Below, piece after piece: positions 1-52,663 of a stretch of DNA of 52,663 nucleotides. The DNA is taken from IMG/VR virus record IMGVR_UViG_3300033144_002182, positions 1-52,663 of that record. The stretch is one strand, 5' to 3'. The position numbers were made by a program, and so were the translations under genes. The notes beneath the pieces are model-generated. The model did not search any database, was not told where the DNA came from, and was given only the letters and a program-made list of their open reading frames with translations. This DNA is from a virus. Position 1 is the stretch's first letter; every line of letters starts with the position of its first letter.

Positions 1-272
1 GAGTAGGTGATAACATTCTTGATTGCCGAATGCACTATGCACGAAATTCCGCTATACTGTTCAACGTCAGTTCCCATTTGTGAGCATGACTGATAAACAC
101 TTACCGCCGCATCGCCGTTTTCATATACCACCCCGTATGTTGTGCATTCGTGTGGTTCGCTGGCGTTCATATCTTCTTTCATTATCCACCTGTTAGAAGA
201 CCAACTATCTTCCCAGTCGATTCTAACCAGTTGTCCTATTTCTAATTTCCAGCGTTGTTTACTCATCGTCAT
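1..272 (-). CDS. Hypothetical early protein, cut by the window edge
   Basis: Leftward reading frame starting at ATG 272, which overlaps the TGA of the upstream gene (ATGA), with a second in-frame ATG at 266. It stays open to base 1 (about 90 codons). If the window is circular it continues from base 52663 for ten more codons (ending A-P-T-T-E) and stops at TAG just before the gene starting at 52628. Visible protein begins MTMSKQRWKLEIGQLVRIDW and is rich in Trp, Ser and acidic residues. No domain recognised. The coupled start supports it being a real gene. Confidence 0.7.
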   Translation of the reverse strand, partial: MTMSKQRWKLEIGQLVRIDWEDSWSSNRWIMKEDMNASEPHECTTYGVVYENGDAAVSVYQSCSQMGTDVEQYSGISCIVHSAIKNVITY

Positions 273-583
273 TGGGTTTTCAGTGTGAATGCGTCTCGCC
301 TGTTGTCAATGGCCGCGTATCCAAGCCGGATCATTTGACTGTAATTATCTTCGTGCGTGTTGACCATTCCTTCGATCTTATTATGGCCGCAGCAGCTTCC
401 GTATGTGGTTATTCCCTGTGCCCATAAGTAGTTTATTTCAGGCAGGATGCAGCGATCTATACAGATCATTCCTGAAAGACCAACAAGCATTCGCCGCTCT
501 TTGTACCCGCTCATGTGGGTCGGAATATCCACAGTCACCTGATTATCGTAACTGCCCATTTCTACATTCGCGCAATCACACAT
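269..583 (-). CDS. Small cysteine-rich phage protein (hypothetical)
   Basis: 104 residues. The middle carries a Cys/His cluster: I-C-I-D-R-C-I followed by GITTYGSCCGHNK (about residues 58-70). This looks like a small family seen in phage accessory regions and could bind a metal, though that is inferred only from the Cys/His spacing. Start ATG 583 has an upstream GAGGGG. The stop overlaps the next gene's start (ATGA), so the two are probably translationally coupled. No catalytic role can be named. Confidence 0.75.
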   Translation of the reverse strand: MCDCANVEMGSYDNQVTVDIPTHMSGYKERRMLVGLSGMICIDRCILPEINYLWAQGITTYGSCCGHNKIEGMVNTHEDNYSQMIRLGYAAIDNRRDAFTLKTQ

Positions 584-591
584 CGTCCCCT

Positions 592-831
592 CTATCCCGT
601 TTTGTTTGCTTCTAGGAAGGCGGCTATGTCTTTTTCTCTTTCCTCCTGCTCTCCCGCAGCCATTGCAACTCCAATAATGACTTCGTAGAAGCCCAAAAGA
701 ATCCCCGGCATGGCTTCCTCTACTAATTGGATACAGAAGTCGCGAACAATAGGCCCGTTTGCGTTGCCCATGCTCGGCGTAACGGTGCCTTCTTGCTTCA
801 TCTTCTCAATCAGCCTGTCTACTTTATTCAT
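592..831 (-). CDS. Hypothetical small protein
   Basis: 79 residues from ATG 831 (MNKVDRLIEKMKQEG); an in-frame GTG at 837 is an alternative start. The ATG lies inside the end of the upstream gene (overlap 8 nt) and follows GTGACA, a variant of the ACGACA start context found at many early genes here. The N-terminus is a charged helix and the middle is hydrophobic (GILLGFYEVIIGVAMAAG), possibly a buried or membrane-touching helix. The end is very acidic. No family recognised. Confidence 0.65.
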   Translation of the reverse strand: MNKVDRLIEKMKQEGTVTPSMGNANGPIVRDFCIQLVEEAMPGILLGFYEVIIGVAMAAGEQEEREKDIAAFLEANKTG

Positions 832-1063
832 TGTCACTGAGGTATTCGTCGACCGTTTCCTGCCAGTAGTCGAGCCCGTGATCTTCTCCCTGATTGATTG
901 GCCGGAACCATTTTATGAACGTCTCGATTGTCTCTCGCTGGACATACGGTGCTGTATCGTCGAGCTTCTTAATGAATGTCCGGTAGTGTAAGTACCCCAG
1001 ACAATACCCGGCGAAAAGACCGATCGTACAGCTTACCAGAGCCACTATAATTGGGCTGACCAT
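824..1063 (-). CDS. Small single-pass membrane protein (hypothetical)
   Basis: 79 residues. The first ~27 residues (MVSPIIVALVSCTIGLFAGY...) form one clear transmembrane segment, followed by a charged cytoplasmic-type tail ending YLSDNE. The start ATG comes directly after the TAA of the upstream gene, and the stop overlaps the downstream gene, so it lies in a tight leftward operon. Its function is unknown. Confidence 0.7.
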   Translation of the reverse strand: MVSPIIVALVSCTIGLFAGYCLGYLHYRTFIKKLDDTAPYVQRETIETFIKWFRPINQGEDHGLDYWQETVDEYLSDNE

Positions 1064-1624
1064 TTACAATTCCCCCCTTTCGTCCATTGCTTCTTTGAAT
1101 AATTTCATGGCGTGTTCCGCCTTCGAGAAGGCTTCGTTTTGGCTGTCCAGTACGTTAGCCAGAGAAAGGATCTCGTCCGCCAGCCGCCTTAGTTGTGCCG
1201 CTACCGAGTGGTCGAGCGGGTCGCGCGGGTCGCGCTCCACGGGCAGATCAGGAACATGGACAACCTCGCCCACCGCTAGGGCATTGCCCAGTGATACAAC
1301 ATCAATCGTCCCGCCGAGCCCGTCCTGTATTGTTTCGGGCTTTTCCTCGAACCCTTTTGGCTTCTTGTCGAATCTTCCGTTTTTGAGCCACGTCTTGAAT
1401 CCGTCGTCGACATTCAGCGTGTCGTTTTCATAGTCGATAACTCCGCGCTGGATTGCCCCGTAGATCGTGCCCTCTCCTATCAAGAATCTTTCTGCCGCTG
1501 CCGGTACGTCCATTGCGCCGTAGGAATACTGGCTGAGTCGGTGCATCTGTCTCGCGGCCTTCCACTGGGGCGAGTAGGGCTTCATGTGAGCCCACGGCTC
1601 ACGCCCCTTCGTTGGGCTTTGCAT
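1064..1624 (-). CDS. Hypothetical protein with possible winged-helix segment
   Basis: 186 residues. Residues about 38-80 (VPAAAERFLIGEGTIYGAIQ...) have the alternating helix pattern of an excisionase/MerR-like winged helix: an 'AAxxFxIGExTIYxAIxRG' stretch, then a short strand and a final helix. The C-terminal half (about 120-186) is mostly helical, with DEILSLANVLDSQNEAF resembling a coiled coil. The start follows GAGGTG and lies 2 nt after the previous stop. DNA binding is plausible but not certain, and no symbol is justified. Confidence 0.6.
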   Translation of the reverse strand: MQSPTKGREPWAHMKPYSPQWKAARQMHRLSQYSYGAMDVPAAAERFLIGEGTIYGAIQRGVIDYENDTLNVDDGFKTWLKNGRFDKKPKGFEEKPETIQDGLGGTIDVVSLGNALAVGEVVHVPDLPVERDPRDPLDHSVAAQLRRLADEILSLANVLDSQNEAFSKAEHAMKLFKEAMDERGEL

Positions 1625-1626
1625 GA

Positions 1627-1878
1627 TTACACCTCAATGCTTCCGGTGTACTCAAAATCAATGCTTTGATCCGTGCTATCGTTGGGGGTGGTTGTAGCCC
1701 GGAGGACGTATACCTCTTTCACCGTCCCGCCCAAGTACCGCTCTGCCGCTGGCTTGAAGGATTTCGCTAGTTGTTTCAGGTAGGCGGTGTCATATTCGTC
1801 GTCGAACGTGACCCGGATTGTGCCGGTTAGGAGTTTGTTGGTTTTCTGCCCGAAAAAGTCCAGTGCTGATCGTGCCAT
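1627..1878 (-). CDS. Hypothetical small protein
   Basis: 83 residues, mixed alpha/beta, ending in FEYTGSIEV. The start ATG 1878 is preceded by AAGAGGCAACGACA, which has both a Shine-Dalgarno-like AGAGG and the recurrent ACGACA context. It is first in a leftward run behind a possible promoter (TTAGATT at 1918-1923 on the minus strand). No family recognised. Confidence 0.65.
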   Translation of the reverse strand: MARSALDFFGQKTNKLLTGTIRVTFDDEYDTAYLKQLAKSFKPAAERYLGGTVKEVYVLRATTTPNDSTDQSIDFEYTGSIEV

Positions 1879-1917
1879 TGTCGTTGCCTCTTTTGTTCAT
1901 TGTCGTAGTTGAAACTT

Positions 1918-1952
1918 AATCTAAGAAGTTGGTTTTGTCAAATTACTTGCTT
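1918..1952 (-). promoter_or_regulatory. Possible diverged promoter/operator
   Basis: The minus strand shows TTGACA (1936-1941) and TAGATT (1918-1923), the same two boxes as the promoters near 7.45 and 10.0 kb, but only 12 bp apart instead of 17. The palindrome TGTCAA-N5-TTGACA is also degenerate (right arm TTGCTT). It may be a decayed or activator-dependent version. A leader of about 20 nt leads to ACGACAATG. Confidence 0.35.
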
Positions 1953-2372
1953 CCGCCATGCTTCGATTTCTAGGCCCTCGCGGTCTTTCTGGCAATAGGC
2001 GTTGATACAGGCTATTGCCTCCATCGAGCCGTAACAGACCGTGGCGTAATAGCCGCACTTCCGCAGCCGTTCTAGCCACTGTTTCTGTGCTGCCGTTGAC
2101 CGCCCCCGCTGTTGTTTTAGGGCCGTGTTTCTCGGCCTCTTCATTTCGATAGCCAGCCCGTGATACCACACGCACCTTGCAAGCTCCACCGGGGCCAAGA
2201 CGAAGAAGTCTGGTACGCCGGCTTTTAGCCCCTCGTCTTTCATGTACTTGCCTTGTCTCGGTGTGCGCTTGAAGGCGTTAGGCACGGCGAAAAAGTTTTC
2301 CAGTTCAGGAAATCTCCACTCGTTCGCCGCGCACCAAATCTTCACCGCAACCTGTGCGGAATGTTCGCTCAT
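1938..2372 (-). CDS. VRR-NUC domain nuclease
   Basis: 144 residues from ATG 2372, which overlaps the upstream TGA (ATGA). An upstream in-frame extension lies inside that gene and is unlikely to be used. The VRR-NUC (PD-(D/E)XK superfamily) signature is visible: AGVPDFFVLAP (about 51-61, catalytic Asp in VPD), LAIEMKRP (about 73-80, E-x-K) and QKQWLERLRKCG (about 96-107). Phage VRR-NUC proteins are small nucleases that usually accompany replication or recombination genes. Here it sits in the same leftward operon as the Gp157 protein and helicase. Substrate is not predictable from sequence. Confidence 0.88.
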   Translation of the reverse strand: MSEHSAQVAVKIWCAANEWRFPELENFFAVPNAFKRTPRQGKYMKDEGLKAGVPDFFVLAPVELARCVWYHGLAIEMKRPRNTALKQQRGRSTAAQKQWLERLRKCGYYATVCYGSMEAIACINAYCQKDREGLEIEAWRKQVI

Positions 2373-2767
2373 GCTTGGGCCTCCGGTTTTTCGGGGTTCC
2401 CGCCGGTCGTGTCTGCTAGGGCGGCGTCTAATAAGTGCTGCGCCGTTTCCGACACGGGTGGTAATTCGCGTTTCAGCCACGCCTTAATATCCAGCAAAAC
2501 GCTCCGTAGAATCTGGTCTTTCAGCGTCTCATCGTAAGGAAGAAAGGCTATACTGAGCGTGAGCATTTTGCGGAAATCATATAGCCGCTCATAAAACTGC
2601 TTGTGGCCCGCCATGTTTTGCGGCGGCGGGTTTAGCTCTTGTGTTAGGATTCTGGCAAGCACCGCCTGAATAAACGGGAGCATCCCCTCCGTAAGGGCCT
2701 CTGTCATAACCTCGGTGGTTAGCCCTAGCCCCACGGCTTCTTCTAAATAATGGCTATCTACTAGCAT
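2369..2767 (-). CDS. Hypothetical protein
   Basis: 132 residues if started at ATG 2767, one base after the TGA of the upstream gene. A TTG start 42 nt further upstream would overlap that gene and is less likely. Mostly helical, with hydrophobic stretches such as MLPFIQAVLARILTQ and an Asp/Pro-rich end (TTGGNPEKPEAQA). No conserved motif recognised. Its place between the nuclease and Gp157 suggests an accessory replication or recombination role, by context only. Confidence 0.6.
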   Translation of the reverse strand: MLVDSHYLEEAVGLGLTTEVMTEALTEGMLPFIQAVLARILTQELNPPPQNMAGHKQFYERLYDFRKMLTLSIAFLPYDETLKDQILRSVLLDIKAWLKRELPPVSETAQHLLDAALADTTGGNPEKPEAQA

Positions 2768-2768
2768 A

Positions 2769-3278
2769 TCAATATACCCGTATATGCCCGTGCCTCGAAA
2801 TCCCGGCAATCTTTTGTGCCGCTCTCCGGGTACTGGCGTTGTCTGATTTGAGGGCGTCCGTTATCGCCTTCTTGTCTGCCGAGAATGCGATCTTCTTGAC
2901 CCGGAACCGCGATGGCAATTCCTCTTCCTTCACGTCAACGTGGACGCGCTCAGAGAATTGGAGCTTCACTTTCCCAAGAGGCGTTTCGATCTCCTGCACC
3001 TCTCGGAGCGACAGATGCTCGACCAGCCTAGCCTCCATTCTGGCTACGGCGTTTGTTGCTGCCCGAGCCTTTGCCGTCAGCCGGTCGGCCTCCTTCTTCG
3101 TGGCCTCGGCCTTTGCTTTCAGATTGGCCCGAACCATGATATAGCCCTTCATCTTCGATTCTTCGGCCACCATGAATTCGTCCAGCTTCTTTTCCGTTTC
3201 CTCGTCCAGTTCCCCTTCGGAATCCAAGAGGGCGTTTTGAAGCCCAAGCCATTCTTCTCCTAGTTCGTAAATGTTCAT
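2769..3278 (-). CDS. Siphovirus Gp157-family protein
   Basis: 169 residues matching the layout of the Siphovirus Gp157 family: N-terminal MNIYELGEEWLGLQNAL, acidic ELDEETEKKLDE, a long coiled-coil helix rich in Lys/Ala (about 45-85), then the beta segment with LPSRF and the terminal 'K..ITDALKS' helix. The family is widespread in siphophages next to recombination genes. A link to phage resistance has been reported for a Streptococcus thermophilus member, but the biochemical role is unclear. The start overlaps the stop of a 50-residue gene upstream (ATGA). Confidence 0.85.
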   Translation of the reverse strand: MNIYELGEEWLGLQNALLDSEGELDEETEKKLDEFMVAEESKMKGYIMVRANLKAKAEATKKEADRLTAKARAATNAVARMEARLVEHLSLREVQEIETPLGKVKLQFSERVHVDVKEEELPSRFRVKKIAFSADKKAITDALKSDNASTRRAAQKIAGISRHGHIRVY

Positions 3279-3427
3279 TTCCTCGCCTCCATGCGTTTGA
3301 TATAAAAGTAACGGGCGAACCGCTCTGACCCGTGAGGGTAGCTCGATCCGCCCGTTGACGACAATGGAACACTCTTATCAGAGGTGCCATTTTTAAGATA
3401 GTCGGTATTCCTGATTGTAGCAATCAC
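3275..3427 (-). CDS. Hypothetical 50-residue protein
   Basis: Short frame fitting exactly between the helicase and the Gp157 gene. GTG 3427 overlaps the helicase TGA (GTGA), and its TGA overlaps the Gp157 ATG (ATGA). The product contains NTDYLKNGTSDKSVPL and ends RFARYFYIKRMEARK, with basic and aromatic residues at the C-terminus. The double stop/start overlap is strong evidence for a translated gene, although it is short and lacks a recognised domain. Confidence 0.6.
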   Translation of the reverse strand: MIATIRNTDYLKNGTSDKSVPLSSTGGSSYPHGSERFARYFYIKRMEARK

Positions 3428-4815
3428 AATCCGCCTCTCGCTTCCGTGAAGTCTGCCGGTGTGCCGTAGGGCTCCGCTAATTTTGATAGCGTCGCGAACG
3501 TGCCGTGCCGCTTGTCGAACGACATATCAACCGTCCCCAGTGGGCCATTCCGCTGCTTAGAAAGAATAAACTCACAGACGCCTTCCAGAGAGTTCCCCGT
3601 TTCGTCGTACTTCATCCCGTAGTATTCAGGCCGGTAAAGGAACGCAACCAGATCCGCGTCCTGCTCGATACTTCCCGAGTCTCTGAGGTCAGAAAGGATC
3701 GGCCTTTTTTCGCCCCTCTTCTCAACTTCTCTCGACAACTGCGAAAGAGCCATGACTGGAATTTCCAGTTCTCTCGCCAGTGCTTTCAGGCTTCGGCTTA
3801 TGCTTGACACCTCCTGTTCGCGGTTGCTGTTCCTGTTCGATTCGCCCCGGATCAGTTGGAGATAGTCCACCACAACAAACGCCAAATCTTGTTCTGAATG
3901 CAGCCGCCGAACGCGGCTTCTCAGTTCCATCACGTTCATGGCCGGGTTGTCGTCGATAAAGATTGGAAGCTCTGATAGTTGGCCTTGCGCTCGAGCTATC
4001 CGAACCCATTCCTCCTGAGACATCCTTCCCGTCCGGGCCTTCTGAGAGTCGACTTTTGCCGCCGAGCAGATGAGTCTCAGGCTGATTTGCTGGACAGACA
4101 TTTCTAGTGAATAGAACCCTACCGCTTTACCAGACATTGATGCAGAGACGGCGCACCGGGCGGCGAATGCTGACTTGCCCATCGACGGACGTGCCGCCAG
4201 AATAATCAAATCACCGTTTTGCCAACCCGTCGTCATTTCGTCAATCTTGGATATGTGGGTCGGAATCCCCGTGACTCCACCTTCCGTATTGTGGATCTTT
4301 TCGAGCCATGCAGACAAGGCTTGCATCGCGCCAGATAGCGGCTTCGCTTTCCCCCGGCGTATACCAGAACCAATATCGTACAGGCGTTGCTCTGCCTTGT
4401 CCAGAATATCGAACGCGTCTGCCGCACCATCGAGGGCTTCCGAACGAACGGAGGTTGTCATTTCGACCACTTCTCTCAGAATCGCTTTCTCTTTGATGAT
4501 CGCGACGTATGCGCGGGTGTTCCCCGCTGTCGAGGTTCCCCGAATGGTTTCGGTCACTTCTGCCAAATAGCTTGCACCGCCAGCCTGTTTTAGGGTGCCC
4601 CGCTTCGAGAGTTTCTCCGAGACGGTTATCATATCCACCGGCTGACCGTCTGCTGTCAGTTCGAGTATTGATTGGTAGATCATGGCGTGGCGCGAATCGA
4701 ACAGGTCGTCCGGTCTTATCGTGTCCATTGCTGCCCAGATCGTTTCGCTTGAAATAAGCATAGATCCCAATACTGCTTTTTCGATCTGCTGGACGTGAGG
4801 GAGTGTTGTTTCCAT
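3424..4815 (-). CDS. dnaB: Replicative DNA helicase, DnaB type
   Basis: 463 residues, normal length for the family. The N-terminal DnaB-N domain (about 5-105) starts with IEKAVLGSMLIS. The RecA-like C-terminal domain (about 175-440) has Walker A ARPSMGKS (208-215), Walker B VVVDYLQLI (314-322), the sensor-like ALSQLSREVE (356-365) and the SDLRDSGSIEQDAD motif (375-388) typical of DnaB. It would unwind DNA 5'-3' as a ring at the phage fork. No phage primase or polymerase was recognised, so it probably works with host enzymes. Start ATG 4815 follows ACGACAC. A candidate origin with DnaA boxes lies directly upstream. Confidence 0.96.
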   Translation of the reverse strand: METTLPHVQQIEKAVLGSMLISSETIWAAMDTIRPDDLFDSRHAMIYQSILELTADGQPVDMITVSEKLSKRGTLKQAGGASYLAEVTETIRGTSTAGNTRAYVAIIKEKAILREVVEMTTSVRSEALDGAADAFDILDKAEQRLYDIGSGIRRGKAKPLSGAMQALSAWLEKIHNTEGGVTGIPTHISKIDEMTTGWQNGDLIILAARPSMGKSAFAARCAVSASMSGKAVGFYSLEMSVQQISLRLICSAAKVDSQKARTGRMSQEEWVRIARAQGQLSELPIFIDDNPAMNVMELRSRVRRLHSEQDLAFVVVDYLQLIRGESNRNSNREQEVSSISRSLKALARELEIPVMALSQLSREVEKRGEKRPILSDLRDSGSIEQDADLVAFLYRPEYYGMKYDETGNSLEGVCEFILSKQRNGPLGTVDMSFDKRHGTFATLSKLAEPYGTPADFTEARGGL

Positions 4816-4828
4816 GTGTCGTCATTTT

Positions 4829-5001
4829 GTTGGGCTTTTAGCCCCTTCCTCAACGGTGTTTTTATTTATTAAAAAGGTAAAGGAATAAGCGTTGTAGTAG
4901 TAGGTTTGTGGATAAATCCCTGTTTTCGGGCTAACCCCATGTAGGGGATCTTATTACCTATGGTACGGAACGGTGGATAAGTTGTTAATTAGTGTGGATA
5001 A
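4829..5001. other. Candidate replication origin (DnaA boxes, AT-rich stretch, hairpins)
   Basis: This non-coding block between the helicase and the next upstream gene holds two perfect DnaA-box sequences in the same direction (TGTGGATAA at 4907-4915 and 4993-5001) and one with a single mismatch (GGTGGATAA at 4972-4980). It also holds an AT-rich run (about 4858-4880) and two small inverted repeats (GGGC-ttttA-GCCC near 4830-4843, and CCCC-atgta-GGGG at 4935-4947). DnaA boxes plus an AT-rich segment beside dnaB form a classical origin layout. Actual use is inference. Confidence 0.55.
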
Positions 5002-5003
5002 GT

Positions 5004-5333
5004 TCACCTCCAGCCTTCCGCCATTTCGTCGGCTTCGTAACAGGTTTTTCTAAACCTTTCAACCTGTTCTGGTGATAGAACGAACCACTCCCGCCCAACG
5101 TGGTGCGCTCTGTAAAGACCGTGTAACATTTTTTCTACGCCCACGGGACGGCTTACGGTTACATCACAAACTAGGGTGACATCGCCGGGGCAGTGTGTTT
5201 TTATGTCACGCGCCCTCCTGTCAGGATTGCGGGAGATACCAACCTTATGAGCGATTACGCCACCGAACTCCATGACGATTAGGTAAACCCGAAAAGGCGC
5301 AACCTCTGGGCGAACACGTTTGATTTTTGTCAC
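5004..5333 (-). CDS. GIY-YIG-like nuclease (T5orf172/MUG113 type)
   Basis: 109 residues. It shows VYLIV (16-20), then HKVGISRNPDRRARDI (29-44) with the conserved K-x-G...R-R pattern, and VEKMLHGLYRA (66-76) with the catalytic-type Glu. This matches the T5orf172/MUG113 branch of the GIY-YIG superfamily. Start GTG overlaps the upstream TGA (GTGA), so translation is coupled. Phage members may cut DNA, but no target can be stated. It lies on the upstream side of the candidate origin. Confidence 0.8.
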   Translation of the reverse strand: MTKIKRVRPEVAPFRVYLIVMEFGGVIAHKVGISRNPDRRARDIKTHCPGDVTLVCDVTVSRPVGVEKMLHGLYRAHHVGREWFVLSPEQVERFRKTCYEADEMAEGWR

Positions 5334-5626
5334 GGGTCTATTACGTCAATTCGGATCAAAGACGCCGCTGGATAGGCCATGCTCTCGAACAAAAAGAACC
5401 CTCCTTCGTGCGCAGCTTCGAGCATTTTCAAATAGGCGAACCCTGTCATGGCACCCAGATTGATCGTGATTAGATCGGGCACGATAACGGTCGGCTGACC
5501 GATCCCCTGTCGCTGCCAGCCCACGTCGCGGAATATGGCGTGATATACCCTCACATTCGGCGTCTCGGGATCCGGGGATTCGTACACATCCCCATCGAGT
5601 AAGGGGCTGTCTATTGCGTTTTTCAT
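5330..5626 (-). CDS. Hypothetical protein
   Basis: 98 residues with an acidic N-terminus (LLDGDVYESPDPETPNVR), a central hydrophobic core (TVIVPDLITINLGAMTGFAYL) and a terminal strand LIRIDVIDP. Start ATG overlaps the stop of the gene before it, and its own stop overlaps the next start, so it belongs to a chain of coupled early genes. No family recognised. Confidence 0.65.
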   Translation of the reverse strand: MKNAIDSPLLDGDVYESPDPETPNVRVYHAIFRDVGWQRQGIGQPTVIVPDLITINLGAMTGFAYLKMLEAAHEGGFFLFESMAYPAASLIRIDVIDP

Positions 5627-5865
5627 TCGTCCACGTGTTTGAGGACTAGCCGGTATTCGGCTGTCCGGGTTTCCAGTTCCGTTATCGGAAAGTCTCCGAG
5701 TATGGAACGCCCTGCCAGATAGCCGCGAAGCGCAGCGTGGGCAAGGTGAATAATTTTCTGCTCGTCCTCCATTGTCTCAGCATCGTAATTCACCGGGACG
5801 TAGCCCGATGCCGTCGCGTGAGGGAATCCCTCGGGACTGACGTATGCAACTACCAATCGTCTCAT
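5623..5865 (-). CDS. Hypothetical protein
   Basis: 80 residues, alpha/beta pattern with a central helix (DEQKIIHLAHAALRGYL) and a terminal strand EYRLVLKHVDE. Overlapping stop/start junctions on both sides place it in the same coupled chain. No conserved catalytic motif seen. Confidence 0.65.
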   Translation of the reverse strand: MRRLVVAYVSPEGFPHATASGYVPVNYDAETMEDEQKIIHLAHAALRGYLAGRSILGDFPITELETRTAEYRLVLKHVDE

Positions 5866-6071
5866 ACCGCCACCTCCTCAAGTTTGCCGACTGACGTGTA
5901 TGTATAATTAACTGGATCGTCCGAAACTTCAGCCGCGACGCGGTCGCAACCCGTCCAGCGCATCCAAAGATTATAGCCGTATCGGTCGGCCTCATCTTCG
6001 GTCGCAAATCGAATTGCGTTGTAAGACGGTTTCACTTGGTTAGGAACGTATACCGCTACTTTATAGCTCAT
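5862..6071 (-). CDS. Small conserved phage protein (hypothetical)
   Basis: 69 residues. The central pattern AIRFATEDEADRYGYNLWMR followed by WTGCDRVAAEVSDDPVNY resembles a small protein common in phage early regions, with the 'RFATxxEAxxYG' and 'SDDPVN' blocks. Its function is not known to me. SD-like GAGGTGGAG lies before the ATG, which overlaps the ArdC-type gene's stop. Confidence 0.75.
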   Translation of the reverse strand: MSYKVAVYVPNQVKPSYNAIRFATEDEADRYGYNLWMRWTGCDRVAAEVSDDPVNYTYTSVGKLEEVAV

Positions 6072-6931
6072 GCCTCCACCTCTTCTTTTTCGGTCATTAA
6101 GAAATCAACCGCCGCCCGCGCTTGGCTTGCGGCCTTGAAGATATACTTCTTGTCGTTTTTGAGTGCGCCCAACCAGCCCTTGACGTATGCGCCGTGATTC
6201 TCGTCCATCGCATCCCCGACGATACCCAGTCTGGCGAGCATCATCGCCGCGCCGATCTCAGCTACCAATTCCTCAAAAGCGTATTTCGCTGTGTCCTTCG
6301 TCGTGATCGTTCGGCCCAGTCTCGGGGCTGTCCAGTGGATCAATTCGTGGCAGAGCGTCCCGGCGTACTCCAAATCGGAATCGAAGCTGGTCGTGGACGG
6401 CAAACTCACTACATCCGTATCGGGCCTGTAACAAGCGCGTCCGGGGTTGAGGGTAAGTGTAAGGTCGTGCCGGGAGCGGAGCGTATCGACTATGCTGGCG
6501 AGTTGTGGCGGCTCCTGAACACCGTTCTGGATGTCGATGTCCGTTTGCTCGATATTGAATACCCGGTAGTAGCGCAAAACCAGATACGTGTCGTCCGAAT
6601 TCTCGACTCCGTTCTTGCGCTCTTTCTCTTTCCAAGCCTCGCTTTTCGTGCTTTGCTTCCAAAACAGGATCATCGTTGACTTGCTGCCTTTCTTAACCGT
6701 GGCTTTCAGCTTCCGGGCCTGATTAAAAGTGAGCCAGTAATTCGATCCGAACTCGTGCTTCTCTCCTGAGAGCCAGCACTGTAAAACATTGATGCCGCTG
6801 TACGGCTTCTTGGTCGTGTAATTGGTCGGTGCCGCAGCCCAACCCTTCTTCCACGGAACGTCTTTGCCCGATTCCAAATGTTCTATCATCTGGTCGGTGA
6901 CGTGCTGATATATGTCGAAGTCTCGTGCCAT
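6068..6931 (-). CDS. ArdC-type antirestriction protein (ssDNA-binding domain plus zincin)
   Basis: 287 residues. Residues about 5-130 match the ArdC N-terminal ssDNA-binding domain (YQHVTDQMIEHLESG, PWKKGW, SGINVLQCWL, YWLTFNQARKL, KGSKSTMILFWK, YYRVFNIEQT). The C-terminal half is a zincin metallopeptidase-like domain with HELIH (195-199) and a downstream EELVAEIGAAM (221-231) giving the third ligand. Related ArdC proteins protect incoming DNA from restriction. The role of the peptidase half is not settled. Start ATG 6931 follows AAAACGACA without a clear SD; four CAGATA repeats lie just upstream. Confidence 0.92.
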   Translation of the reverse strand: MARDFDIYQHVTDQMIEHLESGKDVPWKKGWAAAPTNYTTKKPYSGINVLQCWLSGEKHEFGSNYWLTFNQARKLKATVKKGSKSTMILFWKQSTKSEAWKEKERKNGVENSDDTYLVLRYYRVFNIEQTDIDIQNGVQEPPQLASIVDTLRSRHDLTLTLNPGRACYRPDTDVVSLPSTTSFDSDLEYAGTLCHELIHWTAPRLGRTITTKDTAKYAFEELVAEIGAAMMLARLGIVGDAMDENHGAYVKGWLGALKNDKKYIFKAASQARAAVDFLMTEKEEVEA

Positions 6932-6944
6932 TGTCGTTTTGGTT

Positions 6945-6991
6945 TATCTGTTTTTTATCTGATCTCTATCTGTTTTTTGGCGTTTTATCTG
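6945..6991 (-). repeat. Four direct CAGATA repeats upstream of the ArdC-type gene
   Basis: On the minus strand the 67-bp gap before the ArdC-type gene contains CAGATA four times (plus-strand TATCTG at 6945-6950, 6956-6961, 6967-6972, 6986-6991). The steps are 11, 11 and 19 bp and the repeats sit between A-runs. Three copies are on one helical face. This could be a protein-binding array or an mRNA-leader element. No -10/-35 pair is obvious within it. Confidence 0.6.
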
Positions 6992-6998
6992 TTTTTTT

Positions 6999-7331
6999 CT
7001 AACAGTCGTTCGCTTTGCAGAAGGCATCTTCGAAGTCGTCGTCTGCTGCCTTGTTGATTTCAAACCGACTTCCGATTCCGATACCGGAAATGAGTGCTTG
7101 CATCCGTTCGTACAAACCGCGCTTCGTGTCGAGTGTCAGGACAATCGTGTCGCCCCGGTCTGTTTTCTGGTAGACACCCACGCTGCTGTATGCTGAGTAG
7201 ATGTAGAACGTACCGACATTCGTTACGTGCTTGTCACCGACGCGGGTGTAGGGCGCGTGAGCAAACCCGAACAAATCGTTCAGGTGGTTGCAAAGGTTTT
7301 CGAGATTGGAGTCTGTTATCCGCTGTGTCAT
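6999..7331 (-). CDS. Small conserved phage protein (hypothetical)
   Basis: 110 residues. It begins with a helix (SNLENLCNHLNDLFG), then strands (TFYIYSAYSSVGVYQKT) and the block TKRGLYERMQALISGI, which is common to a small protein family in siphophage early regions. The function is unknown. Start ATG 7331 overlaps the stop of a 24-residue gene (TAATG), so its translation is probably coupled to it. Confidence 0.7.
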   Translation of the reverse strand: MTQRITDSNLENLCNHLNDLFGFAHAPYTRVGDKHVTNVGTFYIYSAYSSVGVYQKTDRGDTIVLTLDTKRGLYERMQALISGIGIGSRFEINKAADDDFEDAFCKANDC

Positions 7332-7405
7332 TACAGGGCACCTAATAAAGTTTGAATGAATCGGAGTAGCGTGTAAGCCTGATCCGGTGTGAGTAAAAGT
7401 GTCAT
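7331..7405 (-). CDS. Very small protein (24 residues), leader gene
   Basis: Frame MTLLLTPDQAYTLLRFIQTL plus four residues, ending TAA that overlaps the next ATG. The start context is TATACGACAATG, identical to other early genes. A promoter with -10 at 7441-7446 lies about 36 nt upstream of the start, so this would be the first gene on that transcript. Similar short 'LLLTPEQA' proteins are seen in other phages as far as I recall. It may be a functional micro-protein or a translation-coupling leader. Confidence 0.6.
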   Translation of the reverse strand: MTLLLTPDQAYTLLRFIQTLLGAL

Positions 7406-7440
7406 TGTCGTATAAGAGAGTTTCTTTGTCGTCTGGTAGT

Positions 7441-7469
7441 AATCTAGGGAATTACCAGAGGTTTGTCAA
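7441..7469 (-). promoter_or_regulatory. Sigma-70-like early promoter (leftward)
   Basis: Minus strand: TTGACA (7469-7464), 17-bp spacer, TAGATT (7446-7441). This gives a consensus -35, near-consensus -10 and ideal spacing. The transcript would run into the 24-residue gene and the two genes after it. The -35 hexamer is the inner arm of a palindromic operator (7464-7480), so a bound protein would block polymerase. The leader contains two ACGACA copies, the second at the start codon. Confidence 0.75.
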
Positions 7470-7480
7470 GTAAATTGACA
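7464..7480. promoter_or_regulatory. Operator, proximal: TGTCAA-N5-TTGACA
   Basis: A perfect 6-5-6 palindrome, TGTCAAGTAAATTGACA, overlapping the -35 box. The identical 17-mer occurs at 10024-10040 in the same position relative to the other early promoter. A dimeric HTH repressor is the natural candidate ligand; the small HTH protein at 8211-8471 is nearby. Confidence 0.7.
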
Positions 7481-7496
7481 GGAATAAGCAAAGAAA

Positions 7497-7513
7497 TGTC
7501 AATTATTTTGACA
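7497..7513. promoter_or_regulatory. Operator, distal: TGTCAA-N5-TTGACA
   Basis: Second perfect 6-5-6 palindrome (TGTCAATTATTTTGACA), starting 33 bp from the first (three helical turns), so both would lie on the same face and could bind cooperatively. It ends exactly where the stop codon of the ERF gene begins. Confidence 0.68.
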
Positions 7514-8197
7514 CTATTTCTCCAAAAGGGCCTCTAACCGCTGGATCATTGCCATAACCGTCGCATACGTGGGGCTGTTGTCCAGTATGTCGAGAGAGGA
7601 TGTTCGCTTCGCGTCGTCCAGTTCGCCTTTCTCGATTGTCTCGATAAGCAGGTCTTTGGCCGTGTCGATCAGGCCCGCAGACGCCGGGGCCTTCAAGTCG
7701 GGTTTCGGCTTGGGTTTTGGTTTCGAGGCGGTCTGCCGCTTTCTGCTCGCAGGCTGGATGTCTGACCGGGTTTCGTCGCCGTCAGCCGTGATCAGCATAA
7801 ATGCGAAAACAGCCGCGTACTTTTTGGCGTAGCTCATGGCCTTGCCAGAATGCTTGTCCTGTGCATCGAGCCCAGTGCCAATCGTTCGGATAATCTCGAA
7901 CTCTTCCGGCTTGTCGGCATTCGTGATCTTCGTCGCCATGTGGACCGTCACCATAAAGGCCGTGCCGCCAGAACTCGTGGTAACCTCGTGTTCCTCGTAG
8001 GACTCCACCGAGGGCAGGAGTGTAACGCCCCACTCTTGGCACAAGCCACTGATCGTATCAATCACCGCGTCGTGAGAGATTCCCTTGTAGCTGACATTCC
8101 CGAACCTGACCGCCGTGTCTTTAATGACCGGCCCCGCCGCCTTCGATATGGCAAGTAGCTTCTGGTGCAGATTCATCGTCGTTCGTTGTGTTTCCAT
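7514..8197 (-). CDS. erf: ERF-family single-strand annealing recombinase
   Basis: 227 residues. The ERF superfamily core (about 8-140) is visible: LHQKLLAISKAAG, VSYKGISHDAVIDTI, then GTGLDAQDKHSGKAMSYAKK and YAAVFAFMLITADGDETR, which is the family's 'D..DK..GKA.SYA.KYA' signature. The C-terminus is a Lys/Pro linker followed by a helical tail. ERF proteins anneal complementary single strands in phage recombination and genome circularisation. Start ATG 8197 has the ACGACAATG context. An in-frame ATG at 8176 follows ACGACG and is an alternative. Confidence 0.92.
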   Translation of the reverse strand: METQRTTMNLHQKLLAISKAAGPVIKDTAVRFGNVSYKGISHDAVIDTISGLCQEWGVTLLPSVESYEEHEVTTSSGGTAFMVTVHMATKITNADKPEEFEIIRTIGTGLDAQDKHSGKAMSYAKKYAAVFAFMLITADGDETRSDIQPASRKRQTASKPKPKPKPDLKAPASAGLIDTAKDLLIETIEKGELDDAKRTSSLDILDNSPTYATVMAMIQRLEALLEK

Positions 8198-8210
8198 TGT
8201 CGTTCTCGTT

Positions 8211-8471
8211 TTATGGCAACTCCTTGTATGTCGCCGTGTATTTTTCTAACACCGATAGGTGGATCATTACAGATCGCGGAATCGTCGTGAGCCCACTGCG
8301 CCAACTGTGTACCGACTGCCGCGATACTCCGAGCCAGCTAGCAAAGTCAATATCACGGACCGGCCTGTTCAGGCTTCGCGCTATATGTTCCGTCAACTCG
8401 ACAAACCGCTCCTTTGAGAGTTTGTATACCGTCAGCGCGTCCGCCAATTCTGCTTTCTTAATTATTTTCAT
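8211..8471 (-). CDS. Small helix-turn-helix regulator
   Basis: 86 residues from ATG 8471, with GGGGGAGTGGA as ribosome site and overlap with the upstream stop. Residues about 40-75 give a Cro/CI-like HTH: IDFASWLGVSRQSVHSWRSG, with the 'xxAxxLGVSxxxVxxWRxG' pattern. Size and location beside the operator-controlled promoters make it the best candidate for binding the TGTCAA-N5-TTGACA sites. That link is inference. A long N-terminal extension in the same frame lies over another gene and is rejected. Confidence 0.8.
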   Translation of the reverse strand: MKIIKKAELADALTVYKLSKERFVELTEHIARSLNRPVRDIDFASWLGVSRQSVHSWRSGLTTIPRSVMIHLSVLEKYTATYKELP

Positions 8472-8796
8472 TCCACTCCCCCGCTGGGATAAATATGTAG
8501 GCCCATGCCAGCACCCGCGCCAGCAGCCCCCGGACGAACCATAGATCGTCGTTGTCTTTTCTGATAAGCTCCTTGTCCGCGTCGTCAATCCGGCGTTCGA
8601 GCCAAAGATGGAAAGCCACCTCGCCCGAGAATGCGCCATACGTCATTTTATCCGCCCGAGAAGAAAACCACTCCGCCGCATAAACAGACCGAGAGGCTAG
8701 CACCTCCTGACCGTCAGCCCGGAGTTTCCGGGCCTGACGCTCTTGGGTGTCTCTCATGTACCGCAGGGCGCGAACCCCTTGTTCCTTAAACAGCAT
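8458..8796 (-). CDS. Hypothetical protein
   Basis: 112 residues, mostly helical and charged. It starts MLFKEQGVRALRYMRDTQER, continues through a helix-rich middle, and ends with the hydrophobic WFVRGLLARVLAWAYIFIP, perhaps a single amphipathic or membrane helix, before GEWNENN. Start overlaps the upstream gene and stop overlaps the HTH gene start. No family recognised. Confidence 0.65.
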   Translation of the reverse strand: MLFKEQGVRALRYMRDTQERQARKLRADGQEVLASRSVYAAEWFSSRADKMTYGAFSGEVAFHLWLERRIDDADKELIRKDNDDLWFVRGLLARVLAWAYIFIPAGEWNENN

Positions 8797-9025
8797 CTTC
8801 GGTCACCTCCGTTTTCATAATGTGGAGCAAGTCAGCCCCTGCTGCCATTAAGTCTCTCGCGAACCCCTCGACATGATCTACGCCGAGAAAGAAAGTGCAT
8901 CCCCCCTCACCGGACTGGCTTATTTCGAACAGGACAAAAGAACTGGCCCCGCCGCGAAAATCCTCTGTGCGCAATCTGATAGGCTGCGCGTTTTCGTCTC
9001 GTTCAAAGTGTATGGCTGATGTCAT
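8786..9025 (-). CDS. Hypothetical protein
   Basis: 79 residues, alternating strands (SFVLFEISQSGEGGCTFFLG) and a final helix (FARDLMAAGADLLHIM). Start ATG 9025 has both a strong AAGGAGGT and the ACGACA context, so it is probably a well-translated gene. No conserved domain recognised. Confidence 0.7.
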   Translation of the reverse strand: MTSAIHFERDENAQPIRLRTEDFRGGASSFVLFEISQSGEGGCTFFLGVDHVEGFARDLMAAGADLLHIMKTEVTEDAV

Positions 9026-9030
9026 TGTCG

Positions 9031-9282
9031 TTACCTCCTTACGGCTTCCGCCGCTGCTATTGTGATCTGTTTTGAAAATGCGTCGAACACGCTGTCCTCG
9101 ATTTCTTTGCCTGAATCGACGTATAGAATTTCTGTTACCTCGTACTCTTCCGTTACCGGAGTCCAGTTATCGGGATGTCCTTTACTGCCGCCGGATTCGG
9201 TGACTTCGATACTGATTAGGACTTCTCGCTCTGAACCGCCGTTGAAGTCAAGCGTGATTTCGGTTTCAATTAGGTGCCTCAT
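9031..9282 (-). CDS. Small conserved phage protein (hypothetical)
   Basis: 83 residues. It begins with a beta-hairpin (HLIETEITLDFNGGSEREVL) and then contains GHPDNWTPVTEEYEVTEI. This 'P-x-x-W-x-P ... E-x-x-V-x-E-I' block resembles small acidic phage proteins of unknown function seen next to early genes. SD AAGGAGG precedes the start, which overlaps the stop of the upstream gene. Confidence 0.7.
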   Translation of the reverse strand: MRHLIETEITLDFNGGSEREVLISIEVTESGGSKGHPDNWTPVTEEYEVTEILYVDSGKEIEDSVFDAFSKQITIAAAEAVRR

Positions 9283-9473
9283 TAGCTGGCCTCCTTGTCG
9301 TCTTTCTTATTATCCCAGTATTCGTCCTCGGGGGAATTGCGGGGATCCTGTGACTGCAAGAGCAACTCGCGCTCGCTATCTTCTCCCTGTGATTCTGAGT
9401 GGCGGAGCCAAGCACCCTCGGCCTCTATCTGTGCTGCTATTGCCCAGTCTGGTTCTTCGTAAAAATCGTTCAT
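9282..9473 (-). CDS. Hypothetical acidic protein
   Basis: 63 residues, very acidic and hydrophilic (DWAIAAQIEAEGAWLRHSES, then EDSERELLLQ and DEYWDNKKDDKEAS). Preceded by AAGGAGGT; start and stop overlap the neighbours. A small acidic protein could be a DNA mimic or host-enzyme inhibitor, but nothing in the sequence proves this. Confidence 0.65.
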   Translation of the reverse strand: MNDFYEEPDWAIAAQIEAEGAWLRHSESQGEDSERELLLQSQDPRNSPEDEYWDNKKDDKEAS

Positions 9474-9733
9474 TAGCTGACCTCCTTATCGACTGTATCG
9501 GCTTCGTCTATCGTCTGGAACTCGTCGTCCACCCAGTTATCGTAGGAGCGCAGCAGGTGACACAGGACTGAAAAATGATGCGAGTCTCGGCCCGTTTCTT
9601 CGCGAGCGTGTTTGGTGCGGAGCGAAAGCTCGTCGCTCACAGCGGTTAGAATCGTTTCGATTCCGTTGTTTGAAAGGCTCTCCATTAAGTCGCGGAGGTG
9701 AGCTTCTGTCTTATTGGCTGGTAGAGTTTCCAT
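9473..9733 (-). CDS. Hypothetical protein
   Basis: 86 residues from ATG 9733, chosen because it carries TCGACAATG, the early start context. A 30-residue extension upstream would overlap the next gene. All-helical pattern (EAHLRDLMESLSNNGIETIL, then HHFSVLCHLLRSYDNWVDDE) with a charged tail. No known family. Confidence 0.65.
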   Translation of the reverse strand: METLPANKTEAHLRDLMESLSNNGIETILTAVSDELSLRTKHAREETGRDSHHFSVLCHLLRSYDNWVDDEFQTIDEADTVDKEVS

Positions 9734-9761
9734 TGTCGAGTGTGGATTAAAAGGTGAATAA

Positions 9762-9968
9762 CTAGGCGTAGTTACCGAAGCAGCCGCCGGGGTCTTGATC
9801 TTCATATTCTTGCTGGGTGACATCCGGGGCGGCGAGAGAAAAGTTGATTAGCTCTGGCTCGCTAAACTGGAAACTGTCGTAGTAGCTTAATACTTCAAAC
9901 TCTGAACCGTCTGGGTGTACGTCGTAACCTTTTGATTTGAGAGTCTTAATTGCAGATTGAGTATTCAT
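9762..9968 (-). CDS. Hypothetical protein
   Basis: 68 residues: an N-terminal helix and strand (AIKTLKSKGYDVHPDGSEFE) followed by an aromatic/acidic half ending DQDPGGCFGNYA. It is the first gene behind the promoter at about 10.0 kb. The leader contains ACAACGACAACA, but the motif is not at this start codon. No family recognised. Confidence 0.6.
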   Translation of the reverse strand: MNTQSAIKTLKSKGYDVHPDGSEFEVLSYYDSFQFSEPELINFSLAAPDVTQQEYEDQDPGGCFGNYA

Positions 9969-10000
9969 CGCGGGAGAGTGTTTTTGTTGTCGTTGTCTGT

Positions 10001-10029
10001 AATCTAAGGCAGAAAAGGGGAGTTGTCAA
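10001..10029 (-). promoter_or_regulatory. Sigma-70-like early promoter (leftward)
   Basis: Minus strand: TTGACA (10029-10024), 17-bp spacer, TAGATT (10006-10001), the same hexamers and spacing as the promoter at 7441-7469. It would drive the cluster starting at 9968. Its -35 is embedded in the palindrome 10024-10040. Confidence 0.75.
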
Positions 10030-10040
10030 GTAAATTGACA
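10024..10040. promoter_or_regulatory. Operator, proximal: TGTCAA-N5-TTGACA
   Basis: Exact 17-base copy of the palindrome at 7464-7480, again overlapping the -35 hexamer of a leftward promoter. Surrounding sequence outside the promoter and operator differs, so the match is a conserved site and not a simple recent duplication of the whole region. Confidence 0.7.
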
Positions 10041-10056
10041 GAGAAATGCAAAAAAG

Positions 10057-10073
10057 ATGCAAGTATTTTGACA
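10057..10073. promoter_or_regulatory. Operator, distal (one arm degenerate)
   Basis: ATGCAA-GTATT-TTGACA lies 33 bp from the proximal site, the same distance as at the 7.4-kb locus. The right arm is intact; the left arm keeps only the inner CAA. It is probably a weaker site of the same family. Just beyond it, 10078-10093 is another near-palindrome (GTGcTCGATCGAaCAC). Confidence 0.5.
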
Positions 10074-10112
10074 AATAGTGCTCGATCGAACACGGAAACT
10101 TGCTTTTCTCGA

Positions 10113-10544
10113 CTATAAGCCCAAGTTTAGCTGCGTGTGCTTGGCTGCATACTTAGCGTAACGCGGAGGCAAATGGACAACTTCCATGCTTGGATCATCC
10201 ATTTTGAAACGGATCATATCGGCGACATCCTTGCGGTGGCATTCTGACCACTTCCAACAAGCGCAAAGGAGAATGATCGGGCCGTCTTTCAGGAGCGGTC
10301 GAACGATCCGCATTCCCGCTTCCACGTCTTTGAGTTTTGTCGGCCCACCACGGTAGTTCTCGTTTCCGAAATCTCCAACGTGGCGATACCTGTGAGAAAG
10401 GACGTTTTGAAGAGACTCTTTCGTAAACCGTTCGTCCTTAGACCACGGTTTCAGGCGCACGTCCACTACGATTGCGCCGAGCTTATGGGCGTAATGGGAA
10501 ATGTCCGAAGGGGTGCTGGAAGCGTAGCCGAGGGTGTAAATCAT
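10113..10544 (-). CDS. DUF488-family protein
   Basis: 143 residues with the family's signature blocks: YTLGYASSTPSD (3-14), VVDVRLKPWS (26-35), a 'RYRHVGDFGNENYRGG' loop (52-67) and ILLCACWKWSECHRK (91-105), the conserved Cys-x(n)-CHR element. DUF488 proteins are widespread and their biochemistry is unclear. Start ATG 10544 carries CAGACGACAATG, with a TTAGATT-like -10 at about 10567-10572. It is transcribed away from the methyltransferase/Mom-like gene, so the two start regions face each other across 50 bp. Confidence 0.88.
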   Translation of the reverse strand: MIYTLGYASSTPSDISHYAHKLGAIVVDVRLKPWSKDERFTKESLQNVLSHRYRHVGDFGNENYRGGPTKLKDVEAGMRIVRPLLKDGPIILLCACWKWSECHRKDVADMIRFKMDDPSMEVVHLPPRYAKYAAKHTQLNLGL

Positions 10545-10566
10545 TGTCGTCTGATTTGGTTAAAAC

Positions 10567-10572
10567 AATCTA
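10567..10572 (-). promoter_or_regulatory. Possible -10 box for the DUF488 gene
   Basis: The minus strand reads CCTTAGATTG, identical over TTAGATT to the two strong early promoters, and lies 23 nt before the ATG. The position where a -35 is expected reads TGGCAT, far from consensus, so this promoter, if real, may need an activator. Confidence 0.35.
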
Positions 10573-10594
10573 AGGCGGGAACCGGATAGATGCC

Positions 10595-11935
10595 ATGTTT
10601 TTAGGAACGATACACGAAAATGTGCGCCTGTTTGTGGCGTCACTGGCCGCAGAAAACCGAGGCAAGAAGATCATTGCCGGATGCTCTGACAACCTGACCG
10701 TCGAGCGGCTATTCTCACGCTTTGGCGTACCCGCCGAGATTCATTCCAATGACGTAACGCTCCACACGTATCTGCTGACCAGTGCCGTCCGTCAGACTCC
10801 GGTTAAGCTGGAACTCATGGATTCCGACTTCGCATTCGTGGCCCCCTTTCTGGGTGCCTCCGACCCGTGGATTGCTTGCTCCGCCGTAATGATCGTTTTT
10901 CGGATGCTCCAATACGAGAATCAGGGCAACGCGCACAACCGCCGAATGTGGCGGCACCACATAGCCAACTTCGAAGGACTCGTCTATCAGTCGGCAGCGA
11001 AAATGTCCTACGGGCTACCCCCAGAGATAACGTCGTACCACAACGGCGACGTATTCGACCACTTCAAGCGATTCGCCGACGACAAGGACGCCATCTTCAC
11101 CGCCTCCTTCCCGTTCTTCACTGGCGGCTACGAGAAAATGTTCAAGCGCATGGACGAAATCTTCTCATGGCCGAAGCCAGAATACCCGATGCTGGACGAC
11201 AAGCGTCGAGAGGAAATCATCAAATGGATGCGCGAGCGGAAACACTTCTTCCTTCTGTACGAGCCCCTGTCCAGAATCAAGCCTTCACTCGTAGCCAACA
11301 AACACCGGGACGTGTGGGTCTACTGCTACACGAACCTGACGAAAGACAAAGCCGTATTCCGGCGCAAACGAAGCGAAGAGGATCCGAAGTACCCGATCCT
11401 GCCAGCGGATTACGAATTCACCCGGCAGACACAAATCTCCCTCACCAAAGTACCGTCGGCGAACTCAGCCTTTTACAAAGGACAGTACCTCGCTAAGAAC
11501 ATCGACTACTCAAACGCAATGTGGGCCTTCGCGGTTATGGCCGACGATTACGTAATTGGATTCCTCGAATACTCGCTCACGTCGAGAGCCTTCGGAGCGC
11601 GAGACTCCATTTACATGATGGGAGATTTTGTCGTAGGCCAGAACAAAACGGCCAAGCTATCGAAACTGGTTGTCATGTTGTCGTGCTGCGCCGACATCCG
11701 AAAGGAGATCCGGCGGCTGACCGTGCAGGACATAAAAAAGGTTCTCACAACGGCCTTCACCGACCGAGCCGTTTCGATGAAATATCGAGGCGTATACAGA
11801 CTCGTTAAGCGAGGCGAAAACAACGGAAAGAAGTTCCTCAACTACGAAGCCCTCTTGGGCGGACGAAGGTCTAAACAGACGTACCAACAATGGTTCAGAA
11901 AAACTCAACGCCAGAAGCCCTCGTCGAACAGCTAA
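10595..11935 (+). CDS. Methyltransferase-like/Mom-like acetyltransferase fusion; candidate DNA-modifying enzyme
   Basis: 446 residues. The N-terminal half (about 1-220) resembles phage Dam-like adenine methyltransferases: KKIIAGCSDNLTVERLF (24-40, a motif-I-like region), EIHSNDVTLHTYLL (48-61), and in place of the catalytic [DNS]PPY motif the sequence ASFPFFTGGYEKMFK (170-184). The motif is altered, so methylation activity is doubtful. The C-terminal part (about 235-425) has the strand-helix order of a GNAT/Mom-type fold: SIYMMGDFVV (338-347), LSKLVVMLSCC (355-365) and TTAFTDRAVSMKYRGVYRLV (385-404), the last resembling Mom-like proteins. A joint role in hypermodifying adenine is inferred. 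It opens the rightward arm next to a ParB-like gene. Confidence 0.6.
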   Translation: MFLGTIHENVRLFVASLAAENRGKKIIAGCSDNLTVERLFSRFGVPAEIHSNDVTLHTYLLTSAVRQTPVKLELMDSDFAFVAPFLGASDPWIACSAVMIVFRMLQYENQGNAHNRRMWRHHIANFEGLVYQSAAKMSYGLPPEITSYHNGDVFDHFKRFADDKDAIFTASFPFFTGGYEKMFKRMDEIFSWPKPEYPMLDDKRREEIIKWMRERKHFFLLYEPLSRIKPSLVANKHRDVWVYCYTNLTKDKAVFRRKRSEEDPKYPILPADYEFTRQTQISLTKVPSANSAFYKGQYLAKNIDYSNAMWAFAVMADDYVIGFLEYSLTSRAFGARDSIYMMGDFVVGQNKTAKLSKLVVMLSCCADIRKEIRRLTVQDIKKVLTTAFTDRAVSMKYRGVYRLVKRGENNGKKFLNYEALLGGRRSKQTYQQWFRKTQRQKPSSNS

Positions 11936-12711
11936 ACGACGCGCTGATTGCCGACGAACTCACGCCTTACCGCATAGGTATAGCCGACCCGAAGCTGCTT
12001 GCTCCGCAGGACGTAAACGCTCACTTCATGCCGAAGAACGTCTACGACCAACTGGTAGCGAACGTCCAACGAGACGGGAATCTCTCGTCGATGCCTTTCT
12101 GCTGGAAGAAACCAACGGGCGAAATGTCGATCCTCTCTGGACACCACCGAGTCGAGGCGGCAATTCAGGCAGGAGCGCAAAAGGTTCTCTTTCTCTACAC
12201 AGACGCCAAGCTCAACGAACAACAACGCATCGCCATACAGCTATCCCACAACTCACTCGTCGGGCTCGACGACACGGCGATATTGAAGGAACAGTGGGCG
12301 AAGCTCCGAGACGTATCACTGAAACTATACTCAGGACTGGACGACCGGGCACTCAAAACATTCAACCCCGTTCTCTATTCCTCGTACAACGAAGCCTCTC
12401 TACGGGTGCAGACCATAGAACTCCAATTCCTGTCAACAGAACTCGAGGCCATAAAAACCACGTTCGAGAAATTAAACAAGTCAGCACGGCACCACTTCGC
12501 GGCGAGAATGGAGGACTTTGAACCATTCCTCGAAGCATTCATAAGACTTAAAGAATCATCAACGATCTATAACTCATCAACAGCCTTCCTCATGCTTATC
12601 CGTGCTGCTGAACTGATTGCAGACTTCATGGACGATTACAAGCGTGAGCCAACAGGAGAGGAACTGGAAGTGATACACGACAAGCTGAACGACGAGGGAT
12701 TGATTGACTGA
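11890..12711 (+). CDS. ParB-like domain protein
   Basis: 273 residues, starting inside the end of the previous gene (46-nt overlap, no clear SD, so probably coupled). Residues about 35-125 form a ParB/sulfiredoxin-like domain: KLLAPQDVNAHFMPKNVYDQ, then NLSSMPFCWKK and the nucleotide-binding ILSGHHRVEAAIQAG (81-95). The rest is helical and acidic. ParB-like proteins are common beside phage DNA-modification and packaging genes. CTPase, nuclease or DNA-targeting roles are all possible. Sitting between the Mom-like fusion and terminase, it may guide modification or mark DNA before packaging (inference). Confidence 0.8.
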   Translation: MVQKNSTPEALVEQLNDALIADELTPYRIGIADPKLLAPQDVNAHFMPKNVYDQLVANVQRDGNLSSMPFCWKKPTGEMSILSGHHRVEAAIQAGAQKVLFLYTDAKLNEQQRIAIQLSHNSLVGLDDTAILKEQWAKLRDVSLKLYSGLDDRALKTFNPVLYSSYNEASLRVQTIELQFLSTELEAIKTTFEKLNKSARHHFAARMEDFEPFLEAFIRLKESSTIYNSSTAFLMLIRAAELIADFMDDYKREPTGEELEVIHDKLNDEGLID

Positions 12712-12729
12712 ACATATAGAGGCTGAACA

Positions 12730-13155
12730 ATGGGAAGGAAACCAAGCGAGTCCGAAAAGAAGAAAATCGCTGCCAGACGTGCGAAGGTGGCTGCGAATAT
12801 CGTTGCTGGCGTGGATTACCGAACGATGTCTGCGGCTCTTGTGCAAGAGGGCTATTCGGCATCACTCGGCACGATTGCTTCTGACGCGAAATGGTTACTC
12901 GCAGATTGGCAAAAACGATCTGTTGAGGAAATGGACAACTTCGTCCGCGTGGAGCTACGAAGGCTCGACATTGCACTGAATTCAATCTGGGACAAGGTGA
13001 CCGACGGAAATGACCGATCTATTGAAACCATGCTCAAACTCATGGAGAGACGGGCTAAGTACCTGGGATTAGATGCAGCCACTACCATCGAACACGGACT
13101 CCCCGACGACTTCAAAATTAGCGGAATCAAGTTCTCTCCACGTCCCGCTGAATGA
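12730..13155 (+). CDS. terS: Terminase small subunit (probable)
   Basis: 141 residues. The N-terminal segment (about 5-55) is basic and HTH-like: MGRKPSESEKKKIAARRAKV, then VDYRTMSAALVQEGYSASLG. A helical middle for oligomerisation (about 65-115, VEEMDNFVRVELRRLDIALN) follows. Short length and position directly before the large subunit fit a small terminase that recognises DNA for packaging. Family similarity is weak by eye; context carries the call. Confidence 0.75.
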   Translation: MGRKPSESEKKKIAARRAKVAANIVAGVDYRTMSAALVQEGYSASLGTIASDAKWLLADWQKRSVEEMDNFVRVELRRLDIALNSIWDKVTDGNDRSIETMLKLMERRAKYLGLDAATTIEHGLPDDFKISGIKFSPRPAE

Positions 13156-14446
13156 CGTATTCTTCAAGGACGCAGACAACGAACTAGACTTTGCTTACCA
13201 TCCGGGCCAACTAGCGGCACACGGTTCTGATGCCAGAACGATACTTGTGCTTGCCGGTACGCAGTCGGGCAAAACCGTCTATGGCCCGTGGTGGCTCTTG
13301 CGTGAGATTATGCACCGTGGCCCCGGAGACTATCTGTTTGCCACGCCGACCTATCCGCTTCTCGAAGTCAAGGCCCTTCCGTCGTTTCGATTCCTCTTCC
13401 AAACGATCCTGAAACTGGGCACCTACAAAACCGCACCCGTCCGGGCGTTCACGTTCAACAAGAACGGAGAGGACTTGCTACGCAAAAACGGCTGGAAAAT
13501 AACCGAACCGACGCGGATCGTGTTCGGCCATGCGTCGAGTCCAGAATCTCTCGAATCAGCAACGTACAAAGCTGCCGTACTGGATGAGGCTGGACAGAAG
13601 CAATTCAAAGTCGACTCGAAGCAAGCCATCGACCGGCGACTCTCTATCCACCGGGGCCGGATGCTGATTACCACAACACCGTACCACATCGGCTGGCTCA
13701 AGCTCGACATATACGACAAGGCAGCAAACCGGAAGGGCTCAGAGAAGGACATCGAAGTCATTCAGTTTGAATCAATAATGAACCCGACGTTTCCCGTAGA
13801 CGAATACGAACGGGCTCAAAGACTCCTACCCCCGTGGAAATTCAATCTCTTCTATCGGGCCATGTGGGAGCGGCCTATCGGTCAAATCTATTCGTCATTC
13901 GACGAAGAACGCGACGTGGTTGACCCCTTCCCGATACCCGAAAACTGGTTGCGGTTCCTCGGCATGGACTTTGGCGGCGTGAATACCGCTGGGGTCTATT
14001 TCGCCGTCGATCCTGACTACAAACAAATGGTCGTCTACCGCGAATACCATGCTGGCGACAAGTCAGCGGCGGAACACACAAAGGATCTCTTGAAAGGTGA
14101 AGCGATCATTCCGACGTGCTTTGGCGGGGCGGCTTCGGAAAAACAGTGGCGTGTCGAGTTTACGAACTCAGGACTGCCGATCTCACGTCCTCCAATAGGT
14201 GATGTAGAGGTAGGAATCAATCGCGTCTTTGCGATGCACGTGGAGGGCCGGATCAAGGTGTTCCGTAATTGTTTGAAATATATCGACGAAAAGCTGCGAT
14301 ACTCCCGCAAACTCAACGATATGGACGAGCCTACCGAGGACATCGAGGACAAGGCCACGTTTCACTTGATGGATGCCGAACGCTATATCATCGCTCACCT
14401 TTGGACTGGTGCCGGAGATTTGGGCGGCGAGGTTATTGGATTCTAG
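13073..14446 (+). CDS. terL: Terminase large subunit
   Basis: 457 residues from the only upstream ATG. This gives an unusual 83-nt overlap with the small subunit; the true start could be a non-ATG codon downstream, since homology begins near residue 40. ATPase domain: Walker A LAGTQSGKT (60-68), Walker B AAVLDEAG (about 167-174), coupling motif LITTTPY (198-204). C-terminal RNase-H-like nuclease: FLGMDFGGVNTAG with the first catalytic Asp, and near the end FHLMDAERYIIAHLW with the last. It pumps and cuts DNA at the portal. Confidence 0.93.
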   Translation: MQPLPSNTDSPTTSKLAESSSLHVPLNDVFFKDADNELDFAYHPGQLAAHGSDARTILVLAGTQSGKTVYGPWWLLREIMHRGPGDYLFATPTYPLLEVKALPSFRFLFQTILKLGTYKTAPVRAFTFNKNGEDLLRKNGWKITEPTRIVFGHASSPESLESATYKAAVLDEAGQKQFKVDSKQAIDRRLSIHRGRMLITTTPYHIGWLKLDIYDKAANRKGSEKDIEVIQFESIMNPTFPVDEYERAQRLLPPWKFNLFYRAMWERPIGQIYSSFDEERDVVDPFPIPENWLRFLGMDFGGVNTAGVYFAVDPDYKQMVVYREYHAGDKSAAEHTKDLLKGEAIIPTCFGGAASEKQWRVEFTNSGLPISRPPIGDVEVGINRVFAMHVEGRIKVFRNCLKYIDEKLRYSRKLNDMDEPTEDIEDKATFHLMDAERYIIAHLWTGAGDLGGEVIGF

Positions 14447-14476
14447 CTAACTGCTCTCGTATCTTCTCCGCATCAA

Positions 14477-14546
14477 GCGCGGGTAACCTAATGTAGGGTG
14501 CCTTGCTCCCGGTGAGGATGTGGAGGTTCAAATCCTTCCCCGCGCT
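14477..14546 (+). tRNA. Candidate tRNA-Gly (anticodon CCC), atypical D arm
   Basis: The seven-base acceptor GCGCGGG pairs perfectly with CCCGCGC. The T arm is GGAGG-TTCAAAT-CCTTC (one G-T pair) with the canonical TTCAAAT loop. The anticodon arm CCTTG-CTCCCGG-GTGAGG region gives a 5-bp stem (two wobble pairs) and a 7-base loop with T33 and anticodon CCC. The D arm is short (three good pairs, 5-base loop, no GG), and CCA is not encoded. It fills most of the 119-bp gap between terminase and portal. Confidence 0.55.
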
Positions 14547-14565
14547 CAACTATTCAATCGGAGCC

Positions 14566-16242
14566 ATGCCACGCACAGAAGCCACTCAGTTCTTCTCAGA
14601 TCGTCAGGGCTTGGAGGGTTCAACAGGAACCACCATCCAAAAAACCCCTCTCGTTTGGTCAAGCACGAATGATCCGCTTGACAGTATTCCCAACGGCTGG
14701 GTTCTGTACGAACACCCCGAATTCGCGGCGATGTACCAAGACTGGGAGTATTGCTGGGATATGTATACCGGCGATGCAGCACGGCCCGAAAAGGTCGAAG
14801 CCTATCTGCTTCAACGCGCCCTCGGTGAATCGGACGAAGATTACAACGAACGAAAACGCAACGCTTCTCTTTCTCCGCATTATGCTTTCGCTCTCGATGC
14901 GCTGGCTGGATTACTGGCGACAGCCGAAACCGAAACGAAGCGGCAGTTTCAGGACGAAGAGTCGTCGAAAGGATTGGGCGACAAGGACGAGGCCGGCACT
15001 CCTGCTCATTCGCTCTGGAATAACGCCGACGGCGAAGGAACCAACTATCTCCCTTTCTGGCAGCAAGTCGCAATCCGCCTCCTGATCTTCAAACGCCTCT
15101 GGATATTAGCGCAGGGCGTAAAACGCCAGACTATCGTACTGGAAGATGGCACTACGAAAGAGATCCCAGTAAAAGAACCTCATTGGCGGCACCTGACCCC
15201 AATGGCTGTCACGAACTGGAAACATAATGAGCAGAATGGACGGCTTGAAACCGTCGTGGTTCATACGAAGATCGACACCCGGAACTCCATCGAATCAACG
15301 CCCCAAGTCTCAGACGTGTATACTGTTTATGAGATCGGGGGCTGGACAGCATACCAGAAGATTGTTCGGAACGGCAAGCTCATAATACTGCCCTACGATA
15401 CAGGCACTTATGAGTATAGCGAGCGCATGGGAGCGGAGTTGATCCCAGCGTTGCCGATATTCATGGCGGAGCTACCGATGGCTCGCAACGTGTCTCTCAA
15501 CGCTGCCACTCGCGCTAATGCGAACTGGAACATGGAGTCTGAGCGGGATGCACTTCTCCGTAACGGAAACATACCCCGCTTCGTCCTCGTGGCGCACGAA
15601 GGCGCGTACAAAACAATGGTACAGCGTTTAGTTAAAGGCTGGAAGTTGCTTCGCCATGATCCCGAACAAGACAAACAGCATTACTATGTCAGTCCTCCGG
15701 CAGAAGCGGCAAAGCTCTCGACTGAGGTACTGAAAGAGCGTATACCGGAATTTTATGCTACAACCTTCCGAGATTTTGGCGATGCGGCAAAAGAGCGCAC
15801 AGCTACCGAGGTTCGAAGCAGACAAAAGTCCGGTATCGAGGCGGCATTGGCTCTAACCGTAGGAACTCTGGAAGAAGCCGAAAACCGTGGACTATTCCTC
15901 CAAGAACAAATCAACTTCCCAGACGATCGGGATGCGTGGGGGCAAGCCACAGCGACCTATTCCAGAAACTTCCTGCCTTTGGAGCCGGGTGCCATTGCCG
16001 ATTTGATTATGACCTCATTCTTCCCGACAGATTCTCTACCGGCTGGCCCAGAGGCGACGAAAAACGCCGTGATCTATATGCTTGACTATCTCGGGCTCCA
16101 ATACGACGAAGCCGAAGTAGAACAGGCGGTTGAGGAACGCGAGTCAGCCAATGACCGGGACAATCTTGCTTTTGGCACCGACCTAGCATTCTCGCCAGAA
16201 GAACTCGAAGGCCCCGCCGAGGATGAAATCCAAGAGGGATGA
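14566..16242 (+). CDS. Portal protein (DUF4055-like)
   Basis: 558 residues from ATG 14566 (GGAG 5 nt upstream). An upstream in-frame ATG at 14503 lies within the candidate tRNA and is rejected. The N-terminus DWEYCWDMYTGDAARPEKVE plus LLQRALGESDEDYNERKRNA and LSPHYAFALDALAGLL has the 'G..YL....ES...Y..R...A......T..ALVG' pattern of DUF4055-type portals. The end is acidic (EELEGPAEDEIQEG). It would form the dodecameric DNA gate of the capsid. Position after terL and before the MuF-like gene agrees. Confidence 0.87.
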   Translation: MPRTEATQFFSDRQGLEGSTGTTIQKTPLVWSSTNDPLDSIPNGWVLYEHPEFAAMYQDWEYCWDMYTGDAARPEKVEAYLLQRALGESDEDYNERKRNASLSPHYAFALDALAGLLATAETETKRQFQDEESSKGLGDKDEAGTPAHSLWNNADGEGTNYLPFWQQVAIRLLIFKRLWILAQGVKRQTIVLEDGTTKEIPVKEPHWRHLTPMAVTNWKHNEQNGRLETVVVHTKIDTRNSIESTPQVSDVYTVYEIGGWTAYQKIVRNGKLIILPYDTGTYEYSERMGAELIPALPIFMAELPMARNVSLNAATRANANWNMESERDALLRNGNIPRFVLVAHEGAYKTMVQRLVKGWKLLRHDPEQDKQHYYVSPPAEAAKLSTEVLKERIPEFYATTFRDFGDAAKERTATEVRSRQKSGIEAALALTVGTLEEAENRGLFLQEQINFPDDRDAWGQATATYSRNFLPLEPGAIADLIMTSFFPTDSLPAGPEATKNAVIYMLDYLGLQYDEAEVEQAVEERESANDRDNLAFGTDLAFSPEELEGPAEDEIQEG

Positions 16243-16499
16243 GCTTTACCATTACTCAGGCCAAAAACGGGTACATCGTTCGTGACGGCGATGAAAAGAT
16301 TGGTATTCTCTACGTACATCCTACACTAGACGCGGCATTTTCCCAGATCCGCAAGGCGTTTGGCGATCCCGAAACCATTACCTTAGTTCCCATGCCGGAG
16401 GCTGACGAGCGGAAAAAGAGAACGCTACGAATAGGTGAACCAAATGGACTGGGCTCTAATAATTCAGACGGTGCAGGAAACGGCAGGGATTCTCGGTGA
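16239..16499 (+). CDS. Hypothetical small protein
   Basis: 86 residues. ATG overlaps the portal TGA (ATGA). The first ~60 residues look like a compact alpha/beta unit (FTITQAKNGYIVRDGDEKIG, then DAAFSQIRKAFGDPETITLV). The last 25 are low-complexity Gly/Asn/Arg and overlap the following gene by about 56-65 nt. No family recognised. Confidence 0.65.
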   Translation: MSFTITQAKNGYIVRDGDEKIGILYVHPTLDAAFSQIRKAFGDPETITLVPMPEADERKKRTLRIGEPNGLGSNNSDGAGNGRDSR

Positions 16500-16728
16500 G
16501 GGTCATATTCTTGACTATATCGGCATCGGTGGCCCCGGCGCACTGGCTGTTCATTTCTACTGGTGGCAACGCGAACAAAAGGCCGAAAAGAAGCGCAGGA
16601 GCGAACGTCTCGACGAATACACTGATCGACTAGCCGAGAAGGACGCGGAAATAGAAAAGCTCTGTGGCGAATGCCAGAAATATCAAGACAAGTGGATCGA
16701 GGCCATGACACCCGTTGCCACCGACTAA
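16444..16728 (+). CDS. Small protein with hydrophobic N-terminus and coiled coil
   Basis: 94 residues from ATG 16444; GTG 16435 in the same frame (MNQM...) is an alternative, with AGGTGAACC upstream. The N-terminal part contains GGPGALAVHFYWWQ, possibly a weak membrane segment. Residues about 45-85 are a charged coiled coil (RSERLDEYTDRLAEKDAEIE). It could be a small head or membrane-associated accessory. No family recognised. Confidence 0.65.
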   Translation: MDWALIIQTVQETAGILGEGHILDYIGIGGPGALAVHFYWWQREQKAEKKRRSERLDEYTDRLAEKDAEIEKLCGECQKYQDKWIEAMTPVATD

Positions 16729-17902
16729 CGCACAAATATATCACCGCGCGATAGCACGAGCCCGACAGAATGCGGCTCGCATATCCGCCGCCGCCGCCGA
16801 GGACACGCTAAGGATTTACGTTCGGATGATAGCCCGAATCTTGCTGGACGTAAGAAGTGGTCGCCTCACCGACGAACGAGCCAAGTTACTTGCCCGGTCG
16901 ATGCGTGAGCAGATGGCCCGGTTCGGTAACGAATACAGCCGCCGGATGTTGGTGCATATCCGTCTCGCAGCGAACGAGGGGGCCTTCGGTCACCTCAACG
17001 GAATTAAAGCCGTATCAAGCAATACAGGGATTGCTCTTAGCGCGGCGATGAATCCCGATTTTGTCCGCGTCCCTATCGAGGCGTTAAACGCTCTTATGCG
17101 CCGCAGGGGGATCGCGATGGAGCGGGGGTTGTTAGGGTATTCAGCACAGTTCAGGACGCTTGTGGAGCGGAATTTGAAGCTCGCTGCGGCTCAAATCGAC
17201 GACTTGTTGATGGAGGCCGTAGGACGGGGTTTCTCGTGGACACAAACAACCCAAGAACTAGGAGTTCAGCTTGCACAGAACAGTCCCGAGGTGCAAGACA
17301 TGATGAGGCGCATTGGCCCGAGAGGTGGATTCAAGCGATCTACATTCAAAGCCATTCGCGAGGGTGCTAAATTGGACGCAACGACACTCTCTCAGGCCCG
17401 GAAGTTGATGAAACGGGCGCAACTCATAGCGATCCATGAAACGAACTCTGCATACGACGAGGCTAACAAATTCGGGGCTGTCAAATCCCCTATGGTCGAG
17501 GCACTCCAATGGGAATTATCCGGGGCGCATCCTGCGGCCCATTCAACACCGGATGAATGCGACGTTATCTCGTATTCCGACCTCTACGGACTGGGGGCTG
17601 GCGTCTATCCGCCTGAAACGGTTCCTGCCCTTCCTCACGCTCGTTGCAAGTGTTGGACTAGCTCAATACTACGTCCGCCGTCACAATGGGGTGAAAAAAG
17701 AGAGGATCCGGGCGAGCCTAAAGCCATGACAAAACGTGACGCTCGAGTAGTTTTGGAGGCACGAAAAACGTCCACTGGACGCGCAGTGACCGATTCCGTG
17801 GTGCGACGCGCAACCATTTCGACGAACCGTGTAGTACGTGCTGCGAAAGCAAATCCAATCCCTGCACCAGATTTCCTTGAAACCGTCGATGCGACGCCGT
17901 AG
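16715..17902 (+). CDS. MuF-like head morphogenesis / minor capsid protein
   Basis: 395 residues. The N-terminal ~200 residues are helical. The core about 240-330 matches the Phage Mu F / SPP1 gp7 pattern: RAQLIAIHETNSAYDEANKF, then a central AHSTPDECDVISY and PALPHARCKCWTSSI, with the conserved H-C/C-K-C cluster typical of the family. A Lys/Arg-rich C-terminal extension (about 335-395) follows. These proteins enter the procapsid and aid head assembly or ejection. Position between portal and scaffold is standard. It overlaps the preceding gene by 14 nt. Confidence 0.87.
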   Translation: MPPTNAQIYHRAIARARQNAARISAAAAEDTLRIYVRMIARILLDVRSGRLTDERAKLLARSMREQMARFGNEYSRRMLVHIRLAANEGAFGHLNGIKAVSSNTGIALSAAMNPDFVRVPIEALNALMRRRGIAMERGLLGYSAQFRTLVERNLKLAAAQIDDLLMEAVGRGFSWTQTTQELGVQLAQNSPEVQDMMRRIGPRGGFKRSTFKAIREGAKLDATTLSQARKLMKRAQLIAIHETNSAYDEANKFGAVKSPMVEALQWELSGAHPAAHSTPDECDVISYSDLYGLGAGVYPPETVPALPHARCKCWTSSILRPPSQWGEKREDPGEPKAMTKRDARVVLEARKTSTGRAVTDSVVRRATISTNRVVRAAKANPIPAPDFLETVDATP

Positions 17903-18018
17903 CTTTGCGTTGCATGGTCACATCTGTTTGGAAACGACGCGCCATCGAAAACGTCGGTTCGGAAGAAGGCTCGGCCCGTGCCAGCCGCGATCCGTAAAAC
18001 GCAAAACATACTGATTCT

Positions 18019-18789
18019 ATGACTCCCGAAGAATTGTCAGCCGCTATTGATGCGCTGAAAGAAGTAGATCCCAAGACATTCTCCGAAGCATTACTGAAAG
18101 GGGCCTCGACGTTGTACCAAAACGTGTACAATGCGGGTCACAAAACAGCGACGGGAAACCTGAAAGAAAAGCTGGACGGGAATACTACTGAGATCACAGA
18201 CCTCAAGGCACAACTAACGGCTAAAGACGAGCAAATCGTGAAGCTAGGCGAGAACAACCCGGATTCTGCAAAAGTGATAGCAGATTACGAGGCTTCCGTC
18301 CAAAAGAAAGACGATCGCATCATTGAACTTGAATCCAAGATCGACGAAAACGATACCGAGTGGACAGACCGCTTTAAGCGCAACTCCACCGACGTTACTC
18401 TTGAAAAGCTGATCGGCAATCTTGTCAGGGAACATGGCGTGGATCCCCGATATGCCAAAGCTATCGTGAAAGACCCGGACGTAATTGTCCGACTCCGACA
18501 CGACGACGATGGCTTAGTCTCTGGGGCAGTCCAGCTAGACGGTGTAGCTCCGCTACCCGTGCCTGATGGTCAAACCGTTGTTGATGTATTGTCAACCGAA
18601 CTGGCTGGCGGCGTCCCCGGTAAATTCAAGGAAGATCGTAGACAGAACGAGTCCAAACTGGGCGGCGAAGGCGGCAAGAAAAAATCGTTTACGGAATCAG
18701 AAATTGAGTCCATGAGCGATACCGAATTTGAAACCCAACAGGACGCGATAGACGAAGCACTTGCGGCGGGACGTGTAACCGCGGGTTGA
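18019..18789 (+). CDS. Capsid scaffolding protein (probable)
   Basis: 256 residues, no Trp-rich core, highly charged. A long coiled coil covers about 45-115 (EITDLKAQLTAKDEQIVKLG, VQKKDDRIIELESKI), with a folded middle (VTLEKLIGNLVREHGVDPRY) and an acidic C-terminus after GGEGGKKKSFTESE. This layout and the position just before the major capsid gene are typical of siphophage scaffolds, which guide shell assembly and then leave. A 116-bp gap precedes it with no clear promoter. Identity is by architecture and context. Confidence 0.78.
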   Translation: MTPEELSAAIDALKEVDPKTFSEALLKGASTLYQNVYNAGHKTATGNLKEKLDGNTTEITDLKAQLTAKDEQIVKLGENNPDSAKVIADYEASVQKKDDRIIELESKIDENDTEWTDRFKRNSTDVTLEKLIGNLVREHGVDPRYAKAIVKDPDVIVRLRHDDDGLVSGAVQLDGVAPLPVPDGQTVVDVLSTELAGGVPGKFKEDRRQNESKLGGEGGKKKSFTESEIESMSDTEFETQQDAIDEALAAGRVTAG

Positions 18790-18854
18790 CATCACATCAA
18801 CGCGCCCCCCGGATGCTTTTATCGTTTTGATTGTTGAACCAATGGGGGTGCAAA

Positions 18855-19691
18855 ATGGCACTTACTAACTTTGTCCCAACGATTTGGTCGCGGAGGCTGA
18901 ATGTCAGTCTCAGGCGTGATTTGGTTGGAATGTCTGTCGTCAATGAGGATTATATCGGAGAAGTCCGGGCCGCTGGCGACACACTGAAAATCAATCGCCC
19001 TGCCGCTATCAATGTTGGCGATTACAATGTTGGTTCCGACATCACGATCCAGACCCCAACGTCTTCCCAACTCGAACTAAATATCGACCAGTTTAAGTAT
19101 GTTGCTTTTTCTGTCGATGATGTTCGAAAGGTACAGGCGAACGTCGAGCTTATGGCTCCCTACGTGAACGAAGCGAACTACGCTCTGCGGAAAACCGTGG
19201 ACGAATTTATCTTCGGACACTATACGGGCGTTGATGCAAGTAATGTAGTAGCGAAAACGGTACTCGCTGCTGATACTGTCTACGGCAAGATTGCCGAGGC
19301 TGCTCGTCGTCTGGATGCAAATGATGTCCCAACAGATGGTCGCTTCCTCGCACTGTCACCACTGATAGTCGAATTCCTACGTACTTCTACGCAGTTCACC
19401 GCAGCCTCTGAGCTTGGTGATAACGTGAAGAAAACCGGACTTGTTGGCGAAATTCTCGGCTTCAATATCTATCGGTCAAACTCTTTAACGAGTGCCGCCG
19501 ATGGATCTGATACCGTGCAACATTGCCTGTTCGGTCACACGTCGGCCTTGACCTTCGGTATGCAGTTCACGAAAATGGAATCTGCCCGCATGGAGAAGCA
19601 ATTCTCCGATCTCGTGAAGGGCCTTTTGATTTACGGCGCACAAACCGTAAAGGCGAAGGCACTTGGCGATTTGAGGCATATTACCTCATAG
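18855..19691 (+). CDS. Major capsid protein (HK97-fold type)
   Basis: 278 residues from ATG 18855 (MALTNFVPTIWSRRL), preceded by AATGGGGGTGC. An 8-residue upstream extension is unlikely. Typical features: N-arm; VVNEDYIGEVRAAGDTLKIN, the E-loop-like region; FVAFSVDD-type segment (KYVAFSVDDVRKVQ); NEANYALRKTVDEFIFGHY, resembling P22-coat/HK97-fold siphophage capsid proteins; and a C-terminal domain ending AKALGDLRHITS. It forms the icosahedral shell. Context after the scaffold is decisive. Confidence 0.88.
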   Translation: MALTNFVPTIWSRRLNVSLRRDLVGMSVVNEDYIGEVRAAGDTLKINRPAAINVGDYNVGSDITIQTPTSSQLELNIDQFKYVAFSVDDVRKVQANVELMAPYVNEANYALRKTVDEFIFGHYTGVDASNVVAKTVLAADTVYGKIAEAARRLDANDVPTDGRFLALSPLIVEFLRTSTQFTAASELGDNVKKTGLVGEILGFNIYRSNSLTSAADGSDTVQHCLFGHTSALTFGMQFTKMESARMEKQFSDLVKGLLIYGAQTVKAKALGDLRHITS

Positions 19692-19773
19692 CCTGTACTG
19701 GCTGACCTATGGGTCTGGCGCGTAGTGATATGTCTGCGCGTCCGACCCGGCGGTATTTCACGCGAGGATAACA

Positions 19774-19962
19774 ATGGCGAATAAAAAAGATTTTTTCGTG
19801 GTGCGGAATCTCGACACCGGAGTCGTTTGCGGAGTCACCGAGGATCGGTATAAAAGCCTGATAAAACGGGATGATTTCGAGGACGCTGCACCGGCAAAAG
19901 CCAAGTCACGAACTCGAACCGCGAAAACAAAAACCACGACAGGCAAGGCCGTTAAGAAATAA
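19774..19962 (+). CDS. Small basic structural-region protein (hypothetical)
   Basis: 62 residues: a folded-looking N-terminal third (FFVVRNLDTGVVCGVTEDRY) and a strongly basic Lys/Arg/Thr tail (KSRTRTAKTKTTTGKAVKK). Start follows CGAGGATAACA; the stop overlaps the next ATG. It lies where head-completion proteins occur. The tail could bind DNA or an acidic partner, but this is speculation. Confidence 0.65.
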   Translation: MANKKDFFVVRNLDTGVVCGVTEDRYKSLIKRDDFEDAAPAKAKSRTRTAKTKTTTGKAVKK

Positions 19963-20357
19963 TGGCAAGCTACTTTGACTGGACAGCCACGCCGGATAAA
20001 AACATCCTGCATGATTCCGTCAGAGCGCACTACGACTTGGAGGCCGTTGCTGCGAATGCTGAACGGGACACAATAGCCATGTTCACCTATGGATATGGCG
20101 AAACGACCGTTGTGGCCTTAGAGGGTTACGACGACGACGCAGACAGCGCAGAGGCAACACTAAAAGAAGCCATGCGCCTGACTGTCGGAGAGGTTGCTAA
20201 TCACCGGCTCTTGCATTACGACACTAAGCCGGGGGTCACGTCCGAATCCCGAGGGGCGCGGAGTGAAACCCGTAAGCAAGTAGATCCTCTGTGGCCTGAT
20301 GGCTGGCAATGGCGACTAGGAGATTTCGAATACGCTCCCGTTGGCTGGATCACATGA
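19962..20357 (+). CDS. Head-tail connector / head completion protein (probable)
   Basis: 131 residues: helical N-terminal half (YDLEAVAANAERDTIAMFTY), an acidic stretch (EGYDDDADSAEATLKEAMRL) and an aromatic end (DGWQWRLGDFEYAPVGWIT). Size, helix content and position after the capsid gene fit an HK97 gp6-type adaptor forming the ring below the portal. No diagnostic motif seen, so the call rests on order. Confidence 0.6.
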   Translation: MASYFDWTATPDKNILHDSVRAHYDLEAVAANAERDTIAMFTYGYGETTVVALEGYDDDADSAEATLKEAMRLTVGEVANHRLLHYDTKPGVTSESRGARSETRKQVDPLWPDGWQWRLGDFEYAPVGWIT

Positions 20358-20743
20358 GATACAACGAACAAATAGTAGTCACGATGCAGACTGGCGGCTC
20401 CCAAGACCCCGACGGGTCATGGAATGTCGGAAGCGAGAAGATCAAGTACGATGGTCATGGCGACGCACAGGAATTGTCTTATATGCGGCGTCTCGGCTTC
20501 GACTCAGAGCTTCAAAACGTGGCTGATATTAAGTGTTTCATTCCGAAGCCGCAGACCGTAGAGGGCTTTCTTGTGGGCGATGAATGCTCAATTATCTACG
20601 CCTCTGGTACGATACGACGCGGCACAGTGCGCGATATGTCGATTATCGACGACAGTTTTTATGTCCACACTTACGGCCCACTCGACCTGTTCTCAGGATA
20701 TGTTCTCATTGACGACGAAGGCGATTGCCTGATACTAGCATAA
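20354..20743 (+). CDS. Head closure / stopper-like protein (probable)
   Basis: 129 residues from ATG 20354, overlapping the upstream TGA (ATGA). All-beta pattern (EQIVVTMQTGGSQDPDGSWN, then DIKCFIPKPQTVEGFLVGDE and SFYVHTYGPLDLF), typical of small beta-barrel head-tail joining proteins such as SPP1 gp16 or lambda gpFII. Assignment is by fold impression and gene order only. Confidence 0.55.
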   Translation: MRYNEQIVVTMQTGGSQDPDGSWNVGSEKIKYDGHGDAQELSYMRRLGFDSELQNVADIKCFIPKPQTVEGFLVGDECSIIYASGTIRRGTVRDMSIIDDSFYVHTYGPLDLFSGYVLIDDEGDCLILA

Positions 20744-21057
20744 TGGGACACCAAGACGGAAAAAAATGGACTGAACTGAACTTCGGAGTGCCCGTTGGCT
20801 CCGACGTGGTGGTTTATCGCCAAGCCAACACTGGATCATGGTTGCGAGCCCAAGTAACAAACATTCCGGCCACAGGCGGTATGTCGGCTTCTCTCTTCGA
20901 TCCGTATACTATACTTGCAGCCGTCGTAGACGATACGCCGGTTGCCGTGGCTGTCGGTTCTAAGAAAATGGTTGGCCGAAACACGGGCAGCATCAAAGGA
21001 ATGACATCGGCGGAGGTTTTGGACATACTCGATCCGATTGACCTCGGCTTCTATTAA
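20743..21057 (+). CDS. Hypothetical structural protein
   Basis: 104 residues from ATG 20743 (TAATG overlap). Beta-rich, with VVDDTPVAVAVGSKKMVGRN and a closing TSAEVLDILDPIDLGFY. A similar stretch, VTDDTPVVQAFAASTVLGR followed by a 'G.VTAITYANLSTDLG' helix, occurs in the next gene (about residues 105-145). The two genes therefore share a recurring module, probably from a fibre or decoration protein. Confidence 0.65.
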   Translation: MGHQDGKKWTELNFGVPVGSDVVVYRQANTGSWLRAQVTNIPATGGMSASLFDPYTILAAVVDDTPVAVAVGSKKMVGRNTGSIKGMTSAEVLDILDPIDLGFY

Positions 21058-21073
21058 ACCCGGTACATAAAAA

Positions 21074-22105
21074 ATGGCAAACGTACTTCAACTTAAAAGG
21101 AGCATCACTGTTGATGTTGCTCCTACCACTCTTGTTGAAGGTGAACTTGCAGCCAACGTCGATGCGGCAACGGTTGTCGGTAACCTTTGGCTCGGCATAG
21201 AGGGCGCAGTGGAGATTCTGGTAGCAACCCAGAACCTCAATACACTTGCAGCCTTCGCGTTCTTCCTCGATACGGACGCTTTTACAGAGGACAGCGCAAC
21301 ACAGGTAGCCTCGCAGCAATCCATTAAGGCGTATGCTGACGGGAAGGTTGCGGCAGCACTTTATGACGCGAACTCAACCGTCGTAGCAGTAACCGACGAC
21401 ACACCCGTTGTCCAAGCCTTTGCTGCCTCGACGGTTCTTGGTCGTAGGGCCGCTGGTGACGTTACGGCGATCACTTATGCGAACCTCTCGACCGATCTCG
21501 GAATTGCAGAGCTTGGCGGCGTGACGCATAACTTCGCTGCTGCTGTTGCTCCGACGGTGAACGACGATGTGACTTCTGGCTACGGCCCCGGCTCTATCTG
21601 GATCGACACAACCGCAGACAAGGCATATATCTGTCTCGACGGCACCGATACATTGGCAGTCTGGACAGAAACAACGCAGGCTGGCGGAGGCGTTGACGTG
21701 AACGGCACTCCTGCCTCGAACGAAATTACGATGTGGTTTGACGTTGACACAATCAAGTCATTCGCCGGATGGAAGTTCGACGGAAGTGATATGACGATCT
21801 ACGAAGAGGTGAACGACGGGAACCCGTCTATTGCACTCGGAAAAGATGCCGCAGAAGTGCTTCTCGTCCAAGCGGTCTATGACGGCGGGTTACAGACGCT
21901 CGACCGTGTGGATTTCATCACGAAAGCGGCTTCGGTCACGACAGACAAAGGGCTCTACCGATTCAGCGTAGACGAAGTGGCTATCCTCGACATCAACGAT
22001 GCTGGTATCGACCTCGTGTCCAGCATGGGTTATTACATTAACGGAACACTGGTTCTCTCTGGTACAAACTTAGACAACGTGATCGTCGACGGCGGCACTT
22101 ACTAA
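21074..22105 (+). CDS. Virion surface/decoration-like protein
   Basis: 343 residues. The N-terminus ANVLQLKRSITVDVAPTTL, then VEGELAANVDAATVVGNLWL, matches the start of the following gene closely. This 'QLKRS...P..L..GELA.N' opening is typical of phage fibre or decoration proteins. The middle shares the 'DDTPV..A...STVLGR' block with the preceding gene. Then GPGSIWIDTTADKAYICLDG and a beta-rich C-terminus ending GTNLDNVIVDGGTY. It probably decorates the head or neck; no enzymatic motif seen. Confidence 0.65.
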   Translation: MANVLQLKRSITVDVAPTTLVEGELAANVDAATVVGNLWLGIEGAVEILVATQNLNTLAAFAFFLDTDAFTEDSATQVASQQSIKAYADGKVAAALYDANSTVVAVTDDTPVVQAFAASTVLGRRAAGDVTAITYANLSTDLGIAELGGVTHNFAAAVAPTVNDDVTSGYGPGSIWIDTTADKAYICLDGTDTLAVWTETTQAGGGVDVNGTPASNEITMWFDVDTIKSFAGWKFDGSDMTIYEEVNDGNPSIALGKDAAEVLLVQAVYDGGLQTLDRVDFITKAASVTTDKGLYRFSVDEVAILDINDAGIDLVSSMGYYINGTLVLSGTNLDNVIVDGGTY

Positions 22106-22129
22106 ACACCACGCTTTTACTAAGAGCTA

Positions 22130-22756
22130 ATGGCTAATACCTTACAGGTTAAACGCTCCGGCACTGCGGACGCGGTGCCATCCTCGTTGGCCGAAGGTGA
22201 ACTTGGGGCTAACGTAGACGCCGCGACAGTTGTTGGGAATCTATGGCTCGGTATCGAAGGCGGTGCCGAGATCAAGATTCTTACCGAGAATCAGAACACC
22301 CTTGTCGGGTTTGGGGTGTTCGTTGATACGGATTCGATGTCGGAGAACAGCGCACTACGGGTTCCGAGTCAGCAATCCGTGAAGGCTTACGTTGATTCTG
22401 GCACCGTCACTATGACGAATAAGCGTGTCACGAAACGCAGGACTGCGGTAGCGTCCAGCACAACTCCCACGCCTGATTGCGACGACGAGGACTTCTACGA
22501 GCTTACAGCCCTTGCAGTGAACGCTACTTTTGGAGCGATCACAGGCACTGGAACCGACGGGCAACCCATGTATATTCGGATCGAGGACAATGGGACTACC
22601 CGGACGCTTGCCTTCAACTCAGGGACAGGTGGCTACCGAGCGATCGGTGTCACACTCCCGACCGCTACGACGGCGAACAAACTCATTTACCTCGCTCTCG
22701 TTTACCACGCAACCGACGACAAATGGGACGTTATCGGCGTCTCGGAAGAAGCATAA
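22130..22756 (+). CDS. Virion surface/decoration-like protein, paralogue of the gene before
   Basis: 208 residues. Residues 1-90 repeat the previous gene's N-terminus almost position by position (ANTLQVKRSGTADAVPSSL, EGELGANVDAATVVGNLWLG, QNTL, VDTD, SQQSVKAY). The C-terminal half differs: TMTNKRVTKRRTAV, then YELTALAVNATFGAITGTGT and IRIEDNGTTRTLAFNSG, a compact beta domain often found at the end of phage tail or head fibres. Duplication followed by domain exchange is the likely history. Confidence 0.7.
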   Translation: MANTLQVKRSGTADAVPSSLAEGELGANVDAATVVGNLWLGIEGGAEIKILTENQNTLVGFGVFVDTDSMSENSALRVPSQQSVKAYVDSGTVTMTNKRVTKRRTAVASSTTPTPDCDDEDFYELTALAVNATFGAITGTGTDGQPMYIRIEDNGTTRTLAFNSGTGGYRAIGVTLPTATTANKLIYLALVYHATDDKWDVIGVSEEA

Positions 22757-22757
22757 C

Positions 22758-23069
22758 ATGGCACTTTATGACAGGATTGCCCGAACCGATCCTCCAACAT
22801 TTGGCAAGATCAACACACACGGCCTTTCCGCTGCAATGAGACTGGCAGCAAGCGGTAGCGCGACGATTTCGAGAGCGGGGATAATCAATCAGTTCAATAT
22901 GAGCGTGGTCGATGAAATAGAACTCGACGAAATCATAGCCGCGTATGGGACGAAATCCAACAACACAGCCCGTCTTCTTTACATGGCGAAAATCCATGAT
23001 GCGAACCTACTCGCTGAGTTTAAGCAGTACACCCATGCTCAATGGAGAACGGAATTAGAATTACCATAA
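22758..23069 (+). CDS. Hypothetical structural-region protein
   Basis: 103 residues from ATG 22758, two bases after the previous stop. Helical (GLSAAMRLAASGSATISRAG, then VDEIELDEIIAAYG), ending with AEFKQYTHAQWRTELELP. The alternative longer frame upstream overlaps the preceding gene and is rejected. No family recognised; probably virion-associated from its position. Confidence 0.6.
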   Translation: MALYDRIARTDPPTFGKINTHGLSAAMRLAASGSATISRAGIINQFNMSVVDEIELDEIIAAYGTKSNNTARLLYMAKIHDANLLAEFKQYTHAQWRTELELP

Positions 23070-23072
23070 GTC

Positions 23073-24389
23073 ATGGCTGTTAAAATAGTCTGCGGAACCC
23101 ATGTTGGACCGGGGGCGTCGGGGGCTTTCAACGTAACGAATTCCGACCTCGGCGGCGATACGCCAGACGCGGTGGTTATGTGGTGTACGCACAACACTTC
23201 CGACGGGGCCTCGATTGCGAATTGGGGCCTTGCAATCGGGTTGAATAGTGCGGCGACAGGAGTAGCAAATTCTCAATACGCATACGCGAATGAGGAAGAT
23301 GGGGTGGCGCGGTCGGATTCGATAAATACAGGACTTATCGACAGCATCAATTTCTTAGTGGGCGAAGATACATACGGCGGCGGCTCGGGAAGCCCGTACG
23401 TATTTAGGCTTACCGCCTATATCGCCAACGGAGTGACGCTGGATAATCTTGCGAGTGTCACGTGGCCGGCAAATATCCAGATCCATTATATGTTTATTTC
23501 AGGCGTTGACGACTCTCACGCGGGGGCGTTTACGCCTACCGACACGGTGGACTCGTCCGTCGATATAACCGCTCCCGGTTTCCGCGCCGACGTTGTAATA
23601 TCGGTGCTTGGAGAGGACCCGTACGACGGGGGAAAAGACACGGACGGCCCGGTCGGGATCGGGTTCTATGCGTACGACGGCTCGGTCTATCAATCGGCGG
23701 CTTTCTTTTTCTCGGATGACAACTCGGCAAATATGACCAACGGCGTAGGCGTCTACGGGAGTTCGGGAGGGCGAACGCCACACACTGGAAATCAAGGGCG
23801 GTACGAATACGCTTCTCACGCTAACGGCTTTTCCGCGACAACGCGAAATGCCTTTAATGTTTCCGATGTCCTCTACCTTGCGTTAAAACTTCCGTCGGGG
23901 GTATCGGCTCACGCAGGGACGTTCCAAAGCCCTGCGAGCGCGACAACAAAAGCCGTTACAGGACTCGGCTTTAAGCCGCAAGCGGTAATGCTCGTCCAAA
24001 CAAAATCGGCAACCTCACAGGGAGCCAACGGCGTAGACAATTCTGGACCGGGAGCCGACGGAATATCTATCGGAGCGACATCAGGACCGGCGGCGGCAAA
24101 AAACACAAGCGCAGGAATAGCCTCGGAGGACGGGGCGGCGAATGGAAATTGTGGGCAACGCTCGGCGGACGACGCTTGCGTTTTACTCATGCAGGACGAC
24201 TACGCAGGGGGCTTGGACGCGGTTGCGGTTCTGGACTCGTTCGATATTGGTGGGTTTACGCTCGACTATACTACTTGCGGCTCGGACTGCCAATCGAAAT
24301 ACGGGATCTACCTCGCGATTGAAGAGGACGGCGGGGCTCCACCAGCGGCAGAGCCAGAAGCGGGAATTATGGTCCCGTATTATATGTAA
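23073..24389 (+). CDS. Large beta-rich virion surface protein (hypothetical)
   Basis: 438 residues, rich in Gly, Ser, Ala and Asp. Two similar halves are suggested: each has a 'D.VVMW..H' or 'PQAVMLVQTKSATSQGANG' strand followed by an Asn/Gly/Asp loop (NTSDGASIANWGLAIGLN versus VDNSGPGADGISIGATSG). The C-terminus is EEDGGAPPAAEPEAGIMVPY. It resembles phage neck or tail surface proteins built from lectin-like jelly rolls. Receptor or glycan binding is possible but unproven. Confidence 0.6.
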   Translation: MAVKIVCGTHVGPGASGAFNVTNSDLGGDTPDAVVMWCTHNTSDGASIANWGLAIGLNSAATGVANSQYAYANEEDGVARSDSINTGLIDSINFLVGEDTYGGGSGSPYVFRLTAYIANGVTLDNLASVTWPANIQIHYMFISGVDDSHAGAFTPTDTVDSSVDITAPGFRADVVISVLGEDPYDGGKDTDGPVGIGFYAYDGSVYQSAAFFFSDDNSANMTNGVGVYGSSGGRTPHTGNQGRYEYASHANGFSATTRNAFNVSDVLYLALKLPSGVSAHAGTFQSPASATTKAVTGLGFKPQAVMLVQTKSATSQGANGVDNSGPGADGISIGATSGPAAAKNTSAGIASEDGAANGNCGQRSADDACVLLMQDDYAGGLDAVAVLDSFDIGGFTLDYTTCGSDCQSKYGIYLAIEEDGGAPPAAEPEAGIMVPYYM

Positions 24390-24415
24390 CAACGAAAACG
24401 CATGGAGGCGTTACA

Positions 24416-24934
24416 ATGAAAACAGAACTTAAATTCTCACAGATAGCGGAGGCTATTCAGGCTTTCGATGCTCTGGCAAAAATGCAAGTAACCCCAGAAC
24501 TCGTAATGGTCATTCGCCATAATCGACGAGAACTGGAACCGCTGACCGCAGACTTCCGGGCCGCGATGCGGGAGAACCTCGAAGAACACGGGCGCAAGGA
24601 TCGCAAGACGGGTCAGTTTATGACCAAGCGCGATTCCGGTGACGTGGTGGTATTCGAATACAAGTCGATAGCCGCACGGTCACGGTATATCGTGGAGTCG
24701 AATCGCCTAGCCGCCCAAACACGAACCCGGAATCTGGCTGTTGTTCCGTGGAAGGAATTTTCCAAGATGGACTTCGTTTCCGAAGCGGTTATATCCGCGC
24801 TTGAGTGGATGATTAAAGAGATGCGCACAGACTGGCTCGCCCGTCAGCGAGAGGAGAATAAGGCCACGGCTGAACGCGAACGATTATTGAATGCCACAAC
24901 GAATGGTCGCGCCCGCACGAAAAAAACAAAATAG
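24416..24934 (+). CDS. Hypothetical protein in the head-tail joining region
   Basis: 172 residues, strongly helical and charged (QIAEAIQAFDALAKMQVTPE, then LEPLTADFRAAMRENLEEHG), with a basic end (TTNGRARTKKTK). GGAGG precedes the start. The N-terminal half is vaguely like small phage proteins of the DUF1617 kind; this is a weak impression. It overlaps the next gene's GTG by one base. Confidence 0.6.
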   Translation: MKTELKFSQIAEAIQAFDALAKMQVTPELVMVIRHNRRELEPLTADFRAAMRENLEEHGRKDRKTGQFMTKRDSGDVVVFEYKSIAARSRYIVESNRLAAQTRTRNLAVVPWKEFSKMDFVSEAVISALEWMIKEMRTDWLARQREENKATAERERLLNATTNGRARTKKTK

Positions 24935-25350
24935 TGTATACGTTCCGCACGGACTTATCGGACTTCTACCGACAAATCGGGGAAGAAAAGCGAAAGGTCG
25001 AAAGGGTCATTCCTGCCGTCATGGAAGTCGTGGGCATCCGTATTGTCGAGTGGCTCCGTTCGACCGATCCGTCTTTCGGGATTCAAAGCGGAGGGCGCGT
25101 TGCTCACCCCGGTCACTGGGCCGACGATTCATCGAACCTGTCTCGTGGCTATGCCTACGAAGTCATTCCTACGAATCAGGGTTTCACGCTGCGTTTTTCA
25201 AACAACATTGAATACGCTGCCGAACTTGACGAAAAAGAAGGCTATTTTGTACTCTCTGGCGTAGCGGATCACATGATGGCCCCGGCTATTGTGGAATTGA
25301 AACGTGCGCTACGCTCTGCCCTGCCTCATTATCAAATTGAAATAGGATGA
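24934..25350 (+). CDS. HK97 gp10-like tail completion protein (probable)
   Basis: 138 residues from GTG 24934. The pattern fits the HK97-gp10_like family: long N-terminal helix (SDFYRQIGEEKRKVERVIPA), WLRSTDPSF, a loop GGRVAHPGHWADDSSNLSRG, strand YEVIPTNQGFTLRFSNNIEY followed by AAELDEKEG, and a closing helix (APAIVELKRALRSALPHYQI). The 'N...YA..lEeG' element is typical. It would join tail to head. Its stop overlaps the next ATG. Confidence 0.75.
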   Translation: MYTFRTDLSDFYRQIGEEKRKVERVIPAVMEVVGIRIVEWLRSTDPSFGIQSGGRVAHPGHWADDSSNLSRGYAYEVIPTNQGFTLRFSNNIEYAAELDEKEGYFVLSGVADHMMAPAIVELKRALRSALPHYQIEIG

Positions 25351-25826
25351 GCTTCACTACCGCCACACCGCCACGTCTCTCTGAACTCGCGTCGGACATT
25401 GTTACAACGCTCGACGTAGCCTCCATGCAAGCCAAGCTCGGCGGGACGGGTTTAGTTGTGGCGGGACTTATTACCGAAACCCCTGTCTTTGCCGCTGGCA
25501 GTGGGAAAATCGGACGCATTATTGTTATCCGGCGCGACGGGCCTTTTCCCGGTTCAAACACCGACCTTACCCGAGTATATTCGCCCCAGTTCAATCTCCG
25601 CGTCGATTGCCTGAAACCAACGCCCACTTTTGACCCGGATCTATTCCTGTCGAATCTCCACGCGGAAATCTTCACCCTCCTTGAAGGCTATTCGCCAACG
25701 ATCACTTACGGAAAGGTCACACACCCGTTCCGTCGTATCGGCCCCCCTTCGACTCCGCGTGAGGACAAGCCCGGAAAGTATTTCTACTCGCGCTCTCTTT
25801 TCAAGATTATCGTTGAACCGGCATAA
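25347..25826 (+). CDS. Tail terminator-like protein (probable)
   Basis: 159 residues. Helical start (PPRLSELASDIVTTLDVASM), a long strand region (GRIIVIRRDGPFPGSNTDLT, FNLRVDCLKPTP), a helix (LFLSNLHAEIFTLLEGYSP) and closing strands (YSRSLFKIIVEPA). This alpha/beta order matches siphophage tail terminators, which cap the tube and bind the neck. Position between gp10-like and tail-tube genes fits. Confidence 0.7.
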   Translation: MSFTTATPPRLSELASDIVTTLDVASMQAKLGGTGLVVAGLITETPVFAAGSGKIGRIIVIRRDGPFPGSNTDLTRVYSPQFNLRVDCLKPTPTFDPDLFLSNLHAEIFTLLEGYSPTITYGKVTHPFRRIGPPSTPREDKPGKYFYSRSLFKIIVEPA

Positions 25827-28800
25827 TGGCACGTTCCTACCGAGTTGGCCCGGCTGTAATCCTGATTGCAGACAATCTCTCTGATCCTTCCTCAGAGTGG
25901 ACAGAACTCGCGTACATGAAAGAGGGAGTACGGGTAGGAAGATTCCATAGCCGAGCAGCACGGGGCCGTGTGGATCAATACGGGCCTGTGGCGACCGCCG
26001 AGGGGATAGCCTATGCACCAGCCCCAATCACCGTCTCCGCAAGCTGTACCGAACACGAAGCCCAGCGTATCGCCCTTCTCCTTCAAGGCGATTACACGAG
26101 CCAATGGGTTCGGGCGGCGGGGAATCTGATAACGGAGCCCGAAGAGTTTGACCACGCTAACTGGTCGAAAAACCAATGCTCTATTTCAGCCGACGTGCTT
26201 ATTGCCCCCGATGGAGTATTGCTGGCCGACAAACTAGCCCAGACATCCGGCATAGATCACTATATGCTGCATTCGTTCTCGATGGCTACCGGCGATCTTG
26301 TTGCCAGTTGCTTCGGGCGTTGGGTTGAAGGAAACAACGAATGGCTCGACATGAGCATTGCTGGCGACGGTGGCTCGAACGGATTCAAGGGCTGGTTTAA
26401 TATCCGAACGGGCAAGGTCGGGACGGCCACAACATTCGGTGCCGGATATTCGACCCCTACACTTTCGATAGAGCATTATGGAGAGGGCTGGTTTCGCTGC
26501 ATTATGCAAGGCGATATGACGGCCAATTCCAGTCCAGTTATTGTTCTTCGGACAACGGACGCCGATGCGGTAACCACTTCTCCTATCGGTGGCTCGATGT
26601 ATTTCTTCGGAGCCCACGTGAAGGCAGGAACGGTTACACCAGACTACTTCGTTGGCGATCAGTTACGTGAAGCCGTAGCCCTTCCGTCGAAAGTCAGAGC
26701 CAAGTCTATCAAGGCCATTGCCGTCGTTCCGTTTATGGAATATGAACTGGGGTCTAAATCGTGGGCCGGAGCGGAACACCCGCTCTTTATGAGTCACGCC
26801 TATATCACGATTCAGCAACTTCGCGTCAGCAACGTAATCGACGCGCAAGGCGATTTACATACGTACCAGATCGTAATTCGTCGTGCCATGAAAAACGACG
26901 ACTCTTCGATTGCAGGTTACGGCCAACCGTCAATGCTCGGCGTCGAAAGCCAGAGCATTCAATTCGATTGGAAACCTTTGTGGGACGGCATCGAACCCGC
27001 GATATGCGCGGGGCGTGACGTGGCAGTATTCAACCGTAATTTTTCGGGCCGTTATCACGATCAGTCTGGAATCGTTCGCAGCAAGGGCGATGATGTATTG
27101 AGGATTCACCAGTACGGTGTTCCGGTTGTGACTGCGGGGCATAATACCTGTATGCAATCCTCGATCTTCGACGATGCGGTATGGAATAAATACGAATGCT
27201 CCGTGGCAGGCGGGTATACAAGTCCTGTTGGCGGGTCTAATGGGTTCAAGATTACCGAGTCTGGCACCACGGACGCCCACGGCGTAGTAGACGGTATTTC
27301 GGGCCGCTATATGGCTGGCAAGTTAATGACGCACTCCTGCTACGCCAAAGCGGGCACCCGTAACCTTGTTTTTCTCCAATTCAATGATAATAGCAGCAAT
27401 TCAATAAATACATGGTTCGACCTTACCGCTGGCACCGTGTTGACAGAAGCGTCCGGCGGCGGAGTTACAGATCGTGCCTCTGGAATCGTGGATGTTGGAA
27501 ATGGCTGGTATCGAATCTGGCACCAATGCAGATACCCCAAAGACGCTGGCGTTGAGCAGTGGCACAAAGTCTATTTAACGGACACCGATGGCGTAATCTC
27601 CTACAATGGCGATGGCGTGTCCTATGCGTATATCGCCGGAATGCAAGTAGAAGAAAGCGGTGTTCTGGGGCCGTATGTGGATGTGCCTGATTCGTCGCCG
27701 CCGGTACTTATGGCCGAACCCACTTGGGTTGATGGTCAATGCGGGGCTCTCATGGAGCAAGGCAGGACAAATCTCTCCCTATGGAATATCACTCCGGGGG
27801 CTAACTCCAACTGGTCTACAACTACCTCTCGCGGCTCGTTTGATGTGGGCACAACGGGCGTAGCCATTGCCCCCGATGGAGCAATGGAAGGATCGAAACT
27901 CGTTGCAGATGCTACGGCGGCAGATACCCACGGATCGACACACAACAGAATTACCGCCACCGTTGCTGAGAAGTATTACACGTTCTCGATTTATGCTAAA
28001 CAAGCTGAAATCCGATACTTCGGGATCCGAATAAACAACGAGGCGGTGTCTGTAACCGAGGGGGCAGAAGCGATATTCGACTTAGAGCTTGGTATTGTCG
28101 AAAAATCTCGCGTGGTATGGGCTGGCGGTGGGTGTTCTCTTGTTCAAACGCAGATCGAAGAGTGCGCCTTTGGCTGGTATCGGTGCCAGATAACAATTCT
28201 CTTTTCTGCTACGTCGGACGCGGATTTGTTCACGGCATTATATCTGTATGACGGGCCTGAATATGCCGACATAAACTGGGACGGCGACTCAGAAAGCGGC
28301 CTGTTCTTGTGGGGCGCACAGGCCGAAGAGGGCTCCCCGGCAACCTCGATGATTACTACTGGCGCAAGCACCGTTCTCCGGAATAACGATATTATCCAGA
28401 TGGCTCACCAGTGGGCGTATTCAGCCGAGCAAGGCTTCACGCTCTTGGTCCAGATCCACCGTCTTTGGGAGGACTTAAACGTCGACCCCTCTGGATGGGT
28501 AATTGTGTACGGAGATTATCCGAATACCGCTGCGGGAGAGTGGGCGATAGCTATGACGTACAACTCTGACCGAAGGGCCGGTATCAATATGGAAGTCGAC
28601 GGGGCTGCTGCTATACAGTTAGTGGGCGGGATTAGGTACGAGGATATTGATGCCGTGAATCCACGCGACATTGAATTGATGGTGACCTTTGACGAGGACG
28701 AACCCGCGTGGCGCGGCCATGTTCAACACAAAGATGGAGAGCTTGCTTTTACAACGGCTGCACAAGAGTTAGAAGATGGCGACTTGCTTGCTCTCACGCC

Positions 28801-28912
28801 CGGCGGCTTCGGATTCCAGACCATTTCCAATCCCCCCTCGATTGTGATTAGGCAAATCATCGCCGTTAAAGGCGTTCTTACGTGGGATCAGATGCAAAAT
28901 CTGAAACGGTAG
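25826..28912 (+). CDS. Enlarged tail-tube paralogue carrying three adhesion modules and a lectin-like end
   Basis: 1,028 residues. The start MARSYRVGPAVILIAD and RAARGRVDQYGPVATAEG (about 43-60) match the tail-tube gene at 29023 (MAKVYRIGPAYCFWGD; QIARGRVDQFGPIPMAG). That body is interrupted by module A (about 100-283) and resumes (PSKVRAKSIKAIAVVPFM). Modules B (about 440-622) and C (about 649-846) follow, then a LamG/concanavalin-like C-terminus (FTLLVQIHRLWEDL). Each module has the 'W.........AP.G...D' start, 'GWYR' and 'FWGAQ' elements of phage spike-fibre carbohydrate-binding domains. It probably decorates the tail. Confidence 0.7.
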   Translation: MARSYRVGPAVILIADNLSDPSSEWTELAYMKEGVRVGRFHSRAARGRVDQYGPVATAEGIAYAPAPITVSASCTEHEAQRIALLLQGDYTSQWVRAAGNLITEPEEFDHANWSKNQCSISADVLIAPDGVLLADKLAQTSGIDHYMLHSFSMATGDLVASCFGRWVEGNNEWLDMSIAGDGGSNGFKGWFNIRTGKVGTATTFGAGYSTPTLSIEHYGEGWFRCIMQGDMTANSSPVIVLRTTDADAVTTSPIGGSMYFFGAHVKAGTVTPDYFVGDQLREAVALPSKVRAKSIKAIAVVPFMEYELGSKSWAGAEHPLFMSHAYITIQQLRVSNVIDAQGDLHTYQIVIRRAMKNDDSSIAGYGQPSMLGVESQSIQFDWKPLWDGIEPAICAGRDVAVFNRNFSGRYHDQSGIVRSKGDDVLRIHQYGVPVVTAGHNTCMQSSIFDDAVWNKYECSVAGGYTSPVGGSNGFKITESGTTDAHGVVDGISGRYMAGKLMTHSCYAKAGTRNLVFLQFNDNSSNSINTWFDLTAGTVLTEASGGGVTDRASGIVDVGNGWYRIWHQCRYPKDAGVEQWHKVYLTDTDGVISYNGDGVSYAYIAGMQVEESGVLGPYVDVPDSSPPVLMAEPTWVDGQCGALMEQGRTNLSLWNITPGANSNWSTTTSRGSFDVGTTGVAIAPDGAMEGSKLVADATAADTHGSTHNRITATVAEKYYTFSIYAKQAEIRYFGIRINNEAVSVTEGAEAIFDLELGIVEKSRVVWAGGGCSLVQTQIEECAFGWYRCQITILFSATSDADLFTALYLYDGPEYADINWDGDSESGLFLWGAQAEEGSPATSMITTGASTVLRNNDIIQMAHQWAYSAEQGFTLLVQIHRLWEDLNVDPSGWVIVYGDYPNTAAGEWAIAMTYNSDRRAGINMEVDGAAAIQLVGGIRYEDIDAVNPRDIELMVTFDEDEPAWRGHVQHKDGELAFTTAAQELEDGDLLALTPGGFGFQTISNPPSIVIRQIIAVKGVLTWDQMQNLKR
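26123..26674 (+). repeat. Adhesion module copy A
   Basis: Runs from NLITEPEEFDHANWSKNQC to about DYFVGDQLREA. It contains IAPDGVLLADKL, FNIRTGKVGT, GEGWFRCI and GSMYFFGAHVKAG. It interrupts a tail-tube-like domain, whose two halves flank it. Confidence 0.65.
27143..27691 (+). repeat. Adhesion module copy B
   Basis: From NTCMQSSIFDDAVWNKYEC to about GPYVDVPD. It contains SCYAKAGTRN, FDLTAGTVL, GNGWYRIWHQC, YNGDGVSYAYIAGMQVEES, the same ordered elements as copies A and C and the tail-fibre inserts. Confidence 0.68.
27770..28363 (+). repeat. Adhesion module copy C
   Basis: From NLSLWNITPGANSNW to about SPATSMITTG. It contains IAPDGAMEGSKLVADA, TFSIYAKQAE, FDLELGIVEKS, FGWYRCQIT and SGLFLWGAQAEEGS, the clearest match to the general phage spike-fibre module. 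Confidence 0.7.
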
Positions 28913-29022
28913 CGACCCCGCTGATTCCTCGACTCAACCTCGTATCTTATTCGCAAGCGAGTCCACCCGCATGGATTCGTGTGACCAAGCACGACCCGCT
29001 TCATCAATAACGTGAAAATAAA

Positions 29023-29709
29023 ATGGCAAAAGTCTATCGAATAGGACCTGCTTACTGCTTTTGGGGTGACTTCCAAGACAGTACCGGGTCTTTTACCGAT
29101 GTGACCTTTCTTGGTCAAACACGTGGGGATGTGGTCGTGCGGCTGAATCCGCAGATTGCACGTGGGCGAGTTGACCAGTTTGGACCGATTCCGATGGCGG
29201 GAGCAATATGGCTAGGTGCTATGGCACCAGAAGTCGTACTGCCGCTCGTTGACGAGGATTACACCAAGCTCTCGAAAGTCATTCTCGGTTCAAGTGTAGT
29301 TACGAATGGGAGCCGCAAGGCACTCAAATTCCCATCCAAACCGCAGCAGTACACCAATGCAGAAATCGGTATGCTTGCGATCATCCCAGTACGGAATACT
29401 TACGCGAACTACGGTTCGGGCGAGAATCCGTGGGGCGATCCTGACGCATGGTATTTCTCCGGCGTTGTGCCTCGCGATATGGGTGATTTCGTGTATCAAG
29501 AAATTGCAGAATCCGACGATGCGTTCAATCCTCATACCGTGACCTTCATTGGCACACGGCGCGAGAATTGGGCAGACGGCTCTACCGCCGTTGTCGCTGG
29601 TCTGGAAATCGGCTGGCGTGGTTCGCCACGTGCTGCCGGACTTACTGAGGCTGACTTCCCGTTCGCGGCAGAAGGCATCACTAAGTTCAATGCCTTGATT
29701 GCGACCTAA
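29023..29709 (+). CDS. Major tail tube protein
   Basis: 228 residues. It has MAKVYRIGPAYCFWGD, the block NPQIARGRVDQFGPIPM and the C-terminal PHTVTFIGTRRENWADGSTA. Size, beta-rich pattern and position just before the chaperone and tape-measure genes identify it as the tube subunit. The neighbour upstream shares its N-terminal body but is 4.5 times longer. A 110-bp gap precedes it, including an imperfect 8-bp hairpin around 28962-28984. It would polymerise around the tape measure. Confidence 0.78.
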   Translation: MAKVYRIGPAYCFWGDFQDSTGSFTDVTFLGQTRGDVVVRLNPQIARGRVDQFGPIPMAGAIWLGAMAPEVVLPLVDEDYTKLSKVILGSSVVTNGSRKALKFPSKPQQYTNAEIGMLAIIPVRNTYANYGSGENPWGDPDAWYFSGVVPRDMGDFVYQEIAESDDAFNPHTVTFIGTRRENWADGSTAVVAGLEIGWRGSPRAAGLTEADFPFAAEGITKFNALIAT

Positions 29710-30389
29710 TGCCTATCCGCGGACTTGATATTGTCCGTGCTGCATTACCGCGTCGAGTACCGTTCGGCGACCGGGTGCTTCAAGTGCCCCCGCCGACGGT
29801 GCAAGATGCGTTGGAAGTTCTGTATGGATTGCAGCACCGTGAAGATGAAACCGACGACGAGATTGTCCTAATGGCCCTCTCGCGTTGGCTTCCCGATACG
29901 GTGACTCACCACATTATGAGGCTACCGCTTTTGGATCGTCTTGAAGTCATACGCGATCTCGTACTGGACGGTGCGCCCGAGGCACCGCCATCGCCTCCGC
30001 CACGGCGCAAGCGTGACGCCGCTGGGAATTTCGTGGACGAAGAACCCGAAGAAAAAGAAAAACCCGCCGGTCGCCAGATTACATGGGCTGATCTATTTGT
30101 TTCCTACTGCCACGAATTCCGCTGCGACATTTGGGAATCGTATATCAAGCTACCCTTCCCGGTACTCGTGGCTGCATCCCCACAGATCGACACGCTTCGG
30201 GCTCTCGAAACCATGCGCCAGCTTGAAGTCGTGGCCTTCCCGAACCTGAAAAAGAAAGCCCGCCAGAAATACCAGGGTGCATTGTTGCGCCGGATTTATG
30301 GCGACTACCAAGAAATGCCGCAGATCAGCGAGAAGCAAAAAGCAAAGGAAATGGACGCACTTGAAGCAACACTATTTGGAGGGGGTTAA
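29709..30389 (+). CDS. Tail assembly chaperone (single-frame)
   Basis: 226 residues. The N-terminal helical part (PTVQDALEVLYGLQHREDET) is followed by a Pro/Glu-rich linker (APEAPPSPPPRRKRDAAGNF) and a helical C-terminal half (ITWADLFVSYCHEFRCDIWE). The position directly before the tape measure is that of chaperones G/GT. Many siphophages make two forms by frameshifting; here one continuous frame covers both parts, and I see no canonical slippery heptamer in the linker's A-rich stretch. Confidence 0.68.
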   Translation: MPIRGLDIVRAALPRRVPFGDRVLQVPPPTVQDALEVLYGLQHREDETDDEIVLMALSRWLPDTVTHHIMRLPLLDRLEVIRDLVLDGAPEAPPSPPPRRKRDAAGNFVDEEPEEKEKPAGRQITWADLFVSYCHEFRCDIWESYIKLPFPVLVAASPQIDTLRALETMRQLEVVAFPNLKKKARQKYQGALLRRIYGDYQEMPQISEKQKAKEMDALEATLFGGG

Positions 30390-33300
30390 ATGTCCATTCG
30401 CACCGACGTAGACATTCGTATCGACAAGGCCAAGAAGCGACTTCAAGCCCTGACGGCGGAAACGAAGCGGCAATTCCGTAGACAGAGAACGGCGGTTACC
30501 GGCGAGACTCGCAAAATGGAGGGGGCATACAAACGAGCCTTCACCAATATGGGTATGTGGGCCAAGCGGTTTATTGGTGGCATGGCCGTAGCTGCTGTAT
30601 ACGCGCTAGGCCGAGCATTCGTCGGCACGATACGGTCAGCCGCCGCATTTGAAAAACAGATGGCCGAGGTAGCCACACTGGTTGATACGACAGTTGTGAG
30701 TATTGACCGATTGGCTGATGGGCTCAAACGTATTTCCAAAGAGGCCCCGGTTGCACTCGACGATTTAACACAGGCACTCTATCAGACTATCTCCGCTGGC
30801 ATCGACGCTGGCGATGCGCTGGAAGTTTTGGAGGTTGCAGCGAAAGCCGCCGTAGGCGGAGTTACCGATACCCGTACTGCCGTAGACGGCCTGACGAATA
30901 TCATCAACGGTTTCGGCATGGAGGCGTCCGACGCCACCCGGATCGCTGACCTAATGTTCGTTGCCGTCAAGCGTGGTAAAACCACCTTCGGCGAACTATC
31001 CACTTCTATTGGTCAGGTTGCAGCACAGGCCAATTCGTACAACGTCTCTCTCGAAGATGTATTGTCGGCCACGGCAGCGATCACGCTGACGGGGCTTACC
31101 ACGTCGGAAGCCATAACGCAAATCTCGGCGATCTTTACGGCTGCGGCACGTAAGGGCGCAGACTTCGCGAAAATCGGAATCGACATTACGGAGTCGCTCG
31201 GAACGAAGGGATTACAGCAAACCCTGATCGACGTAGCTGCTGCTGCTGAGAGAACCGACACGGAACTCGTCAAGTTATTCGGGCGCGTTGAAGGAGCGAA
31301 AGCCGTTGTAACACTGACCTCGGTTGCAGCCGACAAATTCTCGAGTATTCTTGACGACATGGGCGATGCTGCCGGGGCATCTCACGAGGCGTTTGTTAAA
31401 ATGATGGGTACGCTCACAAATATGTGGCAGGTGGTTAAGAATAAGCTGAACGTCGCAATGGAAGAGTTTGGATCCAAAATTCTGCCGGGGATCGTGACTA
31501 TGCTCGAACGTATCGACGATATGTTCACCCGCGCCGAGGATAATCCATATACAAAGCTCATCAAGCTGTTTTCTTCCGTCGGAATACCGATTACGCCTCA
31601 CTTAAAAATGGGTGAAGTTCGTTTTGAGTTACAAAAATCGTTCAACGAATTGACGAGAGAGATTGCTGAAACAGAAATCTTTCTTCCTACCGATGCGATC
31701 CGGTCCATTCTGGATAATCCGCTTGATCCGTTTAAGGCTATTGGCCCTGCGCTTACTCAGCCTCTCACTATGGGCATTGATGAGATCGACCGACTATTGC
31801 AGTCGCTCCGAGACTCTGCTATCATTGTTGGCATGGACTTCGAGCGGATAGCACAGAAGTTTCCCGAGGGCGTATCTGGACTCGATGCCATTGGGTTGTT
31901 TGGCACGAAAAAAGACGAATCCGAATATCTCCGACTACAAGAATTATTGATTGCGATTACGGACCAATCCGACGCGCTAGTAAACCTGAAAGCACAGCGG
32001 CAAGCATTAACAGAAGTCACAGCCGGACTAAACATGGAGGACGAAGAACTGCTCGAAAACCTCAAAAGTCTGGAATCTGTTGACATTCCCGAACCCGTTC
32101 TTCACCACGAGAAGTTTATTGATCCTGCGTCTCTCTTCGTCCCGAAGGCTTTGGGCCTAGATCCTGTGTCAGTGAAAGCCGCCGAGACGGCTATGGAAGC
32201 ACTCATGGCAAAAGTAGGCTCTACACTGGCGTTTACTGCCGTGAACATAGCTCGATTCAACGAAGAGGAGGCGGTTATTAAAATGCAATTCCGTGATGAA
32301 CCGGAGTTGATGGAGAAGGCGTTGGATAAGCTGCGTCAGCGTATAGCGAATACCGCCGAAAAGCTGGCTGCGGATTTTGAGGGATCACTAGACTTTCTTC
32401 CGCCGGAACAACGAGCCCGCGTCTTGGCATTTTATAACAAGCTGCGAGAAATGTCCGGGGATATGGAAGAGGACACCAAGAAGATCAAGGCCAGTTTCGC
32501 CGACATTGCTCGTTCTGCCCGAGCCCTTCTGAATCTGGGCGATGTATTCGGAGATATGTCGGATAGCGTTCGTCAACTCGCCACGGGGGTTATTGACGTA
32601 ATCGACAATCTTGGCGCATTGAAGGATGCACAAGAGGCGGGGGCGGGATTACTGGGCACGGCTGCACCGATTATTGGGATCGGTGCCGGGCTACTATCGG
32701 GTATCGGCAGCCTGCTTGGTGGCGGAAGCGATTTCGACAAGATGCAAGCCGAACAGCGCGAAGCCATTCAAGAAAACTCTAAGGCTCTCAGGGATAACGC
32801 AAGGGACATTTCTCGCGCAATAGACAGCTGGATTGCCAGTGCCCGTATCGGGCCGGGTGTTACTGGACAAACCTCCGACGAAGCAATAGCCGCTGCCTCC
32901 CGCCTTTCCGCCATAGGTATTGAGGATAGGGATTTGGCTGCGCAGGATCAGCTACTTCGGAATCTGGGGAGGCCCGTTGTGAATACGGCCCGCCGTGCGG
33001 AGTTGGCTGCGGAGGCGGACGCGCTATTCCAAGCACTGGAAGATACCGGCATCTCTGCATTTGGGGATCTCATGGACCTGTGGGGAAGCATCCTCATGGA
33101 CGAAAGCAATGTTCTTTTCGATGCTATCACACGGATATTTGCCGGTGACGACAATTTCGTGGGAATACAGGGCGTATTGGATCTTCTCGATACCGAGCTT
33201 GGTGGTTTTGGAGATACTGTTGCGGGGCAGATTGCCGAGGCCCAATTCGGTGCGACCTTTGGCGGCTTTTCGGAACAAGAAAAATTCGACCGCTTGCTTG

Positions 33301-34067
33301 AGGGGATGCTGAGTTTGGAGGGGATAAGTCCAAACCTGTTTAGTATGCTCGACATTCTCAGCGGGATAGAGGTCGAAACAAAAGAAGGTCAGGAGGCAAT
33401 CCAGAGTTTCAATGAGACTATCGGGCGATTCCTGCTCGACCCGGAAGAGTTCCTCGGAGCCCTCGGAGAATCCAAGTCGGGCATAGCTCCTGACAAGGCT
33501 TCTTTTCTCGGTGAATTAAGCAGCGAAGAAGTTGAGGCATTGCTGAGTTTCTTGCAGGGATTTCTCACGGGTGACTTTGACGGCGGTGCTGGCGGATCAA
33601 GCACCAGTGCCACTTTTGCCCGGTCGATTACTGAGGTTCAGGCTAATCTCATTGCGGCATTGATGCAGACCGACGTATTCCACAACGAGCGCACGGCCAA
33701 TGCAGCGGAAGCGATCCTTCGGACACTGGATCCAAATGCTGTTATAGGCCCAACGACTGGCGGACTGCCTCCGCCAAATATCCCGTCCGGCGACGGCGGT
33801 ATTCCAACTGGTGCGCCCGGTTCATCACTGGCTGATATTGACTGGCCGGGAGGCTATCCGGGGCCGATCCTCATTAACCCAGACGACGTGCCAGTTCCCG
33901 GCGGTTCTGGCGGAACGAACTCTGGCGACTTCAATGTTTACGTCGGCGGCGTCCTCGTGAACACCGGATTCACCCGAAAGGATATTATCGAGGAAACTAC
34001 CGAGGCTTTAATGCGAGAAATGGAGGACACGTTGGACTCACAAGACTCGCGTATATTCGGCCTGTAA
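30390..34067 (+). CDS. Tail tape measure protein
   Basis: 1,225 residues, the usual length class. The N-terminus is basic/helical, with hydrophobic MGMWAKRFIGGMAVAAVYAL (about 54-73). The TP901-type tape-measure core (about 85-320) reads FEKQMAEVATLVDTTVVSID, APVALDDLTQALYQTISAGI, VDGLTNIINGFGMEASDATR and FGELSTSIGQVAAQANSYNV. Later there are long helices and a hydrophobic Gly-rich segment (LLGTAAPIIGIGAGLLSGIG). It sets tail length; at about 0.15 nm per residue this would be about 180 nm (family rule of thumb). It starts directly after the chaperone stop. Confidence 0.93.
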   Translation: MSIRTDVDIRIDKAKKRLQALTAETKRQFRRQRTAVTGETRKMEGAYKRAFTNMGMWAKRFIGGMAVAAVYALGRAFVGTIRSAAAFEKQMAEVATLVDTTVVSIDRLADGLKRISKEAPVALDDLTQALYQTISAGIDAGDALEVLEVAAKAAVGGVTDTRTAVDGLTNIINGFGMEASDATRIADLMFVAVKRGKTTFGELSTSIGQVAAQANSYNVSLEDVLSATAAITLTGLTTSEAITQISAIFTAAARKGADFAKIGIDITESLGTKGLQQTLIDVAAAAERTDTELVKLFGRVEGAKAVVTLTSVAADKFSSILDDMGDAAGASHEAFVKMMGTLTNMWQVVKNKLNVAMEEFGSKILPGIVTMLERIDDMFTRAEDNPYTKLIKLFSSVGIPITPHLKMGEVRFELQKSFNELTREIAETEIFLPTDAIRSILDNPLDPFKAIGPALTQPLTMGIDEIDRLLQSLRDSAIIVGMDFERIAQKFPEGVSGLDAIGLFGTKKDESEYLRLQELLIAITDQSDALVNLKAQRQALTEVTAGLNMEDEELLENLKSLESVDIPEPVLHHEKFIDPASLFVPKALGLDPVSVKAAETAMEALMAKVGSTLAFTAVNIARFNEEEAVIKMQFRDEPELMEKALDKLRQRIANTAEKLAADFEGSLDFLPPEQRARVLAFYNKLREMSGDMEEDTKKIKASFADIARSARALLNLGDVFGDMSDSVRQLATGVIDVIDNLGALKDAQEAGAGLLGTAAPIIGIGAGLLSGIGSLLGGGSDFDKMQAEQREAIQENSKALRDNARDISRAIDSWIASARIGPGVTGQTSDEAIAAASRLSAIGIEDRDLAAQDQLLRNLGRPVVNTARRAELAAEADALFQALEDTGISAFGDLMDLWGSILMDESNVLFDAITRIFAGDDNFVGIQGVLDLLDTELGGFGDTVAGQIAEAQFGATFGGFSEQEKFDRLLEGMLSLEGISPNLFSMLDILSGIEVETKEGQEAIQSFNETIGRFLLDPEEFLGALGESKSGIAPDKASFLGELSSEEVEALLSFLQGFLTGDFDGGAGGSSTSATFARSITEVQANLIAALMQTDVFHNERTANAAEAILRTLDPNAVIGPTTGGLPPPNIPSGDGGIPTGAPGSSLADIDWPGGYPGPILINPDDVPVPGGSGGTNSGDFNVYVGGVLVNTGFTRKDIIEETTEALMREMEDTLDSQDSRIFGL

Positions 34068-34143
34068 CGAACGATCGGTTTTTGAATAGTAGTGTAAGGG
34101 TATAAGACAGAGCGGCTCGTGACGGGTCAACGGTGCAGCGAAA

Positions 34144-37100
34144 ATGGCTAAGATCAATGCAGTAAAGTTATATGACTCAGACCGGATTTTGGTCGGTGAC
34201 CCCGGAGGGGTTTCGATCCTGTCATGTGTCAAGGGAAACATACTTCGCTCACAGAAAATGGGCGAAGCGGAAAGCCTGTCGATAACCTTCAATGCGTGGA
34301 CGGCTGCTGCCACTACCATTGAGGCTGACGGCAAAATGGCGATGCGTCGTCGTCGAATCATCCGTCTCGAATACGACGATGCCTCTTTCCGCGAATACCG
34401 CATTCGGGAATTCACTCGCGATGTGTCGGGCGATGCTGATGCGGTACTGAGGGGCGTTCATCTCCCGAACGAAGAACTACGTCGGCTCCACCCAAAACAA
34501 CACCTTACGGGCGGCTTCACACTTGTTCAGATGCGCCTCATTGGGCTATCTCCGCAAGTAGCTCTCGACGGTCTTTTTGGCGCGACGTGGAACGGCCCCT
34601 CACTCATTAAGGCTGGAACCGTGAATGGTTCGATTACCGTATCTGAGGTGAACCTGTTCACCGACGGCACCCAGTCTTTCGCAGACGTATTGAAGGATCT
34701 CGCTGTCCAGTGTGAAGGCGAAGTCGAACTCAATTATCATTCCGGCTCGGACAAGTACGTCGTAGACATATACCCACAGATCGGGCTCACCTCTGGCGAG
34801 CGTTCTGGCGGCATTGAGCCTGAGAACCGGCCTATTGAAATCGGTGATCTAACGGGCGTTCTGTCAGCGAATAACCGTATGAAAAACCGGCGTCGTTCTG
34901 ACAGCCGCTCGTACTTCTCACGGATCATGCCGCTCGGCGGTGGTGCAGACGACACCGTGACTATTGGCGCAGCCGAATGGACGGTTAACTCCGGTTCTTT
35001 CAATGTCGGTAGCGGGTACACCAAGCTGACGCTTTCCGATGATCCGGTCTATCTCGACGAAGGACAAACAGGCGAGTATTTCGGCAACGGCTCCGAAGGC
35101 TTTGCGCTGATTACGAAATCAACCAGCCCTGATCTGGTTTATGTCTCCGGTAACGAAACGGGTATCGTAGGACAGAAGGGGCTCTTCGCCGATAATTCTG
35201 GTGGCGACGAACTGGTACACATGAACAATCCCGCGGCTCTCGATGGGATATTCGAAAAGGTGCAGCGGTTCTCCAACGTAGGCCCGTTCAAGAACCATGT
35301 ACCCAACGCAGATATTTCGGACTGGTCTGCTGGGCTCCCGGTGAGTTGGTCGAAGATCGTCGGGCCCGAGACGGTCACCGAAAACACCGACGCCCGGTAC
35401 ACTCAGGTCGGAACCAAGAGCGCAAAGATTGTCTGCGGCACCGACGAGGGTTTGCAGGTTGGCATAACCGTCGATGCCGATTCTAATTCATACTGGTCGT
35501 GTTGGGTTTATCTCCGCGTTACGGCTGGCGGCGTGAAATTAGAGTTCCATGACTTCGATGGAATCATCGAGCCTGTCGAGGGAGAAGCCGGATCTACCGA
35601 CAACAATCTACTGGCTATCGTCATTCAGGGACTCGAACCGGCGAAAGGTGCGGGGGCCTTGAAGGTTATTGCTACCGAGCCCGGAACGACGTTCTATCTG
35701 GATGCGGCCACCATGACCAACTCCACGGCGGCCTACGAATTTGTGCCGCACATGGGGCCAACGGGTTTATGGCACGAAACCGCCCGGTTCATACGCGAGA
35801 AAGACGAATACGAGGATGCTTACGAAACGTCGTTTTTGGACGTGTCTTTCAATAACGGCTCGCTCCACGAAGTTGATATTGGCTCATGGGTACGCGTCAA
35901 GGACGTTCCGAATCAAGGCAGCGCATCACACGACATTCAATTCGATGCCCGCGTAATCGAGATTCGCAGTGAAGAGGATCATCATACCGGAGCCTTCAAG
36001 AAGGCGGTCAAAGTATCTCGACGAACGCGCAACTTCACGGATCGTTTTCGAGAGAGGTTACCACAGTACCCCGGAGCCTTTCAGGTAGGCGCAGACATTT
36101 CTCCGTCTAATAATCTTGACGTAGAATGGTTGGCGTTTCAGAGGGGCAGCGGCTCAGACGAATACGGCTATCTCCGAGGCATCCCCGGATATATTGGCGA
36201 GGTACTAGATGTGGAATTTCGTTCCGCCGAAGGAGCGAATGTTCTCTTCGCCGATTCGTGGGGCAACGTCACATACAACGCCGCCTCTGGCTGGTATCAG
36301 CAAGGCGTAAAGCTCCATGCCCGTCGAGACTCTGAATTGCAGATGCGATTCAACTGGGTTGACACGACCAAGAAATCAAATTTCGTAGCGCACCTGTTCG
36401 ACCACGACCTACTTCCTGAGCCGCCGTTCGTTTTGGATTGGTGGTGGAATACAGGTTCTGATCTCTGGGAGCTATTCGCGTCGATCACTCAGGACGAGGA
36501 TTCTCTGTCTACCCAGATATACCTCGACGCCGACGCCGCCGGTTCTCAGATTGTCAATCTGGACTCGTACCTCAAGCGGGTGAACCTCTCTCGCCTCATG
36601 GCCCCGGATGTCACGTGGTCTGCCGGCTCCTCTGACGTGGGCGTTGACGTGAGCGTGAAGGGTTGGTCTGAAACTGGGGCCACAGGAATCGAAGGCACGT
36701 ACAAACAAATCTCAACCAATGTCCCGAGGGAGATCGTAACGGGCAGTGCTACATTTCTGGAATACGAGAACTTCCAGTATGACAATGCTGGATCTATGAC
36801 GGGTCGCGTCGAGCTTCGCCCCGTTCCATATGCTCAGACCGATATGGGTAGCGCATTCTTCCGGTTTGCGCAGGGCTCGCACGTAGCTACCGCCGACGCA
36901 TGGACAGTGCTTGCTTGGGAAGCCGAAGGCGTAGGCACCGGCTGGACTGCCGAAGGTGTTCTGGATAACATTCGCCAAAGTCACCTTCAAACACGTGTCC
37001 TCTGGGCCGACGGATCTCGCGCCGAAGAGAAGCGGGATTTCATCCTCGACCCCGACCGGGTGCCCGAGCCGAAGTTTACGCTCGACTGGTACTGGAACGA

Positions 37101-40100
37101 CGCGAACGATGAATGGGAGATTCGTGCATGGGTTATCCGTGACGAAGATTCCAAATCGGTTCAGATATACATAAATACCGACGCCGTTGGATCTAAGGTG
37201 GTCAATCTCACCGACTATCTGGAAGAGGTTAATATCTCGACGCTCATGGCCCCGGATCGGGTGTGGAGTGCCGGTAGCGAGTTTGACCAAGTGGACGTGA
37301 ACGTAAAAGGCTGGTCTGGTCTTAGCGCGACAGGAATTGAGGGTGCGTACAAAGAACTCACAACAACCGTTCCGCCCGCGCTGAGTGTTGAAAAGCAACC
37401 AGAAGGAGAGCCGTTCAAGGTCACCCCGTCGTCGCTCGATTATCAGCCGTTCCAATACGACAATTCCGGCTCCGAGACGGGGCGCGTTGAGATCCGGCCC
37501 GTTCCGTACAGTGTAAGCAATACGTTCCAGAACGACCCGGAGGATTTCACCACATGGACAGCGGAAAACGCGTCGGTGACCGCTGACGCGGCGGTTGCCC
37601 CGGACGGCACCTTGACGGCTGACAAGTTGAAGGAGAACGGAGCCGTTTCCGCCCATGATATTTTTCAGCAGCGAACCATTAACAGTGGCTCACAATACAC
37701 TATATCGGTATTTGCAAAGGCTGCTGAACGGTCGTTGTTGCGGGTATATCTTGGCGATGGTGGATTTCCGGCGGCGTGTGGCGTGTGGTTTGATCTTTTG
37801 TCGGGAACGGTGGGCTCAGAGGGGTCTAGTATAGACAGTTCTGGCATCACCTACGTTGGCAATGGCTGGTATCGCTGTTGGGCAACCGATACGGCTGATG
37901 CTTCCGGTACTAATTATGCAGCGTTGTTTGTCTGTTTGGAAGATGGGCTCACGGTATATGACGGCGACGGTTCTTCCGGTTTGTATTTGTGGGGTGCGCA
38001 ATTCGAAGAAGCACCCTTGTCGGATTACAGCAAGGCCAACGTCGGATCAGTGTTCTTCCGCTTTGCGCAAGGCGCACAGGTCGGCTCTGGGGCCGCATGG
38101 TCTGAATTAACCTACGAAGCGGAAGGCGCAGGTACGGGCTGGACGGCGGAAGGTGTGCTCCATGAAACACGGAATTCACACCTTCAAACGAAAGTTCAGT
38201 GGCTCGACGCGGACCGCGCTGATGAAATCAACGATTTCACGATTGATCCCGATTTAATCCCAGAGCCGCCATTCACGCTGCAATGGAAGTGGGACAGTGC
38301 CCAAAACGAATGGGAAATCCATGCTACCGTTACTCGCGACGACGACTCGCTTTCAGGCAAAGCATACATAACATCCTCGGCCACGGGCTCCGTTCTTTTC
38401 ACGATGGACGACCACATCAACGAGATTAACGTCTCGGTTCTTATGGCTCCTGATCGTGCGTGGCCTTCCGGCAGCGAAGGAACCGTGGCTACCGTAGGAA
38501 TCAGAGGGTATTCCGGGCTTGCCGGTGCTGGAACCGCTGGGCCGTGGGCAGAATTGACGGCTGCGATTCCTCAAAAAGCAGGGGTTCAGTCAGAAGGTGC
38601 AGCCGTTTCGGTGCCTCCGACAACGCTCGATTATCAGAACTTCCAGTACGACGATGGCGGAACGAATACTGGGCGCGTTGAGATTCTCCCCGTGCCGTAC
38701 AGCGTTGTTAATCTCCATTTGTCTCCCGAGGCTTTCGACGACGCGGCATGGGTAAAGACACGCGTGGATATTGCGGCGAATGATTTTGTTGCTCCGAATG
38801 GCACCCTGACGGCGGACAGAATGACGCCTCAGAACACGGCTGGCGGAACGTACTATATGTACGACGGCATCCCGGTCACTTCGGGTCAGGACGCTACATT
38901 TTCTATCTACGTTCGTGCTGCTGGGTATCAGTGGATCTATATGTCGTTTTCAGGAACGGGCGGGGCGTTCGCTGACGACAAGGTGTGGTTCGATCTCCTG
39001 TCCGGCACGATTGGGACGATTGACGCCGACATAACGGCATCCATAGAACACGTCGGCGATGGCTGGTATCGGATAGTAGCCACGCGGGAGGCTCTGGCAA
39101 CCACGTCTGGAACAATCGTATATCTTGCATCCGAGGCTGACGGCGACACGTCTCATTCGCCCGACGGAATAGCTGGTTACCATTTCTGGGGCGCACAAGG
39201 CGAGATAGCTTCTGCGGCCACAGAGTACAATAAGACTCAAACCGGCAGTGCGTTTTTCCGATACGCAGGGGGCGCACAGGTTGGATCCGGCACGGCATGG
39301 ACTGAGCTAGTCTGGGAAGCCGAGGGCGGCGGAACAGGCTGGACTGCCGAAGGCATTTTGCACGAGGTTCGCAATTCTCATATCCAAACGCTCGTTCAGT
39401 TTGTCGATGCTAACCGCGCCGACGAATTTAAGGACTTCACGATTGATCCAGACCTAATACCAGAACCTACGTTTACGCTGTACTGGGTCTGGGTAGTACC
39501 GGGAGCCACCTATGCGCAGGGACAGTGGGAGATTCATGCGCTCATAACCCGAGACGATGATTCTCTTTCGGGCAAGATTTACATGGGTTCTCCTGCCGGG
39601 GGCTCTGTCGTATTTAATATGGCGAATCTGCTTACCGATCTGAACGCATCCGTTTTGATGGTTCCAGACGAAGTATACACGGCGGGTAGCGAGGGTGTAG
39701 TTGTTACCGTGGGCGTGAAGGGATATTCCGAAACTGCTGCCGGTGGGATTGCGGGCGTATGGAACGAGGTTACTGCCGTGGTGCCCCCGAAATCAACCGC
39801 GATTCAACCGGACGCCAGATCGTTTGCCGAATCACTTCAAACACTCGATTACCAGCCGTTCCAATATGACGACGGCGGCAATGAAACAGGGCGGGTTGAA
39901 GTGCGCCCAGTGCCATACGATCCGGCAAACCTGTATCTAAAATCAGAAGAACTCGACGACGCTTACTGGAACAAGACTGAGTGTACGATAGACGCCAACG
40001 CGACGACGGCACCAAACGGAAAGCTGGTTGCCGACCAACTGGTCGAATCCGTGACCGCTTCCACGGCGCACTACGTACATCGCGCACTAACCGTCTCATC

Positions 40101-42630
40101 GGGACTGCCGTATACGTTCTCGTTTTATGCGAAAGCTGCGGGACGTGCATGGATGCGGATTGCCATTCCTTCTGGGACAAGCGTTTTTGAGCCCTCCATT
40201 CTCTTCTGGTTTAACCTAGAAACCGGAGAATTCGGTACTGTCGCCGGAGACGTAGAGGATCACGGCGCGGAGTATGTCGGAAATGGCTGGTATCGAATGT
40301 GGGTCATGGCAACATCCATTGGAGCCGGAAGCGTGAATCCGACGGTTCTTATGGGAGAACTGAACGGACAAAATAATTACACGGGTGACGGTGTTTCTGG
40401 GGCTTACGTGTGGGGCATTCAGGCAGAACAAGCCCTCTCGCCTACGCCTCATAGCCAGATCAACTACGGAAGCGCATTCTTCCGGTTCGCGCAGGGTGCG
40501 CAAGTCGGCTCGGGCCTTGCGTGGACGGAATTAACATGGGAAGCCGAAGGTGCGGGCACGGGCTGGACGGCGGAAGGGGTTCTCCATGAAACAAGAAATT
40601 CTCATATCCAGACTCGGGTTCAGTGGCTCGATGCTGACAGGGCCGACGAGATAGTAGACTTTACGATAGACCCTGACCTGATCCCCGAGCCGCCATTCAC
40701 GCTTTCATGGGAATGGAACACAGGCTCGGATCTCTGGGAGATTCATGCCATTGTGACTCGAGACGACGACTCGTTATCCGGGGCACATTATCTCTCGCCC
40801 GGAGTCGGCAGCGACCAGTTTGAAATGACGGATTATGTCAACGACGTGAATCTTTCTCGTACTGCTACCCCGGTTCATACGTACCCTGCTGGCAGCGCAA
40901 ATACGGCGGTTACCGTAGGAATCAGGGGCTATTCAGAAGCCTCCGGCGGCGGACTTACGGGAGCGTACAAGGAACTGGTTACAAACGTCCCGCAGGAAAC
41001 GCCAGTAGCGACCCTTGACACACAGATTCAGTATACCCCGTGGCAAGAGGATCGCGGCGGTGGCGAAGGTGGTTATCTACGGATAAGGCGCGTTCCGGTC
41101 GGCAGTGCGGGAATATCAAATGTTCGGTACAAAATCAAATCGGGCGGCAACATCGGTGACGCACAAGCCTTTGAAACTGATCCTACGTTTGATGGCGGTG
41201 GTGCGGGATCGGGCTGGCTGATGGCCGTGGCCCTGCACCCGGAGAGAAACTCCCAAGTAGAAACCCATGTTCTCTGGACAGATGGCTCTCGCGCTACGGA
41301 CGTGCGGTTATGGTCATTTGACCACGACAGGAACCCACTTCCAAAGGCTACGACCGAATGGGTTTGGTCGACAGGATCTGGCAAGTGGGATCTGTATATG
41401 ATTATCGTACGGGACGAGGATTCGCTTTCATGGGAGGCCGATTTAACTGGTGCGACCGGATCCGTATGGTCGAATTTCGTGGCGTCGATTTCACGAATCA
41501 ATTTGTCCAGTGCTACATGGGCCGGTGATAACAGGAGGTGGAATCCCGGCAGCGCAGGAACCCCCGCGACTATCGGGATCAAAGGGTGGTCAGCGGCGGG
41601 TGCCACAGGATCAGCGGGTACGCGCTTCACGCTCTCGACGGTGGTTCCTGAACTCAAAGAGTCAGATCATATTCAGAACAGCGCGATTGGTAGTGCTAAG
41701 ATCCAAACGGGCGCGGTTGTTGCTGGAAAGATTAGTGACGAGGCGGTTGATTGGGCGCAGCTTAAATCGACAATCTCGCCGATCTTTGTGGCTGCTGCAT
41801 TGCCGGGTGTGGGCAGCGGGTACGCCGTCGTTTACCTGACGGCGAATGACGGCTCGAACGATGCGCTACATCTATATCGAAACACGGGCGCGGCATGGCA
41901 GATCGTCCGGGCGGAAGTGCTGGCGGATCGCGTGATTGCGGCGACCTTGTCCGCGATCGTGGGCTCTATGGGTGCGCTTCTTATCGACAACAAGATTTCA
42001 GTCGATGCGAATGGTTATATCACAATGGGCGGGCACACCGGTAACGGCTCGATCATAACAGGCGTTCAGGTTGGGTACTTGAACAGGGATCTCTCGATCA
42101 CGGACTACGGACTCGCGGCGGCGATCAGTGGCGCGGAAGTGATTCGCTTGACGGCGGGCGAGGGGCTCGTATATCAGGCTGGCGGTGCGGGCGTTTACCG
42201 AACGACGTGGGAGAATGCGAGCGGCGAAACGACCGCTGCTATCGCAGGACTCACGACACAAGCTGGCTTATATATGTACGCACAGGCGGGATCGGGTGAC
42301 GATCCGATGCGCGTCTCGCTCAACTCAGTGTCCGAGGACAGCTTCGGCCAATGTGCCCTTGATGTTCACGCGGACGACCATTTCACGACGGGCAATACTC
42401 ACGATCCGTTTACGAGTATTTACGGCATTCCGGGCACCGCTCGGCTTCACGTGGGGCTCGCGGGCGTTGGCACCAACCGGCCAAAGGCGACGGGATCAAC
42501 CGGCGTCTTGTGGGTCAATGGCGATTTCCGGCTTGACACGACGGTGGCCGCATCGAAAACAGCCACAGGCTCGTATTTGAAGGTGATCGTTGGAACAAGA
42601 ACGGATTATTTTTTACAATTATACAAGTAA
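34144..42630 (+). CDS. Giant tail-tip/fibre protein with six repeats and three nested modules
   Basis: 2,828 residues. The N-terminal ~300 residues resemble tail-hub proteins (VSILSCVKGNILRSQKMGEA, then FADVLKDLAVQCEGEVELNY). About 400-640 is a beta/hub region. About 659-2505 is six copies of a unit with 'Y..FQYD..G...GRVE.RPVPY', 'AGTGWTAEGVL', 'RNSH.QT.V.W.D..RA', 'IPEPPFTL.W.W', 'RDDDSLSG' and 'APD..W.AGSE' blocks. Units 3, 4 and 5 each hold one extra ~175-residue module after RPVPY. The C-terminus (about 2506-2828) starts HIQNSAIGSAKIQTGAVVAG, a common fibre stalk. It probably binds the host surface. Confidence 0.85.
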   Translation: MAKINAVKLYDSDRILVGDPGGVSILSCVKGNILRSQKMGEAESLSITFNAWTAAATTIEADGKMAMRRRRIIRLEYDDASFREYRIREFTRDVSGDADAVLRGVHLPNEELRRLHPKQHLTGGFTLVQMRLIGLSPQVALDGLFGATWNGPSLIKAGTVNGSITVSEVNLFTDGTQSFADVLKDLAVQCEGEVELNYHSGSDKYVVDIYPQIGLTSGERSGGIEPENRPIEIGDLTGVLSANNRMKNRRRSDSRSYFSRIMPLGGGADDTVTIGAAEWTVNSGSFNVGSGYTKLTLSDDPVYLDEGQTGEYFGNGSEGFALITKSTSPDLVYVSGNETGIVGQKGLFADNSGGDELVHMNNPAALDGIFEKVQRFSNVGPFKNHVPNADISDWSAGLPVSWSKIVGPETVTENTDARYTQVGTKSAKIVCGTDEGLQVGITVDADSNSYWSCWVYLRVTAGGVKLEFHDFDGIIEPVEGEAGSTDNNLLAIVIQGLEPAKGAGALKVIATEPGTTFYLDAATMTNSTAAYEFVPHMGPTGLWHETARFIREKDEYEDAYETSFLDVSFNNGSLHEVDIGSWVRVKDVPNQGSASHDIQFDARVIEIRSEEDHHTGAFKKAVKVSRRTRNFTDRFRERLPQYPGAFQVGADISPSNNLDVEWLAFQRGSGSDEYGYLRGIPGYIGEVLDVEFRSAEGANVLFADSWGNVTYNAASGWYQQGVKLHARRDSELQMRFNWVDTTKKSNFVAHLFDHDLLPEPPFVLDWWWNTGSDLWELFASITQDEDSLSTQIYLDADAAGSQIVNLDSYLKRVNLSRLMAPDVTWSAGSSDVGVDVSVKGWSETGATGIEGTYKQISTNVPREIVTGSATFLEYENFQYDNAGSMTGRVELRPVPYAQTDMGSAFFRFAQGSHVATADAWTVLAWEAEGVGTGWTAEGVLDNIRQSHLQTRVLWADGSRAEEKRDFILDPDRVPEPKFTLDWYWNDANDEWEIRAWVIRDEDSKSVQIYINTDAVGSKVVNLTDYLEEVNISTLMAPDRVWSAGSEFDQVDVNVKGWSGLSATGIEGAYKELTTTVPPALSVEKQPEGEPFKVTPSSLDYQPFQYDNSGSETGRVEIRPVPYSVSNTFQNDPEDFTTWTAENASVTADAAVAPDGTLTADKLKENGAVSAHDIFQQRTINSGSQYTISVFAKAAERSLLRVYLGDGGFPAACGVWFDLLSGTVGSEGSSIDSSGITYVGNGWYRCWATDTADASGTNYAALFVCLEDGLTVYDGDGSSGLYLWGAQFEEAPLSDYSKANVGSVFFRFAQGAQVGSGAAWSELTYEAEGAGTGWTAEGVLHETRNSHLQTKVQWLDADRADEINDFTIDPDLIPEPPFTLQWKWDSAQNEWEIHATVTRDDDSLSGKAYITSSATGSVLFTMDDHINEINVSVLMAPDRAWPSGSEGTVATVGIRGYSGLAGAGTAGPWAELTAAIPQKAGVQSEGAAVSVPPTTLDYQNFQYDDGGTNTGRVEILPVPYSVVNLHLSPEAFDDAAWVKTRVDIAANDFVAPNGTLTADRMTPQNTAGGTYYMYDGIPVTSGQDATFSIYVRAAGYQWIYMSFSGTGGAFADDKVWFDLLSGTIGTIDADITASIEHVGDGWYRIVATREALATTSGTIVYLASEADGDTSHSPDGIAGYHFWGAQGEIASAATEYNKTQTGSAFFRYAGGAQVGSGTAWTELVWEAEGGGTGWTAEGILHEVRNSHIQTLVQFVDANRADEFKDFTIDPDLIPEPTFTLYWVWVVPGATYAQGQWEIHALITRDDDSLSGKIYMGSPAGGSVVFNMANLLTDLNASVLMVPDEVYTAGSEGVVVTVGVKGYSETAAGGIAGVWNEVTAVVPPKSTAIQPDARSFAESLQTLDYQPFQYDDGGNETGRVEVRPVPYDPANLYLKSEELDDAYWNKTECTIDANATTAPNGKLVADQLVESVTASTAHYVHRALTVSSGLPYTFSFYAKAAGRAWMRIAIPSGTSVFEPSILFWFNLETGEFGTVAGDVEDHGAEYVGNGWYRMWVMATSIGAGSVNPTVLMGELNGQNNYTGDGVSGAYVWGIQAEQALSPTPHSQINYGSAFFRFAQGAQVGSGLAWTELTWEAEGAGTGWTAEGVLHETRNSHIQTRVQWLDADRADEIVDFTIDPDLIPEPPFTLSWEWNTGSDLWEIHAIVTRDDDSLSGAHYLSPGVGSDQFEMTDYVNDVNLSRTATPVHTYPAGSANTAVTVGIRGYSEASGGGLTGAYKELVTNVPQETPVATLDTQIQYTPWQEDRGGGEGGYLRIRRVPVGSAGISNVRYKIKSGGNIGDAQAFETDPTFDGGGAGSGWLMAVALHPERNSQVETHVLWTDGSRATDVRLWSFDHDRNPLPKATTEWVWSTGSGKWDLYMIIVRDEDSLSWEADLTGATGSVWSNFVASISRINLSSATWAGDNRRWNPGSAGTPATIGIKGWSAAGATGSAGTRFTLSTVVPELKESDHIQNSAIGSAKIQTGAVVAGKISDEAVDWAQLKSTISPIFVAAALPGVGSGYAVVYLTANDGSNDALHLYRNTGAAWQIVRAEVLADRVIAATLSAIVGSMGALLIDNKISVDANGYITMGGHTGNGSIITGVQVGYLNRDLSITDYGLAAAISGAEVIRLTAGEGLVYQAGGAGVYRTTWENASGETTAAIAGLTTQAGLYMYAQAGSGDDPMRVSLNSVSEDSFGQCALDVHADDHFTTGNTHDPFTSIYGIPGTARLHVGLAGVGTNRPKATGSTGVLWVNGDFRLDTTVAASKTATGSYLKVIVGTRTDYFLQLYK
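36118..36750 (+). repeat. Tail-fibre repeat unit 1
   Basis: First, most diverged unit, starting near LDVEWLAFQRGSGSDEYGYL. It contains HARRDSELQMRFNW, LPEPPFVLDWWWN, QDEDSLSTQIYLD and the closing VKGWSETGATGIEGTYKQIS. Confidence 0.7.
36751..37428 (+). repeat. Tail-fibre repeat unit 2 (no insert)
   Basis: Contains GRVELRPVPYAQTDMGSAFF uninterrupted, then GTGWTAEGVLDNIRQSHLQT and APDRVWSAGSEFDQVDVNVK. It serves as the empty-site reference for units 3-5. Confidence 0.75.
37429..38619 (+). repeat. Tail-fibre repeat unit 3 (with nested module)
   Basis: LDYQPFQYDNSG...GRVEIRPVPYS, then the foreign module 37513-38030, then KANVGSVFFRFAQGAQVGSG and the rest of the unit. Confidence 0.75.
37513..38030 (+). 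repeat. Nested adhesion module 1
   Basis: From VSNTFQNDPEDFTTWTAENA to PLSDYS. It contains VAPDGTLTADKLKENG, ISVFAKAAERSLLR, FDLLSGTVGSEG, VGNGWYRCW and SGLYLWGAQFEEAPL. It falls between RPVPYS and the unit's continuation, with the reading frame kept. Confidence 0.75.
38620..39837 (+). repeat. Tail-fibre repeat unit 4 (with nested module)
   Basis: LDYQNFQYDDGG...GRVEILPVPYS, module 38704-39231, then KTQTGSAFFRYAGGAQVGSG and the rest of the unit. It includes a small extra loop VVPGATYAQGQWEIHA not seen in the other units. Confidence 0.75.
38704..39231 (+). repeat. Nested adhesion module 2
   Basis: From VVNLHLSPEAFDDAAWVKTR to ATEYN. It contains VAPNGTLTADRMTPQN, FSIYVRAAGYQWIY, FDLLSGTIGTID, VGDGWYRIVA and AGYHFWGAQGEI. 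Confidence 0.75.
39838..41008 (+). repeat. Tail-fibre repeat unit 5 (with nested module)
   Basis: LDYQPFQYDDGG...GRVEVRPVPYD, module 39922-40455, then QINYGSAFFRFAQGAQVGSG and the rest of the unit ending TGAYKELVTNVPQE. Confidence 0.75.
39922..40455 (+). repeat. Nested adhesion module 3
   Basis: From PANLYLKSEELDDAYWNKTE to TPHS. It contains APNGKLVADQLVES, FSFYAKAAGRAWMR, FNLETGEFGTVAG, VGNGWYRMWVM and SGAYVWGIQAEQALS. Confidence 0.75.
41009..41657 (+). repeat. Tail-fibre repeat unit 6 (diverged, no insert)
   Basis: Starts TLDTQIQYTPWQEDRGGGEG. It keeps GSGWLMAVALHPERNSQVET, VRDEDSLSWEADL and IGIKGWSAAGATGSAGTRF, but the RPVPY element is changed to RRVPVG. Confidence 0.7.
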
Positions 42631-42891
42631 ATGGCACAAGATATTGTCATTAGAAAGGCCGAAGATGTGGACACGGACACGTTCACGCGCAAACGCAACC
42701 CGTTGGGGGGTGCGCCCTTGGTCACAAAGAAAGTCAAAAAGATTCGGATTTACGACGTTACCTTCTCTTACGAAGATCCGCCGGGAACGCTTCTGTTGAC
42801 CAAGACATTCCAGATCGTTCTCGAACGCGGTGCTACATACATGGACAGATTGGAGGCAATCAGACAACAATGGATAACAGAGAACACGTGA
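42631..42891 (+). CDS. Hypothetical protein after the tail fibre
   Basis: 86 residues; ATG follows the fibre gene's TAA directly. Basic middle (FTRKRNPLGGAPLVTKKVKK) then strands (IRIYDVTFSYEDPPGTLLLT) and a final helix with RLEAIRQQW. Possibly a small tail-associated or fibre-assembly protein by position; no family recognised. It overlaps the next gene by 22 nt. Confidence 0.65.
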   Translation: MAQDIVIRKAEDVDTDTFTRKRNPLGGAPLVTKKVKKIRIYDVTFSYEDPPGTLLLTKTFQIVLERGATYMDRLEAIRQQWITENT

Positions 42892-43412
42892 ACGGCGTAG
42901 CAGAAGAAAACGTAGCCGCCGAAATCACGGCTGGCGAATTACAGCGGGCACTTGCACAACATGGCGAGAGCCCCACCCCCGAGGCCGTAGCGGTTTTGGC
43001 ACGGCCCGTTGGCCCCCCGTCGCCAGACAGTAAACCGACTATTGAACTCTCTCGCGACCAGCGTAACGAGGTTCGCTCGGGTATCTTGCGCCGTGCGCTG
43101 GAAACTATGTTAGCGGCCCCGGCACAAACAGAAGCGACCACGCTTACAAAAGTGATGAACGCCACCTCTGGGCTGCTTCTCACTGAGCAATTACAAATCT
43201 TTTTAGCGTGTCGCGATCTCGCGCATGGGGTTGAGGATAAAACGGTGCGGGAGAATTTCATCGGACAAATAGGTCTTGCCGTTGCCCATGCAAAGGTTAA
43301 GCTATTCGAAGGCGGCAACATGGGGCTGGCGGACGCCGAACAAGCGATTGCAGACGTGGAGGATGCAGGAGAAAAGGCAGCACTATACCTTCAACTGACA
43401 AAGAGGCTGTGA
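42870..43412 (+). CDS. Hypothetical helical protein
   Basis: 180 residues, helical with a Pro-rich linker (LARPVGPPSPDSKPTIEL). The C-terminal half is hydrophobic helices (TKVMNATSGLLLTEQLQIFL, NFIGQIGLAVAHAKVKLFEG) and ends YLQLTKRL. No signal peptide or clear membrane segment. The stop overlaps the endolysin start. It may be a tail or lysis accessory; unknown. Confidence 0.65.
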   Translation: MDNREHVNGVAEENVAAEITAGELQRALAQHGESPTPEAVAVLARPVGPPSPDSKPTIELSRDQRNEVRSGILRRALETMLAAPAQTEATTLTKVMNATSGLLLTEQLQIFLACRDLAHGVEDKTVRENFIGQIGLAVAHAKVKLFEGGNMGLADAEQAIADVEDAGEKAALYLQLTKRL

Positions 43413-43864
43413 TGTATACCAATGGTCATTTCAACGATGTTGTAAAATACAACCTCCGGGCGAGCGGCGAGAACTTCAAGCTCTCAGAGAACTTTACTCT
43501 GGGCGAAGTGGCCTGTAAAAGCGGATCTCCGATTGTTCTTATGCACCCGCTCGCGGTAGCGATGGCGCAGGAAATCCGCGACATTATCTCGAAGAAAAAG
43601 AAAAAGAGCATCCCCGTAAGCGTGAACTCTGGCTACCGGGAATGGCTGCACCACAAGGCCACTTACAAGAAGATCAAAAAACCCGTCAAGAAGGGCTCTG
43701 CTCATTTATTCGGGATGGGCCTCGACCTCTCCGTAACCCCCAAGTTACACAAGCTACTTATTGAAGTGGCCGAGAGCCTGAACCCCGGCGGTCTAGGATT
43801 ATACGACACCTTTATTCATGTTGACCTGATCGGCGAGAATCGCCGCTGGGACAACAGAACGTGA
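43409..43864 (+). CDS. M15-family peptidase endolysin (probable)
   Basis: 151 residues. It has the peptidase M15A layout: FTLGEVACKSGSPIVL (29-44), IPVSVNSGYREWL (68-80), the zinc motif SAHLFGMGLDLS (97-108, with H99 and D106) and TFIHVDLIGENRRW (134-147, with H137). These proteins cut peptidoglycan peptide cross-links, and one placed beside membrane genes after the tail genes is most likely the endolysin. No signal peptide, so it needs the holin. Its start and stop both overlap neighbours. Confidence 0.9.
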   Translation: MMYTNGHFNDVVKYNLRASGENFKLSENFTLGEVACKSGSPIVLMHPLAVAMAQEIRDIISKKKKKSIPVSVNSGYREWLHHKATYKKIKKPVKKGSAHLFGMGLDLSVTPKLHKLLIEVAESLNPGGLGLYDTFIHVDLIGENRRWDNRT

Positions 43865-44196
43865 CCCGTGTTATGGAACGCAAAACGTCCGAGGATCACG
43901 ACATTAAAATGAATAGCAACAGCAACGGGACGAGGGATTTCGTCAATTCAGCCGTTAAGGGTTTGGTGTATTTATTCGTCACGGCAGCACTGGCACTTCT
44001 GGTTACCGCCGTCTCGGTGAACGGGGCTCAAAACACACGCATCGCCCTCATCGAGAGTTACATTGTTACAGAATCAGACAAAAACAACAAACTTGAGGAC
44101 ACTCACGATCTGATTTTGAAGAAACTGACTGAGATTCAAGTCTGCCTACGCATACAAACTGTCGCGACCGGCGCGACTTGCGAGTTCGCCAACTGA
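43861..44196 (+). CDS. Single-pass membrane protein of the lysis region
   Basis: 111 residues from GTG 43861 (overlaps the endolysin TGA); in-frame ATG 43873 is an alternative. Charged N-terminus, one transmembrane helix (about 36-55, GLVYLFVTAALALLVTAVSV), then a coiled-coil tail with two Cys near the end (QVCLRIQTVATGATCEF). Type II/III topology like some spanins or antiholins. Role by context only. Confidence 0.7.
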   Translation: MTRVMERKTSEDHDIKMNSNSNGTRDFVNSAVKGLVYLFVTAALALLVTAVSVNGAQNTRIALIESYIVTESDKNNKLEDTHDLILKKLTEIQVCLRIQTVATGATCEFAN

Positions 44197-44234
44197 CCGC
44201 TACCTTCTTTGAAATCCAACAGGAGGCTATTGCT

Positions 44235-44465
44235 ATGGCGAAGAAATGGTTTTTGAAATCGCGGACGTTCTGGGGCATTCTCGTAATGTTATTGACCACG
44301 GTTCTTGGCGACAACGGCGTTCTCAACGTCCCGTTAGTCACTGAGTTTCTGAGCGGCATCGCGCAAGATGGAGCCTTTACCGTGGGTGGTCTTTTGGCCC
44401 TCGTGGGCATGGGGCTTCGAAGCACATCGGTCACCCTCTGGAAGAGTGAGGACACAACCGGATGA
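44235..44465 (+). CDS. Holin-like protein
   Basis: 76 residues from ATG 44235, with a strong AGGAGG 10 nt upstream; the longer upstream frame is rejected. Two hydrophobic segments (about 12-27 FWGILVMLLTTVLGDN and about 46-60 TVGGLLALVGMGLRST) flanked by a basic N-terminus (MAKKWFLKS) and charged end. The size, two helices and neighbourhood with an endolysin fit a small holin that opens the membrane at lysis time. Confidence 0.72.
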   Translation: MAKKWFLKSRTFWGILVMLLTTVLGDNGVLNVPLVTEFLSGIAQDGAFTVGGLLALVGMGLRSTSVTLWKSEDTTG

Positions 44466-45001
44466 ACAAGGCTCTGCGAACGATCGGTCTGATCGTCGTA
44501 GTTGCTCTCATCGCTGGCGTGACCGGGTACTTTATCACCAAGCGATATTTTCCGACGACAATCAGAGACACAGAGGTTCGTTATGTTGACCGCGAAATCA
44601 CGCGGCGGGACACAGTTACCATTGTTCGGCCAGAAGTCCGAACCGTCTACCGAACCGTCCGAGATACCGTCACGATTCGAGTTAAGGTGCCTGTTGGCTT
44701 CGGTGTCGCGGGAGTTATTGGAGCTAGTCCGATACTATTCCGTCGCGGAGACATCATCCTCACATATTTTTCGGACTCGACCTTCGTTCAGGACAGATTC
44801 CGAATACCTCGCCCGAATTGGGGTTACGGATTAGCTGCGTACGCGGCGGCTCGTGTATCTCGGTTCGAGGTTTCAGAAGTGGGGTTTGAGACGTGGTTGC
44901 GATACCGGAGATTTACCGTGTTCTCACGCCTATTTGTTGACGACGGGGTAGAGACGGGTTTCTCGATAGGCTTGCGAATGCGCTTAATTGGAACGGACTA
45001 A
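44462..45001 (+). CDS. Membrane-anchored protein, possible spanin-like role
   Basis: 179 residues. It has an N-terminal transmembrane segment (about 7-25, TIGLIVVVALIAGVTGYFI) and a periplasm-facing charged repeat (DTEVRYVDREITRRDTVTIV, VRTVYRTVRDTVTI). A beta-strand-rich C-terminus follows, ending FSIGLRMRLIGTD, which looks like outer-membrane-type strands. Similar 'RDTV...YRTVRDTV' anchored proteins occur in phages of Bacteroidota as far as I recall. A link between inner and outer membranes (spanin) is a reasonable guess. ATGA overlap with the holin-like gene. Confidence 0.65.
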   Translation: MNKALRTIGLIVVVALIAGVTGYFITKRYFPTTIRDTEVRYVDREITRRDTVTIVRPEVRTVYRTVRDTVTIRVKVPVGFGVAGVIGASPILFRRGDIILTYFSDSTFVQDRFRIPRPNWGYGLAAYAAARVSRFEVSEVGFETWLRYRRFTVFSRLFVDDGVETGFSIGLRMRLIGTD

Positions 45002-45002
45002 T

Positions 45003-45212
45003 ATGCCAGCAAAAACAAGTAGGGCCAAAAGAGATCGGGTTGCGCTTACGCCGCTTCCGTTCCCGGCAGTGAAAAGGGAGATGCCAATAAAAGAAGTCCC
45101 TCGACCCAAGAAGGTGGCCGATCATAAAGGGCTTCGCCATATCTGGCAAAAACTATTCGCCCGAGAACACGCCAGTCTACATCGTATTATGATTATTCAA
45201 TACACGAGGTAA
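45003..45212 (+). CDS. Small basic protein (hypothetical)
   Basis: 69 residues from ATG 45003, two bases after the previous stop. Very basic and Pro-containing (MPAKTSRAKRDRVALTPLP, KEVPRPKKVADHKGLRHIWQ), ending HRIMIIQYTR. No domain recognised. Confidence 0.6.
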   Translation: MPAKTSRAKRDRVALTPLPFPAVKREMPIKEVPRPKKVADHKGLRHIWQKLFAREHASLHRIMIIQYTR

Positions 45213-45216
45213 CACC

Positions 45217-45294
45217 ATGCCACTTGAAGCTATTTTTGTCCTTGCCGGAATCGCCGGTATTATCGGTCTGTACTATTTCAAAACAAGAAAATGA
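45217..45294 (+). CDS. 25-residue single-pass membrane micro-protein
   Basis: Frame starting MPLEAIFVLAGIAGIIGLYY and ending FKTRK: a complete transmembrane helix with a basic C-terminal anchor. CGAGGT lies 7 nt before the ATG, and the TGA overlaps the start of the glycosyltransferase gene (ATGA). Site, SD and overlap all support translation. It could be a small holin/antiholin partner or a membrane anchor. Confidence 0.65.
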   Translation: MPLEAIFVLAGIAGIIGLYYFKTRK

Positions 45295-45947
45295 CCTTTG
45301 ACCCGATTTATTCTTCGATGGCTACCATACCCGGAAGGGAAAAGGAATGCGCGAACACAACGGAATCTATCGTTTCCCAGTGTGACCGCGTTGTCGTTAT
45401 GCGAGGGCCGCTCGGCCCTGATGGGCGAACCGACGATGCACGTAAATTCTTTGGTGTAAATGACGCTCCCTGTTATCGTTTCATCTGCGACGATGATCTT
45501 ATTTTCCCTCCGGGTTGCCTCGAATGGATGCGTGAGTGGGTCGAAGAGTATGACCGCAAATGCGTAATCGTTTTGGGCGGCGGCATAATGAACGAAACGC
45601 CTGTCGGGTCCTATTACAGAGGCGGTAGAAGAGTTCGTTATGGGGCTCTGAATCAAGTAGATGAGGCGGTCTGGGTGAACGTGCCCCTGACGTGTGGGCT
45701 CATGTACCATACTGACACTATCCAGCCGCGTCTCGAAGATTTCCCGGCGCACAATATGGGCGACATCCTTTTCGGCATCCTCTGTCAAGCCGAAGAGGTG
45801 CCCATTATCTGTCTGCCACACAAGGCGGACTATATCACATATCAGGATTCCGTCGGAACGGACACGATCTGGGATCGAGAACACAGCGACGATCCAATCC
45901 AGACCCAGTACACAAACTCTATCCAGTGGAATCTTCTTACCCTGTAA
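45291..45947 (+). CDS. Glycosyltransferase-like protein (GT-A type)
   Basis: 218 residues. It opens with a family-2-like strand (IYSSMATIPGREKECANTTE) and then has FICDDDLIFPPGCLEWM (64-80), where the DDD fits the metal-binding DxD motif. Later comes an acceptor-type region with HNMGDILFGILCQAEEVPII. Shorter than many GT2 enzymes. Its position at the head of a four-gene block (three transferase-like, one FkbM methyltransferase) suggests glycan assembly. Sugar and acceptor are unknown. Confidence 0.75.
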   Translation: MTFDPIYSSMATIPGREKECANTTESIVSQCDRVVVMRGPLGPDGRTDDARKFFGVNDAPCYRFICDDDLIFPPGCLEWMREWVEEYDRKCVIVLGGGIMNETPVGSYYRGGRRVRYGALNQVDEAVWVNVPLTCGLMYHTDTIQPRLEDFPAHNMGDILFGILCQAEEVPIICLPHKADYITYQDSVGTDTIWDREHSDDPIQTQYTNSIQWNLLTL

Positions 45948-46648
45948 CCAATATCAGATACGGCCCTACTGCTCAAGAAGTAGTGGTTGAGATTCGTGAC
46001 CCCGAAGAACACATCCAAAAACACTGGCTGGCTGGCTGTTTTTACGAATCCCGTGGCGGCGGGTTGCTCCCGTATATCCGGCACCTCAACGCCCTCGCTG
46101 GGCCATTCCGGGTTTGTTACGATATTGGTGCCTCTATCGGTAACCATACCCTTTTCATGTCCCAGATACTCGGCGCGAATTACGTGCTGGCTATTGAACC
46201 ATACTTGCCCTCCTACGACCACCTCGTTTCCAACCTCGCTCACAACCACGTGTCGAAAGACCGGGTCTGGACGCTGAACATGGCCCTATCAGACGAGCAG
46301 GTCTGGGGCGATGCCGAACTATACGGTCAGGAGAGCGGAAACAACGTCGGCATGGTTCATTTCACGAAATCCCAATTTGGCAGTCCTGTTTATTGTGATA
46401 CGCTCGACACGATGGTTTCTAAGTATGGCTGTCCGCTCCCCGACTACGTGAAGATCGACGTGGAGCATATGGAGGAACAGGTCGTCGCCGGGATGCTGAA
46501 TACGATCAGGGCTTGCTCTCCAATTCTATCCATCGAGCTTGAACGAGGAACCGAGGTAATGGATAGTATATTATCCCCGCTCGGGTATCGCCGCGATCCC
46601 GTTGTGCTGAATCACACGCCAACGTATGTTTACAAGCCGGACAAATGA
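45926..46648 (+). CDS. FkbM-type SAM-dependent methyltransferase
   Basis: 240 residues from GTG 45926 (22-nt overlap). SAM-binding motif I is VCYDIGASIGNHTLF (63-77), followed by YVLAIEPYLPSYDHL (motif II, acidic after the strand). The family-typical PDYVKIDVEHMEEQVVAGM lies further on, then SPILSIELERGTE. FkbM-family enzymes usually O-methylate sugars or hydroxyl groups in natural-product and glycan pathways. Together with the flanking transferases it may cap or decorate a sugar. Cytoplasmic, no signal peptide. Confidence 0.85.
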   Translation: MESSYPVTNIRYGPTAQEVVVEIRDPEEHIQKHWLAGCFYESRGGGLLPYIRHLNALAGPFRVCYDIGASIGNHTLFMSQILGANYVLAIEPYLPSYDHLVSNLAHNHVSKDRVWTLNMALSDEQVWGDAELYGQESGNNVGMVHFTKSQFGSPVYCDTLDTMVSKYGCPLPDYVKIDVEHMEEQVVAGMLNTIRACSPILSIELERGTEVMDSILSPLGYRRDPVVLNHTPTYVYKPDK

Positions 46649-47352
46649 ACCGTGTCATTACTATCGTTTCATACAACAGGCCGTTACTATTAGAGCGGCT
46701 TCTGGTATCGCTCAAGCCTCATGTCTCTGACTCTGATTACATAGTCGTTTTTGACGATTGCTCCAAAACAAAAACGGCGGACGTTCTCCGCCGCTATTCT
46801 CCGGCTGACTGGACATTGCACCGCTTCGTTCGGCACCAAGGGCGGCTGAATCACTGGCGGCTCTGGAATACGATCGTCCATGTTCTCGACCGCATGAACT
46901 GGGATCACTGGCTTGCTGTCCCTGACGACGTGTGGTTCCCGGCTCAGTACAGGCACCTCCACCGCCTCGCGCACACATGGGCTCGTTTAATCAAGCATGA
47001 CCCCTTCGCCGTTACACTCAATCTCTGCGTCGATTCTCGTGGGCACGATAAATGCTGGACCGGCCAAGATCCTGTCGTGGTTAGGATCGGGAATACTGTT
47101 CTGCACCGCACTCAATGGGTCGATATGTGCTTCTACACAGACCGCCGTTTTCTCGAAGCCGTGGATTGGTTTATCCGTCCTACTCTGGAATATATGTTCG
47201 AAGAAACCCGCGGCTCCGGCGTTGGCCGCAGCGTATCGACGCTGCTTTATTACAAGGATTTGAATATGTACCAAGTCGATAAAACTGCCGTGTTCCACGG
47301 TTCTCACACATCCGTCATGCACCCAGAATACCGAAAAGACAACCCTCTCTAA
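46645..47352 (+). CDS. Glycosyltransferase family 2-like protein
   Basis: 235 residues. A GT2 opening, VITIVSYNRPLLLERLLVSL (4-23), is followed by VVFDDCSKTKTADVL (34-48) and AVPDDVWFPAQYRHL (91-105), the DxD-like metal site. A later region contains CFYTDRRFLEAVDWF and EYMFEETRGSGVGRSVSTLL. ATGA overlap with the methyltransferase gene indicates coupled expression. Acceptor unknown. Confidence 0.82.
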   Translation: MNRVITIVSYNRPLLLERLLVSLKPHVSDSDYIVVFDDCSKTKTADVLRRYSPADWTLHRFVRHQGRLNHWRLWNTIVHVLDRMNWDHWLAVPDDVWFPAQYRHLHRLAHTWARLIKHDPFAVTLNLCVDSRGHDKCWTGQDPVVVRIGNTVLHRTQWVDMCFYTDRRFLEAVDWFIRPTLEYMFEETRGSGVGRSVSTLLYYKDLNMYQVDKTAVFHGSHTSVMHPEYRKDNPL

Positions 47353-47353
47353 T

Positions 47354-48259
47354 ATGCAACCCGCTCCGGCCAAACTGATCTACAACATGGCGACCGGAAC
47401 GCTCTCGGGCGTTACCCCGGAAGAACACGCTCGCCTTCTCGCCTCTGGAAACCACTTCCAAGACGCTTCGCCGCACCAACTCCCCCTCCACGAGCCGTTC
47501 CGTGTCATTAAGCGGATTGCTCTGATTATGACGGCGTGGCAACGAGCCTTCCTCACGCAGAAGATTTGCGAATACTACGGGTCGCTCAAGATCGAAGGGT
47601 ACGACGTGCGCCTGTTCGTTGCCGTGAGTCCAGACGAGGATCCTGCGAATGCCAATCTAACCGAATACACGAACGTCGTCTATGCGCCGAACTACCCGCT
47701 GAACCGCAAGTGGAATTTCGCTGCCCGTCGAGCCATCGCCGCCCATGATCCCGACTGCATAATTATTGTGGGTTCGGACGATCTTATCAATGCAGATTAC
47801 ATAAAAACGTGCGCTCGTTATGCCGAGTTCGGTTGTGACCGTTTGGATAGTTGTGTCTGTTGGTTTTACGGACTCAAGGAACGCCGTAGCAGCTTACTAC
47901 GAGCCGCGAGAGTCGGTGCGGGTAGGATGATAAGTCGGGAAGGAATTGAGAGGCTTAGAGGGCAGTTATGGCCGTCCGACGATAAGTGGCACGGCAAGGC
48001 CAAGACCGATCAGGGGCAGGACGCCCACTGGGACGAGGCGGGGCTGAAACACATTTTCTTCGACCCCACACGAAAGCCCTTCGGCTTCTCCCCGCGTCTC
48101 GTTGACATCAAGACTCCGGGGATTAACCGTTGGGCATGGTCAGAATTTGAACCGGGCAAGAACCCCCTCTGCGAGCCGTGGGATAATCGCGATTTGATTA
48201 CTCACTTTCCGACGATATTTGAGGTGGTAGAGAATACGGACGTTCGAAAACTAGCTTAA
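47354..48259 (+). CDS. Glycosyltransferase-like protein
   Basis: 301 residues. An N-terminal ~50-residue extension (LIYNMATGTLSGVTPEEHAR) precedes a GT-A-like domain: IALIMTAWQRAFLTQKICEY, VRLFVAVSPDEDP, YAPNYPLNRKWNFAARRAI and IIIVGSDDLINADYI, where SDD is the metal-site candidate. The 'NxPLxxKWNFA' element is typical of enzymes that copy a template fragment of the GT2 fold. Starts one base after the previous stop. The end overlaps the convergent gene at 48198 by 62 nt. Confidence 0.75.
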   Translation: MQPAPAKLIYNMATGTLSGVTPEEHARLLASGNHFQDASPHQLPLHEPFRVIKRIALIMTAWQRAFLTQKICEYYGSLKIEGYDVRLFVAVSPDEDPANANLTEYTNVVYAPNYPLNRKWNFAARRAIAAHDPDCIIIVGSDDLINADYIKTCARYAEFGCDRLDSCVCWFYGLKERRSSLLRAARVGAGRMISREGIERLRGQLWPSDDKWHGKAKTDQGQDAHWDEAGLKHIFFDPTRKPFGFSPRLVDIKTPGINRWAWSEFEPGKNPLCEPWDNRDLITHFPTIFEVVENTDVRKLA

Positions 48260-48410
48260 CGAAGTTGACACTCCGCTTCGACTGTTTCATTCGCTCGACC
48301 TTATAGCTTGTCCATCCTTCGAGGATCAGCAAGGTCATTATCTCGGCCCAAGCCTCATCTTTCGTGCAGTAGTACGTGGCGCGTTCCACGAGTTGTCGTC
48401 GCTTTATCAT
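48198..48410 (-). CDS. Hypothetical small protein
   Basis: 70 residues: basic N-terminus, a helix (YYCTKDEAWAEIMTLLILEG) and strands (WTSYKVERMKQSKRSVNFVK). Lies 4 nt after the stop of its upstream neighbour and runs into the end of the convergent glycosyltransferase gene (62-nt overlap), so no terminator fits between the two arms. No family recognised. Confidence 0.6.
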   Translation of the reverse strand: MIKRRQLVERATYYCTKDEAWAEIMTLLILEGWTSYKVERMKQSKRSVNFVKLVFERPYSLPPQISSESE

Positions 48411-48414
48411 TGTT

Positions 48415-49005
48415 TCAGGCGTGTTGGACTTCTGAGTCCGAGGACATTTTCAACACGTCTCTGCTCAGTTGCAGTTTGAAGTCGACGACCTCGGTCATGT
48501 ACATGGCAATCTCCGGCCCCTCGAAATGGAGCGTACACAATAGCTCGGAATCTTCGTTGCCGTCTTCGCGCCCATCGACTGCGCCGAGGCTCGACGTAAA
48601 TGCGCCGACAAGCCCTTCTTTGGGGTGGCCGTCTTTCGCCTGAACGCCAAAGAAAAAGTTTTCTATAAGCTCTCCTTCTGTCGCGCCAATAAAATCAACT
48701 CCTGTCGGGAAGTCTGCTTTTAACTGTACCGAGTTGAAGTGCCCCGCTCTATGCAGGTCCGTAAGCCACACGTGGATGTTGAACCCGCTGGGCTCTGCCT
48801 CGCGCACAAGAGTTACCTTGTAGGCGTCTATCTCGCTTGGCGAATCAACGTATGGCGTCGGCTCAAAGCCATCTGCAATCGCCGCCCCCATGAGTTCGCC
48901 GACATTGTGCCGGTTCGCTACCGTTAGGCCGATTATGTCAGCCATGGTCAGCGCAGAGTCTCCGCTTCCGAAAACAGTCGTTTCTAGTGTCAAGGGCTTT
49001 CCCAT
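48415..49005 (-). CDS. Protein with possible cohesin-like Ig fold
   Basis: 196 residues. The C-terminal ~120 residues run strand by strand like a cohesin-type beta-sandwich: GHFNSVQLKADFPTGVDFIG, then TEGELIENFFFGVQAKDGHP, GLVGAFTSSLGAVDG and ELLCTLHFEGPEIAMYMTEV, closing with LQLSRDVLKMSSDSEV. These recall 'F.L.YDP..LEF.GV.EG.LL...G', 'G.I..A', 'G.L..I.F.A' of cohesins. The ~75-residue N-terminus is unrelated. No signal peptide. The resemblance is by eye and could be a generic Ig fold. SD ATAGGAGG precedes the start. Confidence 0.5.
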   Translation of the reverse strand: MGKPLTLETTVFGSGDSALTMADIIGLTVANRHNVGELMGAAIADGFEPTPYVDSPSEIDAYKVTLVREAEPSGFNIHVWLTDLHRAGHFNSVQLKADFPTGVDFIGATEGELIENFFFGVQAKDGHPKEGLVGAFTSSLGAVDGREDGNEDSELLCTLHFEGPEIAMYMTEVVDFKLQLSRDVLKMSSDSEVQHA

Positions 49006-49015
49006 TTGGTGCCTC

Positions 49016-49717
49016 CTATTTAGGTGTTCCAGTAAGACTCAGGCTGATTCCCAGTGCAAGCCGGGGCCGCCGGAGCCGTGTTTCTATTGCAAGCGGCGTT
49101 GGCACTCTGCCATACCGAACAAACAAGATCCGATATGCTGCTTGAATTTCAAAAATATCCGGGTAGTGCGTTTTCCATGGGACGATCCACGGCCCCTTGA
49201 ACGAGGCCGACAAGTGAACGAGCCAGACACTCGCCATTCCTTTGACCCCCAAAAGCGGATAGCCCAGAGTGGACGTCCGTTTGATAAGCGGGAAAAAGAG
49301 CTCAAAATTATTGTGCCGGACATACGGCCTGACCCCCTCGTAATACCCGACGGTCGGGACTTCCGATATTTCCCGCCTGTGGTGATTGTCGTACCAGAAT
49401 TGCCATCGGTGATTGAACATGGCTGCGCTCACCTTCTCGTATCTGAGGCCGATTTCGACGTACCGGCCACCGTAGAATATCTCAACGCCGTGCCGCCGCG
49501 TCAGCACTGACCCGTTCTCGGCATTGAGCAAGTGAATGGCGTTCTCTTTGGTCTTTCGGTGCATCTGCAAATGGAACCCTATCAGGACTCGAACCGGCCC
49601 GTATTCAACGTACCCCGCGCCGTGAGACGCATGGATCCAGTCGTCTACGGGCCACGGCCAAGCCTCCACGTCAGCCGATAGTCCGAATATCAGTTGGGCT
49701 AAGATCAGAAACGCCAT
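49016..49717 (-). CDS. Secreted or outer-membrane-type protein (hypothetical)
   Basis: 233 residues with an N-terminal signal-like segment (MAFLILAQLIFGLSADVEAW, cleavage possible after VEA). The mature part is rich in alternating aromatic/hydrophobic strands: ENGSVLTRRHGVEIFYGGRY, FNHRWQFWYDNHHR, SVWLVHLSASFKGPWIVPW. It ends in a strand LALGISLSLTGTPK. This resembles a small beta-barrel or barrel-like protein. A surface or superinfection role is speculative. 6 nt after the previous stop, no SD. Confidence 0.6.
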   Translation of the reverse strand: MAFLILAQLIFGLSADVEAWPWPVDDWIHASHGAGYVEYGPVRVLIGFHLQMHRKTKENAIHLLNAENGSVLTRRHGVEIFYGGRYVEIGLRYEKVSAAMFNHRWQFWYDNHHRREISEVPTVGYYEGVRPYVRHNNFELFFPLIKRTSTLGYPLLGVKGMASVWLVHLSASFKGPWIVPWKTHYPDIFEIQAAYRILFVRYGRVPTPLAIETRLRRPRLALGISLSLTGTPK

Positions 49718-49722
49718 CGGTG

Positions 49723-50193
49723 TTATTTTATACTGCTGAACAGGGTCGGCGGCTCTATGATTGTTGCTGGAAGCATAAGTTCGTCATAGTCAAACTGGTC
49801 GCCAAGCGCGTCTTGTATTCCTATTTTGGGTCCGCGATAGCTCAATACCTTTTTGTGGTACGTGAGATAGCTCCGCCTGACTTTTAGTTTATTCAAAACA
49901 AACAGTGCGCCGTGTTCGCTGACCCGGTAGACGCCGACTTCCTCCGGGTGTTTTTCTAGCAAATACCAGTGTCTCAGCTTCGGGAAGTCGCCCACAACAG
50001 CATTGGGCAGATTCGATTCCTTCATTTCAGTTAAAACCTTCACCCAGTTCGTCCCGTGAACACGCCAGAGCCATATCAACACCCACGCCATAGATGAATT
50101 TAGTGGCCGGTCGTATACTTTGGCGAAGCGGTCGCAGCATGGACAGTCGAGAGACTTGCCGGCCATTAGCTCCGCGTAAAACTCATTTCTCAT
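49723..50193 (-). CDS. Hypothetical phage protein with a CxCC motif
   Basis: 156 residues. The N-terminus contains LDCPCCDRFAKVYDRPLNSS, a Cys cluster followed by a helical region (SMAWVLIWLWRVHGTNWVKV) and a possible winged-helix part (VYRVSEHGALFVLNKLKVRR). This order recurs in phage proteins of unknown function. Start ATG 50193 has CAGACGACAATG, the early start context, with no SD and no promoter directly upstream. Confidence 0.7.
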   Translation of the reverse strand: MRNEFYAELMAGKSLDCPCCDRFAKVYDRPLNSSMAWVLIWLWRVHGTNWVKVLTEMKESNLPNAVVGDFPKLRHWYLLEKHPEEVGVYRVSEHGALFVLNKLKVRRSYLTYHKKVLSYRGPKIGIQDALGDQFDYDELMLPATIIEPPTLFSSIK

Positions 50194-50208
50194 TGTCGTC
50201 TGAGGTGT

Positions 50209-50427
50209 TTATTGGATAGGTTCGTCTCCTGTGATATAGCCAGAATATGATATGTGCCCGGACGGGTAGATGAAAAACCAGACGTTCGATTTAACGCCTC
50301 TCACCTCGTAGCCCTTCTCCTTTTTGAGCTTTGTTACTTCCGACTTGCCCATGTTGAATTTGTTGGCTAACTGCTCGGCTCTCTTACGGAGTACGGGCTC
50401 TTTGATTTTCCGAAGTACCGTTTCCAT
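50209..50427 (-). CDS. Hypothetical small basic protein
   Basis: 72 residues: a basic helix (LRKIKEPVLRKRAEQLANKF, KSEVTKLKKEKGYEV) then strands (SNVWFFIYPSGHISYSGY). Good ribosome site GGAGGTAGC. Could bind nucleic acid given the Lys/Arg content, but no motif proves it. Confidence 0.65.
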   Translation of the reverse strand: METVLRKIKEPVLRKRAEQLANKFNMGKSEVTKLKKEKGYEVRGVKSNVWFFIYPSGHISYSGYITGDEPIQ

Positions 50428-50429
50428 TG

Positions 50430-51170
50430 CTACCTCCGTCCGCGCTGTTTCATAGACCTGATCGCGGTCAAGAGCCCGACTAGCCGGACTCCTGCCGTTT
50501 GTAGATTCGCCTCAAGCTCAACAACCCGATTATCAGCATCAATAACCCGCTGTTGCAGATCGGCGATTTCGGCGGAGCTTGGAAAGTTATCTATGACCGA
50601 TTGGAGAGAGTCGGCCCTAGCTACCTCCGAAGCGTATAGTGTGGTTAATGCACTGTTCGCGTCTGAAATGCTCCGTATCTGGTTTGCCTGTGCCGCTATC
50701 GTTAGGGAGTCTGCGGCGTAGGTGGAGTCCATGACAGCCGCCAGTACTACGATCTCGTTCGTTAGGGAATCGAGTAAGGCGGAAAGCGTTGTGTCTGCTG
50801 CCGTCGCTTTAACAATGTATATCGCGTCGTTTATGTACGTCAGCCCTGTGATGAAGAAGGGCTCACCTTCATATAGCCCGTCCTTTTGTGCTGTAATCGG
50901 ATCGTCTCCATGAACTGCAAAGGCGAGGTTTTGCCCAAGAGGTACCGCATCGACGCTTTCCCCAAAGCATCTCGTATCTGTCGATCCAGTGTATCGGGTG
51001 TCGGTTTCGCTTCTGATTGATTCATGGATTATCACCGTCGCGTTGAAGATGTTGCCCGTGCCGTCGGCGCATTGCCCGTAGGCCACTGTCAGGGCGTAAA
51101 GTCCAAAGAGCGTTGCCACAAGAAAAAATGCCGCGCCTAATATCCAGAAGTTTCTAGGTGTGTTTTTCAT
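50430..51170 (-). CDS. Secreted/anchored protein with coiled-coil C-terminus
   Basis: 246 residues from ATG 51170 (AAGGAGCATTGTG upstream); the earlier in-frame ATG 51227 lies over another small gene and is less likely. N-terminal transmembrane/signal segment (FWILGAAFFLVATLFGLYAL), then a beta domain (FNATVIIHESIRSETDTRYT, GQNLAFAVHGDDPITAQKDG, GEPFFITGLTYINDAIYIVK) and a coiled coil (about 140-235). The beta part resembles surface-associated domains of FCB-group bacteria (weak). Topology suggests an envelope role. Confidence 0.65.
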   Translation of the reverse strand: MKNTPRNFWILGAAFFLVATLFGLYALTVAYGQCADGTGNIFNATVIIHESIRSETDTRYTGSTDTRCFGESVDAVPLGQNLAFAVHGDDPITAQKDGLYEGEPFFITGLTYINDAIYIVKATAADTTLSALLDSLTNEIVVLAAVMDSTYAADSLTIAAQANQIRSISDANSALTTLYASEVARADSLQSVIDNFPSSAEIADLQQRVIDADNRVVELEANLQTAGVRLVGLLTAIRSMKQRGRR

Positions 51171-51321
51171 CACAATGCTCCTTTTGGTTTTCGTCGGTAA
51201 GAACAGTATCAAAATCGCCTCTTTCATGTTTCCTCCTGATTTCTCGTGCCAGCCACGCCGTCGATACCATGTGGGGCAGCGTGTTAATCCAGATGGCTAT
51301 TTCCTCAATCGTTTCATCCAC
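51154..51321 (-). CDS. Hypothetical 55-residue protein
   Basis: Short frame from GTG 51321 (ATG 51270 is the in-frame alternative) to TAG 51154, filling the gap between the HNH gene and the secreted protein, whose ATG it overlaps by 17 nt. It contains DETIEEIAIWINTLPHMVST and LAREIRRKHERGDFDTVLTD, a charged helical profile typical of a real small protein. No SD at the GTG. Unknown function. Confidence 0.5.
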   Translation of the reverse strand: MDETIEEIAIWINTLPHMVSTAWLAREIRRKHERGDFDTVLTDENQKEHCDEKHT

Positions 51322-51333
51322 GGAAGTTAGCTG

Positions 51334-51627
51334 TTATCGGCCTAGTCGTTGTTGGCATTCGTGCGCAAGGTCGTGATACTCCCACGCGCGAAGCAAGTCT
51401 ATCATTTCCGGCGTGATCTGGGCTGCTTTGGCTACATTCTCTGTCCACGGAACGACGTTGAGGTTAGCGGCAGAGCCGATACGTTCTGGTGGGAGGTCAT
51501 GTTTGAATCCCCACGACACGGGGACGATATGATCGACCGTGTGCCCGAGCCGCTTCCGGGGCGCATTCTGGGCCGTTATTTTCCTAACGTCTGCGTAGTA
51601 TTTGCGGCGGCGGTCGGTTCTTTTCAT
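51334..51627 (-). CDS. HNH endonuclease
   Basis: 97 residues from ATG 51627, overlapping the upstream TGA (ATGA). Basic start (MKRTDRRRKYYADVRKITAQ) followed by the HNH core: RLGHTVDHIVPVSWGF (with D-H), then NLNVVPWTENVAKAA (second His replaced region, N-x-V). The second zinc-type Cys pair is absent. Phage HNH proteins of this size help packaging or attack host DNA; here it is far from terminase. Confidence 0.85.
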   Translation of the reverse strand: MKRTDRRRKYYADVRKITAQNAPRKRLGHTVDHIVPVSWGFKHDLPPERIGSAANLNVVPWTENVAKAAQITPEMIDLLRAWEYHDLAHECQQRLGR

Positions 51628-51938
51628 GGCCTGTCTGTTGGCGGGGCGGGTAGGGGCATCCAGTGGGTAGCCTCGTATGGTAACGTCGTGTTGTTGCCAA
51701 CAAACCCCATTGTTTTTGACCAATAGCCAGAGATGATTACCCAGGAGTAAATTAGTACATCCTTCGCATCTTCCGGCATCTCGCACCCGTCCTCTATCTT
51801 GATCCAAGGGGATTGTAGCTCTTTGATTGCCCACTCTAGCGACGGAATAGTCCTGTCAAGGCCGGGGTGTTCTTCGGCCAGCCAGTTCCTGCATATTTGC
51901 AGGGATTGTATCTTCCGCTCTCTCGTTAGATTTTCCAT
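51624..51938 (-). CDS. DUF551-family protein
   Basis: 104 residues. The C-terminal half shows the DUF551 pattern: PWIKIEDGCEMPEDAKDVLI, then IISGYWSKTMGF and ATHWMPLPAPP, the 'W......P....VL......G.W......THWMPLP.PP' signature. The N-terminal half is helical (CRNWLAEEHPGLDRTIPSLE). Function of the family is unknown. Preceded by the tandem TGGTAA-N6-TTATCA sites. Confidence 0.87.
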   Translation of the reverse strand: MENLTRERKIQSLQICRNWLAEEHPGLDRTIPSLEWAIKELQSPWIKIEDGCEMPEDAKDVLIYSWVIISGYWSKTMGFVGNNTTLPYEATHWMPLPAPPTDRP

Positions 51939-51952
51939 TTCATATCAGTTTG

Positions 51953-51988
51953 TGGTAACAATTCTTATCATGGTAACAATTCTTATCA
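51953..51988. promoter_or_regulatory. Tandem 18-bp sites TGGTAA-N6-TTATCA
   Basis: Two exact, adjacent copies of TGGTAACAATTCTTATCA (51953-51970 and 51971-51988) occupy the gap before the DUF551 gene. Each is a near-palindrome (TGGTAA/TTATCA, one mismatch between arms). A third related copy lies at 52323-52340. They could be operators for a second regulator, or a repeat-expanded leader. Confidence 0.6.
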
Positions 51989-52147
51989 CACTTCGGATTT
52001 CAGATCGTGTATAATGTCGTCTTTCGCGGACTCCCACGACTCTGCCCTGCTGTCGTAGTTGGAATCATTGGCCTGTTCGCGACCCGTATCGTGGGCGATT
52101 TCTAACCACCACATCAATTCGCTGTATGTGTAAGTCTTTTCTTCCAT
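51986..52147 (-). CDS. Hypothetical 53-residue protein
   Basis: From ATG 52147 (a longer upstream frame overlaps another gene and is rejected). Acidic helical protein: MEEKTYTYSELMWWLEIAHD, then GREQANDSNYDSRAESWESA and a short acidic end. The start region is part of a 30-bp sequence duplicated at 52622-52651. Confidence 0.6.
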   Translation of the reverse strand: MEEKTYTYSELMWWLEIAHDTGREQANDSNYDSRAESWESAKDDIIHDLKSEV

Positions 52148-52170
52148 GTCTTCACTCGGTTGTGGGGGCT
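52141..52170. repeat. 30-bp duplicated gene junction, copy 1
   Basis: Identical in 28 of 30 positions to 52622-52651. Each copy covers the last codons of one leftward gene (A-P-T-T-E-stop) and the first codons of the next (M-E-E), so both copies sit at the same functional place. Confidence 0.75.
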
Positions 52171-52313
52171 TTCTTTTTGTATGTGGCGACGGAAAACATT
52201 GCTGCTGCCCATGCGGCGTTGTATGTAGCCGTCGAAACGTCTTCCACGAAGTACATATTGTATACTGCAAGACAGAGTTGAATGAATCCTAAAAAAAAAA
52301 AAAACTGGCTCAT
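52152..52313 (-). CDS. Small membrane protein with a T14 tract in its coding sequence
   Basis: 53 residues from ATG 52313 to TGA 52152: MSQFFFFLGFIQLCLAVYNM, then VEDVSTATYNAAWAAAMFSV and a Lys-rich end before APTTE. The Phe run is encoded by fourteen consecutive T on the minus strand (52291-52304, A on plus). The N-terminus is a single hydrophobic segment. The stop is followed 4 nt later by the next ATG, and the C-terminal APTTE matches that of the gene crossing the window edge. Confidence 0.6.
   Translation of the reverse strand: MSQFFFFLGFIQLCLAVYNMYFVEDVSTATYNAAWAAAMFSVATYKKKAPTTE
52291..52304. repeat. A14 homopolymer (T14 in the minus-strand gene)
   Basis: Fourteen identical bases inside a short reading frame. 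In-frame length is exactly what is needed for the downstream gene body to be read, and a change of one base would break it. Confidence 0.9.
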
Positions 52314-52322
52314 TTCAGTTTG

Positions 52323-52340
52323 TGGTAATTGCTATTATCA
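52323..52340. promoter_or_regulatory. Third TGGTAA-N6-TTATCA site
   Basis: TGGTAATTGCTATTATCA: both outer hexamers match the tandem sites at 51953-51988 and the centre differs. It is followed toward the gene by the same CAGTTTG element seen there. It overlaps the stop codon of the gene at 52338. Confidence 0.5.
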
Positions 52341-52628
52341 AAGGTTGAGAATTATTAGTTTCTCTGCCGGAATCAGGTTAATGATTTCCTCTATTGTTGG
52401 AGGGGGTTTATCTCCGTTTAGTTCTTCGCGTAGCCCCCCGCCAGAACCGAACTCATGGGTATAAACTGGCCGCCCTAACGCAGACTCGACTGCGCGGTGT
52501 AGTTCGCCAAAGGGCATACAGAGCAGCTTGGTATTCAGTTGAAAGGTTGCAATTTCTAAATCAGTTGCATTTTCCCACCAGCCGCTTTCGCCTAGTGCGA
52601 TCGCTTGCTCTTTTGTTAATTCTTCCAT
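52338..52628 (-). CDS. Conserved small phage protein (hypothetical)
   Basis: 96 residues. It shows a recognisable phage pattern: SGWWENATDLEIATFQLNTK, LLCMPFGELHRAVESALGRP and VYTHEFGSGG, i.e. 'SxWWExxxxxEIAxFQLxxxxLCMPFxxxHxAVExxLGRPVxTHEF'. The family is frequent in phage accessory regions; its role is unknown to me. The stop of the gene crossing the window edge lies 4 nt before this ATG if the molecule is circular. Confidence 0.82.
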   Translation of the reverse strand: MEELTKEQAIALGESGWWENATDLEIATFQLNTKLLCMPFGELHRAVESALGRPVYTHEFGSGGGLREELNGDKPPPTIEEIINLIPAEKLIILNL

Positions 52629-52651
52629 GTCTCTACTCGGTTGTGGGGGCT
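52622..52651. repeat. 30-bp duplicated gene junction, copy 2
   Basis: Pair of 52141-52170 (two mismatches). It lies at the junction between the edge-crossing gene and the gene starting at 52628. Confidence 0.75.
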
Positions 52652-52663
52652 AGAACATCCTGC

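Follow-up and report, generated by a model that had tools for sequence, protein, structure and literature searches.

Glycine tRNA-like elements beside phage Dam-GNAT fusion genes and Mom genes suggest a glycyl-tRNA-dependent modification of DNA

A gene that joins a Dam-like fold to a Mom-like GNAT fold is present in a 52.7-kb IMG/VR virus record, the whole of which is referred to here as the window. In related viruses this gene is paired with a ParB-fold gene, and many of the loci also hold a tRNA-Gly or tRNA-Gly-like element. The best explanation of this arrangement is probably a glycyl-tRNA-dependent hypermodification of adenine, in which the fusion protein would move glycine from a charged tRNA onto phage DNA. 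A broader proposal, held somewhat less firmly, is that phages modify bases with an amino acid taken from charged tRNA and encode tRNA-Gly-like donors, some reduced nearly to an acceptor and T arm and some lying inside the open reading frame of the enzyme. This would apply to Mom-type enzymes generally, with phage Mu using the Gly-tRNA of its host. The structure of the Mom modification has reportedly been known since 1983, and to our knowledge its donor is not settled. The surroundings of the fusion gene give a testable answer to this question of Mom chemistry, including in cultured phages (Megabear, Soos, Wyborn, and Antuna). If glycyl-tRNA is the donor, DNA hypermodification would join the few reactions that spend charged tRNA outside translation, and degenerate tRNAs beside GNAT genes would offer a route to further amino-acid-based DNA modifications.

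Dam-like and Mom-like folds in one protein

The fusion gene lies at 10595-11935 on the plus strand and encodes a protein of 446 amino acids within PHROG 7858 (function unknown). The sequence-only reading had proposed that a Dam-like half and a Mom-like half share this reading frame, which is borne out by Pfam profiles, an AlphaFold model, and structural matches to both folds. Residues 2-262 (10598-11380, +) match PF22555, 'Phage DNA Adenine Methylase-like domain 1' (E 3.6e-48), and residues 279-437 (11429-11905, +) match PF22559, 'Phage GNAT-like domain' (E 9.3e-42), both with scores far above the Pfam cut-offs. The AlphaFold model is confident (pLDDT 93.8, pTM 0.84). The best structural match of its N-terminal half is Escherichia coli Dam (2g1p; Z 13.9 over 192 residues), and the top GNAT match is Mom of phage Mu (8bv8_A; Z 11.7, rmsd 3.0, 141 residues), by a small margin over the next GNAT (Z 11.0). 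Foldseek ranks Mu Mom (8bv8) second among the matches to the same model (E 1.9e-5). When the GNAT half is aligned with Mom by hhalign, the sequence-profile link is weak (probability 54%, over 52 columns only), and the Pfam Mom profile PF25680, which matches Mu Mom itself at E 2.4e-75, finds no match in the window protein. The fusion protein is therefore not filed in the Mom family, being like Mom in structure but outside PF25680 in sequence.

The two-domain architecture is by itself not new, because PF22555, PF22559, and PHROG 7858 already catalogue it. The window protein belongs fully to these families, whose entries name no function, donor, tRNA, or link to DUF488. A similar module is found in PHROG 2443, annotated as an amidoligase, in which positions 552-783, at the C-terminus, align with residues 189-426 of the fusion protein (E 1.5e-16). 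Here an amidoligase may be combined with this module, and may feed a different donor by another route.

A scan of viral contigs with the single protein found no relative; scans with family alignments did, with 223 relatives found for the fusion protein and 176 for its ParB partner. The loci of 80 fusion and 80 ParB relatives were taken, with some contigs in both samples, and clustering of the fusion family at 80% identity gave 99 clusters. Cultured carriers of the pair include phages of Gordonia, Mycobacterium, Microbacterium, and Faecalibacterium. A search of PDB sequences with alignment A4 returned mainly matches to the coiled-coil ATP synthase b, which were judged spurious.

Loss of the catalytic motif in the Dam half

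Replacement of the Dam motif by SFPFF had been described from the sequence, and it is seen at residues 171-175 (motif IV; 11105-11119, +). In register, [DNS]PP[YFW] becomes S-F-P-F, so that the window protein departs from Dam motif IV. The family consensus is F-P-P-[TF]-[YF], and the first position, which in Dam holds the catalytic D/N/S, is F or Y in 90 of the 99 clusters, S in three, and N in two. Motif I differs as well. The window reads GCSDN against GCSGN in the family, with D32 where 96 of 99 clusters have G, and the second glycine of the motif is mostly F in the fusion family. The loss of methyl transfer raised by the sequence-only reading is thus supported family-wide, and methyl transfer by the Dam half appears improbable because the catalytic D/N/S has changed and the window carries D32 in motif I. 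The DNA-binding, base-presenting role suggested in that reading fits, and may include base flipping.

Some features would suit a Dam half that is still an active methyltransferase with a new specificity, the GNAT half acting separately, for example on host proteins. D53 is kept in 99 of 99 clusters and D152 in 98, and by position these probably correspond to the acids that line the cofactor pocket in Dam. Motif IV is NPPT in FP_Brigit and ValentiniPuff, and FP_Brigit also encodes a SAM synthetase, four genes upstream of its fusion gene. The changes in motifs IV and I run against such activity across the family, and we consider it unlikely.

A conserved ParB-fold partner

The partner gene (11890-12711, +) encodes 273 amino acids of PHROG 7405, and its coordinates agree with the 46-nt overlap with the fusion gene noted before. 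Pfam gives no significant match for the protein. Profile searches match it to 7bnr and Spo0J, and Foldseek matches its model to ParB, Noc, and KorB (E down to 5.5e-5). It has the ParB CTPase fold and a GxHR-type nucleotide-binding box, SGHHR in the window, with G84 and R87 invariant. Both genes lie on one strand in 161 of 164 loci (window included), and in 158 of those 161 they are within 1.5 kb of each other and mostly overlap; in the three exceptions to the pairing the ParB gene is close to a contig end. Relatives are only 20-40% identical to the window protein, so simple hitch-hiking of the two genes is unlikely. The pairing of the fusion and ParB genes is conserved. Loci L108 and L109 have the reverse order, with the ParB gene ahead of the fusion gene.

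Proteins with the ParB-CTPase fold differ in the nucleotide that they bind, which may be CTP, ATP, or GTP; in one of them, a ParB fold fused to an acetyltransferase, it was GTP (PMC12704722). Because the fold binds nucleotides, the most natural role for the partner would be to load the enzyme on DNA as a nucleotide-driven clamp or switch. By analogy with SerK, a kinase-like role is possible.

A glycine tRNA-like element near the fusion gene

The only tRNA that ARAGORN identifies in the window is a tRNA-Gly (anticodon CCC) at 14477-14547 (+), in the intergenic gap after the large terminase gene and 2.5 kb downstream of the fusion gene on the same strand. It is also the only Rfam match in the window (RF00005, 14477-14546, 50.6 bits). 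Its acceptor stem has G1-C2-G3 opposite C70-G71-C72, followed by U73; CCA is not encoded, and the D-loop (aatgta) lacks the G18G19 of elongator tRNAs. In the wider family, 52 of 90 evaluable clusters have a tRNA-Gly or tRNA-Gly-like element, which usually lies upstream of the fusion gene at a distance of 0-500 nt. ARAGORN called 66 tRNAs in 167 loci, 52 of them Gly and mostly 0-300 nt upstream. A scan for a bare acceptor stem plus CCA was only modestly informative in this family (matches upstream in 24 of 90, with 24 at other places on the same strand and 34 on the opposite one), and a covariance model, R1, built from 35 elements, was therefore used. For 44 of 90 clusters it places an element upstream at a distance of no more than 500 nt; several others have one elsewhere, and 75 of the 94 hits of R1 are close to the fusion gene.

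Examples occur in cultured phages. In Mycobacterium phage Megabear, an annotated tRNA-Gly(tcc) touches the start of the fusion gene, and in Gordonia phage Soos an element (L001, 8821-8894; 46.7 bits) lies 74 nt before it, where the public record has no annotation. The Rfam tRNA model, run once at its gathering score, found the elements of the window and of L121 and missed those of nine other loci; with laxer filters it gave 42 bits for L200 and nothing for L001 and L032. Either these misses reflect degeneration of the elements, or they weaken the case for the weakest of them. A different tRNA is seen in FP_Brigit (L003, 8732-8808), where a tRNA-Lys(ctt)-like gene with a D-loop (agaaagta) that lacks GG is found 163 nt upstream of the fusion gene. 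This hints that the donor amino acid may have changed there and that other amino acids may serve.

The pattern of conservation within the elements is uneven. In an alignment of 35 sequences, compensatory changes on both sides are seen at 18 of 22 base pairs, and G1-C72, C2-G71, G3-C70, and U73 are unchanged throughout; likewise, GCG...CGCT occurs in 46 of 48 ARAGORN-called elements near the fusion gene. The identity elements of E. coli glycyl-tRNA synthetase (GlyRS) are G1-C72, C2-G71, G3-C70, and U73 together with C35 and C36, and all of them are present here as far as the sequence tells. Features used in decoding are kept less well. The D-loop GG is missing in 21 of the 48 elements, compared with none of nine control tRNAs from T4 and E. 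coli, nine elements have an ACC anticodon, and some have a 6-nt anticodon loop. In L063, L017, and L024 the Gly acceptor with CCA and the T arm are kept and the middle has collapsed; the first two are nearly unrecognizable as tRNA, yet retain GCG...CGCTCCA. CCA is encoded in most elements. These sequences suggest molecules suited to glycylation rather than to translation.

It is in this respect that an ordinary role in translation can be judged. Phages often carry tRNAs, and GGG makes up 17% of glycine codons in the main genes of the window, so that a tRNA-Gly could supplement codon usage or defend against tRNA-cutting hosts, with its link to the fusion gene due to chance or synteny. A translational tRNA sits poorly with the many elements in which the D-loop GG is missing, the anticodon is ACC, or the anticodon loop has 6 nt, with the dominance of Gly alone (52 of 66 tRNAs), and with the occurrence of two different gene arrangements, and this reading seems very improbable.

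The presence of the element is variable. On a tree of 90 sequences, it occurs in most lineages and requires at least 22 changes, 19 of which are forced by well-supported branches. There is no detectable element in 38 of the 90 clusters, and 34 of 35 whole records that lack one near the fusion gene have none anywhere in the record. A phage-encoded tRNA is therefore not obligatory.

The same element beside true Mom genes

Searches with Mu Mom (tblastn) revealed that the Mom genes of actinophages Antuna and Wyborn adjoin ParB-like genes. Antuna has an annotated tRNA-Gly after mom on the opposite strand, and Arthrobacter phage Wyborn has a tRNA-Gly-like gene after mom (L200, 2544-2615) that is not in the public annotation. 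Eighty uncultivated relatives of Wyborn Mom, sampled together with Wyborn and Antuna, form 46 clusters, and ParB is directly upstream of mom in 34 of these. The covariance model detects an element at the 3' end of mom in 33 of 45 clusters. The strict pattern GCGnnnn...nnnnCGC-U-CCA, with all seven pairs, is found at this position in 29 of 46 clusters, against 0.04 clusters expected by chance from mononucleotide shuffles. Without CCA the pattern reaches 41 of 46, but this looser form also turns up at 71 other places on the strand in 236 kb. Acceptor pairs 4-7, on which the search set no demand beyond a limit of one mismatch in all, take all Watson-Crick forms. Across 32 Mu-type Mom loci, the covariance model found no element.

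These actinophage systems share with the window a GNAT enzyme, a ParB-fold gene, and an adjoining tRNA-Gly element. They differ in having no Dam-fold half, in a short ParB that lies upstream, and in an element that is downstream, usually overlapped by the mom reading frame, and often far more degenerate. Because the gene family, the side, and the type of ParB differ, the tie between a Mom fold and tRNA-Gly was made at least twice or has been kept through deep divergence.

In 36 of 45 clusters (L209-L288) the mom reading frame continues in frame across the element, which on this basis is a predicted dual-coding tRNA-like RNA. Such an overlap, with elements that adjoin or sit inside a gene, is also what might be seen if the tRNA-like structure acted in cis, as a processing site for RNase P or RNase Z or as a regulatory structure in the mRNA. 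The acceptor and T arm are the parts that these two enzymes read, and they are the best kept in the most degenerate forms. Processing enzymes do not, however, require G1-C2-G3 or U73, and CCA is encoded in most elements. The position is also not constant, being upstream in the fusion family, downstream in the Mom family, and 2.5 kb away in the window. A role in cis is accordingly rated as quite improbable.

A proposed mechanism

In the mechanism that we favour, glycyl-tRNA-dependent hypermodification, the host glycyl-tRNA synthetase would attach glycine to the phage tRNA-Gly or to that of the host. The Dam-fold half would bind phage DNA and present a flipped-out adenine, as Dam does, without methyl transfer. 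The Mom-type GNAT half would use the aminoacyl-tRNA and move the glycyl group to N6 of this adenine, and an internal rearrangement would then give the isomer known from Mu, N6-purinyl glycinamide (N6-carbamoylmethyl-adenine). A Smiles-type reaction, in which the glycyl amine attacks C6, could produce this isomer. It would need no further atoms, because glycyl and carbamoylmethyl groups both add C2H3NO. The ParB-fold partner would probably place the enzyme on phage DNA by acting as a nucleotide-gated clamp or switch, a DUF488 protein may serve as an accessory, and the bulky modified base would block host restriction. A Gly-tRNA donor would account for the almost constant glycine identity of the linked RNA, for the decay of its decoding parts, and for phages that have no element of their own, which could still use the host tRNA.

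The Mu Mom product is given as alpha-N-(purin-6-yl)glycinamide (Swinton 1983, as cited in PMC3874153 and PMC4461284). This purinyl glycinamide adds exactly the atoms of one glycine residue to adenine. An acyl-CoA such as glycyl-CoA is stated to be the donor for Mom (PMC7824862), GNATs usually use acyl-CoA, and the structural matches of the fusion model include many GNAT-CoA structures. A Mom-type modification with a CoA-linked acyl donor would leave the tRNA-Gly as a mere passenger. A passenger would not be expected to be specific for glycine, to keep the GlyRS acceptor as decoding features go, or to recur beside true Mom genes in another position. In addition, the residues around 350-358 show no evident match to the CoA motif usual in GNATs (R/Q-x-x-G-x-G/A); L-[SA]-K-L is conserved there. 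We leave a CoA donor a modest minority chance.

The DUF488-family gene of the window (10113-10544, −; PF04343, E 1.7e-11) is divergent from the fusion gene and about 50 bp from it. Of 83 evaluable clusters, 60 have such a gene close to the fusion gene, in most cases immediately upstream, and its product has the motif C...CHR. A sequence search for a solved relative of DUF488 found none, and among the clusters no coupling between DUF488 and tRNA-Gly was seen (Fisher p 0.22). The tRNA-Gly and DUF488 components carry the proposed mechanism, and both were absent from the initial reading.

Relation to known systems

Mu Mom is likewise phage-encoded and has the GNAT fold of the C-terminal half, and its product, a glycinamide on adenine, is in line with a glycine donor. 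In contrast, it has no Dam-fold half, and Mu has neither a ParB partner nor a tRNA beside mom. The Dam methyltransferases of E. coli and T4 have the same fold as the N-terminal half across about 190 residues, and differ from the window protein in its changed motif IV, with which methyl transfer is improbable. A further parallel, likened by description only, comes from staphylococci, where a non-translational tRNA-Gly that has lost its decoding features is used by FemX, FemA, and FemB in cell-wall synthesis. In both cases a glycylated tRNA without decoding features would feed a GNAT-related transferase; the acceptor is a peptidoglycan precursor in staphylococci, whereas here it would be DNA adenine. 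FemX and LFTR are absent among the fold matches listed for the fusion model, which excludes nothing. A literature search that covered neither bioRxiv nor most subscription journals found no paper linking Mom or the PF22555/PF22559 family to a tRNA, and within the same limits no account of a dedicated glycine tRNA paired with DUF488 and ParB, or of such a mechanism.

Terminase genes and wider context of the window

Terminase had been taken to follow the ParB gene after 18 bp, with a possible link between modification and packaging. An open reading frame does begin there (12730-13155, +) in the position of a small terminase, but its identity as TerS is not confirmed; it matches PHROG 645 (named 'Rnase E') and shows no similarity to the TerS of FP_Brigit. 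The large terminase gene follows at 13073-14446 (+). The link to packaging is weak, because the order with terminase after the pair, seen in FP_Brigit and ValentiniPuff, is not found in Megabear or Soos.

Two other loci in the window encode recognizable domains. At 6068-6931 (−), an ArdC N-terminal domain (PF08401) is combined with a zincin metallopeptidase domain (PF18818), as in a family of anti-restriction proteins. In the late region, at 45926-47352 (+), an FkbM-type methyltransferase (PF05050) is found beside a borderline match to family 2 glycosyltransferases (PF00535).

Follow-up and report, generated by a model that had tools for sequence, protein, structure and literature searches.

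Phages often rely on many weak sugar contacts for adsorption. Among the systems closest to the locus described here, carbohydrate-binding modules (CBMs) are well established in tail proteins: the evolved Dit, Tal and decorated MTP (tube) proteins carry one or two of them (often BppA-like) on a galectin or gp27-like domain, several in a loop, where they aid adsorption (PMC7291167; PMC6669499). In the megatron of roseophage R4C, a tail hub protein, a carbohydrate-binding domain (residues 482-629), which has been compared with CtCBM11, interrupts another domain (residues 212-481 and 630-903) (PMC10276861). A related domain occurs outside the tail, in the head fibre of RcGTA, the best-studied relative of the module described here. 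This fibre binds the capsule polysaccharide of the host (PMC10218006; PMC7296036), and residues 2-10 alone of it are resolved by cryo-EM (PMC7296036). Loop-inserted CBMs in tail proteins are already known; what sets the present locus apart is the occupation of the same site in three successive repeats, by cargo that has diverged.

The window, i.e., the whole stretch of DNA that we analysed, covers a viral record 52,663 bases long. Its tape measure gene (30390-34067; TIGR01760, E 3e-34) is directly followed by a very long open reading frame (ORF), and this position after the tape measure makes the product a probable tail hub. The first 654 amino acids have no match in family searches. Residues 376-550 were suspected of forming a further carbohydrate-binding-like domain, for which neither Pfam nor the PDB sequences gave any support. 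The middle of the protein consists of six tandem units (Table 1), whose repetition is far above chance (E down to 6e-74 in a masked self-comparison). The motif xPVPY occurs at residues 892, 1118, 1515 and 1921 (as LPVPY in unit 4), and the element GSxFFR at residues 902, 1301, 1701 and 2109. The two are separated by five residues in unit 2 and by 178, 181 and 183 residues in units 3, 4 and 5, so the same-point insertion into three consecutive repeats claimed by the initial annotation stands, and its estimate of about 172-178 inserted residues agrees with the net gain of 173-178 once the replaced five-residue turn is subtracted. The span given there (37429-41008) equals units 3-5 (37438-41031) to a few codons. 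The insert-bearing units were correctly recognised; there are six repeats and not only the four treated there, as units 1 and 6, which like unit 2 have no insert, had been overlooked.

Table 1. Positions in the window of the two module-bearing tail genes, their repeat units and their module copies
Feature	Position	Strand	Evidence
Second tail-region ORF, 1028 aa, three module copies	25826..28912	+	NF048003 252.8 bits, 3 stretches; PHROG 5939
Module copy q1 in this ORF	26120..26668	+	
Module copy q2 in this ORF	27140..27679	+	
Module copy q3 in this ORF	27764..28384	+	NF048003
Tail protein gene, 2828 aa, probable tail hub / central fibre	34144..42630	+	Open frame; first gene past tape measure
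Unit 1, without insert, aa 655-871	36106..36756	+	Unit alignment; 35-45% identity to other units
Unit 2, without insert, RPVPY-AQTDM-GSAFFR	36757..37437	+	Motifs, unit alignment
Unit 3, insert-bearing	37438..38628	+	Motifs, unit alignment, structure prediction
Insert of unit 3 (178 aa), predicted CBM-like beta-sandwich of the GTA spike fibre family	37510..38043	+	NF048003 128.4 bits; AF2 pLDDT approximately 95; Z 21.9 to 9b45
Unit 4, insert-bearing	38629..39846	+	Motifs, unit alignment
Insert of unit 4, 181 aa	38701..39243	+	NF048003 119.3 bits
Unit 5, insert-bearing	39847..41031	+	Motifs, unit alignment
Insert of unit 5, 183 aa	39919..40467	+	NF048003 120.9 bits
Unit 6, without insert, aa 2297-2500	41032..41643	+	Alignment; approximately 35% identity to other units

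What is the inserted module? All three inserts pass the NCBIfam model NF048003, "GTA_spike_fiber" ('phage head spike fiber domain'; 182 positions, curated cut-off 36 bits), at 119-128 bits and close to full length (model positions 11-165, 7-174 and 8-169 for units 3, 4 and 5, respectively), which bears out the spike-fibre family named for them at the outset. They also match PHROG 5939, a tail protein family. Against the Pfam family CBM_4_9 (PF02018), the whole protein scores 18.9 bits and unit 3 scores 17, both below the gathering cut-off of 25.9. An alignment profile of unit plus modules has good matches to four PDB sequences: E217 gp45 (8env), Pa193 gp46 (9b45), a tail fibre, gp17 (9occ), and Rcc01080, the head fibre of RcGTA, which is matched at E 2e-61. 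In BLAST comparisons with RcapMu and Snoke, the alignments appeared to begin upstream of the insert, but this proved to be spurious extension.

In an AF2 model of unit 3, the insert is predicted with a pLDDT of approximately 95 across residues 40-190 (approximately) of 397. The structural match spans approximately residues 25-201 of the model, which are the junctions expected from the alignment. The best fold match is Pa193 gp46 (residues 200-389; Z 21.9, rmsd 2.4, 174 residues aligned), the second is E217 gp45 (Z 19.1), and solved members of CBM16, CBM22, CBM61 and CBM4 come next (Z 10-12, rmsd 2.6-3.3). The model thus supports a separate, portable domain that would fold on its own, as had been proposed.

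The seat of the insert is seen less sharply. Unit 2 modelled alone has a mean pLDDT of 42, and domain A (the host domain) of unit 3 is modelled at approximately 40. Because the unit 2 model is poor, we claim no fold for the unit. In this model the insertion site falls near the turn between two strands (residues 16-26 and 29-37; pLDDT approximately 50 there), and this low-confidence strand assignment, together with the alignment, suggests that the insert likely sits in a hairpin loop of domain A. For the unit core, no relatives turned up in phage records, in viral contigs (pattern scan), in genome contigs or among the fetched locus ORFs (profile), and for the N-terminus none in phage records or in viral contigs (pattern scan); the scans used short peptide patterns that distant kin could escape.

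The locus shares something with each of the described systems. Rcc01080 contains a domain of the same NF048003 family; there, however, it belongs to a free head fibre, whereas here three copies lie inside the repeat units of a tail protein. Pa193 gp46 and E217 gp45 (baseplate triplex subunit) resemble the present protein in the fold of the module and in its internal position in a tail structural protein, but have it in single copy, in an unrelated host protein of a contractile-tail baseplate. The R4C megatron has, as is proposed for the present protein, a carbohydrate-binding domain interrupting another domain of a tail hub protein, yet only once and without tandem repeats. The evolved Dit, Tal and MTP proteins place CBMs in hub and tube proteins, but as one or two modules and not as three at the same site of tandem units.

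The putative hub gene is not the only carrier of the module in the window. In addition to the three copies noticed there by the initial annotation, three more, which it overlooked, lie in a second tail-region ORF (Table 1). Its place before the tape measure gene and an N-terminal pattern make a tail tube protein possible; the searches gave no family match supporting this identity. If it is the tube protein, there would be many modules per virion.

Is the module mobile? We compared pairs of other virus contigs at the DNA level, using masked flanks, and found the identities of module and flank to be uncoupled in both directions. Modules of L005 and L043 are only 56-60% identical in nucleotide sequence despite a C-flank at 96%, and the module of L058 and L083 is at 59% despite an N-flank at 99%. 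Conversely, L052 and L078 have flanks at 74% and 53% around a module at 96%. In L029 and L032, module 1 is common to both (89%) and modules 2 and 3 are only 47-55% identical. In these contigs, tail proteins trade the spike-fibre module as a cassette, which makes a replacement of inserts in our window plausible, if unproven. A family uncoupled from its flanks in so many contigs amounts to a mobile cassette of the sugar-binding type. Uncoupling of module and flank is also seen among L029, L032 and L041. In L004 (2543-8496), each of three ORFs has several spike-fibre modules, and in one of them a domain of approximately 150 amino acids behind each module is repeated as well (38.6% identity). In a 2536 amino acid ORF of L067, two modules are each preceded by a 43 amino acid linker (residues 1064-1106 and 1290-1332; 63% identical), which looks like a joint duplication of linker and module.

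The three insert-bearing units have diverged very unevenly. Their host domains are 75-83% identical before the insert and 77-91% after it. The inserts, described as diverged from the start, are only 35-36% identical to one another, compared with 46-55% for the second domain (domain B) of the same units. The background identity of the module family is 33.2% (SD 5.6), which the insert-to-insert values equal. Where units 3, 4 and 5 agree in residue along the part of domain A behind the insert, 36-48% of the codons agree as well; chance agreement calculated from codon usage would be 39-40%. Synonymous sites are therefore saturated: the duplications must be old, and the likeness of the domain A copies reflects selection. 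We reject a recent duplication on the grounds of this saturation, and an assembly artefact is unlikely, since most synonymous sites differ between the copies.

How many insertions took place? On a tree of the units with inserts removed, units 3-5 form one clade (support 95/93) and the presence of the insert needs a single change, which favours one insertion followed by duplication over three independent hits. We consider it probable that the putative hub gene encodes a tail-tip protein in which an ancestor shared by units 3-5 gained a GTA-spike-fibre-type, CBM-like domain in a single insertion, at a turn joining two beta-strands in the first domain of a two-domain unit. The insert-bearing unit would then have been duplicated twice, with the host domain kept under tight constraint and the inserts drifting or being swapped for other family members, and the tail tip would now display them as sugar-binding domains. 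Of the two histories that the initial annotation had left to separate trees, duplication is thus preferred to repeated hits; a third, in which the content of the inserts was replaced after insertion and duplication, was missing there and fits at least as well as either. Independent hits by different family members at the same site would agree with the mobility of the family and with free trees in which the inserts are not monophyletic. They would also have had to strike the same residue three times, always within one clade of units and never in units 1, 2 or 6, and we regard them as very improbable. Only slightly less improbable, to our mind, is that the unit originally contained the module and that units 1, 2 and 6 cleanly lost it. 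Gain and loss look alike on the unrooted unit tree, but three units long separated from one another would each have had to lose the module at one and the same site, unless the root lies between the two groups; moreover, the spike-fibre family is an add-on in many unrelated proteins and the unit is not.

A closer contest is with plain co-duplication, in which the unit was duplicated twice, its inserts simply outpaced the host domain in divergence and no replacement occurred; we give this somewhat less than an even chance. It draws on the same clade of units 3-5, and the saturation of synonymous sites leaves ample time for a fall to 35%, a fall in which domain B of these units has taken part. 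The pairing of units 3 and 5 in the unit tree, itself weak (60/49), is echoed among the inserts, where those of units 3 and 5 lie near each other with a module of another contig (L017) in three trees and that of unit 4 stands apart. In these trees, whose rows were picked for nearness to the inserts, the three inserts are in no case one clade; a single insert clade is nevertheless not rejected by the AU test (p 0.352, 0.315 and 0.216). Against plain co-duplication, the identity of the inserts is no higher than the family background, and for every insert some outsiders are more similar than the siblings, which rank 7-182 among approximately 370. In addition, the unit-4 insert groups with q1 of the second tail ORF wherever q1 is included (95/89 and 98/88), although q1 is a long branch. 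Under the history with replacement, the unit-4 insert would be the best candidate for a replaced one.

Sugar binding is the leading candidate function of the inserts by homology, given the capsule binding of the RcGTA fibre. We infer the tail-tip location, the placement in a loop, the binding of sugars and the choice of sugars alike; on this basis the tail tip would show three different sugar-binding domains per chain, and the gain would be avidity along with several specificities toward the host surface polysaccharide. One module type at the same site of three successive repeats would be a simple route to multiply and diversify sugar contacts. The inserts might instead be structural spacers or assembly contacts. 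The matching module of E217 and Pa193 is located in the baseplate wedge, and the searched passages of the papers on these phages assign no sugar to it; however, carbohydrate-binding modules dominate the fold matches and capsule binding is documented for the related fibre of RcGTA (PMC10218006), and we find the spacer reading unlikely. It is tempting to speculate, as an idea we hold to be rather doubtful, that domain A serves as a permanent docking site, whose conserved frame offers a single loop for the exchange of mobile spike-fibre members, providing three interchangeable sugar-binding slots whose specificity is renewed slot by slot, partly from the copies in the other tail protein. The combination of conserved frame and variable cargo makes such slot-by-slot exchange testable.

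Several other features of the window deserve mention. A gene for an M15-type peptidase (43409-43864; PF05951, 35.3 bits; PHROG 894, endolysin) likely encodes the endolysin. ORF 14503-16242 probably starts later than listed, because its TTG start (14503) falls within a tRNA-Gly (ccc) gene at 14477-14547. Downstream of the lysis region, a run of four ORFs (45291-48259) resembles, by eye, glycosyltransferases and an FkbM-type methyltransferase.
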